From positions 1 through 54,601 of the IMG/VR virus record IMGVR_UViG_3300036715_000254: a stretch of 54,601 nt of DNA; one strand, written 5' to 3'. The number at the start of each line of letters is the position of its first letter. The stretch's first letter is position 1. Shown in pieces: positions 1-54,601 of the stretch. The stretch comes from a virus. Under the pieces are notes generated by a model. The model did not search any database. It had not been told where the DNA came from and worked only from the letters and a program-made list of their open reading frames with translations. A program made the position numbers and the translations under genes.

Positions 1-17
1 AAATTGTAAACGTTTAG

Positions 18-46
18 TTCACTTTTATTCATTTCCATGTTATAAT
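18..46 (+). promoter_or_regulatory. Early sigma70-type promoter
   Basis: TTCACT at 18-23, a 17-bp spacer and a perfect TATAAT at 41-46. It matches five other copies in the window (4293, 4667, 11287, 51392, 51909), including the T-rich spacer. Transcription should start near 52-55, almost on the first ATG. Confidence 0.85.
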
Positions 47-51
47 CACAC

Positions 52-225
52 ATGAACTTAGCAACATCACTAGCAGCCAAGCAAATCCAACGTATGCTCG
101 ACATGGGCTATATTGGATATTATGACGTTATTGAACGGGCAACCAACTTCTTGATGGGTCAAGGTTGGTCTGCAGAGTACAGTCAACAATGCGCAGAAAA
201 GGCATTTGATTTACTAACACCATGA
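52..225 (+). CDS. Small hypothetical protein, 57 aa
   Basis: Begins with the ATG directly after the -10 element and ends in an ATGA overlap with the next gene. The expected transcript start falls on or beside this ATG, so it may be translated leaderless, or from internal Met codons 15 or 18. The product is mostly helical with no recognised domain. It is the first gene of an early operon leading to DNA ligase. The coupling to the next gene supports it being real. Confidence 0.6.
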   Translation: MNLATSLAAKQIQRMLDMGYIGYYDVIERATNFLMGQGWSAEYSQQCAEKAFDLLTP

Positions 226-440
226 AAAAACAAATCCCCGAACCTCCTGATCTCAATGAATTAGTTGGGCATCAAATTGCTCACTTGAGTCACCGTAACG
301 TCTACGAGTGGGTAAAGCATGGGAAGTGGAGCCGTCCACAATTTGACAAATGGGTTGAAGAACTCATGGTCCAGTCTTACGGCGAAGGTTTTGAAGAAGC
401 AATAGCAGAGGAAGATCTAAGTGACATCAATTATCAGTAG
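222..440 (+). CDS. Small acidic hypothetical protein, 72 aa
   Basis: Starts inside the stop of the upstream gene (ATGA) and has an acidic C-terminus. No known domain is recognised. The sequence is rich in Trp, Glu and His. It belongs to the operon that ends with DNA ligase. Function unknown. Confidence 0.7.
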   Translation: MKKQIPEPPDLNELVGHQIAHLSHRNVYEWVKHGKWSRPQFDKWVEELMVQSYGEGFEEAIAEEDLSDINYQ

Positions 441-447
441 TGAGTTT

Positions 448-606
448 ATGGCTTTGCGTACTCTCGACGCAGCAACAACTGAAATCCGCGAACGCAACGC
501 ACAGCGTGTTGCTGAGATGAAAGAACGCATGGGACGTAAGTATGTTCTACATCCAGACAATGCTCCCAAGAAAAGCAAATATCGAAAGGTGTTGAAAGCA
601 GTATGA
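448..606 (+). CDS. Small basic hypothetical protein, 52 aa
   Basis: The ATG at 448 is preferred because the longer in-frame start at 421 would lie deep in the upstream gene. The product has an N-terminal charged helix (residues about 8-30) and a Lys-rich C-terminus, as in small nucleic-acid-binding phage proteins, but no family is recognised. Its stop overlaps the ligase start (ATGA), so it is probably translationally coupled to the ligase. Confidence 0.6.
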   Translation: MALRTLDAATTEIRERNAQRVAEMKERMGRKYVLHPDNAPKKSKYRKVLKAV

Positions 607-1919
607 GTCTCTACAAAATTATCGAATCAGTCGCCGCTATTGGTTCCACTAAAGAGAAGCAAGCCATTCTCGAAAAGAACAAAGGCAACGAAATGTTGCG
701 GAAGGCGTTCCTGTATGCTGAGAACCCGCGCTTCAACTTCTACATCAAAGTCAAACCCGAAGACCTGTTGGCTGGTCTCGGCGAATACGACATTACAAAC
801 TCCACATTCACTGCGCTAGATAAACTAGTAGCACGCCAGTTTACTGGCAATGCAGCCCGGACTCACGTTGAAGGTATGCTGTCGGATCTGACACACGAAG
901 CTCAAATCATTCTCGCACGTATTATCAACAAAGATTTGCGCTGCAATGCTGGTACAGCTATAGCCAACAAAGTTTGGAAGGATTTGATTCCCGAGTATCC
1001 AATGATGCTCGCTTCCAAGCACGATGAAAAGGCAATCAAGAATCTACAGAAGTACGAAAACAAGGCGGGTTTCATTGTTCAGAAAAAGTGTGACGGCGGT
1101 CGCGTCAACGTTCTAATTGACAATGATGGTAACGTTGTTTATCGCTCTCGCGCTGGTAACATTCTGAACATGTATGGACTGTTTGACCATGTGTTCACAA
1201 AGTACAAGAACCAAGTGTTTGATGGTGAGTTGCTGGTAAAGGGTAAGAACGGTATCGTTGACCGTAAAACTGGCAACGGATTCTACACTAAGTTGGTGCG
1301 CGGAACAGCTACTGAAGCGGAAGTGAAGGCATTCTACTTAGAAGTCTGGGACGTTATTACCACTGAAGAATTCTTGGCGGGTGTTGGTACATTCCCGTAT
1401 AAGGAGCGGCTAGCAGATTTGAACTTCATGATATCCAAAGAGGATGTGCGAATCCAAGTCGTTGAAAGCAAGGAATGTGCAACTCTAGAAGAGTGCTATA
1501 CATTTTACGCTGAGATGCGTGACCGCAAAGAAGAAGGCGCAATCATTAAGGTGGCTGACGCTGTCTGGGAAGATCGCCGATCCAAGAACATGGTTAAGCT
1601 CAAGGCTGAAGAAAGTGCCGACTTGCTTTGTGTTGGTTGGAATCCCGGAAAGGTGGGTTCTCAATTCGATGGAATGATTGGTAGTCTGGTAATGCAGACG
1701 TCATGTGGTTTACTGGAAGTGAACAGCGGATCTGGATTGACTCCTGAAGACCGTGCAAAGAATCCAGAATATTATCTTGGAAAGATCATTGAAATCGCTT
1801 ACAATGAAGTTATTAGTAGCAAGGATCCAAAGAAAACTACCAAGTCTTTGTTCTTGCCGATTTACAAGCAAATCCGTTTCGATAAGACGTTTGCCAACAA
1901 GTTAAGCGAATTGAAATAA
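603..1919 (+). CDS. ATP-dependent DNA ligase (T4 gp30-like)
   Basis: Seals nicks in duplex DNA through an enzyme-AMP intermediate, joining Okazaki fragments and recombination joints. At 438 aa it is a little shorter than T4 gp30. The N-terminal segment IGSTKEKQAILEKNK closely follows T4 ligase. Nucleotidyltransferase motif I is KCDG with Lys162 as the likely AMP acceptor. Motif III FDGELL, motif IV EEGAIIK and motif V MVKLKAE follow, then a C-terminal OB-fold region. It is the last gene of the first early operon, coupled to the 52-aa gene upstream. Confidence rests on the intact motif series and the T4-like N-terminus. Confidence 0.95.
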   Translation: MSLYKIIESVAAIGSTKEKQAILEKNKGNEMLRKAFLYAENPRFNFYIKVKPEDLLAGLGEYDITNSTFTALDKLVARQFTGNAARTHVEGMLSDLTHEAQIILARIINKDLRCNAGTAIANKVWKDLIPEYPMMLASKHDEKAIKNLQKYENKAGFIVQKKCDGGRVNVLIDNDGNVVYRSRAGNILNMYGLFDHVFTKYKNQVFDGELLVKGKNGIVDRKTGNGFYTKLVRGTATEAEVKAFYLEVWDVITTEEFLAGVGTFPYKERLADLNFMISKEDVRIQVVESKECATLEECYTFYAEMRDRKEEGAIIKVADAVWEDRRSKNMVKLKAEESADLLCVGWNPGKVGSQFDGMIGSLVMQTSCGLLEVNSGSGLTPEDRAKNPEYYLGKIIEIAYNEVISSKDPKKTTKSLFLPIYKQIRFDKTFANKLSELK

Positions 1920-1924
1920 CATTT

Positions 1925-2113
1925 GTGAAGCCACAAACTCCTGCACAGCAAGTATTTGCTGCTCAATGGAATAATTATGCGCTTTAACAGTTCTTTCATC
2001 ACAATGAAGAAGCAGCTTGGGAAGTTTTTAAAGATGTGTGGAATCTAGCAATAGAGGAAGCAATTAGTGTGTCAAATAGTGCCGAAGTGGCACAGTTAAT
2101 TATTAAGGATTGA
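1925..2113 (+). pseudogene. Small gene interrupted by an in-frame TAA
   Basis: Reading from a GTG at 1925, 20 codons are followed by TAA at 1985-1987 and then 41 further open codons in the same frame to TGA at 2111. The downstream part (starting QFFHHNEEAAWEVFKDVW) looks like real protein, rich in Trp, Glu and Ala, and fills the gap up to the next gene. There is no good ribosome site at the GTG. It is either a decayed gene or one needing readthrough. Confidence 0.5.
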
Positions 2114-2115
2114 TT

Positions 2116-2388
2116 ATGAACGACGTTAGTGAAGTTGGTTTCGAGAAGAGCGTAGTTGAAGCACAATTAGCAGTTGGTCTGTCTCGCATTCAGTTTTACA
2201 AGACTGATGGAAGTCTCCGTGAAATGGTTGTTACTCGTGATATGAGTATCATTCCAGAAGACAAGCGCCCATCCAATGATGGTAAGACACGTATGCTGTC
2301 CGATACTACAATCCCAGTTTACGACGTTGAATCGAATAGCTGGAAGTCGTTTGTTCTGGAAAACCTCATTGTGATTGATCGCGAATGA
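2116..2388 (+). CDS. SH3-barrel-like small phage protein, 90 aa
   Basis: The ATG at 2116 is chosen over an in-frame TTG at 2110. Residues 23-90 have the pattern of small phage SH3-like proteins: an F-x-KTDGS-R strand, a polar loop, then VYDVESNSWKSFVLENLI. No catalytic residues are evident. These proteins are common in T4-like and jumbo phages and their role is unknown. Its stop overlaps the next start (ATGA). Confidence 0.7.
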   Translation: MNDVSEVGFEKSVVEAQLAVGLSRIQFYKTDGSLREMVVTRDMSIIPEDKRPSNDGKTRMLSDTTIPVYDVESNSWKSFVLENLIVIDRE

Positions 2389-2684
2389 GCATTTCTACAT
2401 ACCCAATGATTATTGTTGGGAGACTGTATCAGTTTCTCGATGCTAATATCCATGTTGAAAATTACTTGGATGACATAATTGACAATTCGGATGTTGAAAT
2501 CAGTTCTGTTTATTTCGACAGCGTCCGTGAAGATAACATTGTTGGCTTTTCGTTGTACGGAAACAAAGTAACTGAAGAGATTAATTACTCTCTATTGATT
2601 CCCAAGATTCAAGAAGCGTCTGAGAAGTTTAAAAACTTGTTTGGTTTTGAAGCGAAACTTTACCTAACACAATCCATTACCTAG
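2385..2684 (+). CDS. Hypothetical protein, 99 aa
   Basis: Translationally coupled to the upstream gene by ATGA. The protein is acidic with alternating hydrophobic residues, suggesting a small alpha/beta fold. No domain is recognised. The following gene has its own ribosome site (AGGAG at 2680-2684), overlapping the stop region of this gene. Confidence 0.65.
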   Translation: MSISTYPMIIVGRLYQFLDANIHVENYLDDIIDNSDVEISSVYFDSVREDNIVGFSLYGNKVTEEINYSLLIPKIQEASEKFKNLFGFEAKLYLTQSIT

Positions 2685-2693
2685 GAGATAATT

Positions 2694-2984
2694 ATGAAGA
2701 TTGTTCTAATGCCTGAAGAAAAAGCAGCAAAGAAAGCCGCCAAAAAGGCAGCGTGGTTGGCGACACCAGTTGCTATTGTACAGCGTCCTCTACGCTATCT
2801 ACGTAGCCAACTGAACGCAAAGGATGAGAAGGGTAACACTCTTGTTCATCCAGTATGTACAGTTGCAAAACGCATGGCAAAGCGCGGTGATGGCGGAACT
2901 ATTCAAGCAATGGCTCTGTACATCGCTCATGGTGGCCTCGTTGCACCAATTGTTCAAGAAACTAAAGAACCTGTAGCAGCATAA
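2694..2984 (+). CDS. Basic hypothetical protein, 96 aa
   Basis: Preceded by a clear AGGAG site. The N-terminal 20 residues form an Ala/Lys-rich helix and the centre carries many Arg and Lys, so nucleic-acid binding is plausible. No family is recognised. It sits just upstream of the DsbA-like DNA-binding protein gene. Confidence 0.7.
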   Translation: MKIVLMPEEKAAKKAAKKAAWLATPVAIVQRPLRYLRSQLNAKDEKGNTLVHPVCTVAKRMAKRGDGGTIQAMALYIAHGGLVAPIVQETKEPVAA

Positions 2985-2992
2985 GGAATAAC

Positions 2993-3253
2993 ATGGCTAA
3001 CATCAAAGACCCAATCGTAGCAAAAGCAGTTAAAGACTTCTGTGATGAGATGAGCGCATCGTTCTCTCGTGCTGGTGGCGAACGTGACTTCCAGAAAGAA
3101 GCAGTTGCACGCTTGGCTGAAGAACACGAGCTGGATAAGAAGATCCTCCGTAAGCTGGCTAAGACATATCATGCTTCCAACTTTGCTACACAAAAGGCAG
3201 ATCAAGAAGAGTTTGAAGTAACTTACGAAGCACTGTTCGGTGTACAAGAGTAA
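2993..3253 (+). CDS. DsbA-like double-stranded DNA-binding protein
   Basis: An 86-aa helical, charged protein. The N-terminal VKDFCDEMSASFSRAGGERD segment and the C-terminal QEEFEVTYEAL segment resemble small proteins annotated in T4-like phages as the dsDNA-binding protein DsbA, which in T4 binds near late promoters. Length fits (T4 DsbA is about 89 aa). The assignment is by recalled family resemblance; no structural motif proves it. An AAGGA site lies upstream. Confidence 0.6.
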   Translation: MANIKDPIVAKAVKDFCDEMSASFSRAGGERDFQKEAVARLAEEHELDKKILRKLAKTYHASNFATQKADQEEFEVTYEALFGVQE

Positions 3254-3413
3254 AATCATTCTAACAGCGACAGAACGTAATACACCAGGCGTTCCAGCTA
3301 AAGCTATCAACTATGCGTTGATGGAAGAGAATGCTGAGTTACGTGAGCGCATTAAAAATTGTGAAGCGGAAATTAAATGGTGGCGAAAAAGAAACTCGGA
3401 GGATCTTACGTGA
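3240..3413 (+). CDS. Small hypothetical protein with a coiled-coil-like stretch, 57 aa
   Basis: Starts with GTG at 3240, overlapping the end of the dsbA-like gene, and ends in a GTGA overlap with the nucleotidase. Residues 30-50 (MEENAELRERIKN and on) form a charged amphipathic helix suited to a coiled coil. No family is recognised. It fills an otherwise empty gap exactly. Confidence 0.6.
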   Translation: MYKSKIILTATERNTPGVPAKAINYALMEENAELRERIKNCEAEIKWWRKRNSEDLT

Positions 3414-3880
3414 AAGTTTACCTAGACGTTGACGGCGTATTTGCCGACTTTGATAAGAAGATTGCTGAGATAGCACCAGGTCATCTACGCATGTCTAATG
3501 AGATTTGGGAACCGATTTCCAAAGTACCTAATTTCTTTGCTACGCTGGAACTAATGCATGAATCCCTAGAGTTAATTAATATATTGAAAGATTATGATCT
3601 CGAATTCTTGACTGCTTTACCGCGACCAACTGGTTTGTTATACACCGCTGACTCCGACAAGCGTCATTGGTTGCGTGAGCATGTATCCAAGACTATCCCA
3701 ATCAACACAGTTGAAGGCGGCGTCAACAAGGTGCGTTGGTTAAAAGAACATCCAGGTTCTATCCTGATTGATGACTATCAACGCAATATTGATTTGTGGG
3801 AAGAACATGGCGGCATTGGAATCTTGTTCACAACTGTTCCAGCTACAATCGACAAACTGATTAAGAGAAAGATTCTATGA
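3410..3880 (+). CDS. HAD-like 5'(3')-deoxyribonucleotidase family protein
   Basis: The GTG at 3410 is preferred to the ATG at 3377 because GGAGG lies just upstream (3398-3402) and the stop of the upstream gene overlaps it. The N-terminus carries the HAD motif DVDGVFADFD, with two Asp residues expected to act as nucleophile and general acid. A later segment SILIDDYQRNIDLW matches the acidic magnesium-binding motif. At 156 aa it is the size of small phage and bacterial NT5C-type nucleotidases. It probably dephosphorylates deoxynucleoside monophosphates, in keeping with the dCMP deaminase and RNR in the window. Substrate is inferred. Confidence 0.8.
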   Translation: MKVYLDVDGVFADFDKKIAEIAPGHLRMSNEIWEPISKVPNFFATLELMHESLELINILKDYDLEFLTALPRPTGLLYTADSDKRHWLREHVSKTIPINTVEGGVNKVRWLKEHPGSILIDDYQRNIDLWEEHGGIGILFTTVPATIDKLIKRKIL

Positions 3881-4050
3881 TTATCAATCCACAACCAAAA
3901 GACACAAGTAAGGGACATTTGCTAGTCTCGCTAGTGAAAAGTATTGTCCGTATCATCGCAGGTATTGCACTGTACAATGGGGCATTAGGAATAGCTGGAG
4001 CTTTAATTGTTGTTGCAGAAGTTCTCGGCATTCTTGAGGAATTAGTCTAA
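3877..4050 (+). CDS. Small membrane protein, 57 aa
   Basis: Starts in an ATGA overlap with the nucleotidase and ends in TAATG shared with the next gene. Residues about 15-57 are strongly hydrophobic (HLLVSLVKSIVRIIAGIALY and on) and could form one or two membrane helices. No family is recognised. Confidence 0.65.
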   Translation: MIINPQPKDTSKGHLLVSLVKSIVRIIAGIALYNGALGIAGALIVVAEVLGILEELV

Positions 4051-4244
4051 TGTTTAGGTACTATGGATATACAGTTCGGGAAGTTCCACAACTATTCACG
4101 AACCGCGAAGATGCTAATAAGTTTTGCGAACAGAATCGTATTGATCCATCCAATATTGTTCAACTGTATGATTACAAACTTCCGATTTATGTTGAACTGG
4201 ATGAAACTGGAATCATTGAAGAGCCAGATTGGGTTGAACCCTAA
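4050..4244 (+). CDS. Small acidic hypothetical protein, 64 aa
   Basis: The ATG overlaps the upstream TAA (TAATG), which favours this frame over another open frame from 4063. The protein is aromatic at the N-terminus and acidic at the C-terminus. It is the last gene of its operon: about 100 bases without a gene follow, holding only the next early promoter. Confidence 0.65.
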   Translation: MFRYYGYTVREVPQLFTNREDANKFCEQNRIDPSNIVQLYDYKLPIYVELDETGIIEEPDWVEP

Positions 4245-4292
4245 ATAACGATGATTGATGTATATCTATAGTTGGGTCACAAAGTTGAGTAG

Positions 4293-4321
4293 TTCACTTT
4301 TATTCCTTTCTGTGTTATAAT
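4293..4321 (+). promoter_or_regulatory. Early sigma70-type promoter
   Basis: TTCACT at 4293-4298, a 17-bp spacer ending in TGTG, and TATAAT at 4316-4321. The leader that follows (CATAGCAACAAAGGA and on) resembles those after 11315 and 51937. Confidence 0.9.
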
Positions 4322-4347
4322 AAAGACATAGCAACAAAGGATAGAAG

Positions 4348-4560
4348 ATGGCAAAGTTTAAACAAGATCATATTCAGCAATACCTGACGACTCTTGAGTC
4401 TGTAACTTACAACAAATTTGGAAATCACTCTTTTGTGGCCGGTGTTTATGGTAGTATTATCGCTCATCTGTTTGAGCAGTTACCTAAGCATCAGCAAGCA
4501 GAAATGATCGCTAATATCTCGTCATTGACTGCTAAATATGCTCCCGCCATTCAACTTTAA
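4348..4560 (+). CDS. Small hypothetical protein, 70 aa
   Basis: First gene after the 4293 promoter, with an AAGGA site in the conserved leader. The protein is His/Gln-rich and mainly helical. No family is recognised. Confidence 0.7.
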   Translation: MAKFKQDHIQQYLTTLESVTYNKFGNHSFVAGVYGSIIAHLFEQLPKHQQAEMIANISSLTAKYAPAIQL

Positions 4561-4561
4561 T

Positions 4562-4741
4562 ATGAGAAATCTTTCGCTTGCATCGCGAAATAAAATTTCT
4601 CATCTCCAGCAAGCTATTTGGAAGACTGAAGAAGTGATCAAGCTGGCCAGCGCAGATGAGTCGAGCTCCACTTTTATTCACGCGCGTGCTATAATTGACA
4701 TCTTGGAAAAACAAATTGAGGAAATTTGGAATGGCAACTAA
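4562..4741 (+). CDS. Small helical hypothetical protein, 59 aa
   Basis: The ATG at 4562 follows the upstream stop by one base. The protein is a predicted helical hairpin with no known family. Its last third overlaps a second early promoter (4667-4695) and the beginning of the next gene, so promoter and code share the same DNA. Confidence 0.55.
   Translation: MRNLSLASRNKISHLQQAIWKTEEVIKLASADESSSTFIHARAIIDILEKQIEEIWNGN
4667..4695 (+). promoter_or_regulatory. Early sigma70-type promoter inside a coding region
   Basis: TCCACT at 4667-4672, a 17-bp spacer with the same CTTTTATTC start as the other early promoters, and TATAAT at 4690-4695. It should drive the 354-aa gene at 4731. Confidence 0.75.
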
Positions 4742-5795
4742 AGAAGCAAAACGTATCAAAGCTCACAAGCTACTCCGTAATAATGATCCACGATTGGATC
4801 CGGATAACTATACTGTAAGCATGTTGCACATTACAAACTTCTTCAACGTTACATATGATGCGAAGGAACGCATGTCGTGGCTTCGTAGTCATTATCCCAA
4901 GACTAAGTTCAAGGATCTCCCAGATCTCGACTTTAAGACACTCTCGACTTTGGTCCGTATTGTGGACAACGGTGGCGAACTGTCTGAGAAGCACCAGATT
5001 ATCATGGATAACGAGTTGACTCGTCTGACTGATAACTCCAAGCAAGTTCAAGTAGCGACTAAGACTTTAGTAGCGACTTTAACTAAGCCAACTATCCAAG
5101 AAAAGATGGATGAGAAGGTAGCTGAATTTCTGGGTGAGTTCAACGGCTTGGTTGATCAATACACGATAGACGGAACTATTCCCAAGGTTGAATCTCTGGT
5201 TAATACAATGGGTATCCGTGGTCCGATGGTCAAGAAGGTCATGGACCGAGTCGCCAACATTACCACTGAACTTGATGAAGCGATTGAAGGTACTGACAAG
5301 CAGCTCGTTGAGGGTTACAGTAACTTCAAGAAGGTTGAGTTGAAGCGTCTCCGTGGTATCTATCAATCTCTCGCAGATGCGATGAAACAAGCCAAGGTGA
5401 CTGTTGTACGCAAAGCGCGTAAGGTAAAGGTGAAACCGCCCGCAGTTATCGCGAAAGGTGTGAAGTACGCCGCAGAGAATATTGACTTGAAGATGAAGTC
5501 AATTAACCCAGCAACCATTGTTGGTATGTCCGAACTATACGTGTTCAATGCGAAGTACCGGAAGCTGCAATACTACGAAGCAATTTCTGGTCAGACACTT
5601 ACGTTCAAGGGAACAACCCTGTTGAACTTTGATGTAAACAAATCTATGGGTAAGACTATCCGGAAGCCGGAGCTGATCAATTACTCGGATGGTAAACGTG
5701 TCCTGAATAAGTTCTTCAAGGAGACTAAGTCTACTGAGCAGAAACTGACTGGACGTATTAACGATGAATGTATCTTGTTGGTGGCGTACAAATGA
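4731..5795 (+). CDS. Hypothetical protein, 354 aa, with own early promoter
   Basis: The ATG at 4731 follows GAGGAA at 4719-4724 and an early promoter; the longer form from 4695 would begin inside the -10 element. The protein is highly charged. Residues 90-230 are long helices likely to form a coiled coil, then a Lys/Arg/Val-rich linker (about 225-250) and a beta-rich C-terminal 110 residues. No domain is recognised. The basic linker suggests contact with nucleic acid, but that is inference. Confidence 0.8.
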   Translation: MATKEAKRIKAHKLLRNNDPRLDPDNYTVSMLHITNFFNVTYDAKERMSWLRSHYPKTKFKDLPDLDFKTLSTLVRIVDNGGELSEKHQIIMDNELTRLTDNSKQVQVATKTLVATLTKPTIQEKMDEKVAEFLGEFNGLVDQYTIDGTIPKVESLVNTMGIRGPMVKKVMDRVANITTELDEAIEGTDKQLVEGYSNFKKVELKRLRGIYQSLADAMKQAKVTVVRKARKVKVKPPAVIAKGVKYAAENIDLKMKSINPATIVGMSELYVFNAKYRKLQYYEAISGQTLTFKGTTLLNFDVNKSMGKTIRKPELINYSDGKRVLNKFFKETKSTEQKLTGRINDECILLVAYK

Positions 5796-6016
5796 AGTAC
5801 CAGATTATTGAGGTTCGCGACGGCAACAATAAAGTATATTACGAACTTTATTTTTGGGAACAGGTGTGGTTTAAATGGAAGTGGGTTCAGCTGAAACAAT
5901 ATTCTTATAATTATGATTATCTCGAAATAGCTAAATTCTCATCTGTAGATGAGGCAATGCGAGAAGTTAATACACGAGTCTTTAAGTTTACAGTCGTAAA
6001 AGAAGGTAAAGTATGA
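5792..6016 (+). CDS. Aromatic-rich hypothetical protein, 74 aa
   Basis: Starts in the stop of the upstream gene (ATGA) and overlaps the next start likewise. Residues 15-50 are unusually rich in Trp and Tyr (VYYELYFWEQVWFKWKW). The pattern resembles a short beta-sheet protein. No family is recognised. Confidence 0.6.
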   Translation: MKYQIIEVRDGNNKVYYELYFWEQVWFKWKWVQLKQYSYNYDYLEIAKFSSVDEAMREVNTRVFKFTVVKEGKV

Positions 6017-6282
6017 ACCACGAACTGATTAGCCGACTGTACAAGGAATCGGTCGCACATTGCGTTAAACTTGGACCAAATCCAAACGGCACAAATCGAG
6101 CATGGGCATGGGAAGAGAAGTTCGCTGAGCTGATTGTCGAACATTGTGCGAAAATTGCTGAAGATTGTTATGTGTATCATGAGCCATTGAGTAAAGTTCC
6201 AGGACATATTCGTAATTTTGAACGGTTGACTGATGAAAATATGTCAACACCTAAACCCAAAAGGTGCGTGTGCGCGATATGA
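6013..6282 (+). CDS. Hypothetical protein, 89 aa
   Basis: Coupled to the upstream gene by ATGA. Residues 35-50 (EKFAELIVEHCAKIAE) are a motif shared by many small early phage proteins of unknown role; the 83-aa product at 45611 has a related segment. The C-terminus ends in a Cys-containing basic tail. Confidence 0.65.
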   Translation: MNHELISRLYKESVAHCVKLGPNPNGTNRAWAWEEKFAELIVEHCAKIAEDCYVYHEPLSKVPGHIRNFERLTDENMSTPKPKRCVCAI

Positions 6283-6301
6283 TGAAGGGATTGAGGAAAG
6301 C

Positions 6302-6586
6302 ATGACTGATAAACGAGTAATTAAACTGTTAGAACAAATCGCGCGTGGTACTCACGATCCAACACCAACTCGAATGTTGCCACCTCTAGATAATAAGGCC
6401 GCATAGGAAATAGATTCTTGGTGGCAAGATTATTATGGTTCTAACGATAAATCGCTTAAACTACTAGCAAGGCAGGCAATTGCTATTATTGAAACCCAAT
6501 ATGTTGACCCGTGTCCTGGTTGCAAACCCGGTATCGTATGCCGAACAATGCTATGTGGTAGATTGAAACAAAATGTTACTTATTGA
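6302..6586 (+). pseudogene. Small gene interrupted by an in-frame amber codon
   Basis: A good site (GAGGAAAGC) precedes ATG 6302. After 34 codons there is TAG at 6404-6406, and the same frame then stays open for 59 more codons to TGA at 6584, overlapping the start of the nuclease gene at 6573. The downstream part contains CPGCKPGIVC, a plausible zinc-binding cluster, and looks coding. It is either a nonsense-mutated gene or read through. Confidence 0.55.
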
Positions 6587-7484
6587 TTACAGCCAGCTTA
6601 TTATTGCTGGCGCTCTTACTTTCGGATCCGACTTTGATAAAGGTAAGGATGCGAAGAAACAAATTGACATTCTCCGTCACACTATTTTAAACACTCTGTT
6701 GAGTGATAAGAAAAAACATGGTGCGATGTACGGTAATATTGTTATTGCCGTTGACAGTCGTAATTACTGGCGTCGAGATGTGTTTCCACATTATAAGGGT
6801 GCTCGTAAAAAGAATCGTGAAGATTCTAAAACTGATTGGAAAGCTATTTTCGATATCGGTGCTCAATTGCGCGAGGAATTCAAAGAAGTATTTCCGTATA
6901 ACTTTGTCAACGTAGATGGAGCAGAAGCTGATGATGTTGTTGCTGTATTGACAAAGTACACACAAACGAATGATCTAGCCACTGTTGGACTCGTTGACAA
7001 CGAACCTCAGCATGTTCTAATCAAATCGAATGACGGAGACTTTGGTCAACTACACAAATATCAAAATGTTCGCCAGTGGAATCCAATTCTCAAGAAGTAT
7101 GTTCCAAAGTATGGAAAGTACGATTTGCTAGAGAAGCTTCTAACTGGTGATACTGGTGATGGTATTCCCAATATCAAATCTGCTGATGATCACTTCATGA
7201 ATGAAAACTCCGGACGTCAGTCTTCTATTACAGCTAAAATTAAGAAGCACGCATTTGAGCAGTTTGATCGTGGCGAGCAGATCTACTTTGGCGACAAGAC
7301 AATGGATACAAACTTCCGTCGCAACCGCCAGCTGATTGACTTTGATTACATTCCCGAAAACGTTTCCAACGCAATTGTCGAGGCATATAAATCATATATA
7401 CCCGTAAAAAACAAGGGTGCAATTTTTAATTATTTTGTCAAGAACCGCATGAAGCAGTTAATAGCAAATATCCAGGAGTTTTAA
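6573..7484 (+). CDS. 5'-3' exonuclease / RNase H (T4 Rnh-like, FEN family)
   Basis: Removes RNA primers and flaps from lagging-strand fragments before ligation. At 303 aa it matches T4 Rnh in size. FEN-family acidic motifs appear in order: LLIDYSQLI near the N-terminus, VIAVDSRNYWRRDVFPHYK, VDGAEADDVVAVL, SNDGDFGQL and LTGDTGDGIPNI, giving the two-metal active site. It works with the ligase and primase found elsewhere in the window. It overlaps the next gene by one base (TAATG). Confidence 0.93.
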   Translation: MLLIDYSQLIIAGALTFGSDFDKGKDAKKQIDILRHTILNTLLSDKKKHGAMYGNIVIAVDSRNYWRRDVFPHYKGARKKNREDSKTDWKAIFDIGAQLREEFKEVFPYNFVNVDGAEADDVVAVLTKYTQTNDLATVGLVDNEPQHVLIKSNDGDFGQLHKYQNVRQWNPILKKYVPKYGKYDLLEKLLTGDTGDGIPNIKSADDHFMNENSGRQSSITAKIKKHAFEQFDRGEQIYFGDKTMDTNFRRNRQLIDFDYIPENVSNAIVEAYKSYIPVKNKGAIFNYFVKNRMKQLIANIQEF

Positions 7485-7885
7485 TGGCAACTATTGTAGA
7501 AATTTTGAAGGCGGCTGAAGATAACATTCAGTCCATTATGCAACACAAGGATAACACCTACTTGCGTAACTTTATGCGCGCTGCGTATATCTCGAACCGT
7601 AAGCTACAATTACCAGAGACTGACCCTCCATACAAGATTAATGCAATGGAAGAAGCGCAAGTTCCTTCCGGTGTGTTTTGGCAAGTTTGTAAGAAGATTG
7701 AGATCTTCCAAAAGACATATGAAAAGGCAGCAACTGTTCGTGTTGAGAATAGCTTTATCCAAGCACTTGAATCAGTATCCGCAAAGGAAGCAGAAATCAT
7801 TCTTGCAGCTAAGAATCAAACGCTTCACAAGATTTACAAGGGTGTGACTCTAGAAGCTCTAACAAAGGTTGGATATTTTAAATGA
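7484..7885 (+). CDS. Conserved hypothetical T4-like phage protein, 133 aa
   Basis: Lies directly between the Rnh-like nuclease and dCMP deaminase genes, with overlapping ends. The sequence (residues 25-60: LRNFMRAAYISN, then LPETDPPYK) resembles a small family in T4-like phages, possibly DUF6433, whose N-terminal half is helical. No active site is visible. A replication-linked role is suggested only by position. Confidence 0.7.
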   Translation: MATIVEILKAAEDNIQSIMQHKDNTYLRNFMRAAYISNRKLQLPETDPPYKINAMEEAQVPSGVFWQVCKKIEIFQKTYEKAATVRVENSFIQALESVSAKEAEIILAAKNQTLHKIYKGVTLEALTKVGYFK

Positions 7886-8325
7886 CCAAACAACGTCGTT
7901 ATGATGAGCTATACATGGATATAGCATTGAGATTTGCAGCTATGTCTCATGCCGTTCGCAAAAAGGTTGGTTGCGTGATTGTCCTTGATAACAATATCCT
8001 TTCATTTGGATTCAACGGAATGCCTGCAGGCATGGACAACTGCTGTGAAAACGAAGTAGATGGTAAGCTAGTAACAAAGGGTGAAGTAAGTCACGCAGAA
8101 GAAAATGCTATCGCTAAACTAGCAAAGAGCAATACAAGTTCTGTTGGAGCGACTGCTTATGTTACACTAGAACCTTGTATGCACTGCGCTAAGTTGCTTT
8201 ATAATGCGGGAATTACCCGTGTTGTAATCAAAGAGCCATATTTGAGCCACGAAGGTACGATCTACCTAACTAAGCTACATGTTGATATGGTACAAATAAC
8301 ACACGATGAATATTTCAAGTTATGA
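7882..8325 (+). CDS. cd: Deoxycytidylate (dCMP) deaminase (T4 Cd-like)
   Basis: Converts dCMP to dUMP for thymidylate synthesis. The zinc-dependent deaminase signature is complete: HAEE at residues 71-74, with His71 as zinc ligand and Glu73 as proton shuttle, and PCMHC at 98-102 with the two Cys ligands. At 147 aa it is shorter than T4 Cd (193 aa) but typical of other phage enzymes. The start overlaps the upstream stop. It fits the nucleotide-metabolism set with the nucleotidase and RNR. Confidence 0.95.
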   Translation: MTKQRRYDELYMDIALRFAAMSHAVRKKVGCVIVLDNNILSFGFNGMPAGMDNCCENEVDGKLVTKGEVSHAEENAIAKLAKSNTSSVGATAYVTLEPCMHCAKLLYNAGITRVVIKEPYLSHEGTIYLTKLHVDMVQITHDEYFKL

Positions 8326-8525
8326 AAGCAATGTTCGTTGTCCACAAAATGGATCCTCCAGAGTATTTTGAGATTATGGAAAAGATTATTGCCCGAGTAG
8401 TTAGAGCGGGCGGTGTATATAAGATAGTCAAAGCATTCGGTGAACGCAAAGGAAACCGACGAATCATTCCCCATTACGAATATCACTTTGAGGTCGAGCA
8501 GATGAGAGACCTCATATATGATTGA
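8322..8525 (+). CDS. Small hypothetical protein, 67 aa
   Basis: Coupled to the deaminase by ATGA. The protein is basic in the middle and acidic at the end. No family is recognised. Its end overlaps the next small gene by 8 bases. Confidence 0.6.
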   Translation: MKAMFVVHKMDPPEYFEIMEKIIARVVRAGGVYKIVKAFGERKGNRRIIPHYEYHFEVEQMRDLIYD

Positions 8526-8727
8526 CATTCAACTTCCTCCAATTAACCTACTAAACCTAAGGCCAGCGTATATGATGACCACTCAAGTTCTAACAGAAAC
8601 AACTCCAGTACAAAAACCACAAGTTCTCGATGAACGAGTAAAACCTTGTGAGCATGAATGTCGTTATCCAGCAAATTGCACATCTCCACATTGTACTCCA
8701 CCAAATGCTAAACCATTAAACGAATAA
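8518..8727 (+). CDS. Pro/Cys-rich small hypothetical protein, 69 aa
   Basis: Starts within the upstream gene. The C-terminal 27 residues carry four Cys and two His (CEHECRYPANCTSPHC), a possible zinc site. No family is recognised. It is the last gene before an intrinsic terminator. Confidence 0.5.
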   Translation: MIDIQLPPINLLNLRPAYMMTTQVLTETTPVQKPQVLDERVKPCEHECRYPANCTSPHCTPPNAKPLNE

Positions 8728-8753
8728 TTCTCGTTATTTGTTGCGCAGCTAAT

Positions 8754-8780
8754 AAGGGCTATTTTTAGCCCTTTTTCTTT
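8754..8780 (+). terminator. Intrinsic terminator
   Basis: A perfect 8-bp stem, AAGGGCTA (8754-8761) and TAGCCCTT (8766-8773), with a TTTT loop, followed by TTTCTTT. It closes the operon that starts upstream of the ligase-side early genes. Confidence 0.9.
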
Positions 8781-8793
8781 GACTAGACGATCC

Positions 8794-8801
8794 CTTAAAT
8801 A
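8794..8801 (+). promoter_or_regulatory. Possible T4-type late promoter
   Basis: CTTAAATA differs from T4 TATAAATA at two positions and lies 25 bases before the ATG at 8826, just after a terminator, where a new promoter is needed. Confidence 0.5.
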
Positions 8802-8825
8802 CAAAAGTATTTGAAAGGATTTACT

Positions 8826-9104
8826 ATGCCGATATACTCTAGACACTGCGATGATTGTGACGAACTGTTTGAAGTGAACTGTCGCATAGCCGATAAAGAT
8901 TCCCCCAAGTCATGCCCATATTGTGGATCCCAATATGGAAGTTATCGTCCAACTTCCTGCGCAACGTCGATCCGATCGGATCGTTTTATGACAGCAAAGA
9001 AAGATGGAGGTTTTAACGAAGTCTTAGACAAAATTAAAGAACGCAATAAGAGATCTAACCTAGCTTCTGGGAGGAATATTACCAGCGATACAGCAATGGG
9101 TTAG
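8826..9104 (+). CDS. FmdB-like zinc ribbon protein, 92 aa
   Basis: The ATG at 8826 follows AAGGA. The N-terminus (MPIYSRHCDDCDELFEV, then SCPYCGS) has the two Cys-x2-Cys knuckles of FmdB/putative regulatory zinc ribbons, followed by a charged helical tail. FmdB-type proteins are suspected transcription or nucleic-acid factors. Downstream is phoH, with its own AAGGA site. Confidence 0.8.
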   Translation: MPIYSRHCDDCDELFEVNCRIADKDSPKSCPYCGSQYGSYRPTSCATSIRSDRFMTAKKDGGFNEVLDKIKERNKRSNLASGRNITSDTAMG

Positions 9105-9133
9105 ACAAGGGTTTCAAACGATAAAGGAAAACA

Positions 9134-9952
9134 ATGGTAACAAAGAAAAAAGCTCCAGCACTCTTCGTAGCTGAGGCAATCCAAAATGGTGCTGAAACGA
9201 AATATAGTGGTGCTCAAAAGCGTATAGACCAAGTAGAAAGCGATAACCACAAAAATTATCACCAGCCAGTTAGTAACGGCCTCAAGATTAAGTTAGACCA
9301 TTTAAAGACATTTGACGCGCTGACGCCAAACCAACAAATCTTCTATGACATGTACAATCGTGGTGATTACTGTATGGGAGTATTAGGTTCCGCAGGTACT
9401 GGAAAAACGTTTATTTCCCTGTACAAAGCATTGGAAGAAGTTCTGGATAAGTCGAATCCATTCCGCCAAATGGTTGTTGTTCGCTCTTGCGTCCCAACTC
9501 GTAACGTTGGATTCTTGCCAGGTTCGTTGGAGGAGAAGCAAGAGATTTACGAACTCCCATATAAGGAAATTGCTGCTACATTGTTTGACCGTTCGGATGC
9601 TTGGGACCGTTTAAAAGAGCAAAACTATGCTCGATTCATTAGTACAACCGCTATTCGTGGTATCTCGATTGACGATTCAATTGTTGTAGTTGATGAGTTA
9701 CAAAACATGACGATGCAAGAGCTAGACACGATTATCACCCGTGTTGGTTACCGTTCCAAGATTATCTTTGTTGGTGACATAAAGCAGACAGATTTAGTAA
9801 CGTCTAAATACGATGTATCAGGATTGCCACAGTTCATTAAGATTTTGAACAACATGAATGATTACAGTGAAATTGAATTTACGAGTGACGATATTGTGAG
9901 AAGCAGTTTGGTCCGCAACTATATTATTGCCAAAGAGTGTATGGGGTATTAA
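9134..9952 (+). CDS. phoH: PhoH-like P-loop ATPase
   Basis: A predicted ATPase, often linked to RNA handling, common in marine and T4-like phages. At 272 aa it has Walker A GSAGTGKT at residues 85-92 and Walker B VVVDELQN at 184-191 with Asp187-Glu188. The segments RSCVPTRNVGFLPGS and FVGDIKQTD (sensor-like) are typical of the family. It has its own ribosome site. Its exact role in phage infection is not known. Confidence 0.92.
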   Translation: MVTKKKAPALFVAEAIQNGAETKYSGAQKRIDQVESDNHKNYHQPVSNGLKIKLDHLKTFDALTPNQQIFYDMYNRGDYCMGVLGSAGTGKTFISLYKALEEVLDKSNPFRQMVVVRSCVPTRNVGFLPGSLEEKQEIYELPYKEIAATLFDRSDAWDRLKEQNYARFISTTAIRGISIDDSIVVVDELQNMTMQELDTIITRVGYRSKIIFVGDIKQTDLVTSKYDVSGLPQFIKILNNMNDYSEIEFTSDDIVRSSLVRNYIIAKECMGY

Positions 9953-9953
9953 A

Positions 9954-10556
9954 ATGATCACTTTAGATCAATTTGTGGCGATTCTGCCACAGTGTAACGA
10001 GCCAGAAGAATGGTGTGAGATTATCGCTAGTGAACTTCCGGAATGGGGTTTCGAAACAAGAGAACAGGTAGCGGGATTTATCGCACAAACTGCTCATGAG
10101 TCGTCATCTTATAATATATTGGCTGAGAATTTGAATTATAGTGGTGACCGGCTTGCTGTTGTATTTCCGAAATATTTTAAGAACGTTGATGTTAAGCCAT
10201 ATCACCGAAATCCTCAAGCTATTGCTAATCGTGTTTATGCTAATCGCATGGGTAACGGCAATGCTGATTCTGGTGACGGTTATCGCTTTAGGGGACGCGG
10301 TGTACTTCAAGTCACAGGAAAAGCGAACTACATGCACTGTAGTCAAGAGCTCTTTGGGCAAGAAGAGGTTCTTCTAGACGACCCGGACTTGCTTCTACAT
10401 AAGCCAAATGCTTTAGGTAGTGCATTATGGTTCTGGAAAGCTAACAATCTATTGTCAGTAACTGACTTCATATTGTTGACTAAGAAGATCAATGGTGGTA
10501 CGATTGGACTAGAACATCGTCAGTCAATCTATAACAAAGCACTTTCTATTCTTTGA
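9954..10556 (+). CDS. GH19 chitinase-like endolysin
   Basis: A peptidoglycan-cleaving glycoside hydrolase of the GH19 (class I chitinase-like) lysozyme group. The ATG at 9954 is one base after the phoH stop; the longer frame from 9927 lies inside phoH. Residues 42-60 hold the AHESSSY motif with the catalytic Glu. RFRGRGVLQVTGKANY is the typical substrate-binding segment. At 200 aa it is a single-domain endolysin with no signal peptide, so it needs a holin or similar for export. A terminator-like hairpin follows. Confidence 0.9.
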   Translation: MITLDQFVAILPQCNEPEEWCEIIASELPEWGFETREQVAGFIAQTAHESSSYNILAENLNYSGDRLAVVFPKYFKNVDVKPYHRNPQAIANRVYANRMGNGNADSGDGYRFRGRGVLQVTGKANYMHCSQELFGQEEVLLDDPDLLLHKPNALGSALWFWKANNLLSVTDFILLTKKINGGTIGLEHRQSIYNKALSIL

Positions 10557-10566
10557 ACTCACAGAG

Positions 10567-10622
10567 TAATTATAGCAAAACTTTCTCAGACTCCAAATAA
10601 TGTTATGTTATTTGGAGTTTTC
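10567..10622 (+). repeat. Stem-loop element, copy 1 (also terminator-like)
   Basis: AATTATAGCAAA at 10567-10578, then an 11-bp perfect stem (10589-10599 with 10607-10617, loop TGTTATG) and TTTTCC. The same order of box and stem occurs at 41285-41338. The hairpin with its T-run could end transcription of the endolysin operon while its right arm supplies the -35 of the next promoter. Confidence 0.8.
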
Positions 10623-10640
10623 CTTTGAGTGTGTTATATT
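10611..10640 (+). promoter_or_regulatory. Sigma70-type promoter overlapping the stem-loop
   Basis: TTGGAG at 10611-10616 in the right hairpin arm, an 18-bp spacer, and TATATT at 10635-10640 preceded by TGTG. The -10 lies only five bases before the ATG at 10646, so the transcript may be leaderless. Confidence 0.65.
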
Positions 10641-10645
10641 ACAAT

Positions 10646-11296
10646 ATGGCTCAATTTGTTGTATATGATATTCCTGTCTGCGAACAGATAAACTCTGAAT
10701 CTGGGCGGCGCTACAAGACACCTAACGGTGACATCTACCCAAGCGTCACGACAGTCTTGTCCAGCATACCAATGCCGTTTATAGATAACTGGCGACGTAA
10801 AGTGGGCGAAGAGACAGCTAAGAAGATTAGCGATGCAGCCGCCAAACGAGGAAGTAAGATCCATGGTTGGTGTGAGCAATATCTCATGAAACAAGCGATA
10901 ACACATTCCCCATTTGAACACGAAGCAACGATGATGTTCAAGAACATGAAACCGGAGCTGGACAAGTTTGATGAGGTCCATGCACTGGAAACACGTCTAT
11001 GGAGCGACAAACTCCGGGTTGCTGGTACTGTGGACTGTATCGCTAAGATTGATGGCGTTTTCTACATAGTCGATTTTAAGACGTCAAGACAGCTCAAGAA
11101 CCGGGCTGATATCCCCTCTTATTTCATGCAATGTGCCGCTTATGCTGTTGCTTGGTACGAAAGAACGGGGATTGCTATAGCGAAAATGCGGGTAATAATT
11201 ACTACACAAGATTACGGTGTGCTAGTATTTGATGAGAACGTTAAGGATTGGGTTCCACAGTTTATTGAGCTACGGAAGAAGTTCGATTCACTTTAA
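10646..11296 (+). CDS. PD-(D/E)XK exonuclease-like protein
   Basis: A 216-aa protein with the RecB/Cas4-like nuclease core: GTVDCIAKIDGVFYIVDFKT, where Asp, a later Asp and Lys form the metal site, followed by QCAAYAVAWY (the Gln-Tyr helix motif). The N-terminal YPSVTTVLS is also usual in these phage exonucleases. It probably degrades or processes DNA in recombination. The start at 10646 is just after the -10 element. Its last codons (TTC GAT TCA CTT TAA) contain the -35 of the next early promoter. Confidence 0.85.
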   Translation: MAQFVVYDIPVCEQINSESGRRYKTPNGDIYPSVTTVLSSIPMPFIDNWRRKVGEETAKKISDAAAKRGSKIHGWCEQYLMKQAITHSPFEHEATMMFKNMKPELDKFDEVHALETRLWSDKLRVAGTVDCIAKIDGVFYIVDFKTSRQLKNRADIPSYFMQCAAYAVAWYERTGIAIAKMRVIITTQDYGVLVFDENVKDWVPQFIELRKKFDSL

Positions 11297-11315
11297 TTCC
11301 TTTCTGTGTTATAAT
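11287..11315 (+). promoter_or_regulatory. Early sigma70-type promoter
   Basis: TTCACT at 11287-11292, a 17-bp spacer and TATAAT at 11310-11315 with TGTG before it. The -35 lies within the last codons of the exonuclease gene. The leader contains ACAGGA before ATG 11343. Confidence 0.9.
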
Positions 11316-11342
11316 AATGACATGGGTAACACAGGAACACAT

Positions 11343-11579
11343 ATGGTACAAGTAGGCGATATAGTTAAGTGTTTGGATTTCCCAGGCAATCATGATCACT
11401 TTATGATTGGCGAAGTGTTGATCATCAACGAAGATGACTGCATGATGACTATAAAGACTATCGCTTGCTATCGCGACGGTGACTTTGTCTCCAAGTTCTC
11501 TCCAACGTTTACGACCGCTCTCCCTGGTCACAACATGTTTGATACCGCGGTTCCCAGCCGCGTCACATTTGCTTGTTAA
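11343..11579 (+). CDS. KOW/SH3-like small early protein, 78 aa
   Basis: The ATG at 11343 follows the leader site ACAGGA; the ATG at 11322 would lie at the transcript start. The sequence begins VQVGDIVKCLDFPGNHDHFMIGEV, a beta-barrel pattern seen in many small phage proteins (a GD-V-x-C turn followed by strands). No catalytic residues are seen. It is the first gene of an early operon reaching at least 13064. Confidence 0.7.
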   Translation: MVQVGDIVKCLDFPGNHDHFMIGEVLIINEDDCMMTIKTIACYRDGDFVSKFSPTFTTALPGHNMFDTAVPSRVTFAC

Positions 11580-11588
11580 AGGAAAAAT

Positions 11589-11876
11589 ATGAAATCAGCA
11601 GTAGATATTCGTCAACAAATTGAACAACTCTCACTTGAGTTGCTGGAAGCCGAACGGCGTGAAAATGAAGACGGACAGCGCAACGCTCTCCGTCTCATCA
11701 CAGAAAAGATGGCTTTGGTAACTAAAGTCATTCAAGAAGTACAGGAGCTCTCATCCGATTATGGGCTGTCATTCTACTGGGAAGGTCCCGGCGGTTTGAG
11801 CGGAGATTTGTACAGCGGCGAATGGACTATGTCCGGCTCAACTGAAAACTGGCAATCTAGCAACCAATCATGTTAA
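11589..11876 (+). CDS. Hypothetical protein, 95 aa, paralogue of the next gene
   Basis: AAGGAAAAAT precedes the ATG. A helical N-terminal two thirds (RRENEDGQRNALRLITEKM) is followed by a Gly/Trp/Ser-rich tail ending in W-x-SSNQSC. The helix, the GLSF/GLEF turn and the SSN ending match the 72-aa protein encoded next, so the two look like diverged duplicates. Function unknown. Confidence 0.7.
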   Translation: MKSAVDIRQQIEQLSLELLEAERRENEDGQRNALRLITEKMALVTKVIQEVQELSSDYGLSFYWEGPGGLSGDLYSGEWTMSGSTENWQSSNQSC

Positions 11877-11885
11877 GGAAAGAAA

Positions 11886-12104
11886 ATGGTAGCACAAAAG
11901 ACTCCGAAGAAGATTTTAGTTAAAGTAGAACGCACTCAACGCGATGCTTTGTCTAAAATCACATCAAATATGCGAGAGGTTTATCGCCTGTTGCGTGAAA
12001 ACAAAACACTGGCTAAATCGGTTGGTTTAGAATTCTGTCCAGATTACGAACTAGAAAACCTTGGTTTCGATATGGGTAGCTGGGACTCAAGCAACTGTTA
12101 TTGA
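11886..12104 (+). CDS. Hypothetical protein, 72 aa, paralogue of the previous gene
   Basis: AAGGAAAGAAA precedes the ATG. It shares with the upstream protein the helix ending before GLEF, a Gly-rich turn and the terminal SWDSSNCY. No domain is recognised. Confidence 0.7.
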   Translation: MVAQKTPKKILVKVERTQRDALSKITSNMREVYRLLRENKTLAKSVGLEFCPDYELENLGFDMGSWDSSNCY

Positions 12105-12113
12105 GGAATAATT

Positions 12114-13064
12114 GTGGGTAATATTATATTGGTTGGTGGTTATGCTATGCGTGATTGCGGTTTCAGCCGCCCTCACGCTGCCAGCGTGGACCTTGATATT
12201 ATCGGGAAGTACAATGATGTGATCAGTTTCATTCGTACTCACAAAATCCTATCTTGTGTTCCAGATGATGGTGGTAACAAGATTATCGCAAAGGTCGCAC
12301 CATCTGAATTGAATGGATTTGCATACCGAATCATTGAAGCAGAAATTGCTTGGAGTGGTTCTACAGCCGCTGAGTTTATGGACTTGGTTGGAGATTTACA
12401 CTGGAGTGGTATAACTACTGGTGGAACAAAATTCTTGGTTCCCAACATGTCACAAATGTATGCACTAAAGATGAGCCACCGTTATCTGCGCAACAATCCA
12501 CATTTCGTTAAAACGATGCTAGACATCAAGTTGATGCGTAGTGAAGGTGGATTCTCTGGAATTCCAGAAGATCTGATTCCTTGGTTTATGAAACGCGAAG
12601 CAGCAACTTACACTTACACCCATCCAAAACTGAACGTGAGTAAAGATGCTTTCTTCAAGGACGATGTTCCGTACATTTACGATCACGACACTATCCACGA
12701 AGCAGTTAAGATTGGCGATCGTCCAGCTTACACTTACTTTCTAGAAGGTCAAGTTAAGACTTCCAAGAAACTATTTAACTTGCTACCCGAGCATGTAAAA
12801 TTGCGCGCAGTTTACGAAGAAGTTTGCGTATTGGCGCTGGAACGTAGCATTATTCCATACGGTTTGAATGGCGGCAATGGTGAGATGCAATTCATTATGG
12901 CTTTGCAAAAGGTTTGTACTAGCATCACTAGCGGTTGGTTCCGTGAGTACGCATGGGAAAACTATAACGTAGTTCTGGCAATGTTCAATCCTACTTTTAT
13001 CAGTAGATTTAACATCGCCCTGAATACGGGAGACATTCTCCCGTTCAAGGGTACTAAATACTAA
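12114..13064 (+). CDS. Putative nucleotidyltransferase-fold protein, 316 aa
   Basis: Starts with GTG after GAGGAATAATT. The N-terminus ILVGGYAMRDCGFSRPHAAS, then VDLDII, resembles AbiEii-type or other minimal nucleotidyltransferases (a GG motif followed about 15 residues later by D-x-D), and residues 110-140 (ALKMSHRYLRNNPHFVKTMLD) could supply the Lys of such folds. Similar proteins of unknown role occur in T4-like phages. Residues 180-316 are helical. The functional call is tentative; it could be a phage toxin-like or modification enzyme. Confidence 0.45.
   Translation: MGNIILVGGYAMRDCGFSRPHAASVDLDIIGKYNDVISFIRTHKILSCVPDDGGNKIIAKVAPSELNGFAYRIIEAEIAWSGSTAAEFMDLVGDLHWSGITTGGTKFLVPNMSQMYALKMSHRYLRNNPHFVKTMLDIKLMRSEGGFSGIPEDLIPWFMKREAATYTYTHPKLNVSKDAFFKDDVPYIYDHDTIHEAVKIGDRPAYTYFLEGQVKTSKKLFNLLPEHVKLRAVYEEVCVLALERSIIPYGLNGGNGEMQFIMALQKVCTSITSGWFREYAWENYNVVLAMFNPTFISRFNIALNTGDILPFKGTKY
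13053..13060 (+). promoter_or_regulatory. Possible late promoter (weak)
   Basis: ACTAAATA lies across the last codons of the gene ending at 13064, 26 bases before ATG 13087. It is the same octamer as before 14613, 20988 and 38673, but the location within coding sequence makes chance likely. Confidence 0.35.
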
Positions 13065-13086
13065 TCCCGTCTTTAAAAGGTAACAT

Positions 13087-13506
13087 ATGCAATCAGTAAT
13101 GCTAAATCCAGGCAAGTATTGGGTCGGAAGTCCTGATCTTGTCTTTAATAGCTTTAAGCCGAATGCGACATTCGCATACAAGTGTGGTGAGTACTCATTT
13201 ATTACATTCAAGTATGGCGAAAAGTACATTGCAGCAATCCCATTTGATGCTCTTGAGTATGGCGATAAAATGCCGGAACTGACATACTCTAATGTCATGA
13301 CATTCACGAATGAAGCTCACTTCTTCTCGGATGGTGTGAATGGCTGTATTAACGGAGTTGAGTTAGGTGTGCTCGGCGGAACTGGAAAATCTAGTTCAGA
13401 AGAACTGACTGAAGAAGTCCTATCTAACCTTCCACACATCACTGGTGGATCCAATCCTATTGACTTCCCGAAGAAAACGAAAGCGGCTAAGCCGCTCACG
13501 GTTTGA
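13087..13506 (+). CDS. Hypothetical protein, 139 aa
   Basis: AAGGTAACAT precedes the ATG. A beta-rich N-terminal 90 residues (PGKYWVGSPDLVF, then FITFKYGEKYIAAIPFD) are followed by a Ser/Thr/Pro and charged tail. No family is recognised. It overlaps the SleB-like gene by four bases. Confidence 0.65.
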   Translation: MQSVMLNPGKYWVGSPDLVFNSFKPNATFAYKCGEYSFITFKYGEKYIAAIPFDALEYGDKMPELTYSNVMTFTNEAHFFSDGVNGCINGVELGVLGGTGKSSSEELTEEVLSNLPHITGGSNPIDFPKKTKAAKPLTV

Positions 13507-13934
13507 AGTGGATTATTGCAGTCATAGGACTGCTAATTCCACTTTCTATCTATAGTCAACCAGTTCCAGATTTTCCGTTTTCCTTGAAAGAGCTCCGATG
13601 TTTGGAGCTCAACATATATTATGAAGCTCGGGGAGAGAGCGATAGGGGTAAGATTGCAGTAGGTTTTGTAACACTTAATCGAGCAAAGAACCCTAATTTT
13701 CCTAAAACCATTTGTGATGTAGTTTACCAGAAGTATCAGTTTTCTTGGGTCCAGCAGTACCCAAAGCATGCTAATACTAAAGTTGATCCAAAGATAACTG
13801 AAATTGCTATAGACTTATTATCCAATAAATACCGCGACTTTACTCGCGGCGCATTGTTCTTTCATAACGCTGAAGTGGAGTCGTTCAACCGAACTGTGGT
13901 AGCACAAATCGGTTCACATACATTTTATCGTTAG
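13503..13934 (+). CDS. SleB-type cell-wall hydrolase with signal peptide
   Basis: A TTG start overlaps the upstream TGA. Residues 1-18 form a hydrophobic signal or anchor segment (WIIAVIGLLIPLSIYS). The rest matches the SleB/hydrolase_2 family: LNIYYEARGESDRGKIAVGFVTLNR with the conserved Glu, then YQFSW and the closing HTFYR. Such enzymes are lytic transglycosylase-like peptidoglycan hydrolases. With the GH19 endolysin at 9954 and the spanin-like gene at 40628 it may contribute to lysis, or may be a virion-associated hydrolase. The secretion signal is inferred. Confidence 0.85.
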   Translation: MKWIIAVIGLLIPLSIYSQPVPDFPFSLKELRCLELNIYYEARGESDRGKIAVGFVTLNRAKNPNFPKTICDVVYQKYQFSWVQQYPKHANTKVDPKITEIAIDLLSNKYRDFTRGALFFHNAEVESFNRTVVAQIGSHTFYR

Positions 13935-13941
13935 GGACACT

Positions 13942-14529
13942 ATGGCACGTAAAAATAACTCTATTGAAGATGAGATTGAACAAGAAAAGTCGCCCGGTCT
14001 AAGTTTGCTATTTGGTGAGATTACAACCGAATTAGTTGCTGAAACTATTGCATGGATCCTTACTGAGAACCTATCCGAAAATCCTCCTGATCAGCTAACG
14101 CTATTGATTAACTCGCCTGGTGGTGATTTGTCAGCAGCATTTGCTCTGATTGAGATTATACAAGGTAGTCGTATTCCAGTCCGTACAGTCGGTCTGGGTG
14201 AGATTTGTTCAGCTGGATTGATTATTTTCATGAGCGGAACAAGGGGTCATCGTATCCTTACACCAACTTGCAGTGTAATGAGTCACCACTTTAGCACTGG
14301 AGTAAGCGGTAACTTCCATGAGATTTTAAACGTACAGAAGGAATTGAACTTTATGAATCGCCGTATCATCAACCAATATGTGCATTGCACCGGATTATCT
14401 GAAGATGAAGTAACATCGAAGCTAATCCCATCGCGAGATGTATTCTTGTCACCACAAGATGCCGTTGAGCTTGGTATTGCTGACGATATTCGGGGAGTTG
14501 GTGCACCACCAAACAAGCTAAAACAGTAA
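13942..14529 (+). CDS. ClpP-like serine protease
   Basis: A 195-aa member of the ClpP/crotonase fold. LLINSPGGDLSAAFALIEII is the oxyanion-side Gly motif. The likely catalytic triad is Ser90 (EICSAG), His115 (SVMSHH) and Asp166 (SRDVFLS), with the closing DAVELGIADDI typical of ClpP. In phages such proteins act as head maturation proteases or as ClpP variants. A stand-alone ClpX-type zinc domain is encoded at 53117. A hairpin follows the stop. Confidence 0.9.
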   Translation: MARKNNSIEDEIEQEKSPGLSLLFGEITTELVAETIAWILTENLSENPPDQLTLLINSPGGDLSAAFALIEIIQGSRIPVRTVGLGEICSAGLIIFMSGTRGHRILTPTCSVMSHHFSTGVSGNFHEILNVQKELNFMNRRIINQYVHCTGLSEDEVTSKLIPSRDVFLSPQDAVELGIADDIRGVGAPPNKLKQ

Positions 14530-14534
14530 CAAGC

Positions 14535-14556
14535 AAGGGATTCAAAAGAATCCCTT
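14535..14556 (+). terminator. Hairpin after the ClpP-like gene
   Basis: A perfect 9-bp stem AAGGGATTC / GAATCCCTT with an AAAA loop. It lacks a clear T-run, so it may be a weak terminator or an RNA-stability hairpin. Confidence 0.65.
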
Positions 14557-14570
14557 CGTCATCTAGAGTC

Positions 14571-14578
14571 ACTAAATA
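14571..14578 (+). promoter_or_regulatory. Possible T4-type late promoter
   Basis: ACTAAATA lies 35 bases before ATG 14613 and directly after a hairpin, in a true intergenic gap. Confidence 0.6.
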
Positions 14579-14612
14579 ATATGAGTTAAACCCTTTTATT
14601 GATTGAGATTAT

Positions 14613-16160
14613 ATGACCAATTATGCAATATTACTGCAGGAAGCTATTGCTAACGCTGCATTCCCAAAAGCTTCTAAACTTATCCAATCGTACTTGAAAA
14701 AGCACCTAGGTACGACTCGTGTATATCTGTATCCAGAGCCAGAACACTTTAAGAGTGGTGGGCGTGCTGGAGTTGGAATTCGCTATTTCATCAACGCAAT
14801 GGAAAGTGTGCGTTTTAACTGGTTGTCTGATACATCAGTTGATACGTCAAAGAATCTAATGTCTGTGGACTATTGGGATGGGCACGGTCATGGAAATAAG
14901 CCGTCATATCGTATGACATTTGATAAGTCACAAAGCCTAGTTAAGTCACTACCGCTTATTGTAAACTTCATTCAGACTCCGGTCATGGGTGATACATTAT
15001 GGGTTGAAGAATCAAATATTATGGAATCAGCAGTAGCAAACATGAACGCATCGTTCAGTACAATTATTGAAGCTCGTGCAAGCGGTGGAAACATCCTGCC
15101 AACAATCAGCAACGTTATCCGCGCATTTAGTCAAGGTCTAAACTTGAAGGATATGCGTAACGACAGTAGCATTGGAACTGGATATGATAAAGTGGTCATG
15201 GCGGCTCGTGAACTTTATCCACAGTTCTTTGAGAAGCAAGGTGTGTCCGTTGTATTTTCAAACAAGCATAATGCAACAAAACTTGACGCTGGTAAGCTGG
15301 CGGCTAAACTTGGTATCCAGGGTGTATCTGCTAAAGTGAGTGTTGGTGGTGTTGAAACTATTATTGCCCCAGCAGCTATTGAAACAATGGAAGAGAACCT
15401 TCCACGTATATGTTACGAAGAGCAATTAGATGACTTGCGCCGGGCGATGGTATTGTTGATGAGCAATGCTACTCAATCCCTATATTTGGGTGGGCGTGGT
15501 GGTGTTGGTAAGACTGCCGTTGTAGAAGAAGAACTTCACAAACGTGGACTAAGTGATGGGGAAGGTTATTTCAAGATTACTGGATCTGCTTCCACTGCCG
15601 GTATCTACCGTATCCTTTACATTCACCGTAAGGACATTCTGTTGTTTGACGATAGCGATGGAGCACTTGCCGATCAAGACTCCCGTAACCTGTTCAAAGC
15701 AGCTTCCGATACCAAGAAGGTGCGTAAGATTGCTTGGATGAAAGCTGGTAAGAACTACGTTGATCCAGACGACATTGATGAGGATGACGAAGATAGCGAT
15801 CCGGATATACTGCCACGTTACTTTGACTTTACTGGTAAGATTATCTTTATCAGTAACTTGAAGCTAGACAAATTGGATCCGGACGGTGCTTTGCGCACTC
15901 GTGGATATGTTTTGAACATTGATCCAACAGATGAAGAAGTGTATAACTACATGGGTAAGATTGTTGATAAGATTAAACTGGATGTAGACCATGATCTAAC
16001 AAGTAAGCAACGCCAAGAGGTTATTGACATTCTGCGCACTCGTCGTTTGAAGGAAGGCGGAGCAAACCTGCGTCAGCTGGTTCGTGGTCTAAACACAATG
16101 GCAGGTATATTGGCGGGCGGCGGTACTGATTACCATAACATGATTTTACGTTATGCCTGA
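14613..16160 (+). CDS. AAA+ ATPase, 515 aa
   Basis: Residues 1-260 have no recognised domain. A P-loop follows at 294-301 (GRGGVGKT), Walker B at 342-348 (ILLFDDSD), and a sensor-1-like KIIFISN segment. A very acidic insertion (DPDDIDEDDEDSDPD) lies between Walker B and sensor 1. The C-terminal part contains a possible Arg finger region (RRLKEGGANLRQLVRG). It is conserved in layout with phage AAA+ proteins that remodel DNA or protein complexes, but the partner is unknown. The preceding late-promoter-like site suggests late expression. Confidence 0.85.
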   Translation: MTNYAILLQEAIANAAFPKASKLIQSYLKKHLGTTRVYLYPEPEHFKSGGRAGVGIRYFINAMESVRFNWLSDTSVDTSKNLMSVDYWDGHGHGNKPSYRMTFDKSQSLVKSLPLIVNFIQTPVMGDTLWVEESNIMESAVANMNASFSTIIEARASGGNILPTISNVIRAFSQGLNLKDMRNDSSIGTGYDKVVMAARELYPQFFEKQGVSVVFSNKHNATKLDAGKLAAKLGIQGVSAKVSVGGVETIIAPAAIETMEENLPRICYEEQLDDLRRAMVLLMSNATQSLYLGGRGGVGKTAVVEEELHKRGLSDGEGYFKITGSASTAGIYRILYIHRKDILLFDDSDGALADQDSRNLFKAASDTKKVRKIAWMKAGKNYVDPDDIDEDDEDSDPDILPRYFDFTGKIIFISNLKLDKLDPDGALRTRGYVLNIDPTDEEVYNYMGKIVDKIKLDVDHDLTSKQRQEVIDILRTRRLKEGGANLRQLVRGLNTMAGILAGGGTDYHNMILRYA

Positions 16161-16275
16161 AGAAAGGAAACACTTGCCTTCTTTATCACTATCACCACAA
16201 TTGGATGTTGCTTTAAAAGAACGTTACATATGTCAACTAAGTGAACTACCTAAATCGGAAATGTCATTCAAATGA
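16153..16275 (+). CDS. Very small hypothetical protein, 40 aa
   Basis: Starts with ATG 16153 inside the end of the AAA+ gene and ends in an ATGA overlap with the next gene. An in-frame TTG at 16174 behind AAGGAAACAC is an alternative start. The product is polar with no known family. It is supported only by perfect overlap at both ends. Confidence 0.4.
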   Translation: MPEERKHLPSLSLSPQLDVALKERYICQLSELPKSEMSFK

Positions 16276-17501
16276 AATCGTTTAAGCATTACATTAATGA
16301 AGCTGAGGTAAATAGCCACATGACTCACTTGAGTGATTTGGTATTTATCAGCGGTGTTGCTGGTACAAAGGAAGCAGTTAACTATCTGCGCGACCTCCGT
16401 AACCTATTTGGTCATGTACAGAAGAATGCGTATAGCGTAAAGTTTGACGGGGCGCCAGCAATCATCTGCGGTATTGATCCAAGCGACAAGCAGTTCTTCG
16501 TCGCTAAGAAGGGTATCTTTAACAAGACTCCAAAGGTGTACAAGACACAAGCAGATATTGATGCTGACTTAAGCGGTGAACTTGCTGATAAGTTTACTGT
16601 ACTATTGAAAGAGCTACCAAGCCTTGGGATTAGATCCGGTATCTACCAAGGCGACCTTATGTACACACACGATGATCTGAAACACGAAACAATCGACGGC
16701 GTGAAGATGGTTGTATTCCATCCTAACACAATCGCATATGCAGTTCCCGAAGATAGCGAACTAGCGCAACAGATTTTAGCATCTAAAATCGGGATGGTGT
16801 TCCACACTACCTATACTGGTAACAGTTTTGCTACACTGAAGGCAAACTTTGGGAAGAACATCGTAAACAAGTTCCAAGCTAGCAAATCAGTCTGGGCTAT
16901 TGATGCGACACTAAACAATCAAACAGCAAACTTTACATTGAACGATGCGGAGTACGCGCAAAGCGAAATCCTGTTAAAGGACATTGGACTACAGTTCCAA
17001 CAGATGCCAAGCGCACTCTTAAACAAAATGGTAAGCGATGAAGAGATTCGTTCGCTAGTCCTGATCTATATTAACTCGTTGGTTCGTAAGAACGTCAAAG
17101 ATATCAATCCTGTCGCAATGTCCAAAGGCTTCTTTGAGTTCATTGATACTCGTTACAATAAAGAAATCACATCTAAGAAAACTGAGAAGTCGCAGAACGC
17201 ACTCCATGAGAAGAAGCTCAAGGCATTAGAACTGTTCAAAGTTTATACACATGAACAGCTAGCAACCGTGTTTGAACTGGCAAAGAGTATTGACTTGCTC
17301 AAGGATATGCTTCTGACCAAGATGCGTAAGATTAACGGATTGAGTCATTTCATCAAGACAAAGGATGGATTTAAGGTAACAAGTCCGGAAGGATTTGTTG
17401 CGATATCCAGTACAAACGGAAGTGCAATTAAGCTAGTTGATCGCTTTGAATTTAGCCGTAACAACTGGGATCCTCTAATAACACGAGGTTGGCAGAAATG
17501 A
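16272..17501 (+). CDS. Ligase-fold (KxDG) head-associated protein, 409 aa
   Basis: The N-terminus MKSFKHYINEAE looks like the T4 capsid-targeting sequence (MKTYQEFIAEA in T4 internal proteins), with a possible gp21-type cleavage after Glu10 (INE/A). The body resembles a T4-like phage family (possibly DUF6267): a KFDG motif with Lys57 in KFDGAPAI, a later IYQGDLMY segment and DGVKMVVFHPN. These correspond in order to motifs I, III and IV of covalent nucleotidyltransferases (DNA/RNA ligases, capping enzymes). It may be an RNA-repair or capping-type enzyme packed in the head. Enzyme activity is inference. Confidence 0.7.
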   Translation: MKSFKHYINEAEVNSHMTHLSDLVFISGVAGTKEAVNYLRDLRNLFGHVQKNAYSVKFDGAPAIICGIDPSDKQFFVAKKGIFNKTPKVYKTQADIDADLSGELADKFTVLLKELPSLGIRSGIYQGDLMYTHDDLKHETIDGVKMVVFHPNTIAYAVPEDSELAQQILASKIGMVFHTTYTGNSFATLKANFGKNIVNKFQASKSVWAIDATLNNQTANFTLNDAEYAQSEILLKDIGLQFQQMPSALLNKMVSDEEIRSLVLIYINSLVRKNVKDINPVAMSKGFFEFIDTRYNKEITSKKTEKSQNALHEKKLKALELFKVYTHEQLATVFELAKSIDLLKDMLLTKMRKINGLSHFIKTKDGFKVTSPEGFVAISSTNGSAIKLVDRFEFSRNNWDPLITRGWQK

Positions 17502-17524
17502 GTTTAAATGGGGTCAAGCAAACA

Positions 17525-17532
17525 TATAAATA
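17525..17532 (+). promoter_or_regulatory. T4-type late promoter
   Basis: A perfect TATAAATA, 17 bases before the ATG of the GIY-YIG remnant at 17549. It may serve the nucleotidyltransferase gene at 17673 as well. Confidence 0.65.
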
Positions 17533-17548
17533 TTTCAAGGAGTATTAT

Positions 17549-17683
17549 ATGAAAAGTGGTTTTATCTATCTTTGGTGTGATACAAAAAGAAACAAATATT
17601 ATCTAGGTTCTCATGTTGGAAATATAGATGATGGTTGTATTGGAATGACAGTTAAAGAAGTAGGCTACTCATATGACATTTAA
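17549..17683 (+). pseudogene. Truncated GIY-YIG endonuclease remnant, 44 aa
   Basis: The AAGGAG site before ATG 17549 is good. The first 29 residues (SGFIYLWCDTKRNKYYLGSH and on) match the N-terminal GIY-YIG module of phage endonucleases: the FIY and YLGSH strands and the IDDG turn are all present. The reading then runs into unrelated residues and stops inside the next gene. The catalytic Arg/Glu region and the DNA-binding C-terminus are missing. It looks like a homing endonuclease deleted except for its start. Confidence 0.65.
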
Positions 17684-18257
17684 ATCATATTTAAATGAAA
17701 GAGATCAAAAGGCAGCTATTGTTTGTAGTTTTTCGAGATTTCAACCACCAACAATTGGGCATGGTCTTCTGGTTAAGAAGGTAATGGAAACAGCTCGGAG
17801 CAAGCATTGTGATCATGTTATCTACTTGAGTAAGACGCAAGACCCCAAGAAGAATCCATTAGACGTGAACACAAAGGTAAAATGGGCAAAGTTGATGTTC
17901 CCCGGTGCTAATATTAAGGCTGCGGATGCAACATTACAGACTTTCATTGATATGGTCACCGCATTAAATACTGTATATAAAACACTGTATTTGGTAGCTG
18001 GTTCAGATCGTGTTCCTGAGTATCAGAAGCTGCTTGACAAATACAATGGAGTTGAGTATCATTACGATGTTCTACAAGTTGTCTCCGCAGGTGAGCGCGA
18101 CCCGGATGCTGATGGAGCCGCAGGTATGAGTGCTACAAAGATGCGTGAAGCAGCAAGTGCGAACAATTTAAGCAAGTTTAAAAAAGGACTTCCAAGTCAT
18201 GTGCAAAGTAAAGCACAAGCAATGATGGACGATGTTCGAAAGGGAATGGGACTGTAA
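17673..18257 (+). CDS. HxGH-type nucleotidyltransferase, possibly packaged in the head
   Basis: The N-terminus MTFKSYLNE resembles a T4 capsid-targeting sequence. The Rossmann-type nucleotidyltransferase motif is FQPPTIGH (27-30 TIGH), and the distal GMSATKMREAA matches the ISSTxIR motif of NMN/pantetheine/cytidylyltransferases. At 194 aa it is a single domain. Substrate is not clear; NAD or phosphate-ester nucleotide transfer is possible. Its neighbours (ligase-fold protein upstream, unknown protein downstream) have overlapping or close ends, suggesting joint late expression. Confidence 0.8.
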   Translation: MTFKSYLNERDQKAAIVCSFSRFQPPTIGHGLLVKKVMETARSKHCDHVIYLSKTQDPKKNPLDVNTKVKWAKLMFPGANIKAADATLQTFIDMVTALNTVYKTLYLVAGSDRVPEYQKLLDKYNGVEYHYDVLQVVSAGERDPDADGAAGMSATKMREAASANNLSKFKKGLPSHVQSKAQAMMDDVRKGMGL

Positions 18258-19060
18258 TGGCGGCATCCGAAGGCGTTGATCTAGAATGGTGTATCGTTGA
18301 CATGATTAATAGTAACACTAAGCAAAATAGAGTCTATTCTGCTAACATTAAAGCGCAAGCTGAAAAATGTGTCGATCACGTACGCAAATTTGCTGGTTCA
18401 CAAAAGATCCAAGCATGGCATTCTGATGATCCAAAAGGTCCTTTTGGTACAGTAAAAGGTGAACCCGAACCAAAGACTGATGTTATATTCAATATTGGTG
18501 GTAAAGTCTATTGTGCGAGCGTAAAAATGGCTGGTGCAGTACAGCTTGCGTCTGGCCAAGGCGCGAGTACGGCAAAACTTTTTCAAGCCGCTGCAAATGC
18601 ATTGCCAAATAAAACTGAAGGTAAAGTTGTTTCCAGCATCATCAAATCTTTAGAGACGATGCCAACTCGCATGTTGTCTAGTGCCAATTACGACAGAATT
18701 GCTAAAGAAGGTTCTGAGAAAACTATTCAAGAATTCATCAAGAATGGTAAGATCATTACAGACAAGAATTACGAATTGTGGGTACAGAACAATAAGCCAG
18801 CCTTAATGACATCGCTTCTGGATTATGTTGAAAATGATTTAGATTTCTTTGCTGCATTAATTGAAGAGTCAATGACTGGCGCAGAAACACTTAAAGCATA
18901 TAAGGGAGCTGCTGCAGACTCTATTATCAGCCCAAAAGGATTTCACGAAATTGACATTGGTTATGTTTACCAGATACTACCTAAAATTAAGATTGACATT
19001 CGCGGTAAGTCACGATCCGGTATAACTGGTGTTGCATTCAGAATAGACTTTACTCCATAA
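18257..19060 (+). CDS. Hypothetical protein, 267 aa, possible nuclease fold
   Basis: Starts in a TAATG overlap with the nucleotidyltransferase. Residues 64-95 (EPEPKTDVIFNIGGKVYCAS, then VK) resemble a PD-(D/E)XK core: Asp, a beta hairpin, then a strand ending in S-V-K. The rest is helical. The match is weak (Ser instead of Glu/Asp before VK) and the call is tentative. It may act with the two preceding late genes. Confidence 0.45.
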   Translation: MAASEGVDLEWCIVDMINSNTKQNRVYSANIKAQAEKCVDHVRKFAGSQKIQAWHSDDPKGPFGTVKGEPEPKTDVIFNIGGKVYCASVKMAGAVQLASGQGASTAKLFQAAANALPNKTEGKVVSSIIKSLETMPTRMLSSANYDRIAKEGSEKTIQEFIKNGKIITDKNYELWVQNNKPALMTSLLDYVENDLDFFAALIEESMTGAETLKAYKGAAADSIISPKGFHEIDIGYVYQILPKIKIDIRGKSRSGITGVAFRIDFTP

Positions 19061-19063
19061 ATA
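19056..19063 (+). promoter_or_regulatory. Possible late promoter (close to start)
   Basis: CATAAATA lies four bases before ATG 19068. If used, the transcript would begin at about the start codon. Confidence 0.35.
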
Positions 19064-19067
19064 CATA

Positions 19068-20483
19068 ATGAAATTCACAGAATTTTGTAACCGTAACAAA
19101 AATGTAATGCAGTCATCGACTGCTAAACGCATCACTGACTCTATTGAAGTAACAGAGGAACGTGACGCATTTTACAATGGCAATCTGTTTAAGAAATTTG
19201 ACATGGTTGAGGAAAAGGGTATCCCATATCGTATCCTGGAACAGTGTAGCAATTACTATCAAGTAGTCGATGAATCAGGCAACTTGTTCCGTAAATTTCC
19301 AAAGCAATTAATCAAAACAGAATCTGTGTTTGTTAGGATTCCTGGATTTTTCCATGGCTACCGAGTTACAAGCGAAACAGGTATGAAACTGTTGGAATCT
19401 ATTGACCATGACAACTGTGACAATGTAGGAACTCTAAAACAACTTAAAGAAGCAGATAAAATGGAATCACAATTCAAGTCTAAGGACAAGCTAACAGTGG
19501 CAAAGATTATTGCTGATGCAATTGGCATTCCGCACGATTCAATCAGTGACCCATCTAACCTTGTTAATGCTGCTATCCGTAAGGCAAAGAAGGATCCGGC
19601 TTTAATGAAGAACAAGGCAATCCTCCAGAATATGCTCCAGATTGCTAAGGAAGTTGGTATCAAGTATAGCGATACAGCGTTTGATGTAAATGAATCTACG
19701 TTAAACGGTGGGAAAGTAACTCATGAGGTAACAGTTGACCATCATGGTAGTAATCAACAAGTACCTTTGTACACAAAAACATACAAAGTGTCAGCCAAAT
19801 CTGATGAAGACGCGTCTAATCAAATTAAAAAGTTAGTTGGCGGCAGAAATCACCGAGTAAAATCATTGCAACAAAAGGTAGCTGAATCTGAAGTTATCCG
19901 AAAGGGTGCTGACGGACGTACAATGATTAGTGCAGCATTGCTAATCGGTAAGGCGCGGGAGTTTGCTAAGAAGGATCACGATCCGAAGAAGCATGGAAAC
20001 AAGCTAATCGTTACCCCAGAACACAAAGCAATGGCGCGTAAGCACTTAATGGGTGAATCTTTTGAAGTTAATGAGTTAAACACCAACACTCTAAAAACAT
20101 ATTCAGCATTAGCAAAAAAACATGCTGTAAAATTGGCTGCTAGCGGTAGTAAAGCAAAAAATCCTGAAACCGCTAATGCAAAGTTAAACAAAGCAGGAAA
20201 GCGCCTTGATGGTGCAGCAAAAGCTGACAAAAAAGCATTTGGGAACGAATGGAAGAAACGTATTGGAATGTCTGAAGAGGTAGCATTTGATACTGCAACC
20301 AATACTAAACAAGAACGTCAAACCGGCGAAAAACCAATTATACTAAAAGACTTGCTGGCAAAGCTGCGAAAAGCTGGTCCGGATAACAGTGATTTGAATA
20401 ACGATGGTATTGATGATCACGTAGAAATGTTACAAAAGCGTTCCGCTAAGAAAATGCAAGTAGCAGGAGTTCAGGACGCATAA
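19068..20483 (+). CDS. Head-associated protein, 471 aa
   Basis: A very basic, Lys/Ala-rich protein with short modules typical of T4-like head proteins. Residues 45-85 form an SH3-like unit (IPYRILEQCSNYYQVVDESG, then FRKFPKQL). Residues about 145-205 (IIADAIGIPHDSISDPSNLV and on) are a domain also found in the protein encoded at 36340. The C-terminus has LRKAGPDNSDLNNDGIDDHV, a calcium-loop-like acidic turn. The N-terminus MKFTEF is a poor match to the capsid-targeting motif. Role probably structural or internal to the head. Confidence 0.65.
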   Translation: MKFTEFCNRNKNVMQSSTAKRITDSIEVTEERDAFYNGNLFKKFDMVEEKGIPYRILEQCSNYYQVVDESGNLFRKFPKQLIKTESVFVRIPGFFHGYRVTSETGMKLLESIDHDNCDNVGTLKQLKEADKMESQFKSKDKLTVAKIIADAIGIPHDSISDPSNLVNAAIRKAKKDPALMKNKAILQNMLQIAKEVGIKYSDTAFDVNESTLNGGKVTHEVTVDHHGSNQQVPLYTKTYKVSAKSDEDASNQIKKLVGGRNHRVKSLQQKVAESEVIRKGADGRTMISAALLIGKAREFAKKDHDPKKHGNKLIVTPEHKAMARKHLMGESFEVNELNTNTLKTYSALAKKHAVKLAASGSKAKNPETANAKLNKAGKRLDGAAKADKKAFGNEWKKRIGMSEEVAFDTATNTKQERQTGEKPIILKDLLAKLRKAGPDNSDLNNDGIDDHVEMLQKRSAKKMQVAGVQDA

Positions 20484-20947
20484 TGGATTTTCTGAAAACG
20501 TTAGACATTGAGACTATCGTTCTTGCATTTGGCACATTACTTTTCCTATTATTACTAGTTAAGTGGCATGTAGATAGTAAGAACGATTTAGACATTCGTT
20601 CTGCTTTCATGAAGGATGGGAAACTATCTCTTGCAAAAAGTGGACAAGCACTAGCTTTGATTGTTTCAACATGGGTACTGATTTACCAAACTCGTAACAA
20701 TCGCCTTACAGATTGGTTGTTTACTGGATATATGGTTGCATGGAGCGGTGCTAATATGGCGTCCAAGTACCTGGATACTAAGAATCCGCAGTACACAACT
20801 GGGAGCTCGTATTCCAGTAGCCTAACAGGAACTCGTATATCGGTACAAGTCGATGACGACGAGCCGCCTTTACATGAAAATGAGTTAATAAATACACCGA
20901 GCCCGAAAAACGCGCCTCTCGACTTTAGAAGTCGAAGAAATCGCTGA
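20483..20947 (+). CDS. Membrane protein, 154 aa
   Basis: Starts in the upstream stop (TAATG). Two or three hydrophobic segments are visible: residues 10-28 (TIVLAFGTLLFLLLLVKW), about 52-67 (ALALIVSTWVLIYQT) and about 75-90. The C-terminal 50 residues are polar and disordered-looking. It could be a holin-like protein, since the endolysin, SleB and spanin genes need one, but no family is recognised. Confidence 0.6.
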   Translation: MDFLKTLDIETIVLAFGTLLFLLLLVKWHVDSKNDLDIRSAFMKDGKLSLAKSGQALALIVSTWVLIYQTRNNRLTDWLFTGYMVAWSGANMASKYLDTKNPQYTTGSSYSSSLTGTRISVQVDDDEPPLHENELINTPSPKNAPLDFRSRRNR

Positions 20948-20958
20948 TTTCGGATAAC

Positions 20959-20966
20959 ACTAAATA
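20959..20966 (+). promoter_or_regulatory. T4-type late promoter
   Basis: ACTAAATA lies 21 bases before ATG 20988, in an intergenic gap and followed by a good GAGGAATTATT ribosome site. Confidence 0.65.
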
Positions 20967-20987
20967 TAGTTTTAATGAGGAATTATT

Positions 20988-21179
20988 ATGTCACTTATCT
21001 TTACAACAAAAGGTGAAATCGAAGAATCCACGCTAGTGAAAACTGAAGGTGGGTACGAAAATGATGCAGAAATCCAGAAATGGCAAGAATGGCATCTGGA
21101 CGGAGAGTTGGTAAAACGTGAGGTGCAACTGCATCTCAAACAAGGACTTGCAGGTATCCCAATCGCTGCATCAATGTAA
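20988..21179 (+). CDS. Small conserved phage structural-region protein, 63 aa
   Basis: The sequence MSLIFTTKGEIEESTLVKTEG, with W and DGELVKR following, matches a small protein often found in front of structural genes of T4-like and other myophages. A short beta-rich unit; function not known. Opens the structural block. Confidence 0.7.
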   Translation: MSLIFTTKGEIEESTLVKTEGGYENDAEIQKWQEWHLDGELVKREVQLHLKQGLAGIPIAASM

Positions 21180-21198
21180 TTAACAAAAGGAAAAATTC

Positions 21199-21657
21199 AT
21201 GGCTAATACTCAAGCAATGTGCACAACATTCAAGCAAGACCTGTTGAACGGCTTGCACGCATTTGGCACTTCAGTGGTTCGTGGTGCAACAACCCCAGAC
21301 GCTTTCAAAGCAGCTCTGTACTTGACTACAGCAACCATCAATGCAGCAACACCCGTATATACCCCAACTGGTGAAGTTTCGGGTACCAACTATGTGGCTG
21401 GTGGTGTAGCTGTAACGACAGCAACTGCTCCAGCGACTTCCGGTACTACTGCTTTCGTAACTCCAAGTGCATCCATCGTGTTCACTAACGTTACATTAGC
21501 AACATCTTTTGATTGTGTACTATTGTATAACAACACAGCAACCAATAAGAATGCAGTTTCGGCTCACACGTTCACTGCGCAAACTATTACTGCTGGTACA
21601 TTGACACTAACAATGCCAACAAACGATAGCACTAACGCATTGATTCGTTTGGCTTAA
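21199..21657 (+). CDS. Structural protein, 152 aa
   Basis: AAGGAAAAATT precedes the ATG. It is Thr/Ala/Val-rich with low charge, consistent with a beta-sandwich virion protein. The pattern FKAALYLTTATINAAT, then YTPTGEV and NYVAGGV is common in small phage virion proteins. A terminator hairpin follows. Confidence 0.7.
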   Translation: MANTQAMCTTFKQDLLNGLHAFGTSVVRGATTPDAFKAALYLTTATINAATPVYTPTGEVSGTNYVAGGVAVTTATAPATSGTTAFVTPSASIVFTNVTLATSFDCVLLYNNTATNKNAVSAHTFTAQTITAGTLTLTMPTNDSTNALIRLA

Positions 21658-21677
21658 TACGTTTTTAAGCGTATAAC

Positions 21678-21705
21678 AATGGCGGTTCACTCCGCCATTT
21701 CTTGG
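21678..21705 (+). terminator. Intrinsic terminator
   Basis: An 8-bp stem AATGGCGG / CCGCCATT (21678-21685 with 21692-21699), loop TTCACT, followed by TTCTT. Confidence 0.8.
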
Positions 21706-21712
21706 AGTTTCA

Positions 21713-23053
21713 ATGGCAGATGCATATAGCGCATGGGACGTATGTCGACTAAGTTTCAACGGAACTGACAGTTCCACGACTTTTACTGACGAACTTGGAC
21801 ATACATTTGTACAAAATACTGGTGTTGCAGCGGTACTTTCAACTACAGCACCCAAGTATGGAACTGCTAGTTTATCACTAAACGCTACTGCTAACGGTGG
21901 TATAAAATCAAATAGCCCGGATTGGAATATATCCACAGGGGATTTTTGTTTTGATTTTTACTTCAAGCATAATACATCTTTTGGAAATCGTACACAAAGA
22001 ATCTGTTCAATATATGATATAGTTACCGGTCTTTCTCAGTTTGCAATTGTATGGACATTTGGCTCTGGTGGAACAATAACATGTTATTACACTAGTGGTG
22101 GTGGAAATACTAATTTAGTTTCATTCACTACCACTGCTGGAACTGCTGATACATGGTATCATGTTGCGTGCACCCGAAGCGGAACAAATTTTTATGTGTT
22201 CCTTGATGGTGTATTAATTGCCACACTCGCTCTGACTGCAACACTTGATGGTACTCCAGCTAATTTACAGTTAAACATCGGTCAAAACGAATCGAGCATT
22301 GCCTCTGGGACATTTTGGGGTAATATTGATAACTTCCGTCTATGTAAGGCAGCACGTTATATTACTAACTTCACGCCGCCTGCTGGTAACTTCGATCCTG
22401 GCACATTCCCGGTCTACAAGAATGCGGACCGTGTGCTTGAAACAGTCACCACAGTTGGTACAGGAACCTACACATTAAACGGTGCTGTCAATGGGTATCG
22501 TGCATTTAGTGCTGGATGTGCTGATAGTGATTATGTTGATTACTATGTAGAAGAGTTTACTAACGGTGCAGCGTCGGGAGCGTGGGAAGTAGGTCAAGGA
22601 ATCTACTCAAATAATACTATTGCGCGAAATACAATCTACTCCAGCAGTAATTCTAATGCACCAGTATCTTGGAGTGCTGGGACAAAGCGTATTGCTCTTG
22701 GGTTAACTGCTAATCGTGTTAACTTAGTTTCAGTTCGAACTGCTAAGTATTCTTTTTCAGGTTTAATATCTGCTGGAACTGGTCAATTTCGATGGTATCC
22801 AGATACTAACATTACACTAACTGGTGCATATTTGAGTGTTGGTACAGCACCGACTGGTAGTAATACTCAATTAGTTATTAAGAAAAACGGTACAGAAATT
22901 CTAAATGGTGGTTATGTGACTGTTTTAGCCGGTACTAATTTAGGTGCTAAATTCTCGCTCAATGTAACAATGTTAACAACAGATTACTTGACTGTTGACG
23001 TAAATACTAGTGGCGGTGCCAAAGATGGTTTGCTAACAATTCAATATAGGTAA
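21713..23053 (+). CDS. LamG/concanavalin-A-like fold virion protein, 446 aa
   Basis: Residues about 10-225 read as a laminin-G-3/Con A-like jelly-roll: SLSLNATANGGIKSNSPDW, DFCFDFYFKH, WYHVACTRSGTNFYVFLDG, and FWGNIDNFRLCKAARYITNF at its end. This fold is usual in phage fibres and decoration proteins that bind carbohydrate. The C-terminal 200 residues are beta-rich and unassigned. It begins a long run of fibre-like genes. Confidence 0.8.
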   Translation: MADAYSAWDVCRLSFNGTDSSTTFTDELGHTFVQNTGVAAVLSTTAPKYGTASLSLNATANGGIKSNSPDWNISTGDFCFDFYFKHNTSFGNRTQRICSIYDIVTGLSQFAIVWTFGSGGTITCYYTSGGGNTNLVSFTTTAGTADTWYHVACTRSGTNFYVFLDGVLIATLALTATLDGTPANLQLNIGQNESSIASGTFWGNIDNFRLCKAARYITNFTPPAGNFDPGTFPVYKNADRVLETVTTVGTGTYTLNGAVNGYRAFSAGCADSDYVDYYVEEFTNGAASGAWEVGQGIYSNNTIARNTIYSSSNSNAPVSWSAGTKRIALGLTANRVNLVSVRTAKYSFSGLISAGTGQFRWYPDTNITLTGAYLSVGTAPTGSNTQLVIKKNGTEILNGGYVTVLAGTNLGAKFSLNVTMLTTDYLTVDVNTSGGAKDGLLTIQYR

Positions 23054-23057
23054 GATT

Positions 23058-23963
23058 ATGTACGTTCTCTATAACTCAACGACTAGCTGGACAATGAATC
23101 AGCTAACTTCTGACATAGCTTTATTAGCATCCGGTTCCCCATTATCAGCATTGTCGGCGTCATGTAATATTGGTACCAGTACAAGAACTGCGACTATTGC
23201 TCCGGGCTGGACATTGTTTGATAATAGCATTTCAGCACAAACTTTTGGTGGGCAGATTTTGTCATGTTTGGATCGCGATTCGCTTACCACCAAGTACCTA
23301 AATGTTTACGGAGTATCAGCTACTGGTTTGAACTTCCGTATGTATGAAACATGGACAGCGGGTACTGATACGGGTACAAACGTTAGCACTGTTGTTGTTG
23401 GTCCAACTTTCACATCCGGTACAGCATTTTCATTACATATCTTTGTGACGCCAGAATATATCATAGTTAGCAACACAACTACCACATCTCTATGTTGTCT
23501 AGAAATTCTGCGTGATACACCGTTCCTCACTTCTACTGCAACACAAAATACTGTTGGTGTAGTTTGTACTGGCGCTAACTTGGGAACTGGTGTGAACAGC
23601 ACATTATTCAATACTCGCATAACACACCCAACCACTGCGGCTGCAATTGTTGGAACCGCAGCTAATATGCGACCAATGACAATTGGTCCAACATCGGATG
23701 CAGCCGCAGGACGTAAAAATCCAATCACAACTCAATGCATCGGAACTAATTCCATTGGTTTTCACCCAACGTATCCAATTTTTGCTGGTTACTCAGTAAC
23801 TGATCCAGCAACATATTATTATGGACGGATTGCGGATAACGGTGGTGACTTTGTAATGACAACCACTGGAACGATTACATCAGCATTGACTGGTGATACC
23901 ATGGTAGTCAACGGTGTAAACTACTGGTATTCTACTAGCGGATTTGTAGTGCCAATCAAATGA
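23058..23963 (+). CDS. Hypothetical virion protein, 301 aa
   Basis: Low charge, Thr/Ser/Gly-rich and beta-rich. The N-terminal 30 residues (MYVLYNSTTSWTMNQLTSDI) are followed by repeated short strands. No domain is recognised. It has its own start five bases after the LamG gene and ends in an ATGA overlap. Confidence 0.65.
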   Translation: MYVLYNSTTSWTMNQLTSDIALLASGSPLSALSASCNIGTSTRTATIAPGWTLFDNSISAQTFGGQILSCLDRDSLTTKYLNVYGVSATGLNFRMYETWTAGTDTGTNVSTVVVGPTFTSGTAFSLHIFVTPEYIIVSNTTTTSLCCLEILRDTPFLTSTATQNTVGVVCTGANLGTGVNSTLFNTRITHPTTAAAIVGTAANMRPMTIGPTSDAAAGRKNPITTQCIGTNSIGFHPTYPIFAGYSVTDPATYYYGRIADNGGDFVMTTTGTITSALTGDTMVVNGVNYWYSTSGFVVPIK

Positions 23964-24109
23964 CAATCTCAGTAGCTGGCTATAAAGCCATTGTAAATAC
24001 CGCAGATATTACCAAAGAAGGTAATGTACCAGTAATCCCAACAGCACACGTACTACCAATCAGTGGACTTCCATGTCTACCAGTAACAAGCAATCAAGGC
24101 TGGTCGTGA
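23960..24109 (+). CDS. Small hypothetical protein, 49 aa
   Basis: Starts in the upstream stop (ATGA). Sequence MTISVAGYKAIVNTADITKE, then a Pro/Val-rich stretch. Fills the gap to the next gene. No family is recognised; small beta-structured virion protein is possible. Confidence 0.55.
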   Translation: MTISVAGYKAIVNTADITKEGNVPVIPTAHVLPISGLPCLPVTSNQGWS

Positions 24110-24117
24110 CATAAATA
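24110..24117 (+). promoter_or_regulatory. Possible late promoter (close to start)
   Basis: CATAAATA lies four bases before ATG 24122, the same arrangement as at 19056. Confidence 0.35.
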
Positions 24118-24121
24118 CTGA

Positions 24122-26176
24122 ATGATCTACGGCGGCTCAATTCTTGGTGGAACAGTTCTAGCAGGTGCTTCACCAGATGCCGCATCAGTTACAAACACGA
24201 ACGTAGCAATCACTGGCAACGAATTAGCCAGCGCAATCGGAACTTTAACCACAAGTTCAACACAATCTCAAATATTAGCAGGAACACAATCAGTAATCAG
24301 TACTGGTGTAGAAGTTCCATCTCAAGCACTTTCCCAACCAATCTATAGTGCTGTTAGTAATGGTGTAATTGGGGCTATTGTAGCAATTACCAGCTATAAT
24401 CAAGCGATAACCGGCACTATCGTAGCAGTTAGTCCTGGTAGTCTAGTTAACTTTTCCGCCGTTACTATTGGACTAACATCTGCTGCAATATCCACAGCTA
24501 TTAATAGTGTTGGTAAAGATTTGTTGTTAGCACTAGTTGGTAATAGTTCAACTGTATCTATTGGCAGCCCAGCTAGCAGTGGCAATGTGAGTATCATGCT
24601 AAGTGGTAATTCTAGTGCTCTGACAGTTAATTCAGTGAATAACAGTGTCGCAGTTAGCGTGGCGATATCCAATGTTGTGGTGACTGTGTCACCTGGTACT
24701 GCCATACCAGCCGGTACGGTATCAGTCGCATTGACTGGAAACAGTTCTGCATTAACAGTGAATTTGCTAATTAACAGTGCTATTGTTAACGTGCAAATTC
24801 CAAGTTATGTAATCACAACTGCACTTGGATCTGTAGCAACTGCTGGTTCAGCAACATTTGCAATAACAGGTAATACAGTAACCTCAGCAGTTAATGGTCT
24901 CGCGCTATCTAGTGTTAAAACATTTGCGATTAGCGGTAATAGCAGTGCAAGCACAATCAACTTAGTTACAAATACCACTCAATACAGTAAGGCTATTACT
25001 GGAAATAGTTCTGCGACTGCGATCAATTCGCTAGCTGTAACAAGTATTGTATCACAATTGCTAAGTGGAACAAGCATTTCCGGAACTATTGGATCGGTTG
25101 GAAACGCATCATCCGTATCAATTGCGCTAGCTGGAAACGCAGCATTTGGTGTGGCTGGAAGTGTTAGCTTTGGTACTAACGTTTCTATAGGTCTTGTTAG
25201 TATAAGTGCTAACGGAAATGTCGGAAATGCCACAAATAGTATGACAGTTTCGTTACCAATCGCTGGTGTGTTGAGTACACTAAGCACCGGTGTAACAGTT
25301 GGCAGCGGTAACTTTAGTCGTTCAATATCCGGAGTTATATCTAATAGTGCAGTTGGTATAATCGGATTTACATCTAATTTAACCCGCGCATTAAATTCAA
25401 CAAGCATATTTATTATTGCGGGTAACGTAGGAACTGCTGGTAACTCGACTATCACCATCACTGGTGTGTCGAATATATTTGACATTGGAACCCTTGATGT
25501 TCGTAGTGACAAGACTATCGCAATCAGTAGTGTTCAATCTAGTGCTGCCATCAACAGCGTAAGCAACTCAAGTAACATAGATATTGGTATTTCCGGTGGT
25601 TTCATTATATCAGTATTGTCTGACGAAATTTCTAGCACAAATTATACCCGCTCAATTAACAGCGTAAACCTTGTCATATCCGTTGGAAATATTGATTTTG
25701 TAACTGATAAGTTTACTTCCATTAGTGGAAATGCTACTGATACGTTTACAAATTCGTTAACTAAAAATACCACCCAGACGCAAGCCTTAATAGGCGTTGC
25801 TACTACTGTGGAACATGGGAACTTAACTGTACAAGATCCAAACGTGACAATCGGATTGACTGGACGTTTTGCTACAATGTGGCAAGGTTATTATGGTGGA
25901 ATAGGTGTCGTTGATGTTCCAAATTCACTATATCCAACATCGGAAGATAAACCAGCACATGTAACAACTCCAGATGCTAACAAGATTGTCGCAAGTGGAA
26001 CCGATAAGCCAACAAGTGCGACACCAAACACAACCACTAAATATAGTGTCAGCGGCTCTAATTCGCCAAGAACTACGGTTACATCTGCTCCAAACAACCG
26101 AGCAAATATTAGCAATAGTCGGGTAAAAATTACAGTAACAACTGATGACATTAAGAAACTCGAACTAATCGACTAA
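24122..26176 (+). CDS. Repetitive beta-rich virion protein, 684 aa
   Basis: Built of about twenty degenerate repeats of roughly 25-35 residues with the core pattern GNSSA-x-T-x-x-S/N-x-V (for example SGNSSALTVNSV, TGNSSALTVNLL, SGNSSASTINLV, TGNSSATAINSL). There is almost no charge until the last 100 residues, which turn polar. This looks like a fibrous tail or decoration protein. Such short-period Ser/Thr/Gly repeats occur in phage fibre proteins. Repeats are seen directly; the role is inferred. Confidence 0.75.
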   Translation: MIYGGSILGGTVLAGASPDAASVTNTNVAITGNELASAIGTLTTSSTQSQILAGTQSVISTGVEVPSQALSQPIYSAVSNGVIGAIVAITSYNQAITGTIVAVSPGSLVNFSAVTIGLTSAAISTAINSVGKDLLLALVGNSSTVSIGSPASSGNVSIMLSGNSSALTVNSVNNSVAVSVAISNVVVTVSPGTAIPAGTVSVALTGNSSALTVNLLINSAIVNVQIPSYVITTALGSVATAGSATFAITGNTVTSAVNGLALSSVKTFAISGNSSASTINLVTNTTQYSKAITGNSSATAINSLAVTSIVSQLLSGTSISGTIGSVGNASSVSIALAGNAAFGVAGSVSFGTNVSIGLVSISANGNVGNATNSMTVSLPIAGVLSTLSTGVTVGSGNFSRSISGVISNSAVGIIGFTSNLTRALNSTSIFIIAGNVGTAGNSTITITGVSNIFDIGTLDVRSDKTIAISSVQSSAAINSVSNSSNIDIGISGGFIISVLSDEISSTNYTRSINSVNLVISVGNIDFVTDKFTSISGNATDTFTNSLTKNTTQTQALIGVATTVEHGNLTVQDPNVTIGLTGRFATMWQGYYGGIGVVDVPNSLYPTSEDKPAHVTTPDANKIVASGTDKPTSATPNTTTKYSVSGSNSPRTTVTSAPNNRANISNSRVKITVTTDDIKKLELID

Positions 26177-26177
26177 C

Positions 26178-26513
26178 ATGCTAAAAGAACTGCTATCCGC
26201 TAATATTGACCTCTACATTGATCAGGGTGATACCTATTATAAGGTATTCACTATCCGTGACAATACGGGTACAGTAATCAATCTAACTGGATTGGAAGTT
26301 ACTGCATCACTAAAGCGTTATTTCAATGTTGGCACTGACTACCCATTAACCGCCGAGATTACTGATGCAGTCGGTGGAAAAGTTACTCTTAGTATGACAG
26401 AAGTTGATACGAGTGACTTGGTTTATGACCGTTATGTATATAACGTGAAGCTAAGTGACGGAACTGATACAACAAAAATTATGAGTGGTCAAGCACTTGT
26501 AACACCGGTATAA
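26178..26513 (+). CDS. BppU-like or Ig-like virion protein, 111 aa
   Basis: Sequence pattern IDLYIDQGDTYYKVFTIRD, then LTGLEVTASLKR and GGKVTLSMTEVDTSDL is that of small N-terminal-domain baseplate or fibre accessory proteins (BppU-N-like). A single beta-sandwich. Probably an adaptor for neighbouring fibre genes. Confidence 0.7.
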   Translation: MLKELLSANIDLYIDQGDTYYKVFTIRDNTGTVINLTGLEVTASLKRYFNVGTDYPLTAEITDAVGGKVTLSMTEVDTSDLVYDRYVYNVKLSDGTDTTKIMSGQALVTPV

Positions 26514-26516
26514 AAT

Positions 26517-27503
26517 ATGAGTGACGGCGTACCATTACCAAATACAACCCTTGTTGCAGCATCAGATGAAGTTGCTGGGCAACAATATCAACGTGTTAAG
26601 CTGACCCTGGGTGCGGATGGAGTTAACGACGGTGATGTAAGTTCAGCGAATCCAATTCCTATTGCTGGTTCAGTTACCATAACCAATCCAACTGCTCAAG
26701 GACTGACTGATACTCAACTGCGAGCAACTCCTGTTCCAGTTAGCACTGGTTTATCTCAAGCAATTACTGACGCGCAAATGCGCGCAACACCTATTCCAGT
26801 ATCTGGAACATTCTGGCAAGCTACTCAGCCAGTTAGTGGTACCTTCTGGCAAGCAATTCAACCGGTGTCAGGAACTGTTACAGTTTCAAATATGGTTGCT
26901 CAAGGACTCACAGACACTCAATTACGAGCGAGTGCCGTCACAGTTAGCGGAACTGTTACAGTTGCTAACCCCACAGCACAAGGACTAACTGATACTCAGC
27001 TTCGTGCTACAGAAGTACCGGTAAGTTTGGCATCTGCACCTGTTACTCCGGTTACTGGTACTTTCTGGCAAGCGACACAGTCGGTATCTGCTGTCGCGTT
27101 GCCGCTACCAACTGGCGCGGCAACCGAGACAACTCTCGCAGCAATGAATATAAAGTTGCCTGCTTTGAGTGGCGGGCGCATTCCGGTTGAGTTACCCGCG
27201 GGTGGTTCGGGATTGACTGACACTGAGTTACGTGCAATACCAGTCAAGGTGGAAGATATAGGTGTTAGTCTACTTCGTAGAATTTTCCAGCTTCTAAAGC
27301 CATTAAGTATTATTACTGGCGGGGGTTCAAACCGTTTAAGTATGGACGTAAATAATATCGTGGGCGGCACTGTAACGACTGTATCTACAGTTTCATCATC
27401 AACCACAACTAATCAAGTTAACAATGGTGGCGTTAACGCTTTTGATATGATGAAAGCCATATCAAGAACAGCATACAACCAAGGCATTCGCTCAAGACTA
27501 TAG
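26517..27503 (+). CDS. Virion protein with GLTDTQLRAT repeats, 328 aa
   Basis: Residues 60-250 contain imperfect copies of QGLTDTQLRATPVPVSGT, interleaved with FWQATQPVSG. This arrangement is frequent in phage structural proteins and can form a beta-prism or fibrous shaft. The C-terminus (residues 250-328) is Ser/Thr/Asn-rich. Late structural gene; exact location in the virion is not known. Confidence 0.7.
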   Translation: MSDGVPLPNTTLVAASDEVAGQQYQRVKLTLGADGVNDGDVSSANPIPIAGSVTITNPTAQGLTDTQLRATPVPVSTGLSQAITDAQMRATPIPVSGTFWQATQPVSGTFWQAIQPVSGTVTVSNMVAQGLTDTQLRASAVTVSGTVTVANPTAQGLTDTQLRATEVPVSLASAPVTPVTGTFWQATQSVSAVALPLPTGAATETTLAAMNIKLPALSGGRIPVELPAGGSGLTDTELRAIPVKVEDIGVSLLRRIFQLLKPLSIITGGGSNRLSMDVNNIVGGTVTTVSTVSSSTTTNQVNNGGVNAFDMMKAISRTAYNQGIRSRL

Positions 27504-27511
27504 GAAATTAA

Positions 27512-30355
27512 ATGGCAAATACAAATGCAGCAATGGTAGATCTACCATTTTTCGAACTATGCAATCAAGCACCTGTAGCATCTTCTGCGTTAGCATGTAT
27601 GACTACAGTAGAGACTGGTGATGATCGTTTTATCTATTACATTTCAACATCAGCTTTTTACCGTTATGACACGGTAGCCGATACATGGCAGCAATTAGCT
27701 AACCCGTATGTTGCTCCATCAGCAGTCATTAATATGCGCTACTCAGCACGCCGTGGTTATCATGGACGTGTGTTAAGTGCTACATCAACAACTGTACAGA
27801 TTGCTGGTCTACGTGGTCCAACTTTAGATGGAACTTCTCTCGAAGTTCTCAACGGAACTGGATCCGGACAAAAACGTACACTAACCTACACCGGTGAAAC
27901 CATCCACGAAGCTGGTGTTATTACAGGTACTGCAACTAATAACATTTCCGACTCGTTGAAGAAATGGCAAGTTAACCAATGGGCTGGGTACTTGGTTGGT
28001 ATCACATTTGGTACTGATGCAACACAATACAAGAAAGTCTTGTATAACGATGCAACAACTTTGTATATTTCTGATGCAAACTTGATGCCACATGATCCAT
28101 GGAATAATCAACCGTTTGTTGCAGTTGCACCTTATGCGCTCCCAGTAACGACTGCTGGTTCACAAGCTCACTATCAGATTATGTCCCAGACATTCTCAGT
28201 ACCAGCTTGGACAACTATTCCAGATTACACTAGCTTCTACACTACTAACACTGGTGGTATCTATGTTGTAACATCCGCCGCTGCGGCGCCGTTCTTGAAC
28301 TTGATGTATTATGATGTACTGCATGATGCGTGGCAGGTAAAGACAGTTCCACAATCACTTATCCTTGCAGCAATAGGCACTGACATTTCCATAGAACGCA
28401 CTAGTAAAGTTGGAACTGCTTTGTTAACTAAAATAGGAACCACATCAGCAACTGCTCGTACACTAACTGACTCTGGCTTGAGCATGGCAGTTGGTGCATA
28501 TGCGAATTACCGTTTACTAATTACTAGTGGAACTGGTATTGGACAGAGTCGGCGTGTTGTTCATAATACCGCAACTACATTTACAATTCCAAAAAATTGG
28601 GATGTCACTCCTGATGCAACAACTGTTTATGAACTATGGCCCGACTTTGATCGTATCTACGTCGGTGGTGCCGCTGGCGCAGCGATGTACGCATATTCAC
28701 TAGAAAATGACTATTGGATGCAAGGTCAAAATTTTGATGACGGTATCACAAACACAATGTCAGTCACAATGAACGGTTGGGTTCCAGTTGGTGTAACTTC
28801 TGGAACTCGTATCGCCACAGGTATTCAAGCTATTAACTCCGCTCCAACTGCGGGTGGAACTGGTTATACAATTGGTGACGTACTTACATGTGCAATCGGT
28901 GGCGGTGGTGCTCAAGTTCGTGTAACTGCAATTACATCCGGTGGTGTTGTGACTGCACTCGAATTGATTAACTCCGGTACAACCACGGGTTATACTGTTT
29001 CTACAGGTAATGCTACTACTGGCGGTACTGGTACTGCATGCACATTAAACATTACCGTTGTTGGACCAACAGTCAACGTAGTGACAGCAACCGCCGCATG
29101 GTTTAAGAAAGGTGATGTTGTAACCGGAGCTGGATTTAACGATGCGCTGTACAATACAGCATTAACTATCCTTGGTGTATCCGCAGTAACTACATCTACC
29201 TGCACATTCAGTATTGCTACTACAGCAGCGGCCAACATGGCAACAGCTAATGCATTTTCAACTACTACAATTGTTGACTGTAATAAAAACTGGGTTGTCA
29301 ACGAACATGCTGGACGTCTTGTTCACATCATGGTTGCTGGTACTGCACCAACATCACAGATTCGTTGGATTGTTTCTAACACATCTAACACACTGACATT
29401 TGCTGCTATCACTACTGCCGTTAACGGTACATCGAAATATTGTATCTATGATGCAAAAGTATTTGGTATTGACGACCAGCGTAAGGAAACAGTAATGAGC
29501 GCGTACGGTGTTGCTACCGGAGGTTCAACAACCACACTGATTGACTCTACTAAAAATTGGGTTCCAAACTCATGGGTTGGATATACGTTCAAAGTAGAAG
29601 CTGGAACTGGTTATGGATCAGGTCGTATTGCGATCACTGCAAACACAGCTACAACACTAACATACTCAGTGCAGTCATTTACTCCGGATGCAACAACCAA
29701 ATATGAAATTGCTGATGCGTGGGGTATTGCAACTGCTGGTGCACTAAGCTCATTGACTGATACGACAAAGGTTTGGCCTGTTAATATCTGGGCTGGTAAG
29801 CGTATTCGTATTACCGCTGGTACACTATCCGGTACTGAAACCATTACAACTGCAAACACTGCTAACGTGTTAACTCTTACTGGTACACCAGATACAACAT
29901 CAGTATATGCTATTATTAGCATTCCAGCGCGTGGTGCTGGCACGGCCTTAGTATGGACCTTTGGTGCTACACAGTCTTCTAATAAGCGGTCGATTTATTC
30001 CCCACGGGGCGGTGGCTCTAATACATTCGACGTATACGATATTGCAACGGGACGTTGGAGATTCGGTACATTTATCGGTACACAAGCCGAACTATATAAC
30101 GTAGGCTCTAGTTTTTCGTATGACGGCATCGATGGTATTCTTTTATCTCGTTCTGTAGCGTCTAACCCAATTCGTATCTTCAAGTACAATATCAATACCA
30201 ATAAGACAGTTGGTTTGGCTACTACTACATTCACTCAAAATACAGTGCACGTTGGTAACTTCTTGGAGATTGTAAATTCTCCAACAACTCTGTATCCATA
30301 TCTGTATACACTACAGAACACTGGAACATTGTTGGCTAGAGCGGTATTGTTCTAA
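27512..30355 (+). CDS. Large virion/fibre protein, 947 aa
   Basis: Low charge and strongly beta-rich. A recurring unit (TDSTKNWVPNSWVGYTFKVE, and similar at several positions: W-x-N-x-WAG-x-x-I and T-G-S-R-x-x) repeats every 70-100 residues. Near residues 455-520 is a Gly-rich insertion (GGTGYTIGDVLTCAIGGGG, then GGVVTALELINSG) similar to the unit in the 38673 protein. A stretch AGAAMYAYSLENDYWMQG is beta-propeller-like. Likely a large fibre or head-decoration protein. Confidence 0.7.
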   Translation: MANTNAAMVDLPFFELCNQAPVASSALACMTTVETGDDRFIYYISTSAFYRYDTVADTWQQLANPYVAPSAVINMRYSARRGYHGRVLSATSTTVQIAGLRGPTLDGTSLEVLNGTGSGQKRTLTYTGETIHEAGVITGTATNNISDSLKKWQVNQWAGYLVGITFGTDATQYKKVLYNDATTLYISDANLMPHDPWNNQPFVAVAPYALPVTTAGSQAHYQIMSQTFSVPAWTTIPDYTSFYTTNTGGIYVVTSAAAAPFLNLMYYDVLHDAWQVKTVPQSLILAAIGTDISIERTSKVGTALLTKIGTTSATARTLTDSGLSMAVGAYANYRLLITSGTGIGQSRRVVHNTATTFTIPKNWDVTPDATTVYELWPDFDRIYVGGAAGAAMYAYSLENDYWMQGQNFDDGITNTMSVTMNGWVPVGVTSGTRIATGIQAINSAPTAGGTGYTIGDVLTCAIGGGGAQVRVTAITSGGVVTALELINSGTTTGYTVSTGNATTGGTGTACTLNITVVGPTVNVVTATAAWFKKGDVVTGAGFNDALYNTALTILGVSAVTTSTCTFSIATTAAANMATANAFSTTTIVDCNKNWVVNEHAGRLVHIMVAGTAPTSQIRWIVSNTSNTLTFAAITTAVNGTSKYCIYDAKVFGIDDQRKETVMSAYGVATGGSTTTLIDSTKNWVPNSWVGYTFKVEAGTGYGSGRIAITANTATTLTYSVQSFTPDATTKYEIADAWGIATAGALSSLTDTTKVWPVNIWAGKRIRITAGTLSGTETITTANTANVLTLTGTPDTTSVYAIISIPARGAGTALVWTFGATQSSNKRSIYSPRGGGSNTFDVYDIATGRWRFGTFIGTQAELYNVGSSFSYDGIDGILLSRSVASNPIRIFKYNINTNKTVGLATTTFTQNTVHVGNFLEIVNSPTTLYPYLYTLQNTGTLLARAVLF

Positions 30356-30618
30356 TGTTTCTTAGTACACTTTATTACTATTTCTTTGGAAAGACTACTG
30401 CGGTACTCAAATTAGTATCGTCGAAGTTAAGTTTTCCGAGTGTAATTCGAACTAACAAGTTTGGTGATATTGTTCACTCAAACAAAGCGCCTGCAATTAC
30501 ATATACAAAAAAGTTTGGTGATATTGTTCACTCAAACAAATTTGGAGCAGTCACTTACGCATCTAAGTATGGGACAGTTAGCTATAAAAACACCTTTAGT
30601 ACGGTAACACAAAAATGA
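30355..30618 (+). CDS. Small repetitive virion protein, 87 aa
   Basis: Starts within the upstream stop. Residues 1-25 are hydrophobic and aromatic. Residues 34-80 contain KFGDIVHSNK twice, with further related KFG/KYG units. The DNA shows the same: a 30-nt exact repeat. Role unknown, in the structural block. Confidence 0.6.
   Translation: MFLSTLYYYFFGKTTAVLKLVSSKLSFPSVIRTNKFGDIVHSNKAPAITYTKKFGDIVHSNKFGAVTYASKYGTVSYKNTFSTVTQK
30457..30540 (+). repeat. Exact 30-nt direct repeat
   Basis: The same 30 nt occurs at 30457-30486 and 30511-30540, 54 nt apart start-to-start, within the 87-aa gene. It encodes KFGDIVHSNK plus flank and points to a recent internal duplication. Confidence 0.9.
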
Positions 30619-30908
30619 GCACTAAAATCGAAACCCGCCTGATTGGCACAACAGTAACAAGCACCGCGACATTCAAGAATGATGCAAATGCCATCTTTGC
30701 TCCTGCTATAGTTAACCTAAAATACAAGAAACCCGATACTCCAGGTACAATTGTTAGCAACGCAATATCTCCAGATGTCAGTAATAAATACATTGCCCAA
30801 GTATTGTTAGATACAGCAGGCACATGGTACTTCCGTTGGGAAGCAGTTGATACAAATGCAGTCGCTGAAGAATTTTCAATTTTAGTGACTGATACTAAGG
30901 TTAAATAA
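30615..30908 (+). CDS. Ig-like small virion protein, 97 aa
   Basis: Overlaps the previous stop. The sequence TRLIGTTVTSTATFKNDANA, then AGTWYFRWEAVDTNAVAEEF is of the Ig-like or fibronectin-like beta-sandwich type common in phage accessory structural proteins. A single domain; function inferred. Confidence 0.65.
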   Translation: MSTKIETRLIGTTVTSTATFKNDANAIFAPAIVNLKYKKPDTPGTIVSNAISPDVSNKYIAQVLLDTAGTWYFRWEAVDTNAVAEEFSILVTDTKVK

Positions 30909-33496
30909 TGACAGCTTTTGTTGCTAATAACGGCACACTTAATTATTTTGATGCGTATTCTGGTGGATCAGTAATTGCGACTCTTGATACATACACGATT
31001 AGTAACAGTTCAACTTTAGTTGTTCGAACAGATAGTAACGCATGTGCTAATCACTCAGTTGCTTTTGGTTCACTTGATACAGTATCTTTTACGGGTACTG
31101 GGGGTGAGTTACGTTTTGACTCAACCTATGTGCGTGTTGTTGCTTATACTGGTGGATCCGGTAACAGCCCAGCTTTTGGTGCTGCTATTTCTCAAGGTGG
31201 TGTGAGTGGTGTATTTCTTGGCGCTTGGACTAACTGGGCATCGGAATGTATTGTTCCTGGCGCTGCTATTGGCGCTACCGGATATATCAAAATTGGTGGT
31301 GTAACTGGTGGTGCGTTTGCAGCAGGTACGCTGACTGGTATTATAGCAACTTGCTCCGGACCTGATGTTCAAGGATGGATTGAAGTTCGCGGCGATACTA
31401 TTGCGACAATTACTGTTCCACGTATTGGTAAAGTAACTTCCGTTGAAGCATGGTATGAATTGGGTACTACAAACGGAGCTCGTGGACAAATTCTAGATTG
31501 TCCAACTTGTGCAACCAACGCGGGTGTATTTCCCGGTGTTTGGATTGAAACTTCCGCTGGATCTGGAGTTTATGAGCAATATGCGGGTGTTGGTTCACAG
31601 GTTGCTTTATCAACAACTGCTACTGACGTTCGTGCAAAGTGGATTTGGTCCACTGTTACTGGTATTCGCATTGGTAATGACGGTACCAATGCGGTTGGTT
31701 TCTTACCTCCTGCAGGCTGCAGGGTACGCATTCCAGCAACTATCTTGACCAACAGTACCCGCACATCATCGGGCACGGGCCCGCGGGTATTACCTAACGC
31801 GACTATTGCTACTCGTCAAGAATTGGTGACGACTGGTGCTGGTTACTTTGATTTGCGTGGTTGCGTCATTCAATGGTACATGAACTTCAGCCAGGCGTTT
31901 TACGCCAAATACAAAAGCTGTGCGATCAATGACTCAATGATCTTGTCAGAAATCGCATCGCCTATAGACGTTGACGATTGCATCGTGTCTCCGACACAGG
32001 CTCAATTGAACCTTGCCGCCAACTTTTCATCCTGCTTTGCCGGTGGAACTATCAGCAATACTCGCTTTGTGCGCTTCTCGCTGGCGGCGGCTTCAGCCTA
32101 CGCGGCGCAGATCAACTACCTGACAGGGCAAACGTTCAGCAATGTGAGTTTTGAAAGTCTGACGCTTCGGGCCAATGCTTCCACAGGCACCATCACTTCT
32201 ACTCAGGCGGTGAACTGCACTTTCACCAATTGTACCCTATTGGGTGCGCGCGGATTGTTTGTAAGCGCACAGCGTTGCACCTTCAACAACACGACCTACT
32301 ACGACCACAGCATCACTACAACCACTACCAGCACCAACCCTATGTCTGGGCTGGACTTCACGACTGGATGTTCTGGTAACACGGTCAACGGCTGGTCGAT
32401 GCCGATGCCAAACTTCGGACCCTACAACGGTCTAGTTTCAGTGAATGCTTGCTACAGCACGCTGGTTAAGAACATTGGCACAGACTCGGTGAGCACGCTG
32501 GCTATGAATGCCGCAGTAACGGGCGCTGGCGTCAATGGTGTGGGTAACAATGATGGAATCACTATCAAGCGCATGTACTTAACCAACACGCGCACAGGTC
32601 CGTATTCCTTTGTCAACTCGGACACAAACGTTCTGATTGAGAACTGCCGAGGTGACTACGCTGATACATCAGTCATGGTGGCGCTGAATGCCACTTACAA
32701 GAACTGCGGTCTGACTGCTTCTGCAACCGGGCAAGTCTCGGTCTATGGAACCCATTGGGGTACACGTTTCACCAGCACAACTGCTGGATTCTTGGACTTG
32801 CTTTGCAACGAGCCTACTGCTAGTAGCGCAGCCCAATGCTCCGTTACTGGAGGAGCACCACAGTTTGACTCAAACGGATCTGTACTACTGACAAAAGCTG
32901 GTGACCAAGTGACTTGGGAAATGTCATTCTACGCTATCGGATACACTGCATTTACTAATGCTCTGACAACAGCAACTGGAACTAACGTTACATGGACATC
33001 TGGCTCAACTTGGGGTAACCATACAATTGAATTTGCAATTAATACTGGTTCTGGATACGGTGCTTGGACTGCACTGAACGCCGTTAACTTGAGTGCTGAT
33101 ACTTTTAATAGTACCACTGGTTTCAAGCTGAAGATTCGTGCCACTACACTAACACCAGCTTCTAGCAATATACTAACTCGTCTATCAATTCCGCTAACAA
33201 CCACAAGTTCTGATCAACAGACAAAATTATACCCACTATCCGTAAACACTATTACATTTACTGGTTTACCTACTGGATGTGATGTGGTTGTATTGACTGC
33301 TGGAACATCAACTATTCTTGATCAAGTTGATGCATTAGCAGCAACAAGTTATTCTTACACCTATTCGGGTGCTCAAAATATTGACATTGGATTTATTCAA
33401 TCAGGATATGTTCCTTACTACATTCGAAATATTCCGCTTGGAACTGCTGACTCGAGCATTCCAGTCGCTTTGACTGTGGACCGTAATTATATATAA
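30908..33496 (+). CDS. Mosaic fibre protein with beta-helix-like centre, 862 aa
   Basis: Starts in TAATG after the previous gene. Residues 1-270 and 640-862 have the Thr/Gly/Ala-rich beta composition of neighbouring genes. The central stretch, about residues 271-637 (31720-32820), is different in base composition (GC-richer, with G/C-ending codons) and in type: short strands with many Asn, Cys and Thr (NCTFTNCTLLGARGLFVSAQ, NVLIENCRGDY) that look like a right-handed beta-helix, as in receptor-binding or polysaccharide-degrading fibre domains. A new receptor-binding module is the likely meaning. Confidence 0.7.
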   Translation: MTAFVANNGTLNYFDAYSGGSVIATLDTYTISNSSTLVVRTDSNACANHSVAFGSLDTVSFTGTGGELRFDSTYVRVVAYTGGSGNSPAFGAAISQGGVSGVFLGAWTNWASECIVPGAAIGATGYIKIGGVTGGAFAAGTLTGIIATCSGPDVQGWIEVRGDTIATITVPRIGKVTSVEAWYELGTTNGARGQILDCPTCATNAGVFPGVWIETSAGSGVYEQYAGVGSQVALSTTATDVRAKWIWSTVTGIRIGNDGTNAVGFLPPAGCRVRIPATILTNSTRTSSGTGPRVLPNATIATRQELVTTGAGYFDLRGCVIQWYMNFSQAFYAKYKSCAINDSMILSEIASPIDVDDCIVSPTQAQLNLAANFSSCFAGGTISNTRFVRFSLAAASAYAAQINYLTGQTFSNVSFESLTLRANASTGTITSTQAVNCTFTNCTLLGARGLFVSAQRCTFNNTTYYDHSITTTTTSTNPMSGLDFTTGCSGNTVNGWSMPMPNFGPYNGLVSVNACYSTLVKNIGTDSVSTLAMNAAVTGAGVNGVGNNDGITIKRMYLTNTRTGPYSFVNSDTNVLIENCRGDYADTSVMVALNATYKNCGLTASATGQVSVYGTHWGTRFTSTTAGFLDLLCNEPTASSAAQCSVTGGAPQFDSNGSVLLTKAGDQVTWEMSFYAIGYTAFTNALTTATGTNVTWTSGSTWGNHTIEFAINTGSGYGAWTALNAVNLSADTFNSTTGFKLKIRATTLTPASSNILTRLSIPLTTTSSDQQTKLYPLSVNTITFTGLPTGCDVVVLTAGTSTILDQVDALAATSYSYTYSGAQNIDIGFIQSGYVPYYIRNIPLGTADSSIPVALTVDRNYI

Positions 33497-33499
33497 ATA
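33492..33499 (+). promoter_or_regulatory. T4-type late promoter
   Basis: A perfect TATAAATA, 24 bases before ATG 33524, with an AAGGATCT ribosome site between. Confidence 0.7.
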
Positions 33500-33523
33500 A
33501 ACAGATAATCACAAGGATCTAAT

Positions 33524-35161
33524 ATGGCGAAAATTACTAGTAAAGCACTATTAAACGTAGGAACAGAGCTCACTATCGACGAAACGCTAAAGACCATTAC
33601 TCTTAACGTTGCGGGTAATTTGGTTGCTAAAGACGGTGTTACCCTACAAGCACTATACTCTAAATTGGTAGATTTGTGGGCGACTATAACATACCAAGAT
33701 AGTCCATTCCCAATGTACGCGATTGACGCGTTATCCGGACAATTTCAATTCGGTACTGACGGTGCAACATATTCAGGTTGGAAGCCAGCTAATGACACTA
33801 CTCGCGAAATGCTGCGTGACGGTGGTTGGTCGGAATATAACTCAACGGGTGTTTTGGCACGTCAATATACTGGTATTGTAGGTCTGGGTGTTGTATCTGC
33901 AGGTTCTCAATTGTACTGGCAAAAGACTTCTACTGGCGCTCCAACTAACTTCACCTTCACTGACCAATGTAACGAAGGTATCCAAGTTTACGGTAACATT
34001 ACCGCGGATGCGACTACAACAACATTTGATGACCGTACATTCTTCAAGACATTCGTTCGTGAATACCAAAAGAAATACAAAGACTCCGTTCTGGCTGATA
34101 CTGGTAAAACAGCAACTGGCGCGTATTTGGTTAACATGTTGCTATCCAACGAAAATGACTTGGATATTACTGTAGCGGACGCATCTATTGGTACATCACC
34201 ATACTCTGAAATCAACGTAAAGTATTTCAGCCAAGCATTCAGCAAGGCAGTTGATATTACTGGTGGTACAGCACGTGACTTTGGTATTGTTATTGACGTT
34301 GGTACTCACTCTGGTGTTGACGGTGTATCCAATGGTACTACTACATTTACTACAGCAGCAGCAGGTATTACTGGTGCTAACTACACTGGTGGTACACTGA
34401 TTGTTCACGAAGGTGCTGGAAAAGGCACATACACAATTTCTGGTACACCAGCGGCTGATTCTATTACAACCACGGTTGCAGTTTCTGGTTCAGCTTCTGG
34501 ATTGAGCTTTACATTGCAACGTGCAACACCTGTTGCAACTTCTCTACAGCAAATCTATACAAAGATCCAGTATCTGTTGCGTCAAAACAGCAACATTAAT
34601 GCTGTTAGTGGTGGTACATCAGTTACTGGTAAAACTGCATCTATTCTGTTGAACTTTGTTGGTTCTGCTCTGAAGGCTGGTTTCTACGCTCCAACAAACC
34701 CAGCGGGTGGTGGCACTGGTGTTACTATTATGGGTTACGCAACTGCGGACACAAATAGCTTCACTTCATATGATAACACAGCAGCGACACGTGATTATCC
34801 ATATGCTGCGGCTGGTACAATTAGCTTCAACACCCCATTAGTTGGAGCAGGTTCTAGCTACCGTCTGATGTTTACTACACCCCCTGGCGCTGGTAATGAC
34901 TACGGCGAATCTGGAGCAATTACTGTAAACAACGCATCAGGAACTCCAATTACTGGAACTATCAGTTCCGCAAGTATTGCTTTCGATTACGACTATGATG
35001 GTAATGTACAGGGTGGTTTTACCGGCGGTACGGATCGTCCAGTTACTCTAATTGGTATTAAACCCGGTGCTGGTAAGTTTGTGGTAGCTACTGGTTCGTT
35101 AAATCGTAGCAAAACTATTGCACTATCACTTGTTGCAGAACAAGATAGAGTCTATTCTTGA
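33524..35161 (+). CDS. Major structural/fibre-like protein, 545 aa
   Basis: Preceded by a perfect late promoter and a good ribosome site. Residues 1-140 carry a well-structured N-terminal domain (AIDALSGQFQFGTDGATYSG, then GWSEYNSTG and YWQKTS). The rest is Gly/Thr/Ala-rich with many short strands. Similar proteins occur in T4-like and other environmental myophages as tail fibre or head decoration proteins. Probably highly expressed. Confidence 0.7.
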   Translation: MAKITSKALLNVGTELTIDETLKTITLNVAGNLVAKDGVTLQALYSKLVDLWATITYQDSPFPMYAIDALSGQFQFGTDGATYSGWKPANDTTREMLRDGGWSEYNSTGVLARQYTGIVGLGVVSAGSQLYWQKTSTGAPTNFTFTDQCNEGIQVYGNITADATTTTFDDRTFFKTFVREYQKKYKDSVLADTGKTATGAYLVNMLLSNENDLDITVADASIGTSPYSEINVKYFSQAFSKAVDITGGTARDFGIVIDVGTHSGVDGVSNGTTTFTTAAAGITGANYTGGTLIVHEGAGKGTYTISGTPAADSITTTVAVSGSASGLSFTLQRATPVATSLQQIYTKIQYLLRQNSNINAVSGGTSVTGKTASILLNFVGSALKAGFYAPTNPAGGGTGVTIMGYATADTNSFTSYDNTAATRDYPYAAAGTISFNTPLVGAGSSYRLMFTTPPGAGNDYGESGAITVNNASGTPITGTISSASIAFDYDYDGNVQGGFTGGTDRPVTLIGIKPGAGKFVVATGSLNRSKTIALSLVAEQDRVYS

Positions 35162-35187
35162 GTATTGTTTTAACCGGAATTTGGTAG

Positions 35188-35715
35188 ATGGCATATGTTA
35201 TTGATCCAGCAAATAAACGAATTATCCTCGATGTCGCTGACGCAACAGCACAATCAATTTACAGAGCATGGGTTGATTGGTTAGTACTCGGCGACAATTC
35301 CAAATATTTGCCAGCTTTTAGATCCACTGGTGGGGACGATCTCGGTGGTGGGATCAGTATCCCCGCATACTACTTTCTTACTAATGGCTGGTACGTCCGT
35401 CCGATGGAAAGCGACCATACACTTACCGTCACTGGAAACTTGTTCGTTGACGGTGGTGGTGATCCAATCGTTCATACAATTGGAACTTTTAATGTATTAG
35501 TGAAGTCAGTTGTTCCAGTACAAGCACAAACCGTAACAATATCCGGAAGTGGTGGTTTGACTACTCCACAAGCCACAATGCTACTTGAAATGTATAACCT
35601 TCTTGGTCTTGATCCTGCAACCCCACTAGTGGTAACAAATACAGCAAGAACTGCCGGAACTATCAATCAGACTATTGATACTAATGCATCACAAACAACA
35701 GTCACACGGGTATGA
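35188..35715 (+). CDS. Virion protein, 175 aa
   Basis: N-terminus MAYVIDPANKRIILDVADATA, then WVDWLVLGDNSKYLPAFRSTGGDDLGGGISIPAYYFLTNGW is a pattern common in fibre-adjacent phage proteins. Residues 120-175 are a polar Thr/Asn-rich tail. Probably a tail or baseplate accessory. Confidence 0.7.
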   Translation: MAYVIDPANKRIILDVADATAQSIYRAWVDWLVLGDNSKYLPAFRSTGGDDLGGGISIPAYYFLTNGWYVRPMESDHTLTVTGNLFVDGGGDPIVHTIGTFNVLVKSVVPVQAQTVTISGSGGLTTPQATMLLEMYNLLGLDPATPLVVTNTARTAGTINQTIDTNASQTTVTRV

Positions 35716-35719
35716 TTGA

Positions 35720-36343
35720 ATGTTTGATCACAAGAATTTAGCAACAGGAGGATTATATCCAGGTCAAGTAACTCATCGTTCCATTGCTAATCTTGGTACA
35801 TTTGAGTTTGATGTTTCTATTACCGAAATTCCAATTAATGGAAATATCAGTAGTTTTGTACCAGGAAACGTTGCGAGTAGTTCTCTTCTAAGTCGTTTAA
35901 TTACTGGTCTATTTGGATCCGGATCTACTGGAAGTATTACTGGTTCCAGTGCCACATCTAGTAATGTTAGCGGTAATCAGACTACTGGTGAAGTTGGTAG
36001 TGTTAGTTACAGCGGAACTGGAAATGTAACACTTCCAATTTCGAGTAACTTAGTACGCGGGTTCGTGGGAACCACTGTAGCTTACGGTGGGGATTTAATT
36101 GAAATCCAAGGTGGTGGTGGCGGATACGGGTTTAACTTCGGATCCGATAGTTATAAATATAAAGTAAAAATACGGATTACCCGTAAAGGTAAGACGTGGG
36201 AATATGAGACAATAGTCGGGCAAACTACCGCAAAAGTGCTTGCCAAAGTAATTAAGAAAAGAGTAGAAGCACCGACTGTTTCATTAGTTAATACATCGAT
36301 GGTTGAGAGCGTAGAACCAATTATTAAGGTCACGAAAAGATGA
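35720..36343 (+). CDS. Gly/Ser-rich virion protein, 207 aa
   Basis: Residues 60-130 are Ser/Gly/Thr repeats (SGSTGSITGSSATSSNVSG). The C-terminal 80 residues are basic (KYKVKIRITRKGKTWEYETI). It may be a linker between fibre and head. No family is recognised. It overlaps the next gene by four bases. Confidence 0.6.
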   Translation: MFDHKNLATGGLYPGQVTHRSIANLGTFEFDVSITEIPINGNISSFVPGNVASSSLLSRLITGLFGSGSTGSITGSSATSSNVSGNQTTGEVGSVSYSGTGNVTLPISSNLVRGFVGTTVAYGGDLIEIQGGGGGYGFNFGSDSYKYKVKIRITRKGKTWEYETIVGQTTAKVLAKVIKKRVEAPTVSLVNTSMVESVEPIIKVTKR

Positions 36344-37461
36344 GTATCGGAAAAATAAAACTAGACGAAAAGTCGATCCTGGAATTCGGAGTATCCATTA
36401 CTGGTGCTGACGGACGTCCGGATGCTCGATTCGTCATCGACGGCGCTGACTTTTCAGTTAGCTTTCCATGTAAGCAAACTAACGAGGGCGTTGAAGTTGA
36501 GATCCAAGGACTAAAGGATATCTTTAAAGCCGGCACATACGATGCTCGTCTAGAGATTGTTCTGGAAAACAAAATATACACTCCGCTTATCGACAAGATT
36601 GAATTTGAACCAAGTATTCAAATCTACACTCAAGCCAAGCCAGCAGTTCAAGTAAAAGAATCAGTAAAAGTAGCGAATATCACCGTTAAAAAGAGTGCTA
36701 TAAACGAAGACCAATTGCGTAAAACGCAGGCAGCTACAATTATTGCTAACGCACTTGGATACAATCCAAACAAAAAAGAAAGTGCAGCAGAGATTGTAAA
36801 CCATGCAATCGCTCAAGCTGGTCCATTGACTACTGAACAAGCAGCAACTGTTAAAGAAATGCTAGCACTTGCTGAGGCATGCGGCATTATGTACAATGGA
36901 GATTTTGAGTTTGAGATTATATCCGAAGAAGTTTTACCAGAACTAGCACCGATAGTAATTGACGATGATGGTTTCAGCGATGAGACTCTTGACGAAATGG
37001 CAAATTGTGTTACTGATTGGGAAGATATTGTTGATACATACGAAGCTGGCGAACTAGCTCTTATTGACGAAGACACTGGCGAAGTAATTGATACTCTGGA
37101 AGAAGAGCTGTCTGAAGAAACACTTAATGAAGTGCTGTCTCGCATCGAACGTATTCGCGCAAAAATACGTTTCCGTAAGAGTGAATCAAAGCGTGAACGT
37201 AAGATAAAAGTTGCGCTACATCAGCATTCCAACTCATCAAAGATTAATAGCCGTGCACGTCACCTAGCTATAAAGACAATGAAAATGAAACTGGCTAAGA
37301 AGCCACTTGATCAGCTAAGCACTGCTGAAAAAGAACGTATTGAAAACATTATGCACAAGCGTAAGAAGGCGGTAGATCGCCTGGCATTGAAGATGACTTC
37401 ACGTGTTCGCAAAATTGAAAAAGACCGTTTATCAACATCTCACACTCAGGAAGCAAAATGA
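36340..37461 (+). CDS. Head-type protein with Lys-rich C-terminus, 373 aa
   Basis: Residues 1-110 are a beta-rich module (FGVSITGADGRPDARFVIDG). Residues about 130-195 (IIANALGYNPNKKESAAEIV, then LALAEACGIMYNGD) form the same domain as residues about 145-205 of the protein encoded at 19068. An acidic stretch (residues 200-265) is followed by a strongly basic helix (RKSESKRERKIKVALHQ and on), with LSTAEKERIENIMHKRKKAV resembling phage head/core proteins of the T4 group. It is coupled to the next gene by ATGA. Role probably capsid internal or scaffold-associated. Confidence 0.65.
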   Translation: MSIGKIKLDEKSILEFGVSITGADGRPDARFVIDGADFSVSFPCKQTNEGVEVEIQGLKDIFKAGTYDARLEIVLENKIYTPLIDKIEFEPSIQIYTQAKPAVQVKESVKVANITVKKSAINEDQLRKTQAATIIANALGYNPNKKESAAEIVNHAIAQAGPLTTEQAATVKEMLALAEACGIMYNGDFEFEIISEEVLPELAPIVIDDDGFSDETLDEMANCVTDWEDIVDTYEAGELALIDEDTGEVIDTLEEELSEETLNEVLSRIERIRAKIRFRKSESKRERKIKVALHQHSNSSKINSRARHLAIKTMKMKLAKKPLDQLSTAEKERIENIMHKRKKAVDRLALKMTSRVRKIEKDRLSTSHTQEAK

Positions 37462-38648
37462 TCAAATTTTCCAAATTAAGCGAAGCATTCAAAGAAGTTC
37501 CAACACACTTGAAGAGTGGTAATCCGAACAACAATCCACCAGCTCATAAGCCAGGTGACAAAGTGTGGGTAAAGAATCCAGCTTCTAAGAACGCAAAAGG
37601 AAAGCCAGGTATTGTTGTGAGTGTTGATAAAGACACTACAAAGGTTGCGCACCCTGATGGATATAGCATGAATTTCCCACACCATTATATCACTAAGCAT
37701 GTAGTTGAATGCGATGATATGGGTTACGCCAATAAGTCAATTGAGCTGGATGAGAATAATCCACCAGCTGCACACGAATTGCGTTCTGGGAGAGTTGATC
37801 CTGTTAAAAAGCATTCATGTTCAGTAACTGTTTCAAAAGACGGTAAAGAAGAAACTCGCAAGTTTAGCACAAGTCATTCTCACGGTAAAGAATTAACTGC
37901 ACGTCGAGCTATTGATTTTTACAAAAATAAAGGGTACAAATTTCATAATCTTGTGCACGAGTCTTTCTACACTGATGGTGAAGAGAACGAAGTAACTAAG
38001 GAACATAAGAAAGTTTATGATGCACAAACCAAATCCTTTAACAAAGACCGCGTGCAAAATGCCGCAGAAAAGAAGAGTCCAATTATGAAAGTATCAGAAT
38101 CGGAAGATGCGTTTAAAGGTGTGACTCCGGGAACTGGAAAAGTTGCAGCAAGAAACGATCATAAGCTAGGAAAAACGTCAACTAATCCTATTAATAAAAA
38201 GTATCATAAAGACCAACATGCGGATTGGGATGTCGATTATACAAAAGAATCTGACAGATTGAAAAAGAAAACAAAAAATGAATCTCTCAGCTTTAAGCAA
38301 TTCATCGATGAATCATCACCATTCGATTGGAAGAACACAAAATCCGAAATTGACTGGAAGAGCGACGATAAGACTTCCGATAAAGGCGGTGTTCACAAAG
38401 GAACTTACGGTTCCGAAGAACACAAAGCAAAGGGTGACGGATCAGTAGCACCAAAGAGAGGTCGCGGACGTCCTGCTGGTTCATATCAGGGTGAGTATAA
38501 GAAACGTGATCCTGCAGGAAAGGCTGCATCCGCACAAAAGACAATGGCTTCAAAAGCTGACGGTTTTGTAGCTCGTGACGAGTACAAACAATACATGCAC
38601 GATGCGATTAAAAAGCGCCAGCTTCAACTTGCTGGTATCACTAAATAA
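37458..38648 (+). CDS. AT-hook containing, capsid-targeted-type protein, 396 aa
   Basis: The N-terminus MIKFSKLSEAFKE has the LSE/A form of a T4-type cleavage site. Residues 30-85 are a KOW/SH3-like unit (KPGDKVWVKNPASK, then KPGIVVSVDKDT). A second targeting-like motif LSFKQFIDESS is at 277-287 inside the chain. An AT-hook-like KRGRGRPAG is at 333-341. The chain is rich in Lys and His and has low hydrophobicity, suiting a DNA-associated internal head protein. Two proteins may be fused. Function inferred. Confidence 0.7.
   Translation: MIKFSKLSEAFKEVPTHLKSGNPNNNPPAHKPGDKVWVKNPASKNAKGKPGIVVSVDKDTTKVAHPDGYSMNFPHHYITKHVVECDDMGYANKSIELDENNPPAAHELRSGRVDPVKKHSCSVTVSKDGKEETRKFSTSHSHGKELTARRAIDFYKNKGYKFHNLVHESFYTDGEENEVTKEHKKVYDAQTKSFNKDRVQNAAEKKSPIMKVSESEDAFKGVTPGTGKVAARNDHKLGKTSTNPINKKYHKDQHADWDVDYTKESDRLKKKTKNESLSFKQFIDESSPFDWKNTKSEIDWKSDDKTSDKGGVHKGTYGSEEHKAKGDGSVAPKRGRGRPAGSYQGEYKKRDPAGKAASAQKTMASKADGFVARDEYKQYMHDAIKKRQLQLAGITK
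38640..38647 (+). promoter_or_regulatory. T4-type late promoter
   Basis: ACTAAATA overlaps the stop of the upstream gene and lies 25 bases before ATG 38673, followed by AAAGGAAAAC. Confidence 0.6.
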
Positions 38649-38672
38649 TATATCTCTTAAAGGAAAACTAAC

Positions 38673-39521
38673 ATGTCTCTATGGAATAACACAGACTCTG
38701 CAGCAAGCAAGCCAAAATCTCTAGCTGCTGGTCAGGTACTGACAATTAACTGGACTGGTGGAACTGGCTACACTAACGGTGCCGCGCAAGCAATGACACT
38801 TTCCGCTCCTCCAGCGGGTGGTGTTCAAGCTACTGCAACAGCAACAGTCGCTGGTGGTTTAATTACTGCAATCAATATCACTAACCAAGGTTCTGGATAT
38901 ACTGCTGCTCCAACCATTACGGCTGCACCAGCTGGCGGATCTGGCGCTGTGTTTACTCCAGTTATCCAAGCAATTAGTAAAACAACTGCTGGAAGCGCAA
39001 CATACCCAGTATCCATTATTTTCTTGGATAGCACTGAAGCTGCTTTGGCAGTGAACCGTAACAGGGGACTAAAGTTGCCTGGCTGGACTCGCTATCAAGA
39101 GTATGTTGATAACCAAGGTTTACCACGTTACAAAGTCGAAAACCTTGTTGCTATGTCACGTACATCAGCTCAAGCTGGCGACTCTGCAGATGACGTTATC
39201 GCGGGCGACGCAGCGTTCAGTATTACATCTCAACCACCATTAACTGCATCTTCTGTAACAGGCGCAGTAGCTGGTTTGACAGTTGTATCGGCTGGTTCTA
39301 CATTCCAATGGCAAGTACGTCAACCAGCTGGAAGCGCTTATGTTAACGCAACCGGCACAATTGCTGGTGTCACATACGTTGGTGGTGGTACAGCAGCAAC
39401 ATTGGTATTGTCTGGTTTTACAGCTCCAAATGCTGGAACTAAATATCGTTGCCAAGTGTTCAACTCAACAGCGAACGCTGGCGCAACTTCAACCGTAACA
39501 ACAGTGGCATTTGGTAGCTAA
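38673..39521 (+). CDS. Ig-like/fibre structural protein, 282 aa
   Basis: Residues 15-110 contain a Gly/Ala-rich unit (LITAINITNQGSGYTAAPTI) also seen in the 947-aa protein. Residues 180-282 form an Ig-like domain (FSITSQPPLTASSVTGAVAG, closing with GTKYRCQVFNSTANAGATST). It has its own late-promoter-like site and ribosome site. Probably a decoration or fibre accessory. Confidence 0.75.
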   Translation: MSLWNNTDSAASKPKSLAAGQVLTINWTGGTGYTNGAAQAMTLSAPPAGGVQATATATVAGGLITAINITNQGSGYTAAPTITAAPAGGSGAVFTPVIQAISKTTAGSATYPVSIIFLDSTEAALAVNRNRGLKLPGWTRYQEYVDNQGLPRYKVENLVAMSRTSAQAGDSADDVIAGDAAFSITSQPPLTASSVTGAVAGLTVVSAGSTFQWQVRQPAGSAYVNATGTIAGVTYVGGGTAATLVLSGFTAPNAGTKYRCQVFNSTANAGATSTVTTVAFGS

Positions 39522-39540
39522 TAACTAGCTTTTGTTTATT

Positions 39541-39888
39541 ATGATTCGTAATGATAACGAGTATATAACTCGAGCGATGCATGCTTATGAAAATATTCAA
39601 GCAATATCGCTCGAGGAATTCAAAGAAGATTTGTTTCGTATCGTTACAATCAAAAAATGTATTACCAAGTACCAGCAAGGTGAAGAGTTGAATGTAAGGC
39701 TTTTGTTGAACAATTTCATAGTCCTGTTCAACGTATTTGGTAAAACTACTTTATCTCTTATTAAATATAAGTTAGAGCTAAGTCATTATCCAATAGCATT
39801 TGCGTTCCTAGTAAAGATAAATCAACTACCCAACTCAGAAGCGGTCTTACTAGATCAGTTTGTTGTACAGAAATTAAGAGAGATATGA
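39541..39888 (+). CDS. Conserved T4-like phage protein, 115 aa
   Basis: The ATG at 39541 is chosen over a TTG at 39532. Residues 10-90 (YITRAMHAYENIQAISLEEF, then LLLNNFIVLFNVFGKTT) resemble a helical protein found in many T4-like phages (some annotated as DUF7207), always before a larger unknown protein as here. Role unknown. ATGA coupling to the next gene. Confidence 0.65.
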   Translation: MIRNDNEYITRAMHAYENIQAISLEEFKEDLFRIVTIKKCITKYQQGEELNVRLLLNNFIVLFNVFGKTTLSLIKYKLELSHYPIAFAFLVKINQLPNSEAVLLDQFVVQKLREI

Positions 39889-40634
39889 GAATAGTCGACA
39901 ACATTATTGCGCTTCGTATCCTATGGTTGCTAATTACACCATTTGAGAAGACTGACGCATTCAAGTTAGGACTAATTGATGATCAAGGAACGTTTCTCCG
40001 TAAAGCAAAAACCCCCGCTGAGGTAAACTCGTCCTCAATGTTGCACCGTTTAGTGTGGCGCATTAAGAAGTTTATCAACATGGTTCCGGGCGGCTCAACT
40101 AAAATTGGTTCGCTTGTTGCAGCTTACGCTCTGGTACGTGAGTGTATAGAACGTGATACTTATCTTCCCGAAACAGAACAGTTAAACGAATCCTATATGG
40201 CAACTCCAGTTGAACCTTTCGATATGGATTTGATTAAACATTTCTTTGCTATCATGGAAGATGGTGTCCCGACTAATGTGACTGGAAACGCAGTCGCTAC
40301 AGATACACCAAAGATTAAAGCACGTCGCGCAAAAGGTACGTTTACAGTTAAGCGTGAAACATTTGACAAGTTTAAAAGCGGAAAAGCAAAGTTTCGTCGT
40401 TGGGGTCATTATCTTAACCTAGATGATGACGTGGACCGCGAAGTGTATCACTACGCTAAAAAGAATCCACGCGGTATCCTTGTATTACAAGACGAAGAGG
40501 GTCGAACAAAAGGCGTTCGATACTCTAAACACGGTGGTGGAAACTGGCACGGTATCAAGCGTAAACCAAAGCAGGTTGTTGAGTCATATCTTAATGATTT
40601 AGATACTGAAATGGAAGTGATTGACTTGTGCTAA
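39885..40634 (+). CDS. Conserved T4-like phage protein, 249 aa
   Basis: Coupled to the previous gene. The N-terminus (RIVDNIIALRILWLLITPFE, then LGLIDDQG) is conserved among large myophages. The C-terminal 90 residues are basic (RRAKGTFTVKRETFDKFKSG, then HGIKRKPKQVV). No enzymatic motif is seen. It may be a head or neck-associated protein. Confidence in the gene is high, in the role low. Confidence 0.65.
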   Translation: MRIVDNIIALRILWLLITPFEKTDAFKLGLIDDQGTFLRKAKTPAEVNSSSMLHRLVWRIKKFINMVPGGSTKIGSLVAAYALVRECIERDTYLPETEQLNESYMATPVEPFDMDLIKHFFAIMEDGVPTNVTGNAVATDTPKIKARRAKGTFTVKRETFDKFKSGKAKFRRWGHYLNLDDDVDREVYHYAKKNPRGILVLQDEEGRTKGVRYSKHGGGNWHGIKRKPKQVVESYLNDLDTEMEVIDLC

Positions 40635-41260
40635 ATATATTCAGCTGGTTTACTAACGAACTTATCTACTCGCTAATCGTTCCTGGAATTGGGATTGGAG
40701 TAGTTCTATTGCTAATAGCGGAATTTGTTCCGGATTGGCTAAAACAATATCGTATTCAAGCACAGCTCCTTGGTTTAATAATCTGTATCTTTTTCACATT
40801 CCAATCTGGGCGTGAACATGAGTTTGACAATCAAAAATTAGTACTCGCAGAACAAAAAGCCCTAGTAGAACAATACAAAACAAAATCGGGCGAAGTTACG
40901 ATTGAAGTCCAGACTAAGTATGTGGACAAAATTAAATATGTTGAACGAATTAAAGAGGTACCAGTAAATGTTTATGTTACTAAAGAAGCTGATTCTAAGT
41001 GCGTCATTGATCCTGTCACTTCTGATGGTATCCGGTTGCTGCTCGACAGTTCCATTGCAGGGCAACTTCCCAAAGCCTCCACCGGAACTAATGAAGGTTC
41101 CACCAATGCTGAAACCACTACCGGTATCCAACTAAAGCTATCAACTATTGTAGCATCTGCTAAAGAAAACTATGCTACATCGTATCAAATACGTGAACAG
41201 TTAATCAGTTTACAAGAGTGGATAACAAAGCAAGACAAACTGTACAACAGTACCAAATAG
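40628..41260 (+). CDS. Rz-like inner-membrane spanin, 210 aa
   Basis: GTG start overlapping the upstream gene by seven bases. Two hydrophobic stretches (residues 12-30 and 45-60) give an inner-membrane anchor. Residues 65-115 are a charged coiled-coil-like stem (EQKALVEQYKTKSGEVTIEV), with a single Cys in ADSKCVI followed by GIRLLLDSS. The end (LSTIVASAKENYATSYQIRE, then LISLQEWI) is the Rz/i-spanin C-terminal pattern. It should help fuse the membranes at lysis, with a partner lipoprotein not evident here. The two N-terminal helices are unusual for Rz. Confidence 0.8.
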   Translation: MLNIFSWFTNELIYSLIVPGIGIGVVLLLIAEFVPDWLKQYRIQAQLLGLIICIFFTFQSGREHEFDNQKLVLAEQKALVEQYKTKSGEVTIEVQTKYVDKIKYVERIKEVPVNVYVTKEADSKCVIDPVTSDGIRLLLDSSIAGQLPKASTGTNEGSTNAETTTGIQLKLSTIVASAKENYATSYQIREQLISLQEWITKQDKLYNSTK

Positions 41261-41284
41261 TCTATTGCTGAGATCCTACAGAGG

Positions 41285-41338
41285 AATTATAGCAAATATT
41301 TTCATGTATCCAAAATAATGTTCTAGATTATTTTGGAT
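41285..41338 (+). repeat. Stem-loop element, copy 2
   Basis: AATTATAGCAAA at 41285-41296, then a 12-bp perfect stem (41308-41319 with 41327-41338, loop GTTCTAG). The same layout as 10567-10622. Its right arm contains the -35 of the next promoter. Confidence 0.8.
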
Positions 41339-41359
41339 AGTGATTTGTTTGTTTATAAT
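41332..41359 (+). promoter_or_regulatory. Sigma70-type promoter overlapping the stem-loop
   Basis: TTTGGA at 41332-41337, a 16-bp spacer and TATAAT at 41354-41359. The -10 lies six bases before ATG 41366, so a leaderless transcript is likely. Confidence 0.7.
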
Positions 41360-41365
41360 GGGAAC

Positions 41366-42373
41366 ATGATAGACATGTTCAAACTAACCTCGTATGCAAA
41401 TCGCGTAGGAGTATATCTTAAAAACTTCAAGCAAAAGAAAGCACGACTCTGGGAATTTAGCCATTCTTGCGAGGTTCAGCACGGCTTCAAATCTCTCAAG
41501 AAACGTGGCTATATTTACCAAACCACGGATGGAAAATCACTGAATGTTAAGTGTCAACACTGTGGTTACAGTAAAAGTCTGCCTAATTTCATACGAGAAA
41601 TTTCCCCCTCTTTATATGATGAGTTTCGGCTAGAAGCGTACCGAGACACGGATCCAGTTCGTGAGATTGTAAAAGAAGAGCAGATTCCAATTCCGGATGT
41701 AAACTTGGATGGATTAATTCCAGTAATTAGTTTGCCGCCGAGCTCACCCGTGTTAAAATTCCTGGAGAGACGATGTATCCCGAAGGAACATTATGATAAG
41801 CTGTATGTTGCGAAGCAATTTTATGATTGGGCAACGCAATACAAGCCGGAGTTTAAGGATTCGAAAGACAAAAGCCCAAGACTAGTAATTCCATACTTTC
41901 ATGACAATCGCGTCATTGGCTTTACATGTCGAACGTTTAACCCAAGCGTTGAACCTCGATATATACACTTACGGATAGACAAGAGAGTAGAATTTATATA
42001 TGGCACGGATCGAATCAATACTAACAAGAAAATCTATGTTGTTGAGGGAAATATTGATAGTCTTTTTCTTGATAATGCAATTGCTATTGGTGGGGCTCAT
42101 TATCATTTGGGATACCTCCAACAACACAAAAATAATTGCGTTATCATTCCTGATAGCGACTGGCGTCGCAATAAACAAGTGGGTGAGCAGCTACGTAAAG
42201 CAATTGAGTCTGGCTATCACGTCGCTTTCATGCCAGCTAGACTACGAGGCAAAGACATTAACGACTGGGTTAAAAACGGACTCACTAAATATCAACTCCA
42301 GCAAATAATCCAAGAAAACACAAAGCGAGGGCTAACAGCAAAGCTCGAGTTTTCTATTCTTAAAAAATACTAA
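41366..42373 (+). CDS. DNA primase, Toprim type (T4 gp61-like)
   Basis: Makes RNA primers for lagging-strand synthesis. The ATG at 41366 is placed at the expected transcript start; 41375 is an alternative. Residues 45-75 hold a zinc-ribbon-like part (VKCQHCGYSKSL with an upstream Cys/His). The Toprim domain is evident: IYVVEGNIDSLFL with the catalytic Glu, then CVIIPDSDWRRN with the D-x-D. The C-terminal GKDINDWV is usual for these primases. Size (335 aa) matches T4 gp61. Its helicase partner is not in the window. Confidence 0.88.
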   Translation: MIDMFKLTSYANRVGVYLKNFKQKKARLWEFSHSCEVQHGFKSLKKRGYIYQTTDGKSLNVKCQHCGYSKSLPNFIREISPSLYDEFRLEAYRDTDPVREIVKEEQIPIPDVNLDGLIPVISLPPSSPVLKFLERRCIPKEHYDKLYVAKQFYDWATQYKPEFKDSKDKSPRLVIPYFHDNRVIGFTCRTFNPSVEPRYIHLRIDKRVEFIYGTDRINTNKKIYVVEGNIDSLFLDNAIAIGGAHYHLGYLQQHKNNCVIIPDSDWRRNKQVGEQLRKAIESGYHVAFMPARLRGKDINDWVKNGLTKYQLQQIIQENTKRGLTAKLEFSILKKY

Positions 42374-42386
42374 CAAAAGGAAAACA

Positions 42387-44603
42387 ATGAACATTGGTAC
42401 ACAAATGCTATCAGAATCTAAATTTTACACCGGATATTCACGCTGGATAGATACTGATAACAGATACGAAACATGGAATGAATCAGTTGGTCGTGTGATG
42501 AATATGCACCGTGAAAAGTATAAGGAGAAGCTAACTCCGGAACTTGAAGCACTGATTCAATTTGCTGAAGATGCATATAAAGACAAAGCCGTTCTAGGCG
42601 CCCAGCGCGCATTACAGTTTGGCGGAGAACAATTGAGAAAACATGAAGCTCGCATGTATAATTGTTCAGTATCACACGTAGACCGCCCTGCGTTCTTTAA
42701 TGAAGCAATGTACCTTTTGCTATGTGGTTGTGGTGTTGGATTCTCAGTGCAGAAACGTCACATTGATAAACTTCCAACAATCGCACGCCGTTCGACAAAG
42801 AAGGCTAAGATCTTTCAAGTTCCTGATAGCATTGAAGGATGGGCTGACTCTTTTGCTGTGTTACTTTCCAGTTACTTTACTGAAGGCGCTACGCATCCAG
42901 AGTATAAGGGCTGCCAAGTTCACTTTGACTATTCTAAGATTCGTCTACGTGGTGCGTTGATTAGCGGCGGCTTCAAGGCTCCGGGTCCTGATGGTTTACG
43001 AGCGGCGTTAATCAAGTGTGAAGACTTGCTGGAGAACTTGCTGCGTGATAATCCAATTACAAAGATGAACAGTATCACTGCTTACGACTTTATCATGCAT
43101 ATGAGCGATGCAGTATTGTCGGGTGGTGTTCGTCGTAGCGCTACTATTTGTATTTTCGACAAAGACGATCAGGTTATGCTCAAAGCAAAGACTGGCGATT
43201 GGTTTACTACTAATCCCCAGCGCGGCCGTAGCAACAATTCTGCTATGTTGATTCGCGATCAGCTAACTCGTGAAGAGTGGGCGGAAATTATGAAGTCGGT
43301 TAAGGATTTTGGCGAGCCAGGATTTATTTTTTCTGACGACGCTGACTTTATGTTCAACCCATGCGTTGAAATTGGTATGTTGCCACGTACTGAAGATGGT
43401 GAGAGCGGATTCCAATTCTGTAATCTGACTGAAATTAACGGTGGACAATGTATTACATTAGATGCATTGTTGCGCGCATGTAAGGCTGGTGCAATCCTAG
43501 GTACGCTGCAATCTGGTTACACTAACTTTACCTACGTGTCGGATGCTACTCGCAAGATTACTGAACGTGAGTCTTTGTTAGGTGTTTCGATTACTGGATG
43601 GATGGGCAATCCAAAGGTGTTGTTTGATGAGAACAATATGATCGCTGGCGCAACAATGGTTCGCGATGTTAATAAGCAAGTCGCAAAGATGATTGGTATC
43701 CCACAAGCAGCCCGTACCACTTGTGTTAAGCCTTCTGGTAATGCTTCCATTATATTAGGTACTGATAGCGGAATCCATGGCGCACATGCTTCTAAATATT
43801 TCCGTCACGTACAAATGAATGACGATGATGAAGTCGCTCGTATCATTACTCAAGTTAATCCAAAGATGGTTGAGCGTTCTGTATGGAGTAGCAATGGTAC
43901 TGATGTAGTTGTTGCGTTCCCCGTTGTTTCAAAACCCGGATCGATTTACAAGTCGGAACTTTTGGGTGTAAAGCAATTGGAATATGTGAAGAAGGCGCAA
44001 CAGTTTTGGGTTGAGTATGGTACAAATTACAAACTGAGTGTTGACAAGCGCCTGCGTCATAATGTATCTAACACAATCAGCGTGGACAATTGGGACGAAG
44101 TTGAACAGTACATTTACGATAACCGTGCATTCTTTGCTGGCATTAGCTTGATGAGCGCATCGGGCGACAAGGCTTATGTACAGGCACCGTTCACTGAAGT
44201 TGTTGACCATAAGCAAATCATGAAGCTGTATGGTGAAGGATCTCTGTTTGCATCTGGATTAATTGTTGACGCTAACCACGCATTTAACAATAATCTATGG
44301 CAGGCATGTGATACAGTTATGGGTTATGGACTAAATATGGAAGATGATTCAATTCCAGCAATTGTACTAAAACGTGATTGGGTTCGTCGCGCTATTAAAT
44401 TTGCTGATACATACTTCAAGGGCAATCTGGAGCAAATGACGTTTTGTTTGAAAGATTGTAATAATCTACACAAATGGAACAACATTGTCCAGAGCATTAA
44501 GCCAATTGACTTTGCAACTGATTTGCTTGAAAAGACTTTTGTTGATGCTGACTCTCTAGGAAGCCAAGGTTGCGCTGGTGGCGCTTGTGAAATTACATTC
44601 TAA
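42387..44603 (+). CDS. nrdJ: Adenosylcobalamin-dependent (class II) ribonucleoside-triphosphate reductase
   Basis: Reduces NTPs to dNTPs with a cobalamin-generated thiyl radical. At 738 aa it is almost the length of the monomeric Lactobacillus leichmannii enzyme. The thiyl motif is N-P-C326-V-E328, the second active Cys is C345 (FCNLTEI) and C93 (YNCSVSHVD) fits the first. The C-terminal shuttle pair is C729-x4-C734 (CAGGAC). No NrdB-like subunit follows. The thioredoxin gene immediately after fits as its reductant. Needs vitamin B12 from the host. Confidence 0.93.
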   Translation: MNIGTQMLSESKFYTGYSRWIDTDNRYETWNESVGRVMNMHREKYKEKLTPELEALIQFAEDAYKDKAVLGAQRALQFGGEQLRKHEARMYNCSVSHVDRPAFFNEAMYLLLCGCGVGFSVQKRHIDKLPTIARRSTKKAKIFQVPDSIEGWADSFAVLLSSYFTEGATHPEYKGCQVHFDYSKIRLRGALISGGFKAPGPDGLRAALIKCEDLLENLLRDNPITKMNSITAYDFIMHMSDAVLSGGVRRSATICIFDKDDQVMLKAKTGDWFTTNPQRGRSNNSAMLIRDQLTREEWAEIMKSVKDFGEPGFIFSDDADFMFNPCVEIGMLPRTEDGESGFQFCNLTEINGGQCITLDALLRACKAGAILGTLQSGYTNFTYVSDATRKITERESLLGVSITGWMGNPKVLFDENNMIAGATMVRDVNKQVAKMIGIPQAARTTCVKPSGNASIILGTDSGIHGAHASKYFRHVQMNDDDEVARIITQVNPKMVERSVWSSNGTDVVVAFPVVSKPGSIYKSELLGVKQLEYVKKAQQFWVEYGTNYKLSVDKRLRHNVSNTISVDNWDEVEQYIYDNRAFFAGISLMSASGDKAYVQAPFTEVVDHKQIMKLYGEGSLFASGLIVDANHAFNNNLWQACDTVMGYGLNMEDDSIPAIVLKRDWVRRAIKFADTYFKGNLEQMTFCLKDCNNLHKWNNIVQSIKPIDFATDLLEKTFVDADSLGSQGCAGGACEITF

Positions 44604-44608
44604 GAAAT

Positions 44609-44857
44609 ATGAAACTATTAAAATTTTACGCAGACTGGTGCGGACCATGCAAGCAATTATCTGAAACACTTTCCACGATGGATGTGAATATGCTTGTTGA
44701 ACCAGTAAATATTGATGCAAGCAAAGCATTGTGCCTTAAGTACGGTGTGCGTTCAATTCCAGCACTTGTGTTGGTTGATCAAGAAGGTGTTGAAATGGGT
44801 CGCTTGCTGGGTAATCAACCAGCAAGCAAGATTACTGAACTAATGGAAAGAGTTTAA
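44609..44857 (+). CDS. Thioredoxin-like protein, 82 aa
   Basis: The active site is WCGPC with Cys11 and Cys14, followed by a cis-Pro segment VRSIPALVLVD. It is shorter than host thioredoxin (about 105 aa) because the N-terminal strand is lacking, as in other phage forms. Probably regenerates the RNR. It follows nrdJ by five bases. Confidence 0.92.
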   Translation: MKLLKFYADWCGPCKQLSETLSTMDVNMLVEPVNIDASKALCLKYGVRSIPALVLVDQEGVEMGRLLGNQPASKITELMERV

Positions 44858-45000
44858 TGGCTAACAAACTAATTTTTACATGTAACGCATGTGGAGCAAC
44901 AGGAACTATCAAGGTTGATGACGACTTCGAGATTACTGTATGTCCATGCTGCGGAAATTGTCTTGATGTCGAGAATGATGATCTCGACGAGTACGAGTGA
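44857..45000 (+). CDS. Small zinc-ribbon protein, 47 aa
   Basis: ATG in a TAATG overlap with the thioredoxin. Two knuckles are visible: C9-x2-C12 (TCNACG) and C29-x2-C32 (CPCCG), then an acidic tail. A nucleic-acid or protein-binding zinc ribbon; family not known. Confidence 0.75.
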   Translation: MANKLIFTCNACGATGTIKVDDDFEITVCPCCGNCLDVENDDLDEYE

Positions 45001-45437
45001 CATGGTATTATAATAATGAAGTAATAGACGATATTGCTCAGTTCCCTCCAAAGGCACTAGGTTTTGTTTACAAAATTGAAAGAATTCACGATGGGAAATT
45101 CTACTATGGTAAGAAACTCGCGTACTTTACGAAGACTGCACTTAAGACGGTTACGCTTAAAAATGGCAGTAAGAAAAAGAAAAAGGTTCGGACACTCATA
45201 CCTTCTGATTGGAAGACCTACTGGAGCTCGTCGCCTGAGCTTATTGCGGATGTACAGGCTCTGGGGGCTGATAGCTTCCGAAGGGAAATCCTCTGCTTTT
45301 GCGAGAACAAAGGATCGTTAAGCTATTACGAGTTGCGCTTTCAGATGGATGATCGCGTTCTAGAAGTTGGGGACATGTCGTATAACGGGATAGTCAACGC
45401 ACGAATTCATCACAGTCACGTTCGACCAATTCTTTGA
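44997..45437 (+). CDS. GIY-YIG-like nuclease, 146 aa
   Basis: GTG start overlapping the zinc-ribbon stop (GTGA). Residues 22-40 (GFVYKIERIHDGKFYYGKK) are the variant GIY-YIG strands seen in phage mobile nucleases, and SLSYYELRFQMDD holds the likely catalytic Glu. A Lys-rich insertion (SKKKKKV) lies between. It may be a homing endonuclease next to nrdJ, a common target of such elements, or a phage-encoded resolving nuclease. Confidence 0.7.
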   Translation: MTWYYNNEVIDDIAQFPPKALGFVYKIERIHDGKFYYGKKLAYFTKTALKTVTLKNGSKKKKKVRTLIPSDWKTYWSSSPELIADVQALGADSFRREILCFCENKGSLSYYELRFQMDDRVLEVGDMSYNGIVNARIHHSHVRPIL

Positions 45438-45577
45438 ATGTCACATATATGTGACATTAACCCGGATAAAGCCACTTTTATGTGGCATGTCTGTAATCGC
45501 ATACACTAACGCGATAAGGTCGGTTATTACGGACATAATTTGATAGTCAAACCCGAAAGATTATTTAAGATTTTCGG
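45438..45577 (+). other. Cluster of four inverted repeats in an intergenic region
   Basis: In order: a perfect 20-nt palindrome at 45438-45457; a 5-bp stem GCCAC/GTGGC at 45471-45486; an 11-bp stem with one mismatch (45487-45497 with 45526-45536) enclosing TCGC/GCGA; and CCGAAA/TTTCGG at 45553-45577. No open reading frame is in the 170-nt stretch. The promoter at 45565 follows. It may combine terminator, regulator and operator. Confidence 0.75.
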
Positions 45578-45593
45578 ATTTGTCGTCTATAAT
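45565..45593 (+). promoter_or_regulatory. Sigma70-type promoter
   Basis: TTAAGA at 45565-45570, 17-bp spacer, TATAAT at 45588-45593, in the last stem of the inverted-repeat cluster. A leader with AGGAG precedes ATG 45611. It probably drives the whole deazaguanine region. Confidence 0.65.
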
Positions 45594-45610
45594 TGGAACA
45601 ACAGGAGTAA

Positions 45611-45862
45611 ATGATGGAACAAATTGAGCGGATAAATAACCCTTTACTGAAAAAGTATGCTGAGGAAGCTCAGTACAAGCATATAGGTGATTTTGGGATG
45701 ACAGTTATGGGTGGAGTTGATTTAGAATTTTTTGCACAAATGATTGTTATAAAATGTGCTAGATTGTGTACTGAACCTTATTTTACACCTGATGGTTGGA
45801 GCCATACAAATGCTGATCAACGCTGCTCAGATTTGATTAAAGAACACTTTGGAGTTGAGTAA
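45611..45862 (+). CDS. Small hypothetical protein, 83 aa
   Basis: First gene after the promoter, with an AGGAG site. Residues 45-60 (DLEFFAQMIVIKCARLCTEP) resemble the small-protein motif F-A-x-x-I-V-x-x-C-A-x-I/L also in the product at 6013. Overlaps the queE start (TAATG). Function unknown. Confidence 0.65.
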   Translation: MMEQIERINNPLLKKYAEEAQYKHIGDFGMTVMGGVDLEFFAQMIVIKCARLCTEPYFTPDGWSHTNADQRCSDLIKEHFGVE

Positions 45863-46737
45863 TGTTTGGAACAAATGAAATCATCGGGAAAAAGTTCTTT
45901 AAGGATGTGCCAGCAAAGTCACTGTTCGTGACTAGCATGTTCTTTACTCTACAGGGTGAAGGACCGTATGCAGGACAACCAGCATTCTTTGTGCGCCTTG
46001 CGAAATGTAATCTAACATGTAGCTTTTGTGACACCTTCTTTGATGACGGTGAATGGATGACGTATGAAGAAATTCTCACAAAAGCTAAGAGTATTATCTT
46101 CTCTTATTGGGCAGATCAAGAAAAAGTAATCCCAATGTGGTTACATTCTCCGAAGCGTATCTTCGATCGTGTTGTTCTAGTAATGACTGGCGGCGAGCCG
46201 TTGCTACAAGAAAACATTAATGACTTCTTGTTAGTAGCTGGCACAACTATGTTTGGTTGTACTCAAATTGAAAGCAATGGTATTCCTGAAACACCTATCC
46301 CAGATTTTGTTACTTTGGTATGTAGCCCAAAATGTGCTGAGAAAGATGGTAAAGCAACTAAGTATTTCAAGCCGAGTAAGACTATTCTAGAACGAGCAGA
46401 TTGTTTAAAGTTTGTTATGAGCGCGGATCCAGATAGTCCATACTACACAGTTCCTGATTGGGCTCACTCGTGGGCATTAGAAACAGGAAATCCAATCTAT
46501 TGCAGTCCAATGAACATCTACAACGACTTCCCGCAGAAGATTAAATTGCTGCGTGCTGAGAAGGGTGTTATTACAATGGCTGAACGTAGCACTGTTGATG
46601 AAGTGATTAACTTTTTTGAACCTGGATTATTGAATATGGAAAAAGTTAGAGCTAATCATGAGTATGTAGGTAAATATTGTATGGAACATGGATTTAAGAT
46701 GAACATGCAGATGCATTTATTTGCTAATCTAGCATGA
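45862..46737 (+). CDS. queE: 7-carboxy-7-deazaguanine synthase, radical SAM (QueE-like)
   Basis: Converts 6-carboxytetrahydropterin to 7-carboxy-7-deazaguanine (CDG). Residues 49-56 hold C-x3-C-x2-C (CNLTCSFC), the iron-sulphur cluster site, preceded by FTLQGEGPYAGQPAFFVRL, the QueE signature. A GGEP motif is at 110-113. At 291 aa it is longer than many bacterial QueE (about 210-225 aa), with an insertion around residues 80-100 and a longer C-terminus. It starts the deazaguanine set with folE and queD. Confidence 0.92.
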   Translation: MFGTNEIIGKKFFKDVPAKSLFVTSMFFTLQGEGPYAGQPAFFVRLAKCNLTCSFCDTFFDDGEWMTYEEILTKAKSIIFSYWADQEKVIPMWLHSPKRIFDRVVLVMTGGEPLLQENINDFLLVAGTTMFGCTQIESNGIPETPIPDFVTLVCSPKCAEKDGKATKYFKPSKTILERADCLKFVMSADPDSPYYTVPDWAHSWALETGNPIYCSPMNIYNDFPQKIKLLRAEKGVITMAERSTVDEVINFFEPGLLNMEKVRANHEYVGKYCMEHGFKMNMQMHLFANLA

Positions 46738-46928
46738 ATCCAAGCGAAGAAGTGATGCGCCAACGCTGCTATTCTTTAGTTATAGCAATAGTAGGTAGGC
46801 TCATGGCTCCGTCGTGGTGGCATAGTCCTAATAAAGTGTTTGATGAGCACACGCCGGAAGATGTGCTATCAGTTAATCCTGGAATGGTTTACGAATATTT
46901 AATGAAATACTCAGAAGGAGAATGGTAA
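46734..46928 (+). CDS. Small protein with a ParS/MbcA antitoxin-like (DUF2384-like) motif, 64 aa
   Basis: Starts in the queE stop (ATGA). Residues 26-58 (SWWHSPNKVFDEHTPEDVLS, then VYEYLM) follow the pattern of the C-terminal domain of Xre/MbcA/ParS antitoxins, W-x-x-x-P-N-x-x-x-x-x-x-T-P-x-x-x-L. No toxin gene lies beside it. In phages such isolated domains are of unknown role. Confidence 0.55.
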   Translation: MNPSEEVMRQRCYSLVIAIVGRLMAPSWWHSPNKVFDEHTPEDVLSVNPGMVYEYLMKYSEGEW

Positions 46929-47235
46929 TGTACGATAGATTTGATTATGAGCAGCAAATTATGACTTGCTGGAATATCACTACAGAATTGCAAACACTGT
47001 CTGAAGTAATTATGGGAAAATAGCTATCAAAGGTAAACGTTGGGTTATTGTTAACAACGAATCAAAATTTTTCAATCAAACTGAGCTAGATAATTTGGAA
47101 GAACCGTATTCGTATGGTAGAATGTTAAAAGACCGTGGTAAACGTGTTGGAACTATATTTCAATATGGATTAAATTGGTCAGAATTAAAACAAACTTATA
47201 AGAAAGTATCACAAAATGTCATTTCAAAAAACTAA
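46928..47235 (+). pseudogene. Frame-disrupted small gene(s) before folE
   Basis: ATG 46928 in a TAATG overlap opens 31 codons (MYDRFDYEQQIMTCWNITTE and on) to TAG at 47021. From 47005 a different frame is open for about 75 codons without a start codon (IKGKRWVIVNNESKFFNQTE) to TAA at 47233. The first piece looks like the beginning of a known type of early protein. A frameshift or a deletion joining two genes is likely. The region overlaps the start of folE. Confidence 0.5.
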
Positions 47236-47896
47236 AATCGACCCAGTGCTTGGCGCTGAAATCCACCAACATTTGTTAAAAATGGGTGTAGAAACTCCAA
47301 TGAATTTTGACAAATTAAATGTTGAGGCAGAAACAAAAATTGATATTATCCAGAAACACATGACAGCAGTTTGGGAGACAATGGGGTGTGACTTGAGTGA
47401 CGATAGTCTAGCAGACACACCAAAGAGAATTGCTAAAATGTTAGTGCTTGAATTAAATTGGGGTATGTTGCCTGATAATTTTCCAAAGTGCACTACTGTT
47501 GACAACAAGATGAAATACGACGAAATGGTTGTTGAACGCAATGTTAATGTTATGTCTACATGTGAACATCACGGAGTTGTCATTGATGGTCTTGCAACGG
47601 TCGGTTATATTCCTAAGCAAAAGGTATTGGGCTTGTCAAAGATTAATCGCATTGTGGAATATTTCAGTAAGCGACCACAAATCCAAGAGCGTCTAACAGA
47701 ACAAATTTATTACGCACTTCAGTACATCCTGGAAACAGATGACATTGCAGTCGTGATTAATGCCCAGCACTATTGTGTTAAGAGTCGTGGTGTTGAGGAT
47801 ACTGGATCAAGCACTATCACTTGCAAACTCGGTGGTGGATTTAAAACAGATGCGGCTCTACGTAAAGAGTTCATGGATCTACACAACTCTCATTAA
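47216..47896 (+). CDS. folE: GTP cyclohydrolase I (FolE-like)
   Basis: Makes dihydroneopterin triphosphate from GTP, the first step of 7-deazaguanine synthesis. Zinc ligands are Cys116 and His119 in STCEHHG and Cys187 in QHYCVKSRG, all conserved. Length 226 aa is normal for FolE. The start overlaps the upstream disrupted reading by 20 bases, without a strong ribosome site. dpdA begins two bases after its stop. Confidence 0.95.
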   Translation: MSFQKTKIDPVLGAEIHQHLLKMGVETPMNFDKLNVEAETKIDIIQKHMTAVWETMGCDLSDDSLADTPKRIAKMLVLELNWGMLPDNFPKCTTVDNKMKYDEMVVERNVNVMSTCEHHGVVIDGLATVGYIPKQKVLGLSKINRIVEYFSKRPQIQERLTEQIYYALQYILETDDIAVVINAQHYCVKSRGVEDTGSSTITCKLGGGFKTDAALRKEFMDLHNSH

Positions 47897-47898
47897 TT

Positions 47899-49152
47899 AT
47901 GTTTGAATATGTAGCATCGGGCTGTAGCTCTATTAAACTCTTCTACGCTGAAACTTCCGAAGCAGAGAATGTCGAGTTTTTCAAGAACACTTATGGGTCA
48001 TTGAACGGACCCAATAGTCATAAAATCTCTCTACTGTATAACGCATACACGGAGAAACTAGCGGGTCCAATCTTTAAGAATGCGTTCCGCGATCACGTGC
48101 ACGCAATCCACGCTGACTCGGGTGGACTGCAAATGATTACTCTGGGTAAGACAATCACTGAGAAGTTGAAACAAGACGTGTACAAGAGCCAAAGCGATAA
48201 CAGCGACGTAGCAATGTGCTTTGACGTTATTCCAGTTCGTATTGACGGTGGTAAGTCGGATCGTTTAGATCTAAGTGGTCGGACATTTGACATCAAACAA
48301 TTGGAAGAAACTGCACGTGCTACTGGAAAGAACATCCGCCAGCAGATTGAGTTTTTCTTAAGTGAGAAAACTGTTGCCAAGCCTTATTTGATTGCACAAG
48401 GAAATTGCTATGATTCTTACATGCGTTGGATTGAGTATATTGTTGATGAACTCCCATCTGATTACGTGCAGCATATTGGGGGTATTGCTATGGGTGCAGC
48501 AGCTCTTGGGAAAGGTACACTTGAAGATATAAAGCGAGCATTTTACTTTACTCAATTGCCGATTGATTTGAAAGAGAATCATATGCACTTGCTGGGCGTA
48601 GGTTCGATTGCTCGACTGTTACCAAACCTTGTATTCATTCAGAATGGATTGTATGACGGTGTGAAGATCTCATATGACTCAACTACTCATACTATTGGCA
48701 CTATCATGGGTCGCTATTACATGGGTGAGGGTGCTATTATGATTGGTCGTCACTTTACTAATGAGTACCAGAACATTCTGGATGACATTAATAAGAACTT
48801 CCCGGGTGTGTTGAACATGACTGTTAAAGACTTCCATGAGTCGATGAATACACCAACTCGTGGCTATGCGGAAAAGTATGGTAGCCCAAATAATCCAATC
48901 CAAGCACACTTAGCGTTCAGTGCATCGGGCATTAAGAACTTCATTGTACAATTGGAGTCGATTTACAAGAGTAAAGACAAATTGCTAAAAACAGCAAAGG
49001 GCAACACTAAGAACTATATCTCATCGCTGTACAATGTAAAGAATACTGCTGATTTTGAGAACTGGTTGCGTCATGTTGGACCATATGTTGACAGCGCACC
49101 TGTTGAAGTTTACACTGAAGACCGTAACACACTAGAGGAATTTTTCGCATGA
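47899..49152 (+). CDS. dpdA: DpdA-like DNA deazaguanine transglycosylase (TGT family)
   Basis: TGT-related enzyme expected to exchange guanine in DNA for a 7-deazaguanine base. The nucleophile motif is HADSGGLQM with Asp73 (the DSGGFQ of TGT), and MCFDVIP with Asp109 fits the second conserved Asp. IGGIAMG and MHLLGVGSI correspond to later TGT strands. No Cys occurs after the NCYDSY segment, so the C-x-C-x2-C zinc site of bacterial TGT is missing. At 417 aa it is within the phage DpdA size range. Its place between folE and queD supports DNA, not tRNA, modification. Confidence 0.9.
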   Translation: MFEYVASGCSSIKLFYAETSEAENVEFFKNTYGSLNGPNSHKISLLYNAYTEKLAGPIFKNAFRDHVHAIHADSGGLQMITLGKTITEKLKQDVYKSQSDNSDVAMCFDVIPVRIDGGKSDRLDLSGRTFDIKQLEETARATGKNIRQQIEFFLSEKTVAKPYLIAQGNCYDSYMRWIEYIVDELPSDYVQHIGGIAMGAAALGKGTLEDIKRAFYFTQLPIDLKENHMHLLGVGSIARLLPNLVFIQNGLYDGVKISYDSTTHTIGTIMGRYYMGEGAIMIGRHFTNEYQNILDDINKNFPGVLNMTVKDFHESMNTPTRGYAEKYGSPNNPIQAHLAFSASGIKNFIVQLESIYKSKDKLLKTAKGNTKNYISSLYNVKNTADFENWLRHVGPYVDSAPVEVYTEDRNTLEEFFA

Positions 49153-49511
49153 TTACCCGTCAAATCCAAGTATCCTTCCAACGTGAAGGTATCCATTGCT
49201 ACCCCGCCGCAGCAACTGACTTAGCATTGGCTGATGTTGCTTTTCTAGCAAATCCACATCGTCACATATTCCACTTCTACGTGAATGTCAGCGTAGTGCA
49301 TAATGACCGTGACATTGAATTTATCATGTTAAAGCGTGAACTCGAGAAGCTGTATTCCAATAGCATTATGCAATGTGATAACAAGTCTTGTGAAATGCTT
49401 GCAGAAGATTTGATAAATTATTTGGTATCTCGCTATCCTGGTCGTACAATAGAAGTTAGTGTATTTGAAGATAACGAAAATGGAGCAGTGTTAAATTATG
49501 TCCAAGACTAA
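49149..49511 (+). CDS. QueD-like tunnelling-fold protein lacking the usual catalytic Cys
   Basis: The 120-aa pattern fits the 6-pyruvoyl-tetrahydropterin synthase fold: strand VSFQREGIH with His16, then HRH with His37 and His39 as the possible zinc triad, DIEFIMLKRELEKL, and SCEMLAEDLINYLVSRYPG, then SVFED with the conserved Glu. The Cys that QueD uses just before its HGH motif is not here. Similar short proteins are found in T4-like phages. It may be a substrate-binding or accessory partner of DpdA or QueD. Coupled to dpdA by ATGA. Confidence 0.65.
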   Translation: MITRQIQVSFQREGIHCYPAAATDLALADVAFLANPHRHIFHFYVNVSVVHNDRDIEFIMLKRELEKLYSNSIMQCDNKSCEMLAEDLINYLVSRYPGRTIEVSVFEDNENGAVLNYVQD

Positions 49512-49860
49512 CCGCACATGGGGGACTTATGAAGTTCTTCTAGAAGATGATAATATAAAAGTGAAAAAGATTGTACTTTTTCCAAGTCACGCATTGTCGC
49601 TACAACGACACGAAGATCGGGATGAATACTGGACTATTACAAAGGGTACGGGACTTTCTTTCTCTGAATCAAACAAAAAAACAATTGATGAAGGTGGTAA
49701 AAAACATAAATCTTATCTTATTTCTGTTGGTGACATAGTTCTTAACAGAGTTGGTGATTGGCACTCAATTAGCAATATTAGCAACACAGAAAACCTAGAG
49801 TTCATTGAAATTCAAACTGGAGTTTGTAATGAAAATGATATTGAAAGATTTGTAGAATGA
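49498..49860 (+). CDS. Mannose-6-phosphate isomerase/GDP-mannose pyrophosphorylase-type cupin, 120 aa
   Basis: Matches the C-terminal cupin of ManC/type II PMI: WGTYEVLLEDDNIKVKKIVL, then LSLQRHEDRDEYWTITKGTG with metal ligands (Gln, His, Glu), GDWHSISN with the last His, and LEFIEIQTGVCNENDIERF. In bacteria this domain isomerises mannose-6-phosphate or sits in the sugar nucleotide enzyme. Here it stands alone, overlapping the QueD-like gene by 14 bases and the glycosyltransferase by four. It may make or bind a sugar phosphate for DNA glycosylation. Role inferred. Confidence 0.8.
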   Translation: MSKTNRTWGTYEVLLEDDNIKVKKIVLFPSHALSLQRHEDRDEYWTITKGTGLSFSESNKKTIDEGGKKHKSYLISVGDIVLNRVGDWHSISNISNTENLEFIEIQTGVCNENDIERFVE

Positions 49861-50885
49861 TTTATATTGTCCCAATTGAACCTATTGATGCCCGTTACAC
49901 AAAGCAGTGGTATGATAACATTCCGAAAATTATAGCAGCGGCAGGTCAACATTGTATCACAATTGACGGTTGTGTGACTGATGGTAGTGTAACCAAAGGT
50001 GCTTTCCTTGATTTTGGTGCGACTAATGCATATAAAGCGTCGCAAGTACAAAATATCGCAAACTTGTTCAGTTCTGGAAATATCAAAGCAGGCGACAAAT
50101 TCCTTGTGACTGATGCATGGAATTTTGCTGTAACTGCTATTCGATACATGAGCGAATTGCTCGATATTCCAGTTGAAATCCATTCTATCTGGCACGCTGG
50201 ACATTATGATCCAACTGACATTCTTGGTATGAAGATGGGTGAGTGGGCTTTTCACCAAGAACGTGCATGGTACATAGCAAGTGATGTGAATTACTTTGCT
50301 ACTGATTTCCACAAAGATATGTTTGTCCGTAACCTTATTGTCACTGATAAGAAAGCGGTACGTTCTGGTCAACCACACAGCCCATTGATTGATTTGTTGA
50401 CTCCATACATTAAAGCACAAAAGCGTGATATTGTATTGTTCCCACATCGTCTGAACTCGGACAAGCAACCCGAAATCATTGACAACATGGCAAGCGACAT
50501 TAAAGCAAACGTAATTATCAATCAGCGTATGGGTTTGACGAAGGAACAATACTACGACATGGTTGGTCATTCCAAGGTATTGTTTAGTTGCTCACTTCAT
50601 GAAAACCTTGGTATCAGTATGATGGAAGGTGTCTTGGCTGGTGCAATTCCTATTGTTCCGGATCGCGCATCGTACAGCGAAATGTACCTGGATTGTTTCA
50701 AATATCCAAGCGAGTGGACTTCGTCTATAGATAACTATAAAAAGAACCGTTACGACATAGTTGCATTTGTGAATGAGAAGACCAAGAACTACGAAGATTA
50801 TTTGGATAAGTTAGAAACACAACGTAAAATATTGATAGACAACTACTTAACTCCAACTGTAATGATTGAGAACTTACTCAAATGA
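49857..50885 (+). CDS. GT4-like (GT-B fold) glycosyltransferase, 342 aa
   Basis: The C-terminal half has the GT-B donor domain: VLFPHRLNSDKQPEIID, then SCSLHENLGISMMEGVLAG, which contains the EX7E motif (Glu249 and Glu257), and PIVPDRASY. The N-terminal half (residues 1-170) is a Rossmann-type acceptor domain with no signal or membrane segment, so it acts in the cytoplasm. Position inside the deazaguanine operon, between the sugar-type cupin and queD, suggests the target is a modified base in phage DNA. Donor and acceptor are not proven. Confidence 0.85.
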   Translation: MIYIVPIEPIDARYTKQWYDNIPKIIAAAGQHCITIDGCVTDGSVTKGAFLDFGATNAYKASQVQNIANLFSSGNIKAGDKFLVTDAWNFAVTAIRYMSELLDIPVEIHSIWHAGHYDPTDILGMKMGEWAFHQERAWYIASDVNYFATDFHKDMFVRNLIVTDKKAVRSGQPHSPLIDLLTPYIKAQKRDIVLFPHRLNSDKQPEIIDNMASDIKANVIINQRMGLTKEQYYDMVGHSKVLFSCSLHENLGISMMEGVLAGAIPIVPDRASYSEMYLDCFKYPSEWTSSIDNYKKNRYDIVAFVNEKTKNYEDYLDKLETQRKILIDNYLTPTVMIENLLK

Positions 50886-51370
50886 ACTATAAATTCAATA
50901 GCACAAAAGAATATGTAGATGCATTCCCTTGCGCATACCGTCAACATAAAACTGATAGTCACTGCAATAAAATTCACGGATACTCATTCAGTATGAAGTT
51001 TTATTTTGGTGCTGACGAATTAGATGCTAGAAACTTTGTAGCTGACTATGGCGGATTGAAAGAACTGAAGAGCGTTCTGGAAAGCCAATTTGATCACACA
51101 TTGCTTGTTTCTGCTGATGATCCGGAACTGGAAACATACAAATTGCTTGAAAGCAAGAAGTTGGCTAAGTTGACAATTCTCCCTCGTTTGGGTTGTGAAG
51201 GATTAGCGGATATGCTTTACAAGTATGTCAACGGAGTCTACATCCCAGATTACTTGGGACAAGGCGAAGCTGATCGTCTGTGGTGTTATCGCGTTGAAGT
51301 TCGTGAGACACAGAGCAACATGGCTTTCCGTGAAGGTCATAGATCCGATAGCGAAGATCTATTCGTCTAA
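50882..51370 (+). CDS. queD: 6-carboxytetrahydropterin synthase (QueD-like)
   Basis: Makes 6-carboxytetrahydropterin for QueE. HC...HGY at 27-34 (SHCNKIHGYSF) gives the catalytic Cys28 and zinc His32. DYGGLKELK and FDHTLL are the usual QueD core, and VEVRET is the closing Glu strand. The position of the first zinc His in FPC-x-HRQ of relatives is Tyr19 here (FPCAYRQH), with His22 nearby; the zinc site may be altered. At 162 aa the length fits phage QueD. It closes the coupled operon from folE. Confidence 0.88.
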   Translation: MNYKFNSTKEYVDAFPCAYRQHKTDSHCNKIHGYSFSMKFYFGADELDARNFVADYGGLKELKSVLESQFDHTLLVSADDPELETYKLLESKKLAKLTILPRLGCEGLADMLYKYVNGVYIPDYLGQGEADRLWCYRVEVRETQSNMAFREGHRSDSEDLFV

Positions 51371-51391
51371 TTATCACAGTTATTAAGGTGG

Positions 51392-51420
51392 TTCACTTTT
51401 AATCGTTATTGTGTTAGACT
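51392..51420 (+). promoter_or_regulatory. Early sigma70-type promoter
   Basis: TTCACT at 51392-51397, 17-bp spacer, TAGACT at 51415-51420 with TGTG before it. It is weaker in the -10 than the other copies. Confidence 0.75.
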
Positions 51421-51444
51421 CGCGACTGTTTAAATGGATTGATT

Positions 51445-51918
51445 ATGTATTACCTCAAACCCTACATTCTTGGTGAAGTCGCCGACGTTAAATTCTCATT
51501 GAGCGATGCCTGGGATATTTTTGAGCAGCTAGGTATTCTTGATCGCGGAGAAATTGGTGAGAAAGCAGTTGTCAACAAAATGAATGCTAAAAAAGCAAAG
51601 ACGGGTCAAAAAGGTTGGGATCTCACTAAGAGAAATAAATTATTTGAAGTTAAAACATTGACAATCGGCACTGTAATGAATAACGGTTATCCGCGACGCC
51701 GTTGCAATGCAATAGTTACTCATAAAATTGGGACATTGTTGGTTATGGCTGAATGCAACAAATCCGGTAATGTAACCTACATACGCATTCCTTATTCCGC
51801 TTATAAAGGAATGCGTGGACTGACGTTTGATTTTGATGGATCCGGAAAGATGAAAACTACCAGCCGTTGGTATCCTTTTCAAGTAGGATCTTTTGAAGAA
51901 CTGTGTGGTTCACTTTAA
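51445..51918 (+). CDS. Putative PD-(D/E)XK nuclease, 157 aa
   Basis: The ATG at 51445 is chosen over TTG 51439. Residues 56-71 read QKGWDLTKRNKLFEVKT: Asp59, Glu68 and Lys70 fit the D...ExK core, with Glu36 or Glu39 as an upstream acidic residue. The rest is beta/alpha with a basic centre. It lies just after the modification operon but has its own early promoter, as would suit an early nuclease acting on unmodified DNA. The functional call is by motif only. Confidence 0.6.
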   Translation: MYYLKPYILGEVADVKFSLSDAWDIFEQLGILDRGEIGEKAVVNKMNAKKAKTGQKGWDLTKRNKLFEVKTLTIGTVMNNGYPRRRCNAIVTHKIGTLLVMAECNKSGNVTYIRIPYSAYKGMRGLTFDFDGSGKMKTTSRWYPFQVGSFEELCGSL

Positions 51919-51937
51919 TTCGTTTCTGTGTTATAAT
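51909..51937 (+). promoter_or_regulatory. Early sigma70-type promoter
   Basis: TTCACT at 51909-51914, 17-bp spacer, TATAAT at 51932-51937 with TGTG. The -35 and start of the spacer coincide with the last codons and TAA of the upstream gene. The leader has AAAGGAAAC before ATG 51965. Confidence 0.9.
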
Positions 51938-51964
51938 AATCACATGGACAACAAAGGAAACAAA

Positions 51965-52255
51965 ATGATTAACTTGGATCAAGTGGGATGCAGCATGACT
52001 ACAGAATACATCTTGCAACTGGCGGACGATTACGCCAGAAACGAAAAGGCAGACTACCTGACAGGTGACGGTAGCGAAGAGTATTTCCGTGACGCCCTAC
52101 GTGCAGCAGTCGAAGCGATGGCGGCAGAGAACGAAAACTTACGCCGTGCAAACCTTGTCTGTGTTGACTACTACAACCAAGCAGTGCAGGAACTGGAAGC
52201 TATGAAGGAAAGCGCAGCCCGCGCAGAGCAGGCACAGAAGGAGGAGGGAGCATGA
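51965..52255 (+). CDS. Acidic helical hypothetical protein, 96 aa
   Basis: The ATG at 51965 follows the conserved early leader (ACAAAGGAAACAAA). Residues 40-95 are a long helix with coiled-coil heptads (ENENLRRANLVCVDYYNQAV). The codons are GC-richer than in most of the window. No family is recognised. ATGA coupling to the next gene. Confidence 0.65.
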   Translation: MINLDQVGCSMTTEYILQLADDYARNEKADYLTGDGSEEYFRDALRAAVEAMAAENENLRRANLVCVDYYNQAVQELEAMKESAARAEQAQKEEGA

Positions 52256-52599
52256 CTAACTTGGAGCAGGCCCAGTACCAGTTCTGGGATATGTATAAGG
52301 ACGCTCACGGCTTCCGTCCACGTGGTATTGATACGTCCACGTGGACGTTGGAAGACTTTGACTACGAGTTTGCGGATTTGGGTAAAGCGATTGAGCGTGA
52401 GAACGATCAGCGTCGCGAAGACGAAATCGTGGCTATGACAGCCTTTGAGGCTCGTGTTACAGCCAACATTGCAATTGGCGCTGGTGACCGTGAGACGGCT
52501 ATCCGTTGGATGCATGAGGCTCACTCCACTAACGGCGACGACGAGTACCTGTGCTACTTGCTGGGTCTCCCTTATAGCTTTTTCCGGGAGACTGTATGA
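52252..52599 (+). CDS. Acidic hypothetical protein, 115 aa
   Basis: GAGGGAGC precedes the overlapping ATGA start. The sequence is Trp/Asp-rich with a helical C-terminal half (FEARVTANIAIGAGDRETAI). The base composition is as GC-rich as in the previous gene. No family is recognised. Confidence 0.65.
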   Translation: MTNLEQAQYQFWDMYKDAHGFRPRGIDTSTWTLEDFDYEFADLGKAIERENDQRREDEIVAMTAFEARVTANIAIGAGDRETAIRWMHEAHSTNGDDEYLCYLLGLPYSFFRETV

Positions 52600-52802
52600 G
52601 ATTTTTTGGAACTACTGTTGTGAAGTATGCGGTTGTTGAAACTGATGTTTATGTATTCCGCGTAGATAACTCTGGTGTTACGAATCGTTGGTGCTCAGAC
52701 ACTTGCGACTGGGTCTGGTTTGAACGAGAAGAGTTTACTGAAGAAGAACTCGCAGAAGTACAATACCAAGGTATGTCAGCGATGGCATTGGAAAGCCATT
52801 AG
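52596..52802 (+). CDS. Small hypothetical protein, 68 aa
   Basis: Coupled by ATGA. Aromatic and acidic, with two Cys in WCSDTCDWVWF. No family is recognised. Confidence 0.55.
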   Translation: MRFFGTTVVKYAVVETDVYVFRVDNSGVTNRWCSDTCDWVWFEREEFTEEELAEVQYQGMSAMALESH

Positions 52803-52803
52803 T

Positions 52804-52938
52804 ATGAACCCCAAACTGTTGAAAATTGTTAATTGGGTTGCTAACTTAGATAAGACTCTAGTGAATGAGTCTCTAGAGTTCCACATCTTTTACCAACTGT
52901 TTGCTCACTTGATTGTGGAAGAACTGGAAACAGCATGA
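52804..52938 (+). CDS. Very small helical protein, 44 aa
   Basis: The ATG at 52804 follows the upstream TAG by one base and is preferred to longer in-frame starts inside that gene. Helical, with FHIFYQLFAHLIVEEL. ATGA overlap with the next gene supports it. Confidence 0.5.
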   Translation: MNPKLLKIVNWVANLDKTLVNESLEFHIFYQLFAHLIVEELETA

Positions 52939-53120
52939 TTTACGCATTCCTTCTCATCTTACTATCGCCAGTCTTTATGATTATTGCGCGACTGTTTGGT
53001 GCTAACATTAGCTGGAAAGCTATCATCTTCGTGCCGCCAATCTTTTTGTTTGTGGCAGTTGCTATTACAGTTGGTCCATGGATCATCTTGTTCTTTCTCT
53101 TAGAAAGTATCGCTAAATGA
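52935..53120 (+). CDS. Small membrane protein, 61 aa
   Basis: Two strongly hydrophobic segments (residues 2-20 and 30-56: FVPPIFLFVAVAITVGPWII) with few charges: a two-helix inner-membrane protein. Function unknown. It precedes the ClpX-type zinc finger protein, overlapping it by four bases. Confidence 0.6.
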   Translation: MIYAFLLILLSPVFMIIARLFGANISWKAIIFVPPIFLFVAVAITVGPWIILFFLLESIAK

Positions 53121-53299
53121 CTGCAGAAGTAATTCAACTCTTTAAACCAAAGCCACAAAAGATGCAGAACCGTAAGTGTTCGTTCTGTGGTACTCCGGAA
53201 CGTGATGCGAAGAAGTTTGTTGCTAGTGAAACCTCTAACCACTGTATCTGTGGTGAGTGTATCGTTAAGGCTAAAGAAAAGGTGATGGAAAATGTTTGA
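53117..53299 (+). CDS. Stand-alone ClpX-type C4 zinc-binding domain, 60 aa
   Basis: Residues 20-50 (KCSFCGTPERDAKKFVASET, then CICGECI) match the N-terminal zinc-binding domain of ClpX: C21-x2-C24, the KKFVA/KLIA strand, and C45-x2-C48. No ATPase domain follows. In ClpX this domain dimerises and binds adaptors and some substrates, so a free copy could compete with or redirect host ClpXP. A ClpP-like protease is encoded at 13942. The domain assignment is firm, the effect inferred. Confidence 0.85.
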   Translation: MTAEVIQLFKPKPQKMQNRKCSFCGTPERDAKKFVASETSNHCICGECIVKAKEKVMENV

Positions 53300-53344
53300 T
53301 AACTATTATCGCCACCACAATTCTACACAACGAGGAGATAGTAA

Positions 53345-54058
53345 ATGAACACCAAATATGAATTCGTACCGGGAGACGAGAAAGTAATCGCACCGGGCCG
53401 TACCGTAAAGCGCATTCGCGCCCTAGTGACCATTGCGTTTGTATGCTCAACCGGAGACTTGGGCGGATACATTGAGAGCGAGGAGTCTCTTGCCGAGTCC
53501 GGCAATGCTTGGGTGTCCGGCGATGCTTGGGTGTCCAGCAATGCTCGGGTGTACGGCAATGCTTGGGTGTACGGCAATGCTCATGTGTCCGGCGATGCTC
53601 GGGTGTCCAGCAATGCTCAGATATACGGCAATGCTCAGGTGTACGGCAATGCTTGGGTGTCCAGCAATGCTCATGCGTCCGGCAATGCTCAGATATACGG
53701 CAATGCTCGGGTGTCCGGCGATGCTCATGTGTCCGGCAATGCTCATGTGTCCGGCAATGCTCAGATATACGGCAATGCTCGGGTGTCTGGCAATGCTCAT
53801 GTGTCCGGTGATGCTTATGTGTCAAAACTCGGTCTCATTATCTGGTTCTCGCAAGTTGGCTCAGAAAACGGAACACTGACTGTTTATAACACCAAAGACA
53901 ACACACTGGAGGTCACTCGCGGATGCTTCAAAGGCACTGTCGATGAATTCCTAACCGCATCAGAAAAGAAGCACGACGACCAGACGCACTTGGAATACAG
54001 GATGCTAATTGAAGTTGCGCATTCGCGCATTACTCGTGCAAGGAGTCAAACACCATGA
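53345..54058 (+). CDS. Hexapeptide-repeat beta-helix protein, 237 aa
   Basis: N-terminal 50 residues (FVPGDEKVIAPGRTVKRIRA, then GDLGGYIES) are a conserved head in such phage proteins. Residues 52-159 are 18 tandem hexapeptides of the form S/Y-G/S-N/D-A-x-V, which build a left-handed or similar beta-helix. The C-terminus (160-237) is a small capping domain. Function unknown; some related proteins are called polymer-forming. Its repeats are nearly codon-frozen. GAGGAGATAGTAA precedes the ATG. Confidence 0.8.
   Translation: MNTKYEFVPGDEKVIAPGRTVKRIRALVTIAFVCSTGDLGGYIESEESLAESGNAWVSGDAWVSSNARVYGNAWVYGNAHVSGDARVSSNAQIYGNAQVYGNAWVSSNAHASGNAQIYGNARVSGDAHVSGNAHVSGNAQIYGNARVSGNAHVSGDAYVSKLGLIIWFSQVGSENGTLTVYNTKDNTLEVTRGCFKGTVDEFLTASEKKHDDQTHLEYRMLIEVAHSRITRARSQTP
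53498..53821 (+). repeat. 18 tandem copies of an 18-bp unit
   Basis: Unit close to TCCGGCAATGCTCATGTG, varying mostly in the third to sixth codon positions. Copies are in register with the protein hexapeptides. All three forward frames and both strands stay open across it. Confidence 0.9.
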
Positions 54059-54390
54059 CTAAGACACGCGAAGAACTGCTGGCGCTGTCACGCGAACTAA
54101 CTGGACATGGAAATGTCTGCATGAACCGATTATCTCAAGCAGGTGGAGCAGCCATTTCGCAACTCATTGCCGAACTTGACACACTTAAAGCAAATAGCAT
54201 AGATACTGCGCGTGAGTCCATACTGGAAGAGGCAGCAGAGATTTGCGAAAAGCGTGAAGCGGTCTTGGCACAGCATTTGCCACCCGGTGTTGCCGCCGAC
54301 TACTTTGTTCGCGGTGCAGAGTCAGCATCAAGGCGCAATGCACAACACATCCGCGCAGCAATGTCTGCACAACAAGGAGATAGTAAATGA
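54055..54390 (+). CDS. Hypothetical protein, 111 aa
   Basis: ATGA overlap with the repeat protein. The protein is helical, with the segments ALSRELTGHGNVCMNRLSQA and SILEEAAEICEKREAV. The segment resembles small early phage proteins with EEAAEICE. GC-richer than the average of the window. Confidence 0.6.
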   Translation: MTKTREELLALSRELTGHGNVCMNRLSQAGGAAISQLIAELDTLKANSIDTARESILEEAAEICEKREAVLAQHLPPGVAADYFVRGAESASRRNAQHIRAAMSAQQGDSK

Positions 54391-54601
54391 ACTACGGACA
54401 AGCAAACCACATCTTGCAACAAGCAAAACAATCCGACACAGATTACGGACGCAATGATCGCCTTGGAGCTTCGATAGGAGCCGAATCTATATCTAAACAG
54501 GTATCACCGCTGCATGAAGCTATTAAGCAACTGGAGCAGGACATTGCCGCACTGGGGGAAGTGTATGGAAAACTGCACCGCAGGCTTGAACCTATCACAG
54601 C
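54387..54601 (+). CDS. Partial gene at the window end
   Basis: ATG after AAGGAGATAGTAA, the same leader as before 53345. 71 codons are visible and the frame is open at the last base. The protein begins MNYGQANHILQQAKQSD and continues as a charged helix (LHEAIKQLEQDIAALGEVYG) with coiled-coil features. The end lies outside the window. Confidence 0.65.
   Translation, partial: MNYGQANHILQQAKQSDTDYGRNDRLGASIGAESISKQVSPLHEAIKQLEQDIAALGEVYGKLHRRLEPIT

Follow-up and report, generated by a model that had tools for sequence, protein, structure and literature searches.

Two neighbouring tagged genes and their enzyme families

The window, that is the whole stretch of DNA analysed, is a 54.6 kb virus fragment in which two neighbouring genes encode proteins with similar short N-terminal tags (DUF6267 protein, MKSFKHYINEAEVNSH; NMNAT-like enzyme, MTFKSYLNERDQKAAI). 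The features of this region are as follows.

13942-14529: ClpP-type protease (PF00574, E = 6e-31)
14613..16160, plus strand: AAA ATPase-like protein of 515 aa, a third candidate cargo (PF13191, weak; phrog_1250, E = 1.5e-26)
16272..17501, plus strand: DUF6267 protein, the first enzyme, 409 aa (Pfam PF19782, E = 5.4e-94)
16272..16301, plus strand: tag MKSFKHYINE of the DUF6267 protein, in IPIII register and conserved in relatives, with a predicted cut before Ala11
17673..18257, plus strand: NMNAT-like nucleotidyltransferase ('cytidylyltransferase'), the second enzyme, 194 aa (phrog_3041, E = 2.4e-58)
17673..17699, plus strand: tag MTFKSYLNE of the NMNAT-like enzyme, followed by Arg and so without a canonical cleavage site; tagged homologues are reported in virions
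18257..19060, plus strand: neighbouring protein of 267 aa, untagged (phmmer E = 3.3e-5 to Melnitz_4917)

The product of 16272-17501 scores 316.1 bits against PF19782, for which the curated cut-off is 27, and thus belongs to DUF6267. Its nearest isolated relatives are found in Phage C48C1, Methylophilales phage Melnitz and Stenotrophomonas phage DLP_6; Pelagibacter HTVC008M and several hundred cyanophages rank next, and every identity is below 60%. The gene order of DUF6267, sometimes a small gene, and then the NMNAT-like enzyme is retained in most inspected loci, and separate parts of a single profile, phrog_455, match the two proteins, which hints at a DUF6267-NMNAT fusion. A defence-family library gave no match. 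Melnitz_4917, the homologue of the 18257..19060 protein, bears the tag (MQGFKTFLSEAK). The AAA protein has nrdC.10 as its T4 homologue, and its N-terminus, MTNYAILLQE/A, is in register at Y4, L7, L8, E10 and A11 and fits the loose pattern only; none of its relatives sought in viral contigs could be confirmed. A short ORF between the two enzyme genes (17489-17683, ATG at 17550; SGFIYLWCDTKRNKYYLGSHVG) resembles a truncated GIY-YIG homing endonuclease start, and the T4 late promoter word TATAAATA is present at about 17525-17532, just upstream of it. Far downstream, the ORF at 53345-54058 consists mostly of short repeats (NAxVSGNA-like), and this repeat keeps overlapping frames open on both strands.

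The nucleotidyltransferase identity that had been proposed for the second protein was borne out by structure prediction. Its model (pLDDT 89) has nicotinate nucleotide adenylyltransferase (NadD) as the best Foldseek match (E = 4.8e-7, TM about 0.55), and TIGH and SATKMR correspond to the (H/T)xGH and SxTxxR motifs of the HIGH family. The protein reaches only 19.7 bits against the NMNAT equivalog TIGR00482, for which the cut-off is 112.45 bits. From the model we take it to be an NMNAT-fold adenylyltransferase that is NMNAT-like rather than NMNAT proper. The C-terminus is much extended in some NMNAT-like enzymes; in the enzyme at 5155-7554 of contig L098, the extension contains a P-loop (FLLGAPGSGK), and this layout recalls the NadR arrangement of an adenylyltransferase with a kinase.

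For the first protein, described initially as ligase-fold, the outcome was divided. The motifs KFDG (57-60), QGD (126-128), EGFV (373-376) and KLV (387-389) are present in the 409 aa protein, and the blocks K57xD59G60, Q126GD128, F149xPN152TIxY156, E373GxV376 and K387LVxR391 are invariant or nearly so in 19 aligned sequences; by our own naming, they line up, in sequence, with motifs I, III, IIIa, IV and V of ligases and capping enzymes, and the predicted model has a long helical stretch ahead of motif IV. Comparisons by hhalign with T4 RnlB and with the DNA ligase of the window gave no match, neither did a comparison with PDB sequences, and DUF6267 was the one family that Pfam returned consistently at E up to 10. 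Hence the conserved motif order stands, these profile and sequence comparisons found no ligase match, and we call the protein ligase-like, a description supported at motif level only.

Register of the tag and its separability from the enzymes

As proposed in the initial annotation, both ORFs begin with N-termini of the T4 internal-protein type, with their residues in the register of IPIII, whose start in the T4 genome is MKTYQEFIAEA. Mutational work on the T4 signal assigned residues 4 and 7 to targeting and residues 8 and 10 to processing (PMC9026906), and the two functions are separable, as Asp10 stops processing and leaves targeting (PMC9026906); thus a sequence that lacks the cleavage site may still serve as a tag. 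The DUF6267 protein matches IPIII at F4, Y7, I8 and E10, which covers all targeting and processing positions, and also at A11, and the processing site, (L/I)xE followed by A/G/S, is present as INE/A, in agreement with the cleavage form previously noted for this protein. In the NMNAT-like enzyme, the tag residues are F3, Y6, L7 and E9, with the spacing of IPIII and one residue shorter. A canonical processing site was not found there, because LNE/R has Arg where A/G/S is expected after the gp21 cut, and we therefore describe this enzyme as tag-bearing and not as a processed internal protein. In T4 itself, gp61.1 (gene 61.1; T4 18966-19130; positions 467-631 of contig L263), a protein of 54 aa, starts with MKTFKEFIKED, a near-perfect signal with Asp after Glu, and is possibly an unrecognised T4 internal protein.

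The strict tag pattern was defined as Met, 1-3 residues, F/Y, two residues, F/Y/I/M, a hydrophobic residue, any residue and Glu. Homologues of the NMNAT-like enzyme carried the strict tag in 25/79 distinct viral contigs and a looser tag in 7/79, and shuffles gave 0.4% strict tags; these 79 contigs were collected via the catalytic motifs of the enzyme, and there was thus no selection for the tag. For DUF6267, 50/73 distinct genes with complete N-termini were tagged under a slightly wider pattern. Met stood at T4 register position 1 in 44/45 unique DUF6267 tags; positions 4, 7, 8 and 10 are partly fixed by the pattern, so that the Met spacing and the near-exclusive Phe4 are the independent observations. 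One of the six search peptides for the first DUF6267 locus set was MKSFKHYI, and the tag could have biased recovery of that set; the second set is free of this bias. Position 11 varies (E, D, A, S and Q in DUF6267), and A/G/S is not conserved at this position in either enzyme family. We consequently dropped the cleavage site as part of the conserved signal. By alignment, conservation covers the targeting half of the signal and does not extend to the cleavage half.

Moreover, the tag comes and goes independently of the domains behind it. In C48C1, it is present on five genes of the cluster, and the bearers include unrelated neighbours. Cyanophage DUF6267 proteins lack the tag and start straight at the domain (MAKNTHLEHLEDD), and some NMNAT-like enzymes are also untagged (MKTLVYAFGRMNPP). 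DUF6267 is fused to an NMNAT-like enzyme in 15/74 distinct loci, suggesting that the two enzymes act together. Eight inspected fusions have a single tag at the front and a linker without a tag at the start of the second enzyme, and four others have no tag. Fusions of ~590-650 aa occur in freshwater viral contigs (L118 3941-5722, L119 4001-5776, L125 3944-5887, L140 3941-5722 and others), and another NMNAT-like paralogue often follows them. In AlphaFold2 models, residues 1-15 of the DUF6267 protein and tag residues 4-10 of the NMNAT-like enzyme have pLDDT <50 and lie outside the predicted fold. On this sequence evidence, the tag behaves like a portable signal that is separable from the enzyme domains.

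Tagged enzymes reported in virions, and competing explanations

Mass spectrometry of purified virions from four cyanophages has detected homologues of the second enzyme, and statements on virion content below refer to the proteomics passages of these reports: T4-GC190 of S-SM1 (PMC3037559), S-SZBM1_140 with 2 peptides (PMC9146016), S-CREM2 ORF154 with 3 peptides (PMC10665884) and S-SCSM1 ORF91, or S-SCSM1_91 (PMC9602691). All four are tagged. The S-SM1 protein begins with MKKFSAFLNEA, the sole convincing tag in the S-SM1 genome, and the others begin with MRFRQFIIEA (S-SZBM1), MKNFSSFLTEA (S-CREM2) and MKSFLQFLKEA (S-SCSM1). These virion data cover homologues of the second enzyme, and the DUF6267 partner is untagged in those phages; the untagged DUF6267 proteins S-SZBM1_141, S-CREM2 58890-59777 and S-SCSM1_257 are not among the virion proteins given in those passages.

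In the reported virion list of S-CREM2, all four strictly tagged ORFs of the phage are present (4/4, p = 0.0027; p = 2.4e-4 after setting aside named structural and lysis proteins), namely a SAM hydrolase, an APH-like kinase, ORF136 and the NMNAT-like enzyme. ORF13 (MKDLHSFLTEQ) fits the loose pattern only, yet it is in the same list, and the Cas9-like ORF12 has RFASFMAEAA close to its N-terminus. The kinase of S-CRM01, cited as a virion protein in a passage of PMC10665884, starts with the tag MISFDQFLSEK. The rule is imperfect, as the tagged small proteins S-SZBM1_191 and S-SCSM1_30 are not reported in virions in the corresponding passages. The proteomics passages on virion NMNAT-like proteins do not mention the tag, and in the open-licence PubMed Central literature, capsid targeting together with cyanophages led only to a T4 review; an earlier mention elsewhere is possible.

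Two further observations concern tagged proteins. S-CREM2 ORF12 (contig L146, 7704-10313), the Cas9-like nuclease of virions, and related proteins have an RW-rich leader of ~15-18 residues followed by the tag, an arrangement also present in L265 2702-3253, L266 from 3743, L267 from 3638 and L268 2965-5898 (for example, PLRFASFMAEAA and AGFSSFLKEAE); it may be an extended version of the capsid-targeting peptide. S-SZBM1 122311-122628 and S-SCSM1 44215-44535 encode homologous proteins of 105-106 aa (MKSFKSFLSESVNISG, MKTFKQFMSESVNISG) with a perfect tag; they are absent from the virion lists in those reports, and their genes adjoin head and packaging genes.

The enzymes might instead act only in the infected cell, in metabolism or RNA repair, with the motif being an amphipathic partner-binding helix and virion detection reflecting carry-over of abundant proteins. 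The proteomics authors themselves, in the passages concerned, offer packaging or co-purification as alternatives and thus name carry-over as a possibility; the reported peptides are few (2 in S-SZBM1 and 3 in S-CREM2), and half of the homologues are untagged and presumably work without the tag. However, carry-over leaves it unexplained that detection favours tagged over untagged proteins, that the untagged DUF6267 protein is missing from the reported virion proteins of three phages, and that the T4 register is kept on unrelated proteins, and we regard this explanation as unlikely. Enclosure in the head core could also serve assembly only, the proteins acting like a scaffold or stabilising the core, which has been suggested for T4 IPIII, with no delivery to the host. 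IPIII does affect T4 head assembly (PMC9026906), and conservation of the targeting half without the cleavage half would suit such a role, whereas the enzymatic motifs are intact in both families, which a purely structural role does not need, and the proteins carried are diverse (SAM hydrolase, kinase, nuclease-like). Hence we consider assembly alone very unlikely.

Finally, the pattern is short, and its frequency was compared with chance. Strict tags occurred at 30/4,629 candidate N-terminal starts and at 15/13,999 internal starts of nine phage sequences, a 6-fold excess (p = 3.9e-9). The window has 195 candidate N-terminal starts, for which ~0.2 strict tags are expected; two were found, in adjacent genes, and the chance of two tags in the window alone, calculated by hand, is about 0.02. 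Comparative evidence for the tag is far stronger than this window statistic. That the likeness is a coincidence or a composition bias at start codons (an MK-rich start and then a helix) draws on the modest window value and on the unrelated control phages SPO1 and Felix O1, in which 1/351 ORFs is tagged, a proportion not significantly below that of the T4-like phages (p = 0.06) with so small a number of ORFs, but it is scarcely credible against the N-terminal excess over internal starts and shuffles, the conservation among homologues and the association with virion lists. Taken over all sequences compared, the tag does not appear to be a matter of chance.

Probable head loading, timing and comparison with known systems

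Both enzymes are probably cargo of a T4-type head-loading system. An S77 (gp21) head protease is present in 6/6 tested relatives that have DUF6267; S-SM1 also has it, and the control phages do not (0/2). Within the 54.6 kb fragment, no S77 protease and no head genes were recognised. The ClpP-type protein of the window was considered as a lineage-wide head protease and rejected, because seven DUF6267-bearing relatives have no ClpP and the S77-tested relatives have S77; in the present phage its role may be metabolic or head-related. The description of the enzymes as late was not supported, since ATAAATA, taken as the promoter motif for late timing, is not enriched over chance within the window and does not occur just upstream of 16272.

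In the head-loading model, the first 9-10 residues would serve for capsid targeting by binding to the scaffold core while the head forms, and the enzymes would thereby be enclosed. A head protease of the gp21/S77 type would probably cut the DUF6267 protein after Glu10, a cleavage that its site makes plausible, and the NMNAT-like enzyme, in which the canonical site is absent, may keep its tag. The enzymes would then be surrounded by packaged DNA and would leave the head together with this DNA when the phage infects. Inside the host, the two probably form one module of an NMNAT-fold adenylyltransferase and a ligase-like adenylyltransferase, encoded by adjacent genes or as a fusion. The likeliest use would be the restoration of NAD+, to counter NADase defences, or the mending of RNA ends against an immediate host defence, which we put forward as a doubtful suggestion; phage NAD+ and RNA-repair systems have been reviewed (PMC9503650).

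The initial annotation suggested that both enzymes may be packed in the capsid and injected to act on the host, an interpretation that received partial support. For the wider family, packing is well supported by the tagged second-enzyme homologues in virions of four cyanophages; for this phage, we infer packaging, clipping and ejection as well as the chemistry. Packaging here is quite probable for the DUF6267 protein and reasonably likely for the NMNAT-like enzyme. The observation of the tags was confirmed and extended, in that tags of the T4 capsid-targeting type also occur far outside the T-evens, borne by enzymes that accompany the virion in relatives.

It is quite conceivable, if short of probable, that the capsid-targeting sequence of T4 works as a portable loading code of general use in the T4 superfamily beyond the T-evens, one that predicts host-delivered enzymes, and that DUF6267-NMNAT is an injected module for nucleotide or RNA-end repair that acts before phage gene expression. 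Such a code would span Kyanoviridae, Melnitz, C48C1, DLP_6-like phages and freshwater phages, and its predicted cargo would include NMNAT-like and DUF6267 ligase-like enzymes, SAM hydrolase, kinases and Cas9-like nucleases. Virion proteomics of marine T4-like phages has recurrently found non-structural enzymes, and in the published passages the authors were unable to separate cargo from contamination; a sorting tag would name cargo from sequence and, for part of this cargo, predict a new N-terminus. It would also suggest that T4-like phages of the ocean and of fresh water arm host takeover ahead of transcription. DUF6267 would gain a likely location within the head for its tagged lineages, and its partner would be the NMNAT-like enzyme, with which it sometimes forms a fusion.

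Among known systems, T4 IPI, IPII and IPIII have the same 10-residue N-terminal signal, with aromatics at 4 and 7, I/L at 8 and E at 10, and their Ala11 is also present in the DUF6267 protein; the tag of the NMNAT-like enzyme differs in being one residue shorter and without a canonical cut site. Unlike the small basic T4 internal proteins, the cargo here consists of unrelated enzymes of 194-409 aa in a different phage lineage. The NMNAT-like proteins of cyanophage virions are homologous to the second enzyme and tagged, whereas their DUF6267 partner, unlike that of the window, is untagged. Bacterial NadD/NMNAT shares the fold and the TIGH/SATKMR motifs with the second enzyme, at about 15% identity. 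T4 Alt likewise transfers nucleotides, travels in the head and enters the host by ejection, as predicted for the enzymes described here, but it has an unrelated fold and its N-terminus, MELITELFDED, is not of this tag type; moreover, Alt consumes NAD+, whereas the NMNAT-like enzyme would make dinucleotides.

What the first reader, a model, noticed from the sequence alone, without database searches (positions are those of the whole stretch)
47216..51370. Deazaguanine DNA-modification operon with a glycosyltransferase and sugar-type cupin built in
folE, dpdA, a QueD-like gene, a ManC-type cupin, a GT-B glycosyltransferase (EX7E) and queD run as one coupled unit with four-to-fourteen-base overlaps, with queE upstream. 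Phage FolE/QueD/QueE/DpdA are known to place 7-deazaguanines in DNA. A glycosyltransferase and sugar cupin inside the same set suggest a further sugar on the modified base, a hypermodification I do not know to be described for this base type. The link is inferred from gene order only.
Basis: partly seen in the sequence, partly recalled or inferred. Interest (0 to 1): 0.87.

Follow-up and report, generated by a model that had tools for sequence, protein, structure and literature searches.

The report
Phage operon predicted to sugar-coat deazaguanine
This virus carries a conserved gene set that probably swaps guanine in its DNA for a 7-deazaguanine and then attaches a sugar to it, a DNA decoration I could not find described, which would matter because it would add glycosylated guanine to the disguises phages use against bacterial defences.

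Summary
folE, dpdA, a QueD-fold gene, a ManC-type cupin, a GT-B glycosyltransferase (GT) and queD run end to end at 47216-51370, with gaps or overlaps of +2, -4, -14, -4 and -4 bases; queE lies upstream.

The link no longer rests on one gene order. In 36 distinct GT homologues (clustered at 90% identity) from phages, IMG/VR contigs and MAGs, every one lies beside 7-deazaguanine genes. With at least 3 kb of flank on each side, folE is present in 30/31, the QueD-fold gene in 30/31 and dpdA in 28/31. The GT has been paired with two DpdA subfamilies by at least 2-3 switches on its tree. In many relatives the cupin is fused to a nucleotidyltransferase, and other sugar genes lie nearby. AlphaFold and Foldseek make the GT a GT4-type enzyme with conserved H/R/K/EX7E.

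The base is therefore probably CDG-derived, not preQ0.

Best reading: a CDG-derived, glycosylated 7-deazaguanine in DNA. No chemistry has been shown; sugar and linkage are unknown.

The parts
45862..46737 (+). queE: QueE-like radical SAM protein, predicted 7-carboxy-7-deazaguanine (CDG) synthase
   Evidence: phrog_2076 2.5e-45; NCBIfam QueE models 5e-19 (below their cut-offs)
47216..47896 (+). folE: GTP cyclohydrolase I
   Evidence: PF01227 7.6e-57; NCBIfam NF006824 4.7e-88, over cut-off
47899..49152 (+). dpdA: DpdA2-like DNA guanine transglycosylase; D73-S-G-G76, D109 and D260 conserved
   Evidence: NCBIfam tgt_general 2.1e-6; tblastn to nt-1 DpdA2, 38.5% over 66% of the protein, 4e-41; invariant residues in a 16-sequence alignment including nt-1, Ps15 and pf16
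49149..49511 (+). q120 (phrog_17812): QueD-fold paralogue with His16/His37/His39 and Glu107, without QueD's catalytic Cys or Asp-His; candidate enzyme acting on CDG
   Evidence: AlphaFold pLDDT 94.0; Foldseek top 30 all QueD/PTPS-type, TM about 0.73 for the best; invariant residues in 31 sequences
49498..49860 (+). ManC/type II phosphomannose-isomerase-like cupin
   Evidence: PF01050 4.4e-15, TIGR01479 9.5e-15 over its C-terminal part only; fused to a cytidylyltransferase-like domain in relatives (L014: PF01467 2e-11)
49857..50885 (+). GT4-type (GT-B fold) glycosyltransferase; H113, R198, K203, E249-x7-E257 invariant
   Evidence: alignment of 28; AlphaFold pLDDT 88.8, Foldseek top hits BshA 1.1e-10, PglA, MshA
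50882..51370 (+). queD: QueD/PTPS, predicted 6-carboxytetrahydropterin synthase, with C28, D71-H72 and E142 conserved in its family
   Evidence: PF01242 1.1e-16, phrog_2389 1.8e-34; family conservation

Best explanation
A phage DNA-hypermodification operon. FolE, QueD and QueE convert GTP to 7-carboxy-7-deazaguanine (CDG). The phage has no QueC in the sequence seen, so the path probably does not go on to preQ0; the QueD-fold paralogue q120 instead probably acts on CDG, perhaps as a decarboxylase giving 7-deazaguanine. DpdA exchanges guanine in phage DNA for this base. The GT4-type glycosyltransferase then transfers a sugar from a nucleotide-sugar to the 7-deazaguanine; the cupin, and in relatives the fused nucleotidyltransferase and other sugar enzymes, help supply or tailor that sugar. 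The result would shield phage DNA from restriction. Shown here: gene content, fold and active-site conservation, conserved linkage, QueC absence. Inferred: every reaction, the order of steps, the sugar and the attachment atom.
For: All 36 distinct GT clusters lie beside deazaguanine genes; with >=3 kb flanks folE 30/31, q120 30/31, dpdA 28/31. The same holds in isolated phages Phosso, Paride/PA5oct group, ACP17 and X1 and in MAG contigs. The GT tree needs at least 2-3 switches between two DpdA subtypes (15-18% identity between them), so the GT follows the pathway rather than one inherited block. Sugar-nucleotide genes travel with it: cytidylyltransferase-cupin fusion, class I aldolase, NAD epimerase, UDP-Glc/GDP-Man dehydrogenase, DegT aminotransferase. 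GT4 fold and conserved H/R/K/EX7E. The DpdA relative in nt-1 belongs to a phage with measured deazaguanines in DNA (PMC6884629), and the related phage 6E351A has 15% dG modified (PMC12028318). QueC is over cut-off in 0/20 GT-bearing records and in 3/3 DpdA2 phages without q120.
Against: No experiment shows a sugar on any 7-deazaguanine in DNA. CDG and 7-deazaguanine carry no hydroxyl on C7 to glycosylate, so the linkage would have to be an acyl glycoside, a C-glycoside or need an unseen step. A host QueC could still supply preQ0. The cupin is missing in some GT-bearing loci (17/31 have it). The window is a fragment, so genes outside it are unseen.
Confidence: 0.62

Rival explanations
1. The GT belongs to the pathway but does not leave a sugar on DNA: it glycosylates a free base or nucleotide intermediate, or the sugar is later converted into another substituent.
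For: No hydroxyl acceptor is evident on the C7 side of CDG or 7-deazaguanine. In some relatives tailoring enzymes sit nearby (aminotransferase-like protein, PIG-L-like motif protein in X1 and L049).
Against: DNA-level glycosylation is the usual use of phage GTs next to base-modification genes (established for hydroxymethylated pyrimidines; own knowledge). Sugar-nucleotide cassettes vary while the rest is fixed, which suits a terminal decoration.
Confidence: 0.15
2. The target is tRNA: the phage makes a Q-like, glycosylated base in tRNA, as in animal mannosyl-queuosine.
For: DpdA is a TGT homologue, and a mannosyltransferase (QTMAN) glycosylates queuosine in tRNA (PMC12518689).
Against: QueA and QueC are absent in the GT-bearing records tested, so no Q precursor is made by the phage. 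No QTMAN N-terminal Pfam domain was found in any of 28 GT members. The nearest characterised relative is DpdA2, whose phage carries the bases in DNA.
Confidence: 0.08
3. The GT and cupin act on a virion protein, host polysaccharide or lipopolysaccharide and share the operon only for expression timing.
For: Phages carry GTs and cupin-fold sugar isomerases for surface glycans (PMC7824862).
Against: 36/36 linkage in unrelated genomes, including re-pairing with a second DpdA subtype, is not expected for an unrelated function.
Confidence: 0.07
4. The GT glycosylates hydroxymethylcytosine or hydroxymethyluracil, a separate modification in the same phages.
For: Known phage DNA glucosyltransferases use hydroxymethylpyrimidines (PMC13216743).
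Against: No thymidylate-synthase-fold enzyme in the window, ACP17, X1, BUCT-ZZ01 or five large contigs; only Phosso and Paride have one. Linkage is to deazaguanine genes.
Confidence: 0.03

Closest known systems
Phage 7-deazaguanine DNA modification (DpdA systems; phages 9g, nt-1, CAjan, Rosebush)
   Same: FolE, QueD, QueE and a DpdA homologue with TGT active-site Asp residues; nt-1 DpdA2 is a sequence relative.
   Different: No QueC; extra QueD-fold paralogue q120; a GT and sugar cupin inside the operon. Modifications measured in Hutinet 2019 (dPreQ0, dPreQ1, dG+, dADG) carry no sugar.
7-carboxy-/7-deazaguanine (dCDG, dDG) phages and the predicted decarboxylase DpdL (Cui 2023)
   Same: From memory, that work reports the QueC-independent bases dCDG and dDG and predicts a CDG decarboxylase; the q120 distribution would fit such a role.
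   Different: Paper not held, so identity of q120 with DpdL could not be tested. From memory its list of eight derivatives has no glycosylated one.
Queuosine tRNA glycosyltransferases (QTMAN/QTGAL)
   Same: Sugar on a 7-deazaguanine nucleoside; QTMAN is also a GT4-type enzyme (own knowledge).
   Different: Act on the cyclopentenediol of queuosine in tRNA; no QTMAN N-terminal domain here; no QueA.
BshA / MshA (GT4, bacillithiol and mycothiol synthesis)
   Same: Among the best structural matches of the GT model; X1 and L049 clusters carry a protein with a PIG-L-like motif, the partner type of these GTs (own knowledge).
   Different: About 11-13% identity; small-molecule acceptors malate or inositol phosphate; PIG-L match is weak (0.004).
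T4 alpha/beta-glucosyltransferases of 5-hydroxymethylcytosine
   Same: Phage GT decorating a modified base made by the same phage.
   Different: Different base, and no hydroxymethylpyrimidine-synthase-type enzyme in most GT-bearing genomes tested.

Membership tests
DpdA-type 7-deazaguanine DNA modification cluster | FolE, QueD and QueE homologues in one unit | tested here: met
DpdA-type 7-deazaguanine DNA modification cluster | DpdA homologue with TGT-type catalytic Asp residues | tested here: met
   D73, D109, D260 invariant with nt-1 DpdA2; tblastn to nt-1 4e-41
DpdA-type 7-deazaguanine DNA modification cluster | 7-deazaguanine present in virion DNA | not testable with these tools
   Needs LC-MS of virion DNA
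preQ0 sub-class (dPreQ0, dG+, dPreQ1) | QueC converting CDG to preQ0 | tested here: not met
   No PF06508 in the window or over cut-off in 20 GT-bearing records; positive controls nt-1, pf16 and Ps15 ring. The window is a fragment; four of the 20 are complete phage genomes.
GT4 / GT-B glycosyltransferase | GT-B fold with R/K donor residues and EX7E motif | tested here: met
   R198, K203, E249, E257, H113 invariant in 28; Foldseek BshA 1.1e-10
QTMAN (tRNA-queuosine mannosyltransferase) | QTMAN-specific N-terminal domain | tested here: not met
   No such Pfam family among matches of 28 members at E<=1
QueD (for q120) | T-fold with zinc-binding His triad | tested here: met
   Foldseek to QueD, TM 0.73; H16, H37, H39 invariant; metal binding itself not tested
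QueD (for q120) | Catalytic Cys and Asp-His pair | tested here: not met
   Leu33 stands four before His37 where window QueD has C28 four before H32; no Asp-His conserved
DpdL (predicted CDG decarboxylase) | Sequence identity with the published DpdL | not tested
   Paper not held
Type II phosphomannose isomerase (ManC C-terminal) cupin | PMI cupin profile with LSxQxHxxRxExW motif | tested here: met
   PF01050 4.4e-15; S34, Q36, H38, R41, E43 and H89 conserved in 21 relatives; the window has Tyr44-Trp45; activity untested
T4-type hydroxymethylpyrimidine glycosylation | Thymidylate-synthase-fold hydroxymethylase | tested here: not met
   Absent in window, ACP17, X1, BUCT-ZZ01 and five contigs

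The most novel reading that the evidence does not exclude
A QueC-free branch of the deazaguanine pathway, in which a QueD-fold paralogue processes CDG, ends in a glycosylated 7-deazaguanine in phage DNA whose sugar is swapped between phages by exchanging sugar-nucleotide genes around a fixed core, with a sugar attached directly at the C7 position (carboxyl or carbon), a linkage not described for DNA as far as I know.
Probability: 0.33. Interest if true: 0.88.

Novelty: new variant of a known kind. Interest (0 to 1): 0.73.

Why it matters
Glycosylated bases in phage DNA are described for hydroxymethylated pyrimidines; a glycosylated guanine analogue would add a base to that list, and would mean a sugar on 7-deazaguanine exists in DNA as well as in animal tRNA. 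The sugar genes differ between lineages, which would point to a chemically diverse family of DNA glycans shaped by restriction and other defences. It is directly testable, because isolated phages (Paride and PA5oct, ACP17, X1, Phosso) carry the same GT beside the same genes. It also gives a concrete hypothesis for phrog_17812, a family of unknown function: a CDG-processing enzyme that replaces the QueC step.

Tried and rejected
QTMAN membership: the short motif resemblance I noticed was not borne out by any QTMAN-domain match in Pfam; treated as analogy only. Single-sequence PDB search with the GT found nothing; the family profile's best hit was AmGGT 8xsg, 3e-4. PDB profile search with q120 gave only chance hits; the fold search settled it. 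Profile-profile comparison of q120 with the QueD family was weak (probability 24%), so the QueD relation rests on structure and the His pattern. tRNA route: QueA absent. Hydroxymethylpyrimidine route. QueF: only pf16 over cut-off; the weak matches in ACP17 and nt-1 fall in the FolE genes. PIG-L profile search over 11 records: only contig G006 was over cut-off, and X1 did not ring; X1's candidate rests on a motif only. Literature: ten searches found no glycosylated 7-deazaguanine in DNA, but the library holds only open-licence papers and lacks Cui 2023 and the 2024 review of the field. No promoter or terminator signal clearly beyond the shuffled expectation.
Full report
WHAT IS THERE. The window is a 54,601-base virus record. 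FolE, QueD, QueE, the ManC-type cupin and the TGT-like DpdA are supported by profile matches. The GT is weak by single-sequence Pfam (0.012) but 25 of 28 family members match Glycos_transf_1, best 8e-12.

DPDA. The closest characterised relatives are DpdA2 proteins: tblastn finds Vibrio phage nt-1 at 38.5% identity over 66% of the protein, and full-length relatives in X1, ACP17, pf16, Ps15 and BUCT-ZZ01. An alignment of 16 keeps D73-SGG-76, D109 and D260 invariant, which fit the TGT active-site motifs (motif assignment from own knowledge). Hutinet 2019 named nt-1 DpdA2 and measured dPreQ0, with dG+ and dADG, in nt-1 DNA (PMC6884629). In a related Vibrio phage, 6E351A, about 15% of dG is modified with a mass fitting dPreQ1 (PMC12028318). 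DNA is therefore the likely target.

THE GT TRAVELS WITH THE PATHWAY. tblastn found the GT in 15 phage records: Phosso (45% identity), the Paride/PA5oct group (34-35%), ACP17 (32%) and X1 (26%). In each lineage it sits beside folE, queE or dpdA. IMG/VR gave 45 more loci and genome contigs 9 confident ones. After clustering at 90% identity there are 36 distinct GTs, all with at least one deazaguanine gene within 6 kb. Of the 31 with at least 3 kb on both sides, folE is in 30, q120 in 30, dpdA in 28, queE in 20, queD in 14 and the cupin in 17. Two DpdA subtypes occur, the second about 500 residues long and only 15-18% identical to the window's. On the GT tree the subtype label needs 3 changes, with at least 2 forced by well-supported branches. 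So the GT has stayed with the pathway while the transglycosylase was exchanged. The PA5oct deazaguanine system was already noted in a jumbo-phage survey; the passages I read do not mention this GT (PMC7824862).

THE GT IS A GT4-TYPE ENZYME WITH A CONSERVED ACTIVE SITE. Across 28 sequences H113, R198, K203 and E249-x7-E257 are invariant, the positions expected for donor binding and catalysis in GT4 enzymes (own knowledge). The AlphaFold model (pLDDT 88.8, pTM 0.86) matches BshA first (E 1.1e-10), then sucrose-phosphate synthase, PglA, glycogen synthase and MshA structures. This gives fold and general chemistry, not the sugar or acceptor.

SUGAR GENES. In many relatives the cupin is fused to a cytidylyltransferase-like domain (L014: PF01467 2e-11 plus PF01050 9.6e-21). 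Ten loci carry a class I fructose-bisphosphate aldolase-like protein next to or near the GT, and eight a small protein that I read as HAD-like by its motif only (Pfam found nothing). L023/L048-type loci instead carry an NAD epimerase, a UDP-glucose/GDP-mannose dehydrogenase and a DegT aminotransferase-like protein; L010 has a class II aldolase and a DegT-like protein. X1 and L049 carry proteins with a PIG-L-like motif (weak: L049 Pfam 0.004, none for X1) and a PAPS-reductase-like protein. Synechococcus phage BUCT-ZZ01 has two GT genes flanking dpdA-q120, one of them a distant member of this family. A fixed deazaguanine core with a variable sugar module is what a terminal decoration would look like; this is inference.

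QUEC IS MISSING AND Q120 MAY REPLACE IT. No QueC in the window. None of 20 GT-bearing records, including the complete Phosso, Paride, ACP17 and X1 genomes, has a QueC match over the Pfam cut-off; X1 has one sub-threshold hit far from the cluster. Five further phages with q120 (RHph_I1_18, Bakedbeans, BUCT-ZZ01, Ahp1, phiST) also lack QueC, while nt-1, Ps15 and pf16, DpdA2 phages in whose dpdA neighbourhoods no q120 was found, have it. q120 is a QueD-fold protein: AlphaFold pLDDT 94, and the first 30 Foldseek hits are QueD/PTPS-type structures, TM about 0.73 for the best. Its family keeps a His triad (H16, H37, H39), S80-C81-E82 and E107, but Leu33 stands where QueD has its catalytic Cys, and there is no Asp-His pair. 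The window also encodes a normal QueD with those residues. The simplest reading is that QueD makes CPH4, QueE makes CDG, and q120 acts on CDG in place of QueC. From memory, Cui and co-workers (NAR 2023) predicted a CDG decarboxylase, DpdL, and reported dCDG and dDG in phages; whether q120 is DpdL could not be checked, because the paper is not held.

ALTERNATIVES. A tRNA route is disfavoured: QueA is absent in 14 tested records, QueC is absent, and no QTMAN domain is present. Hydroxymethylpyrimidine glycosylation is disfavoured: no thymidylate-synthase-fold enzyme in the window, ACP17, X1 or BUCT-ZZ01. A virion or surface-glycan role does not predict the observed linkage. The strongest remaining doubt is chemical: neither CDG nor 7-deazaguanine offers a hydroxyl at C7, so the linkage is unknown, and the GT might act on an intermediate.

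NOVELTY. Glycosylated queuosine is known in tRNA (PMC12518689) and glycosylated hydroxymethylpyrimidines in phage DNA. Searches of the open library found no glycosylated 7-deazaguanine in DNA; the two most relevant papers are not held, so prior description cannot be excluded. I rate this a new variant of a known kind.

Noticed in passing
L056 (Stenotrophomonas phage Ps15) 3508-4758: A myo-inositol-1-phosphate synthase (PF01658 1.4e-21) lies between folE and queC-dpdA in a QueC-bearing DpdA2 phage, hinting at another possible decoration of the base.
   Followed up: partly
L016:2129-2740 and related loci (cluster c18): A Vut_1 (YhhQ-like) transporter, a family that includes queuosine-precursor importers, lies near folE in about ten GT-bearing loci although these phages appear to make the base themselves.
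   Followed up: no
L014:4719-6230, L002:8373-9995 and others: A long (about 500 residue) TGT/DpdA subfamily, 15-18% identical to the window's DpdA, replaces it in most GT-bearing IMG/VR contigs.
   Followed up: partly
53345-54058, strand +: Repetitive ORF of short GNA-V/SGDA-V-like repeats that also leaves long open frames in the other readings; looks like a beta-helix-type repeat protein. The smaller overlapping ORFs are probably not genes.
   Followed up: no
44997-45437, strand +: SegE-like GIY-YIG homing endonuclease (PF19835 1.9e-24) between a thioredoxin-like gene and queE.
   Followed up: no
24122-35161: Several large ORFs (684, 947, 862 and 545 aa) match no PHROG, and the 684 aa one has no tblastn match in 50,697 phage records, so the virus seems far from sequenced isolates.
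   Followed up: no
L052 4650-5993 and 7641-8807 (Synechococcus phage BUCT-ZZ01): Two GT4-type genes flank dpdA-q120; one is a distant member of the window GT family, the other apparently a different GT, suggesting two sugars or replacement.
   Followed up: partly
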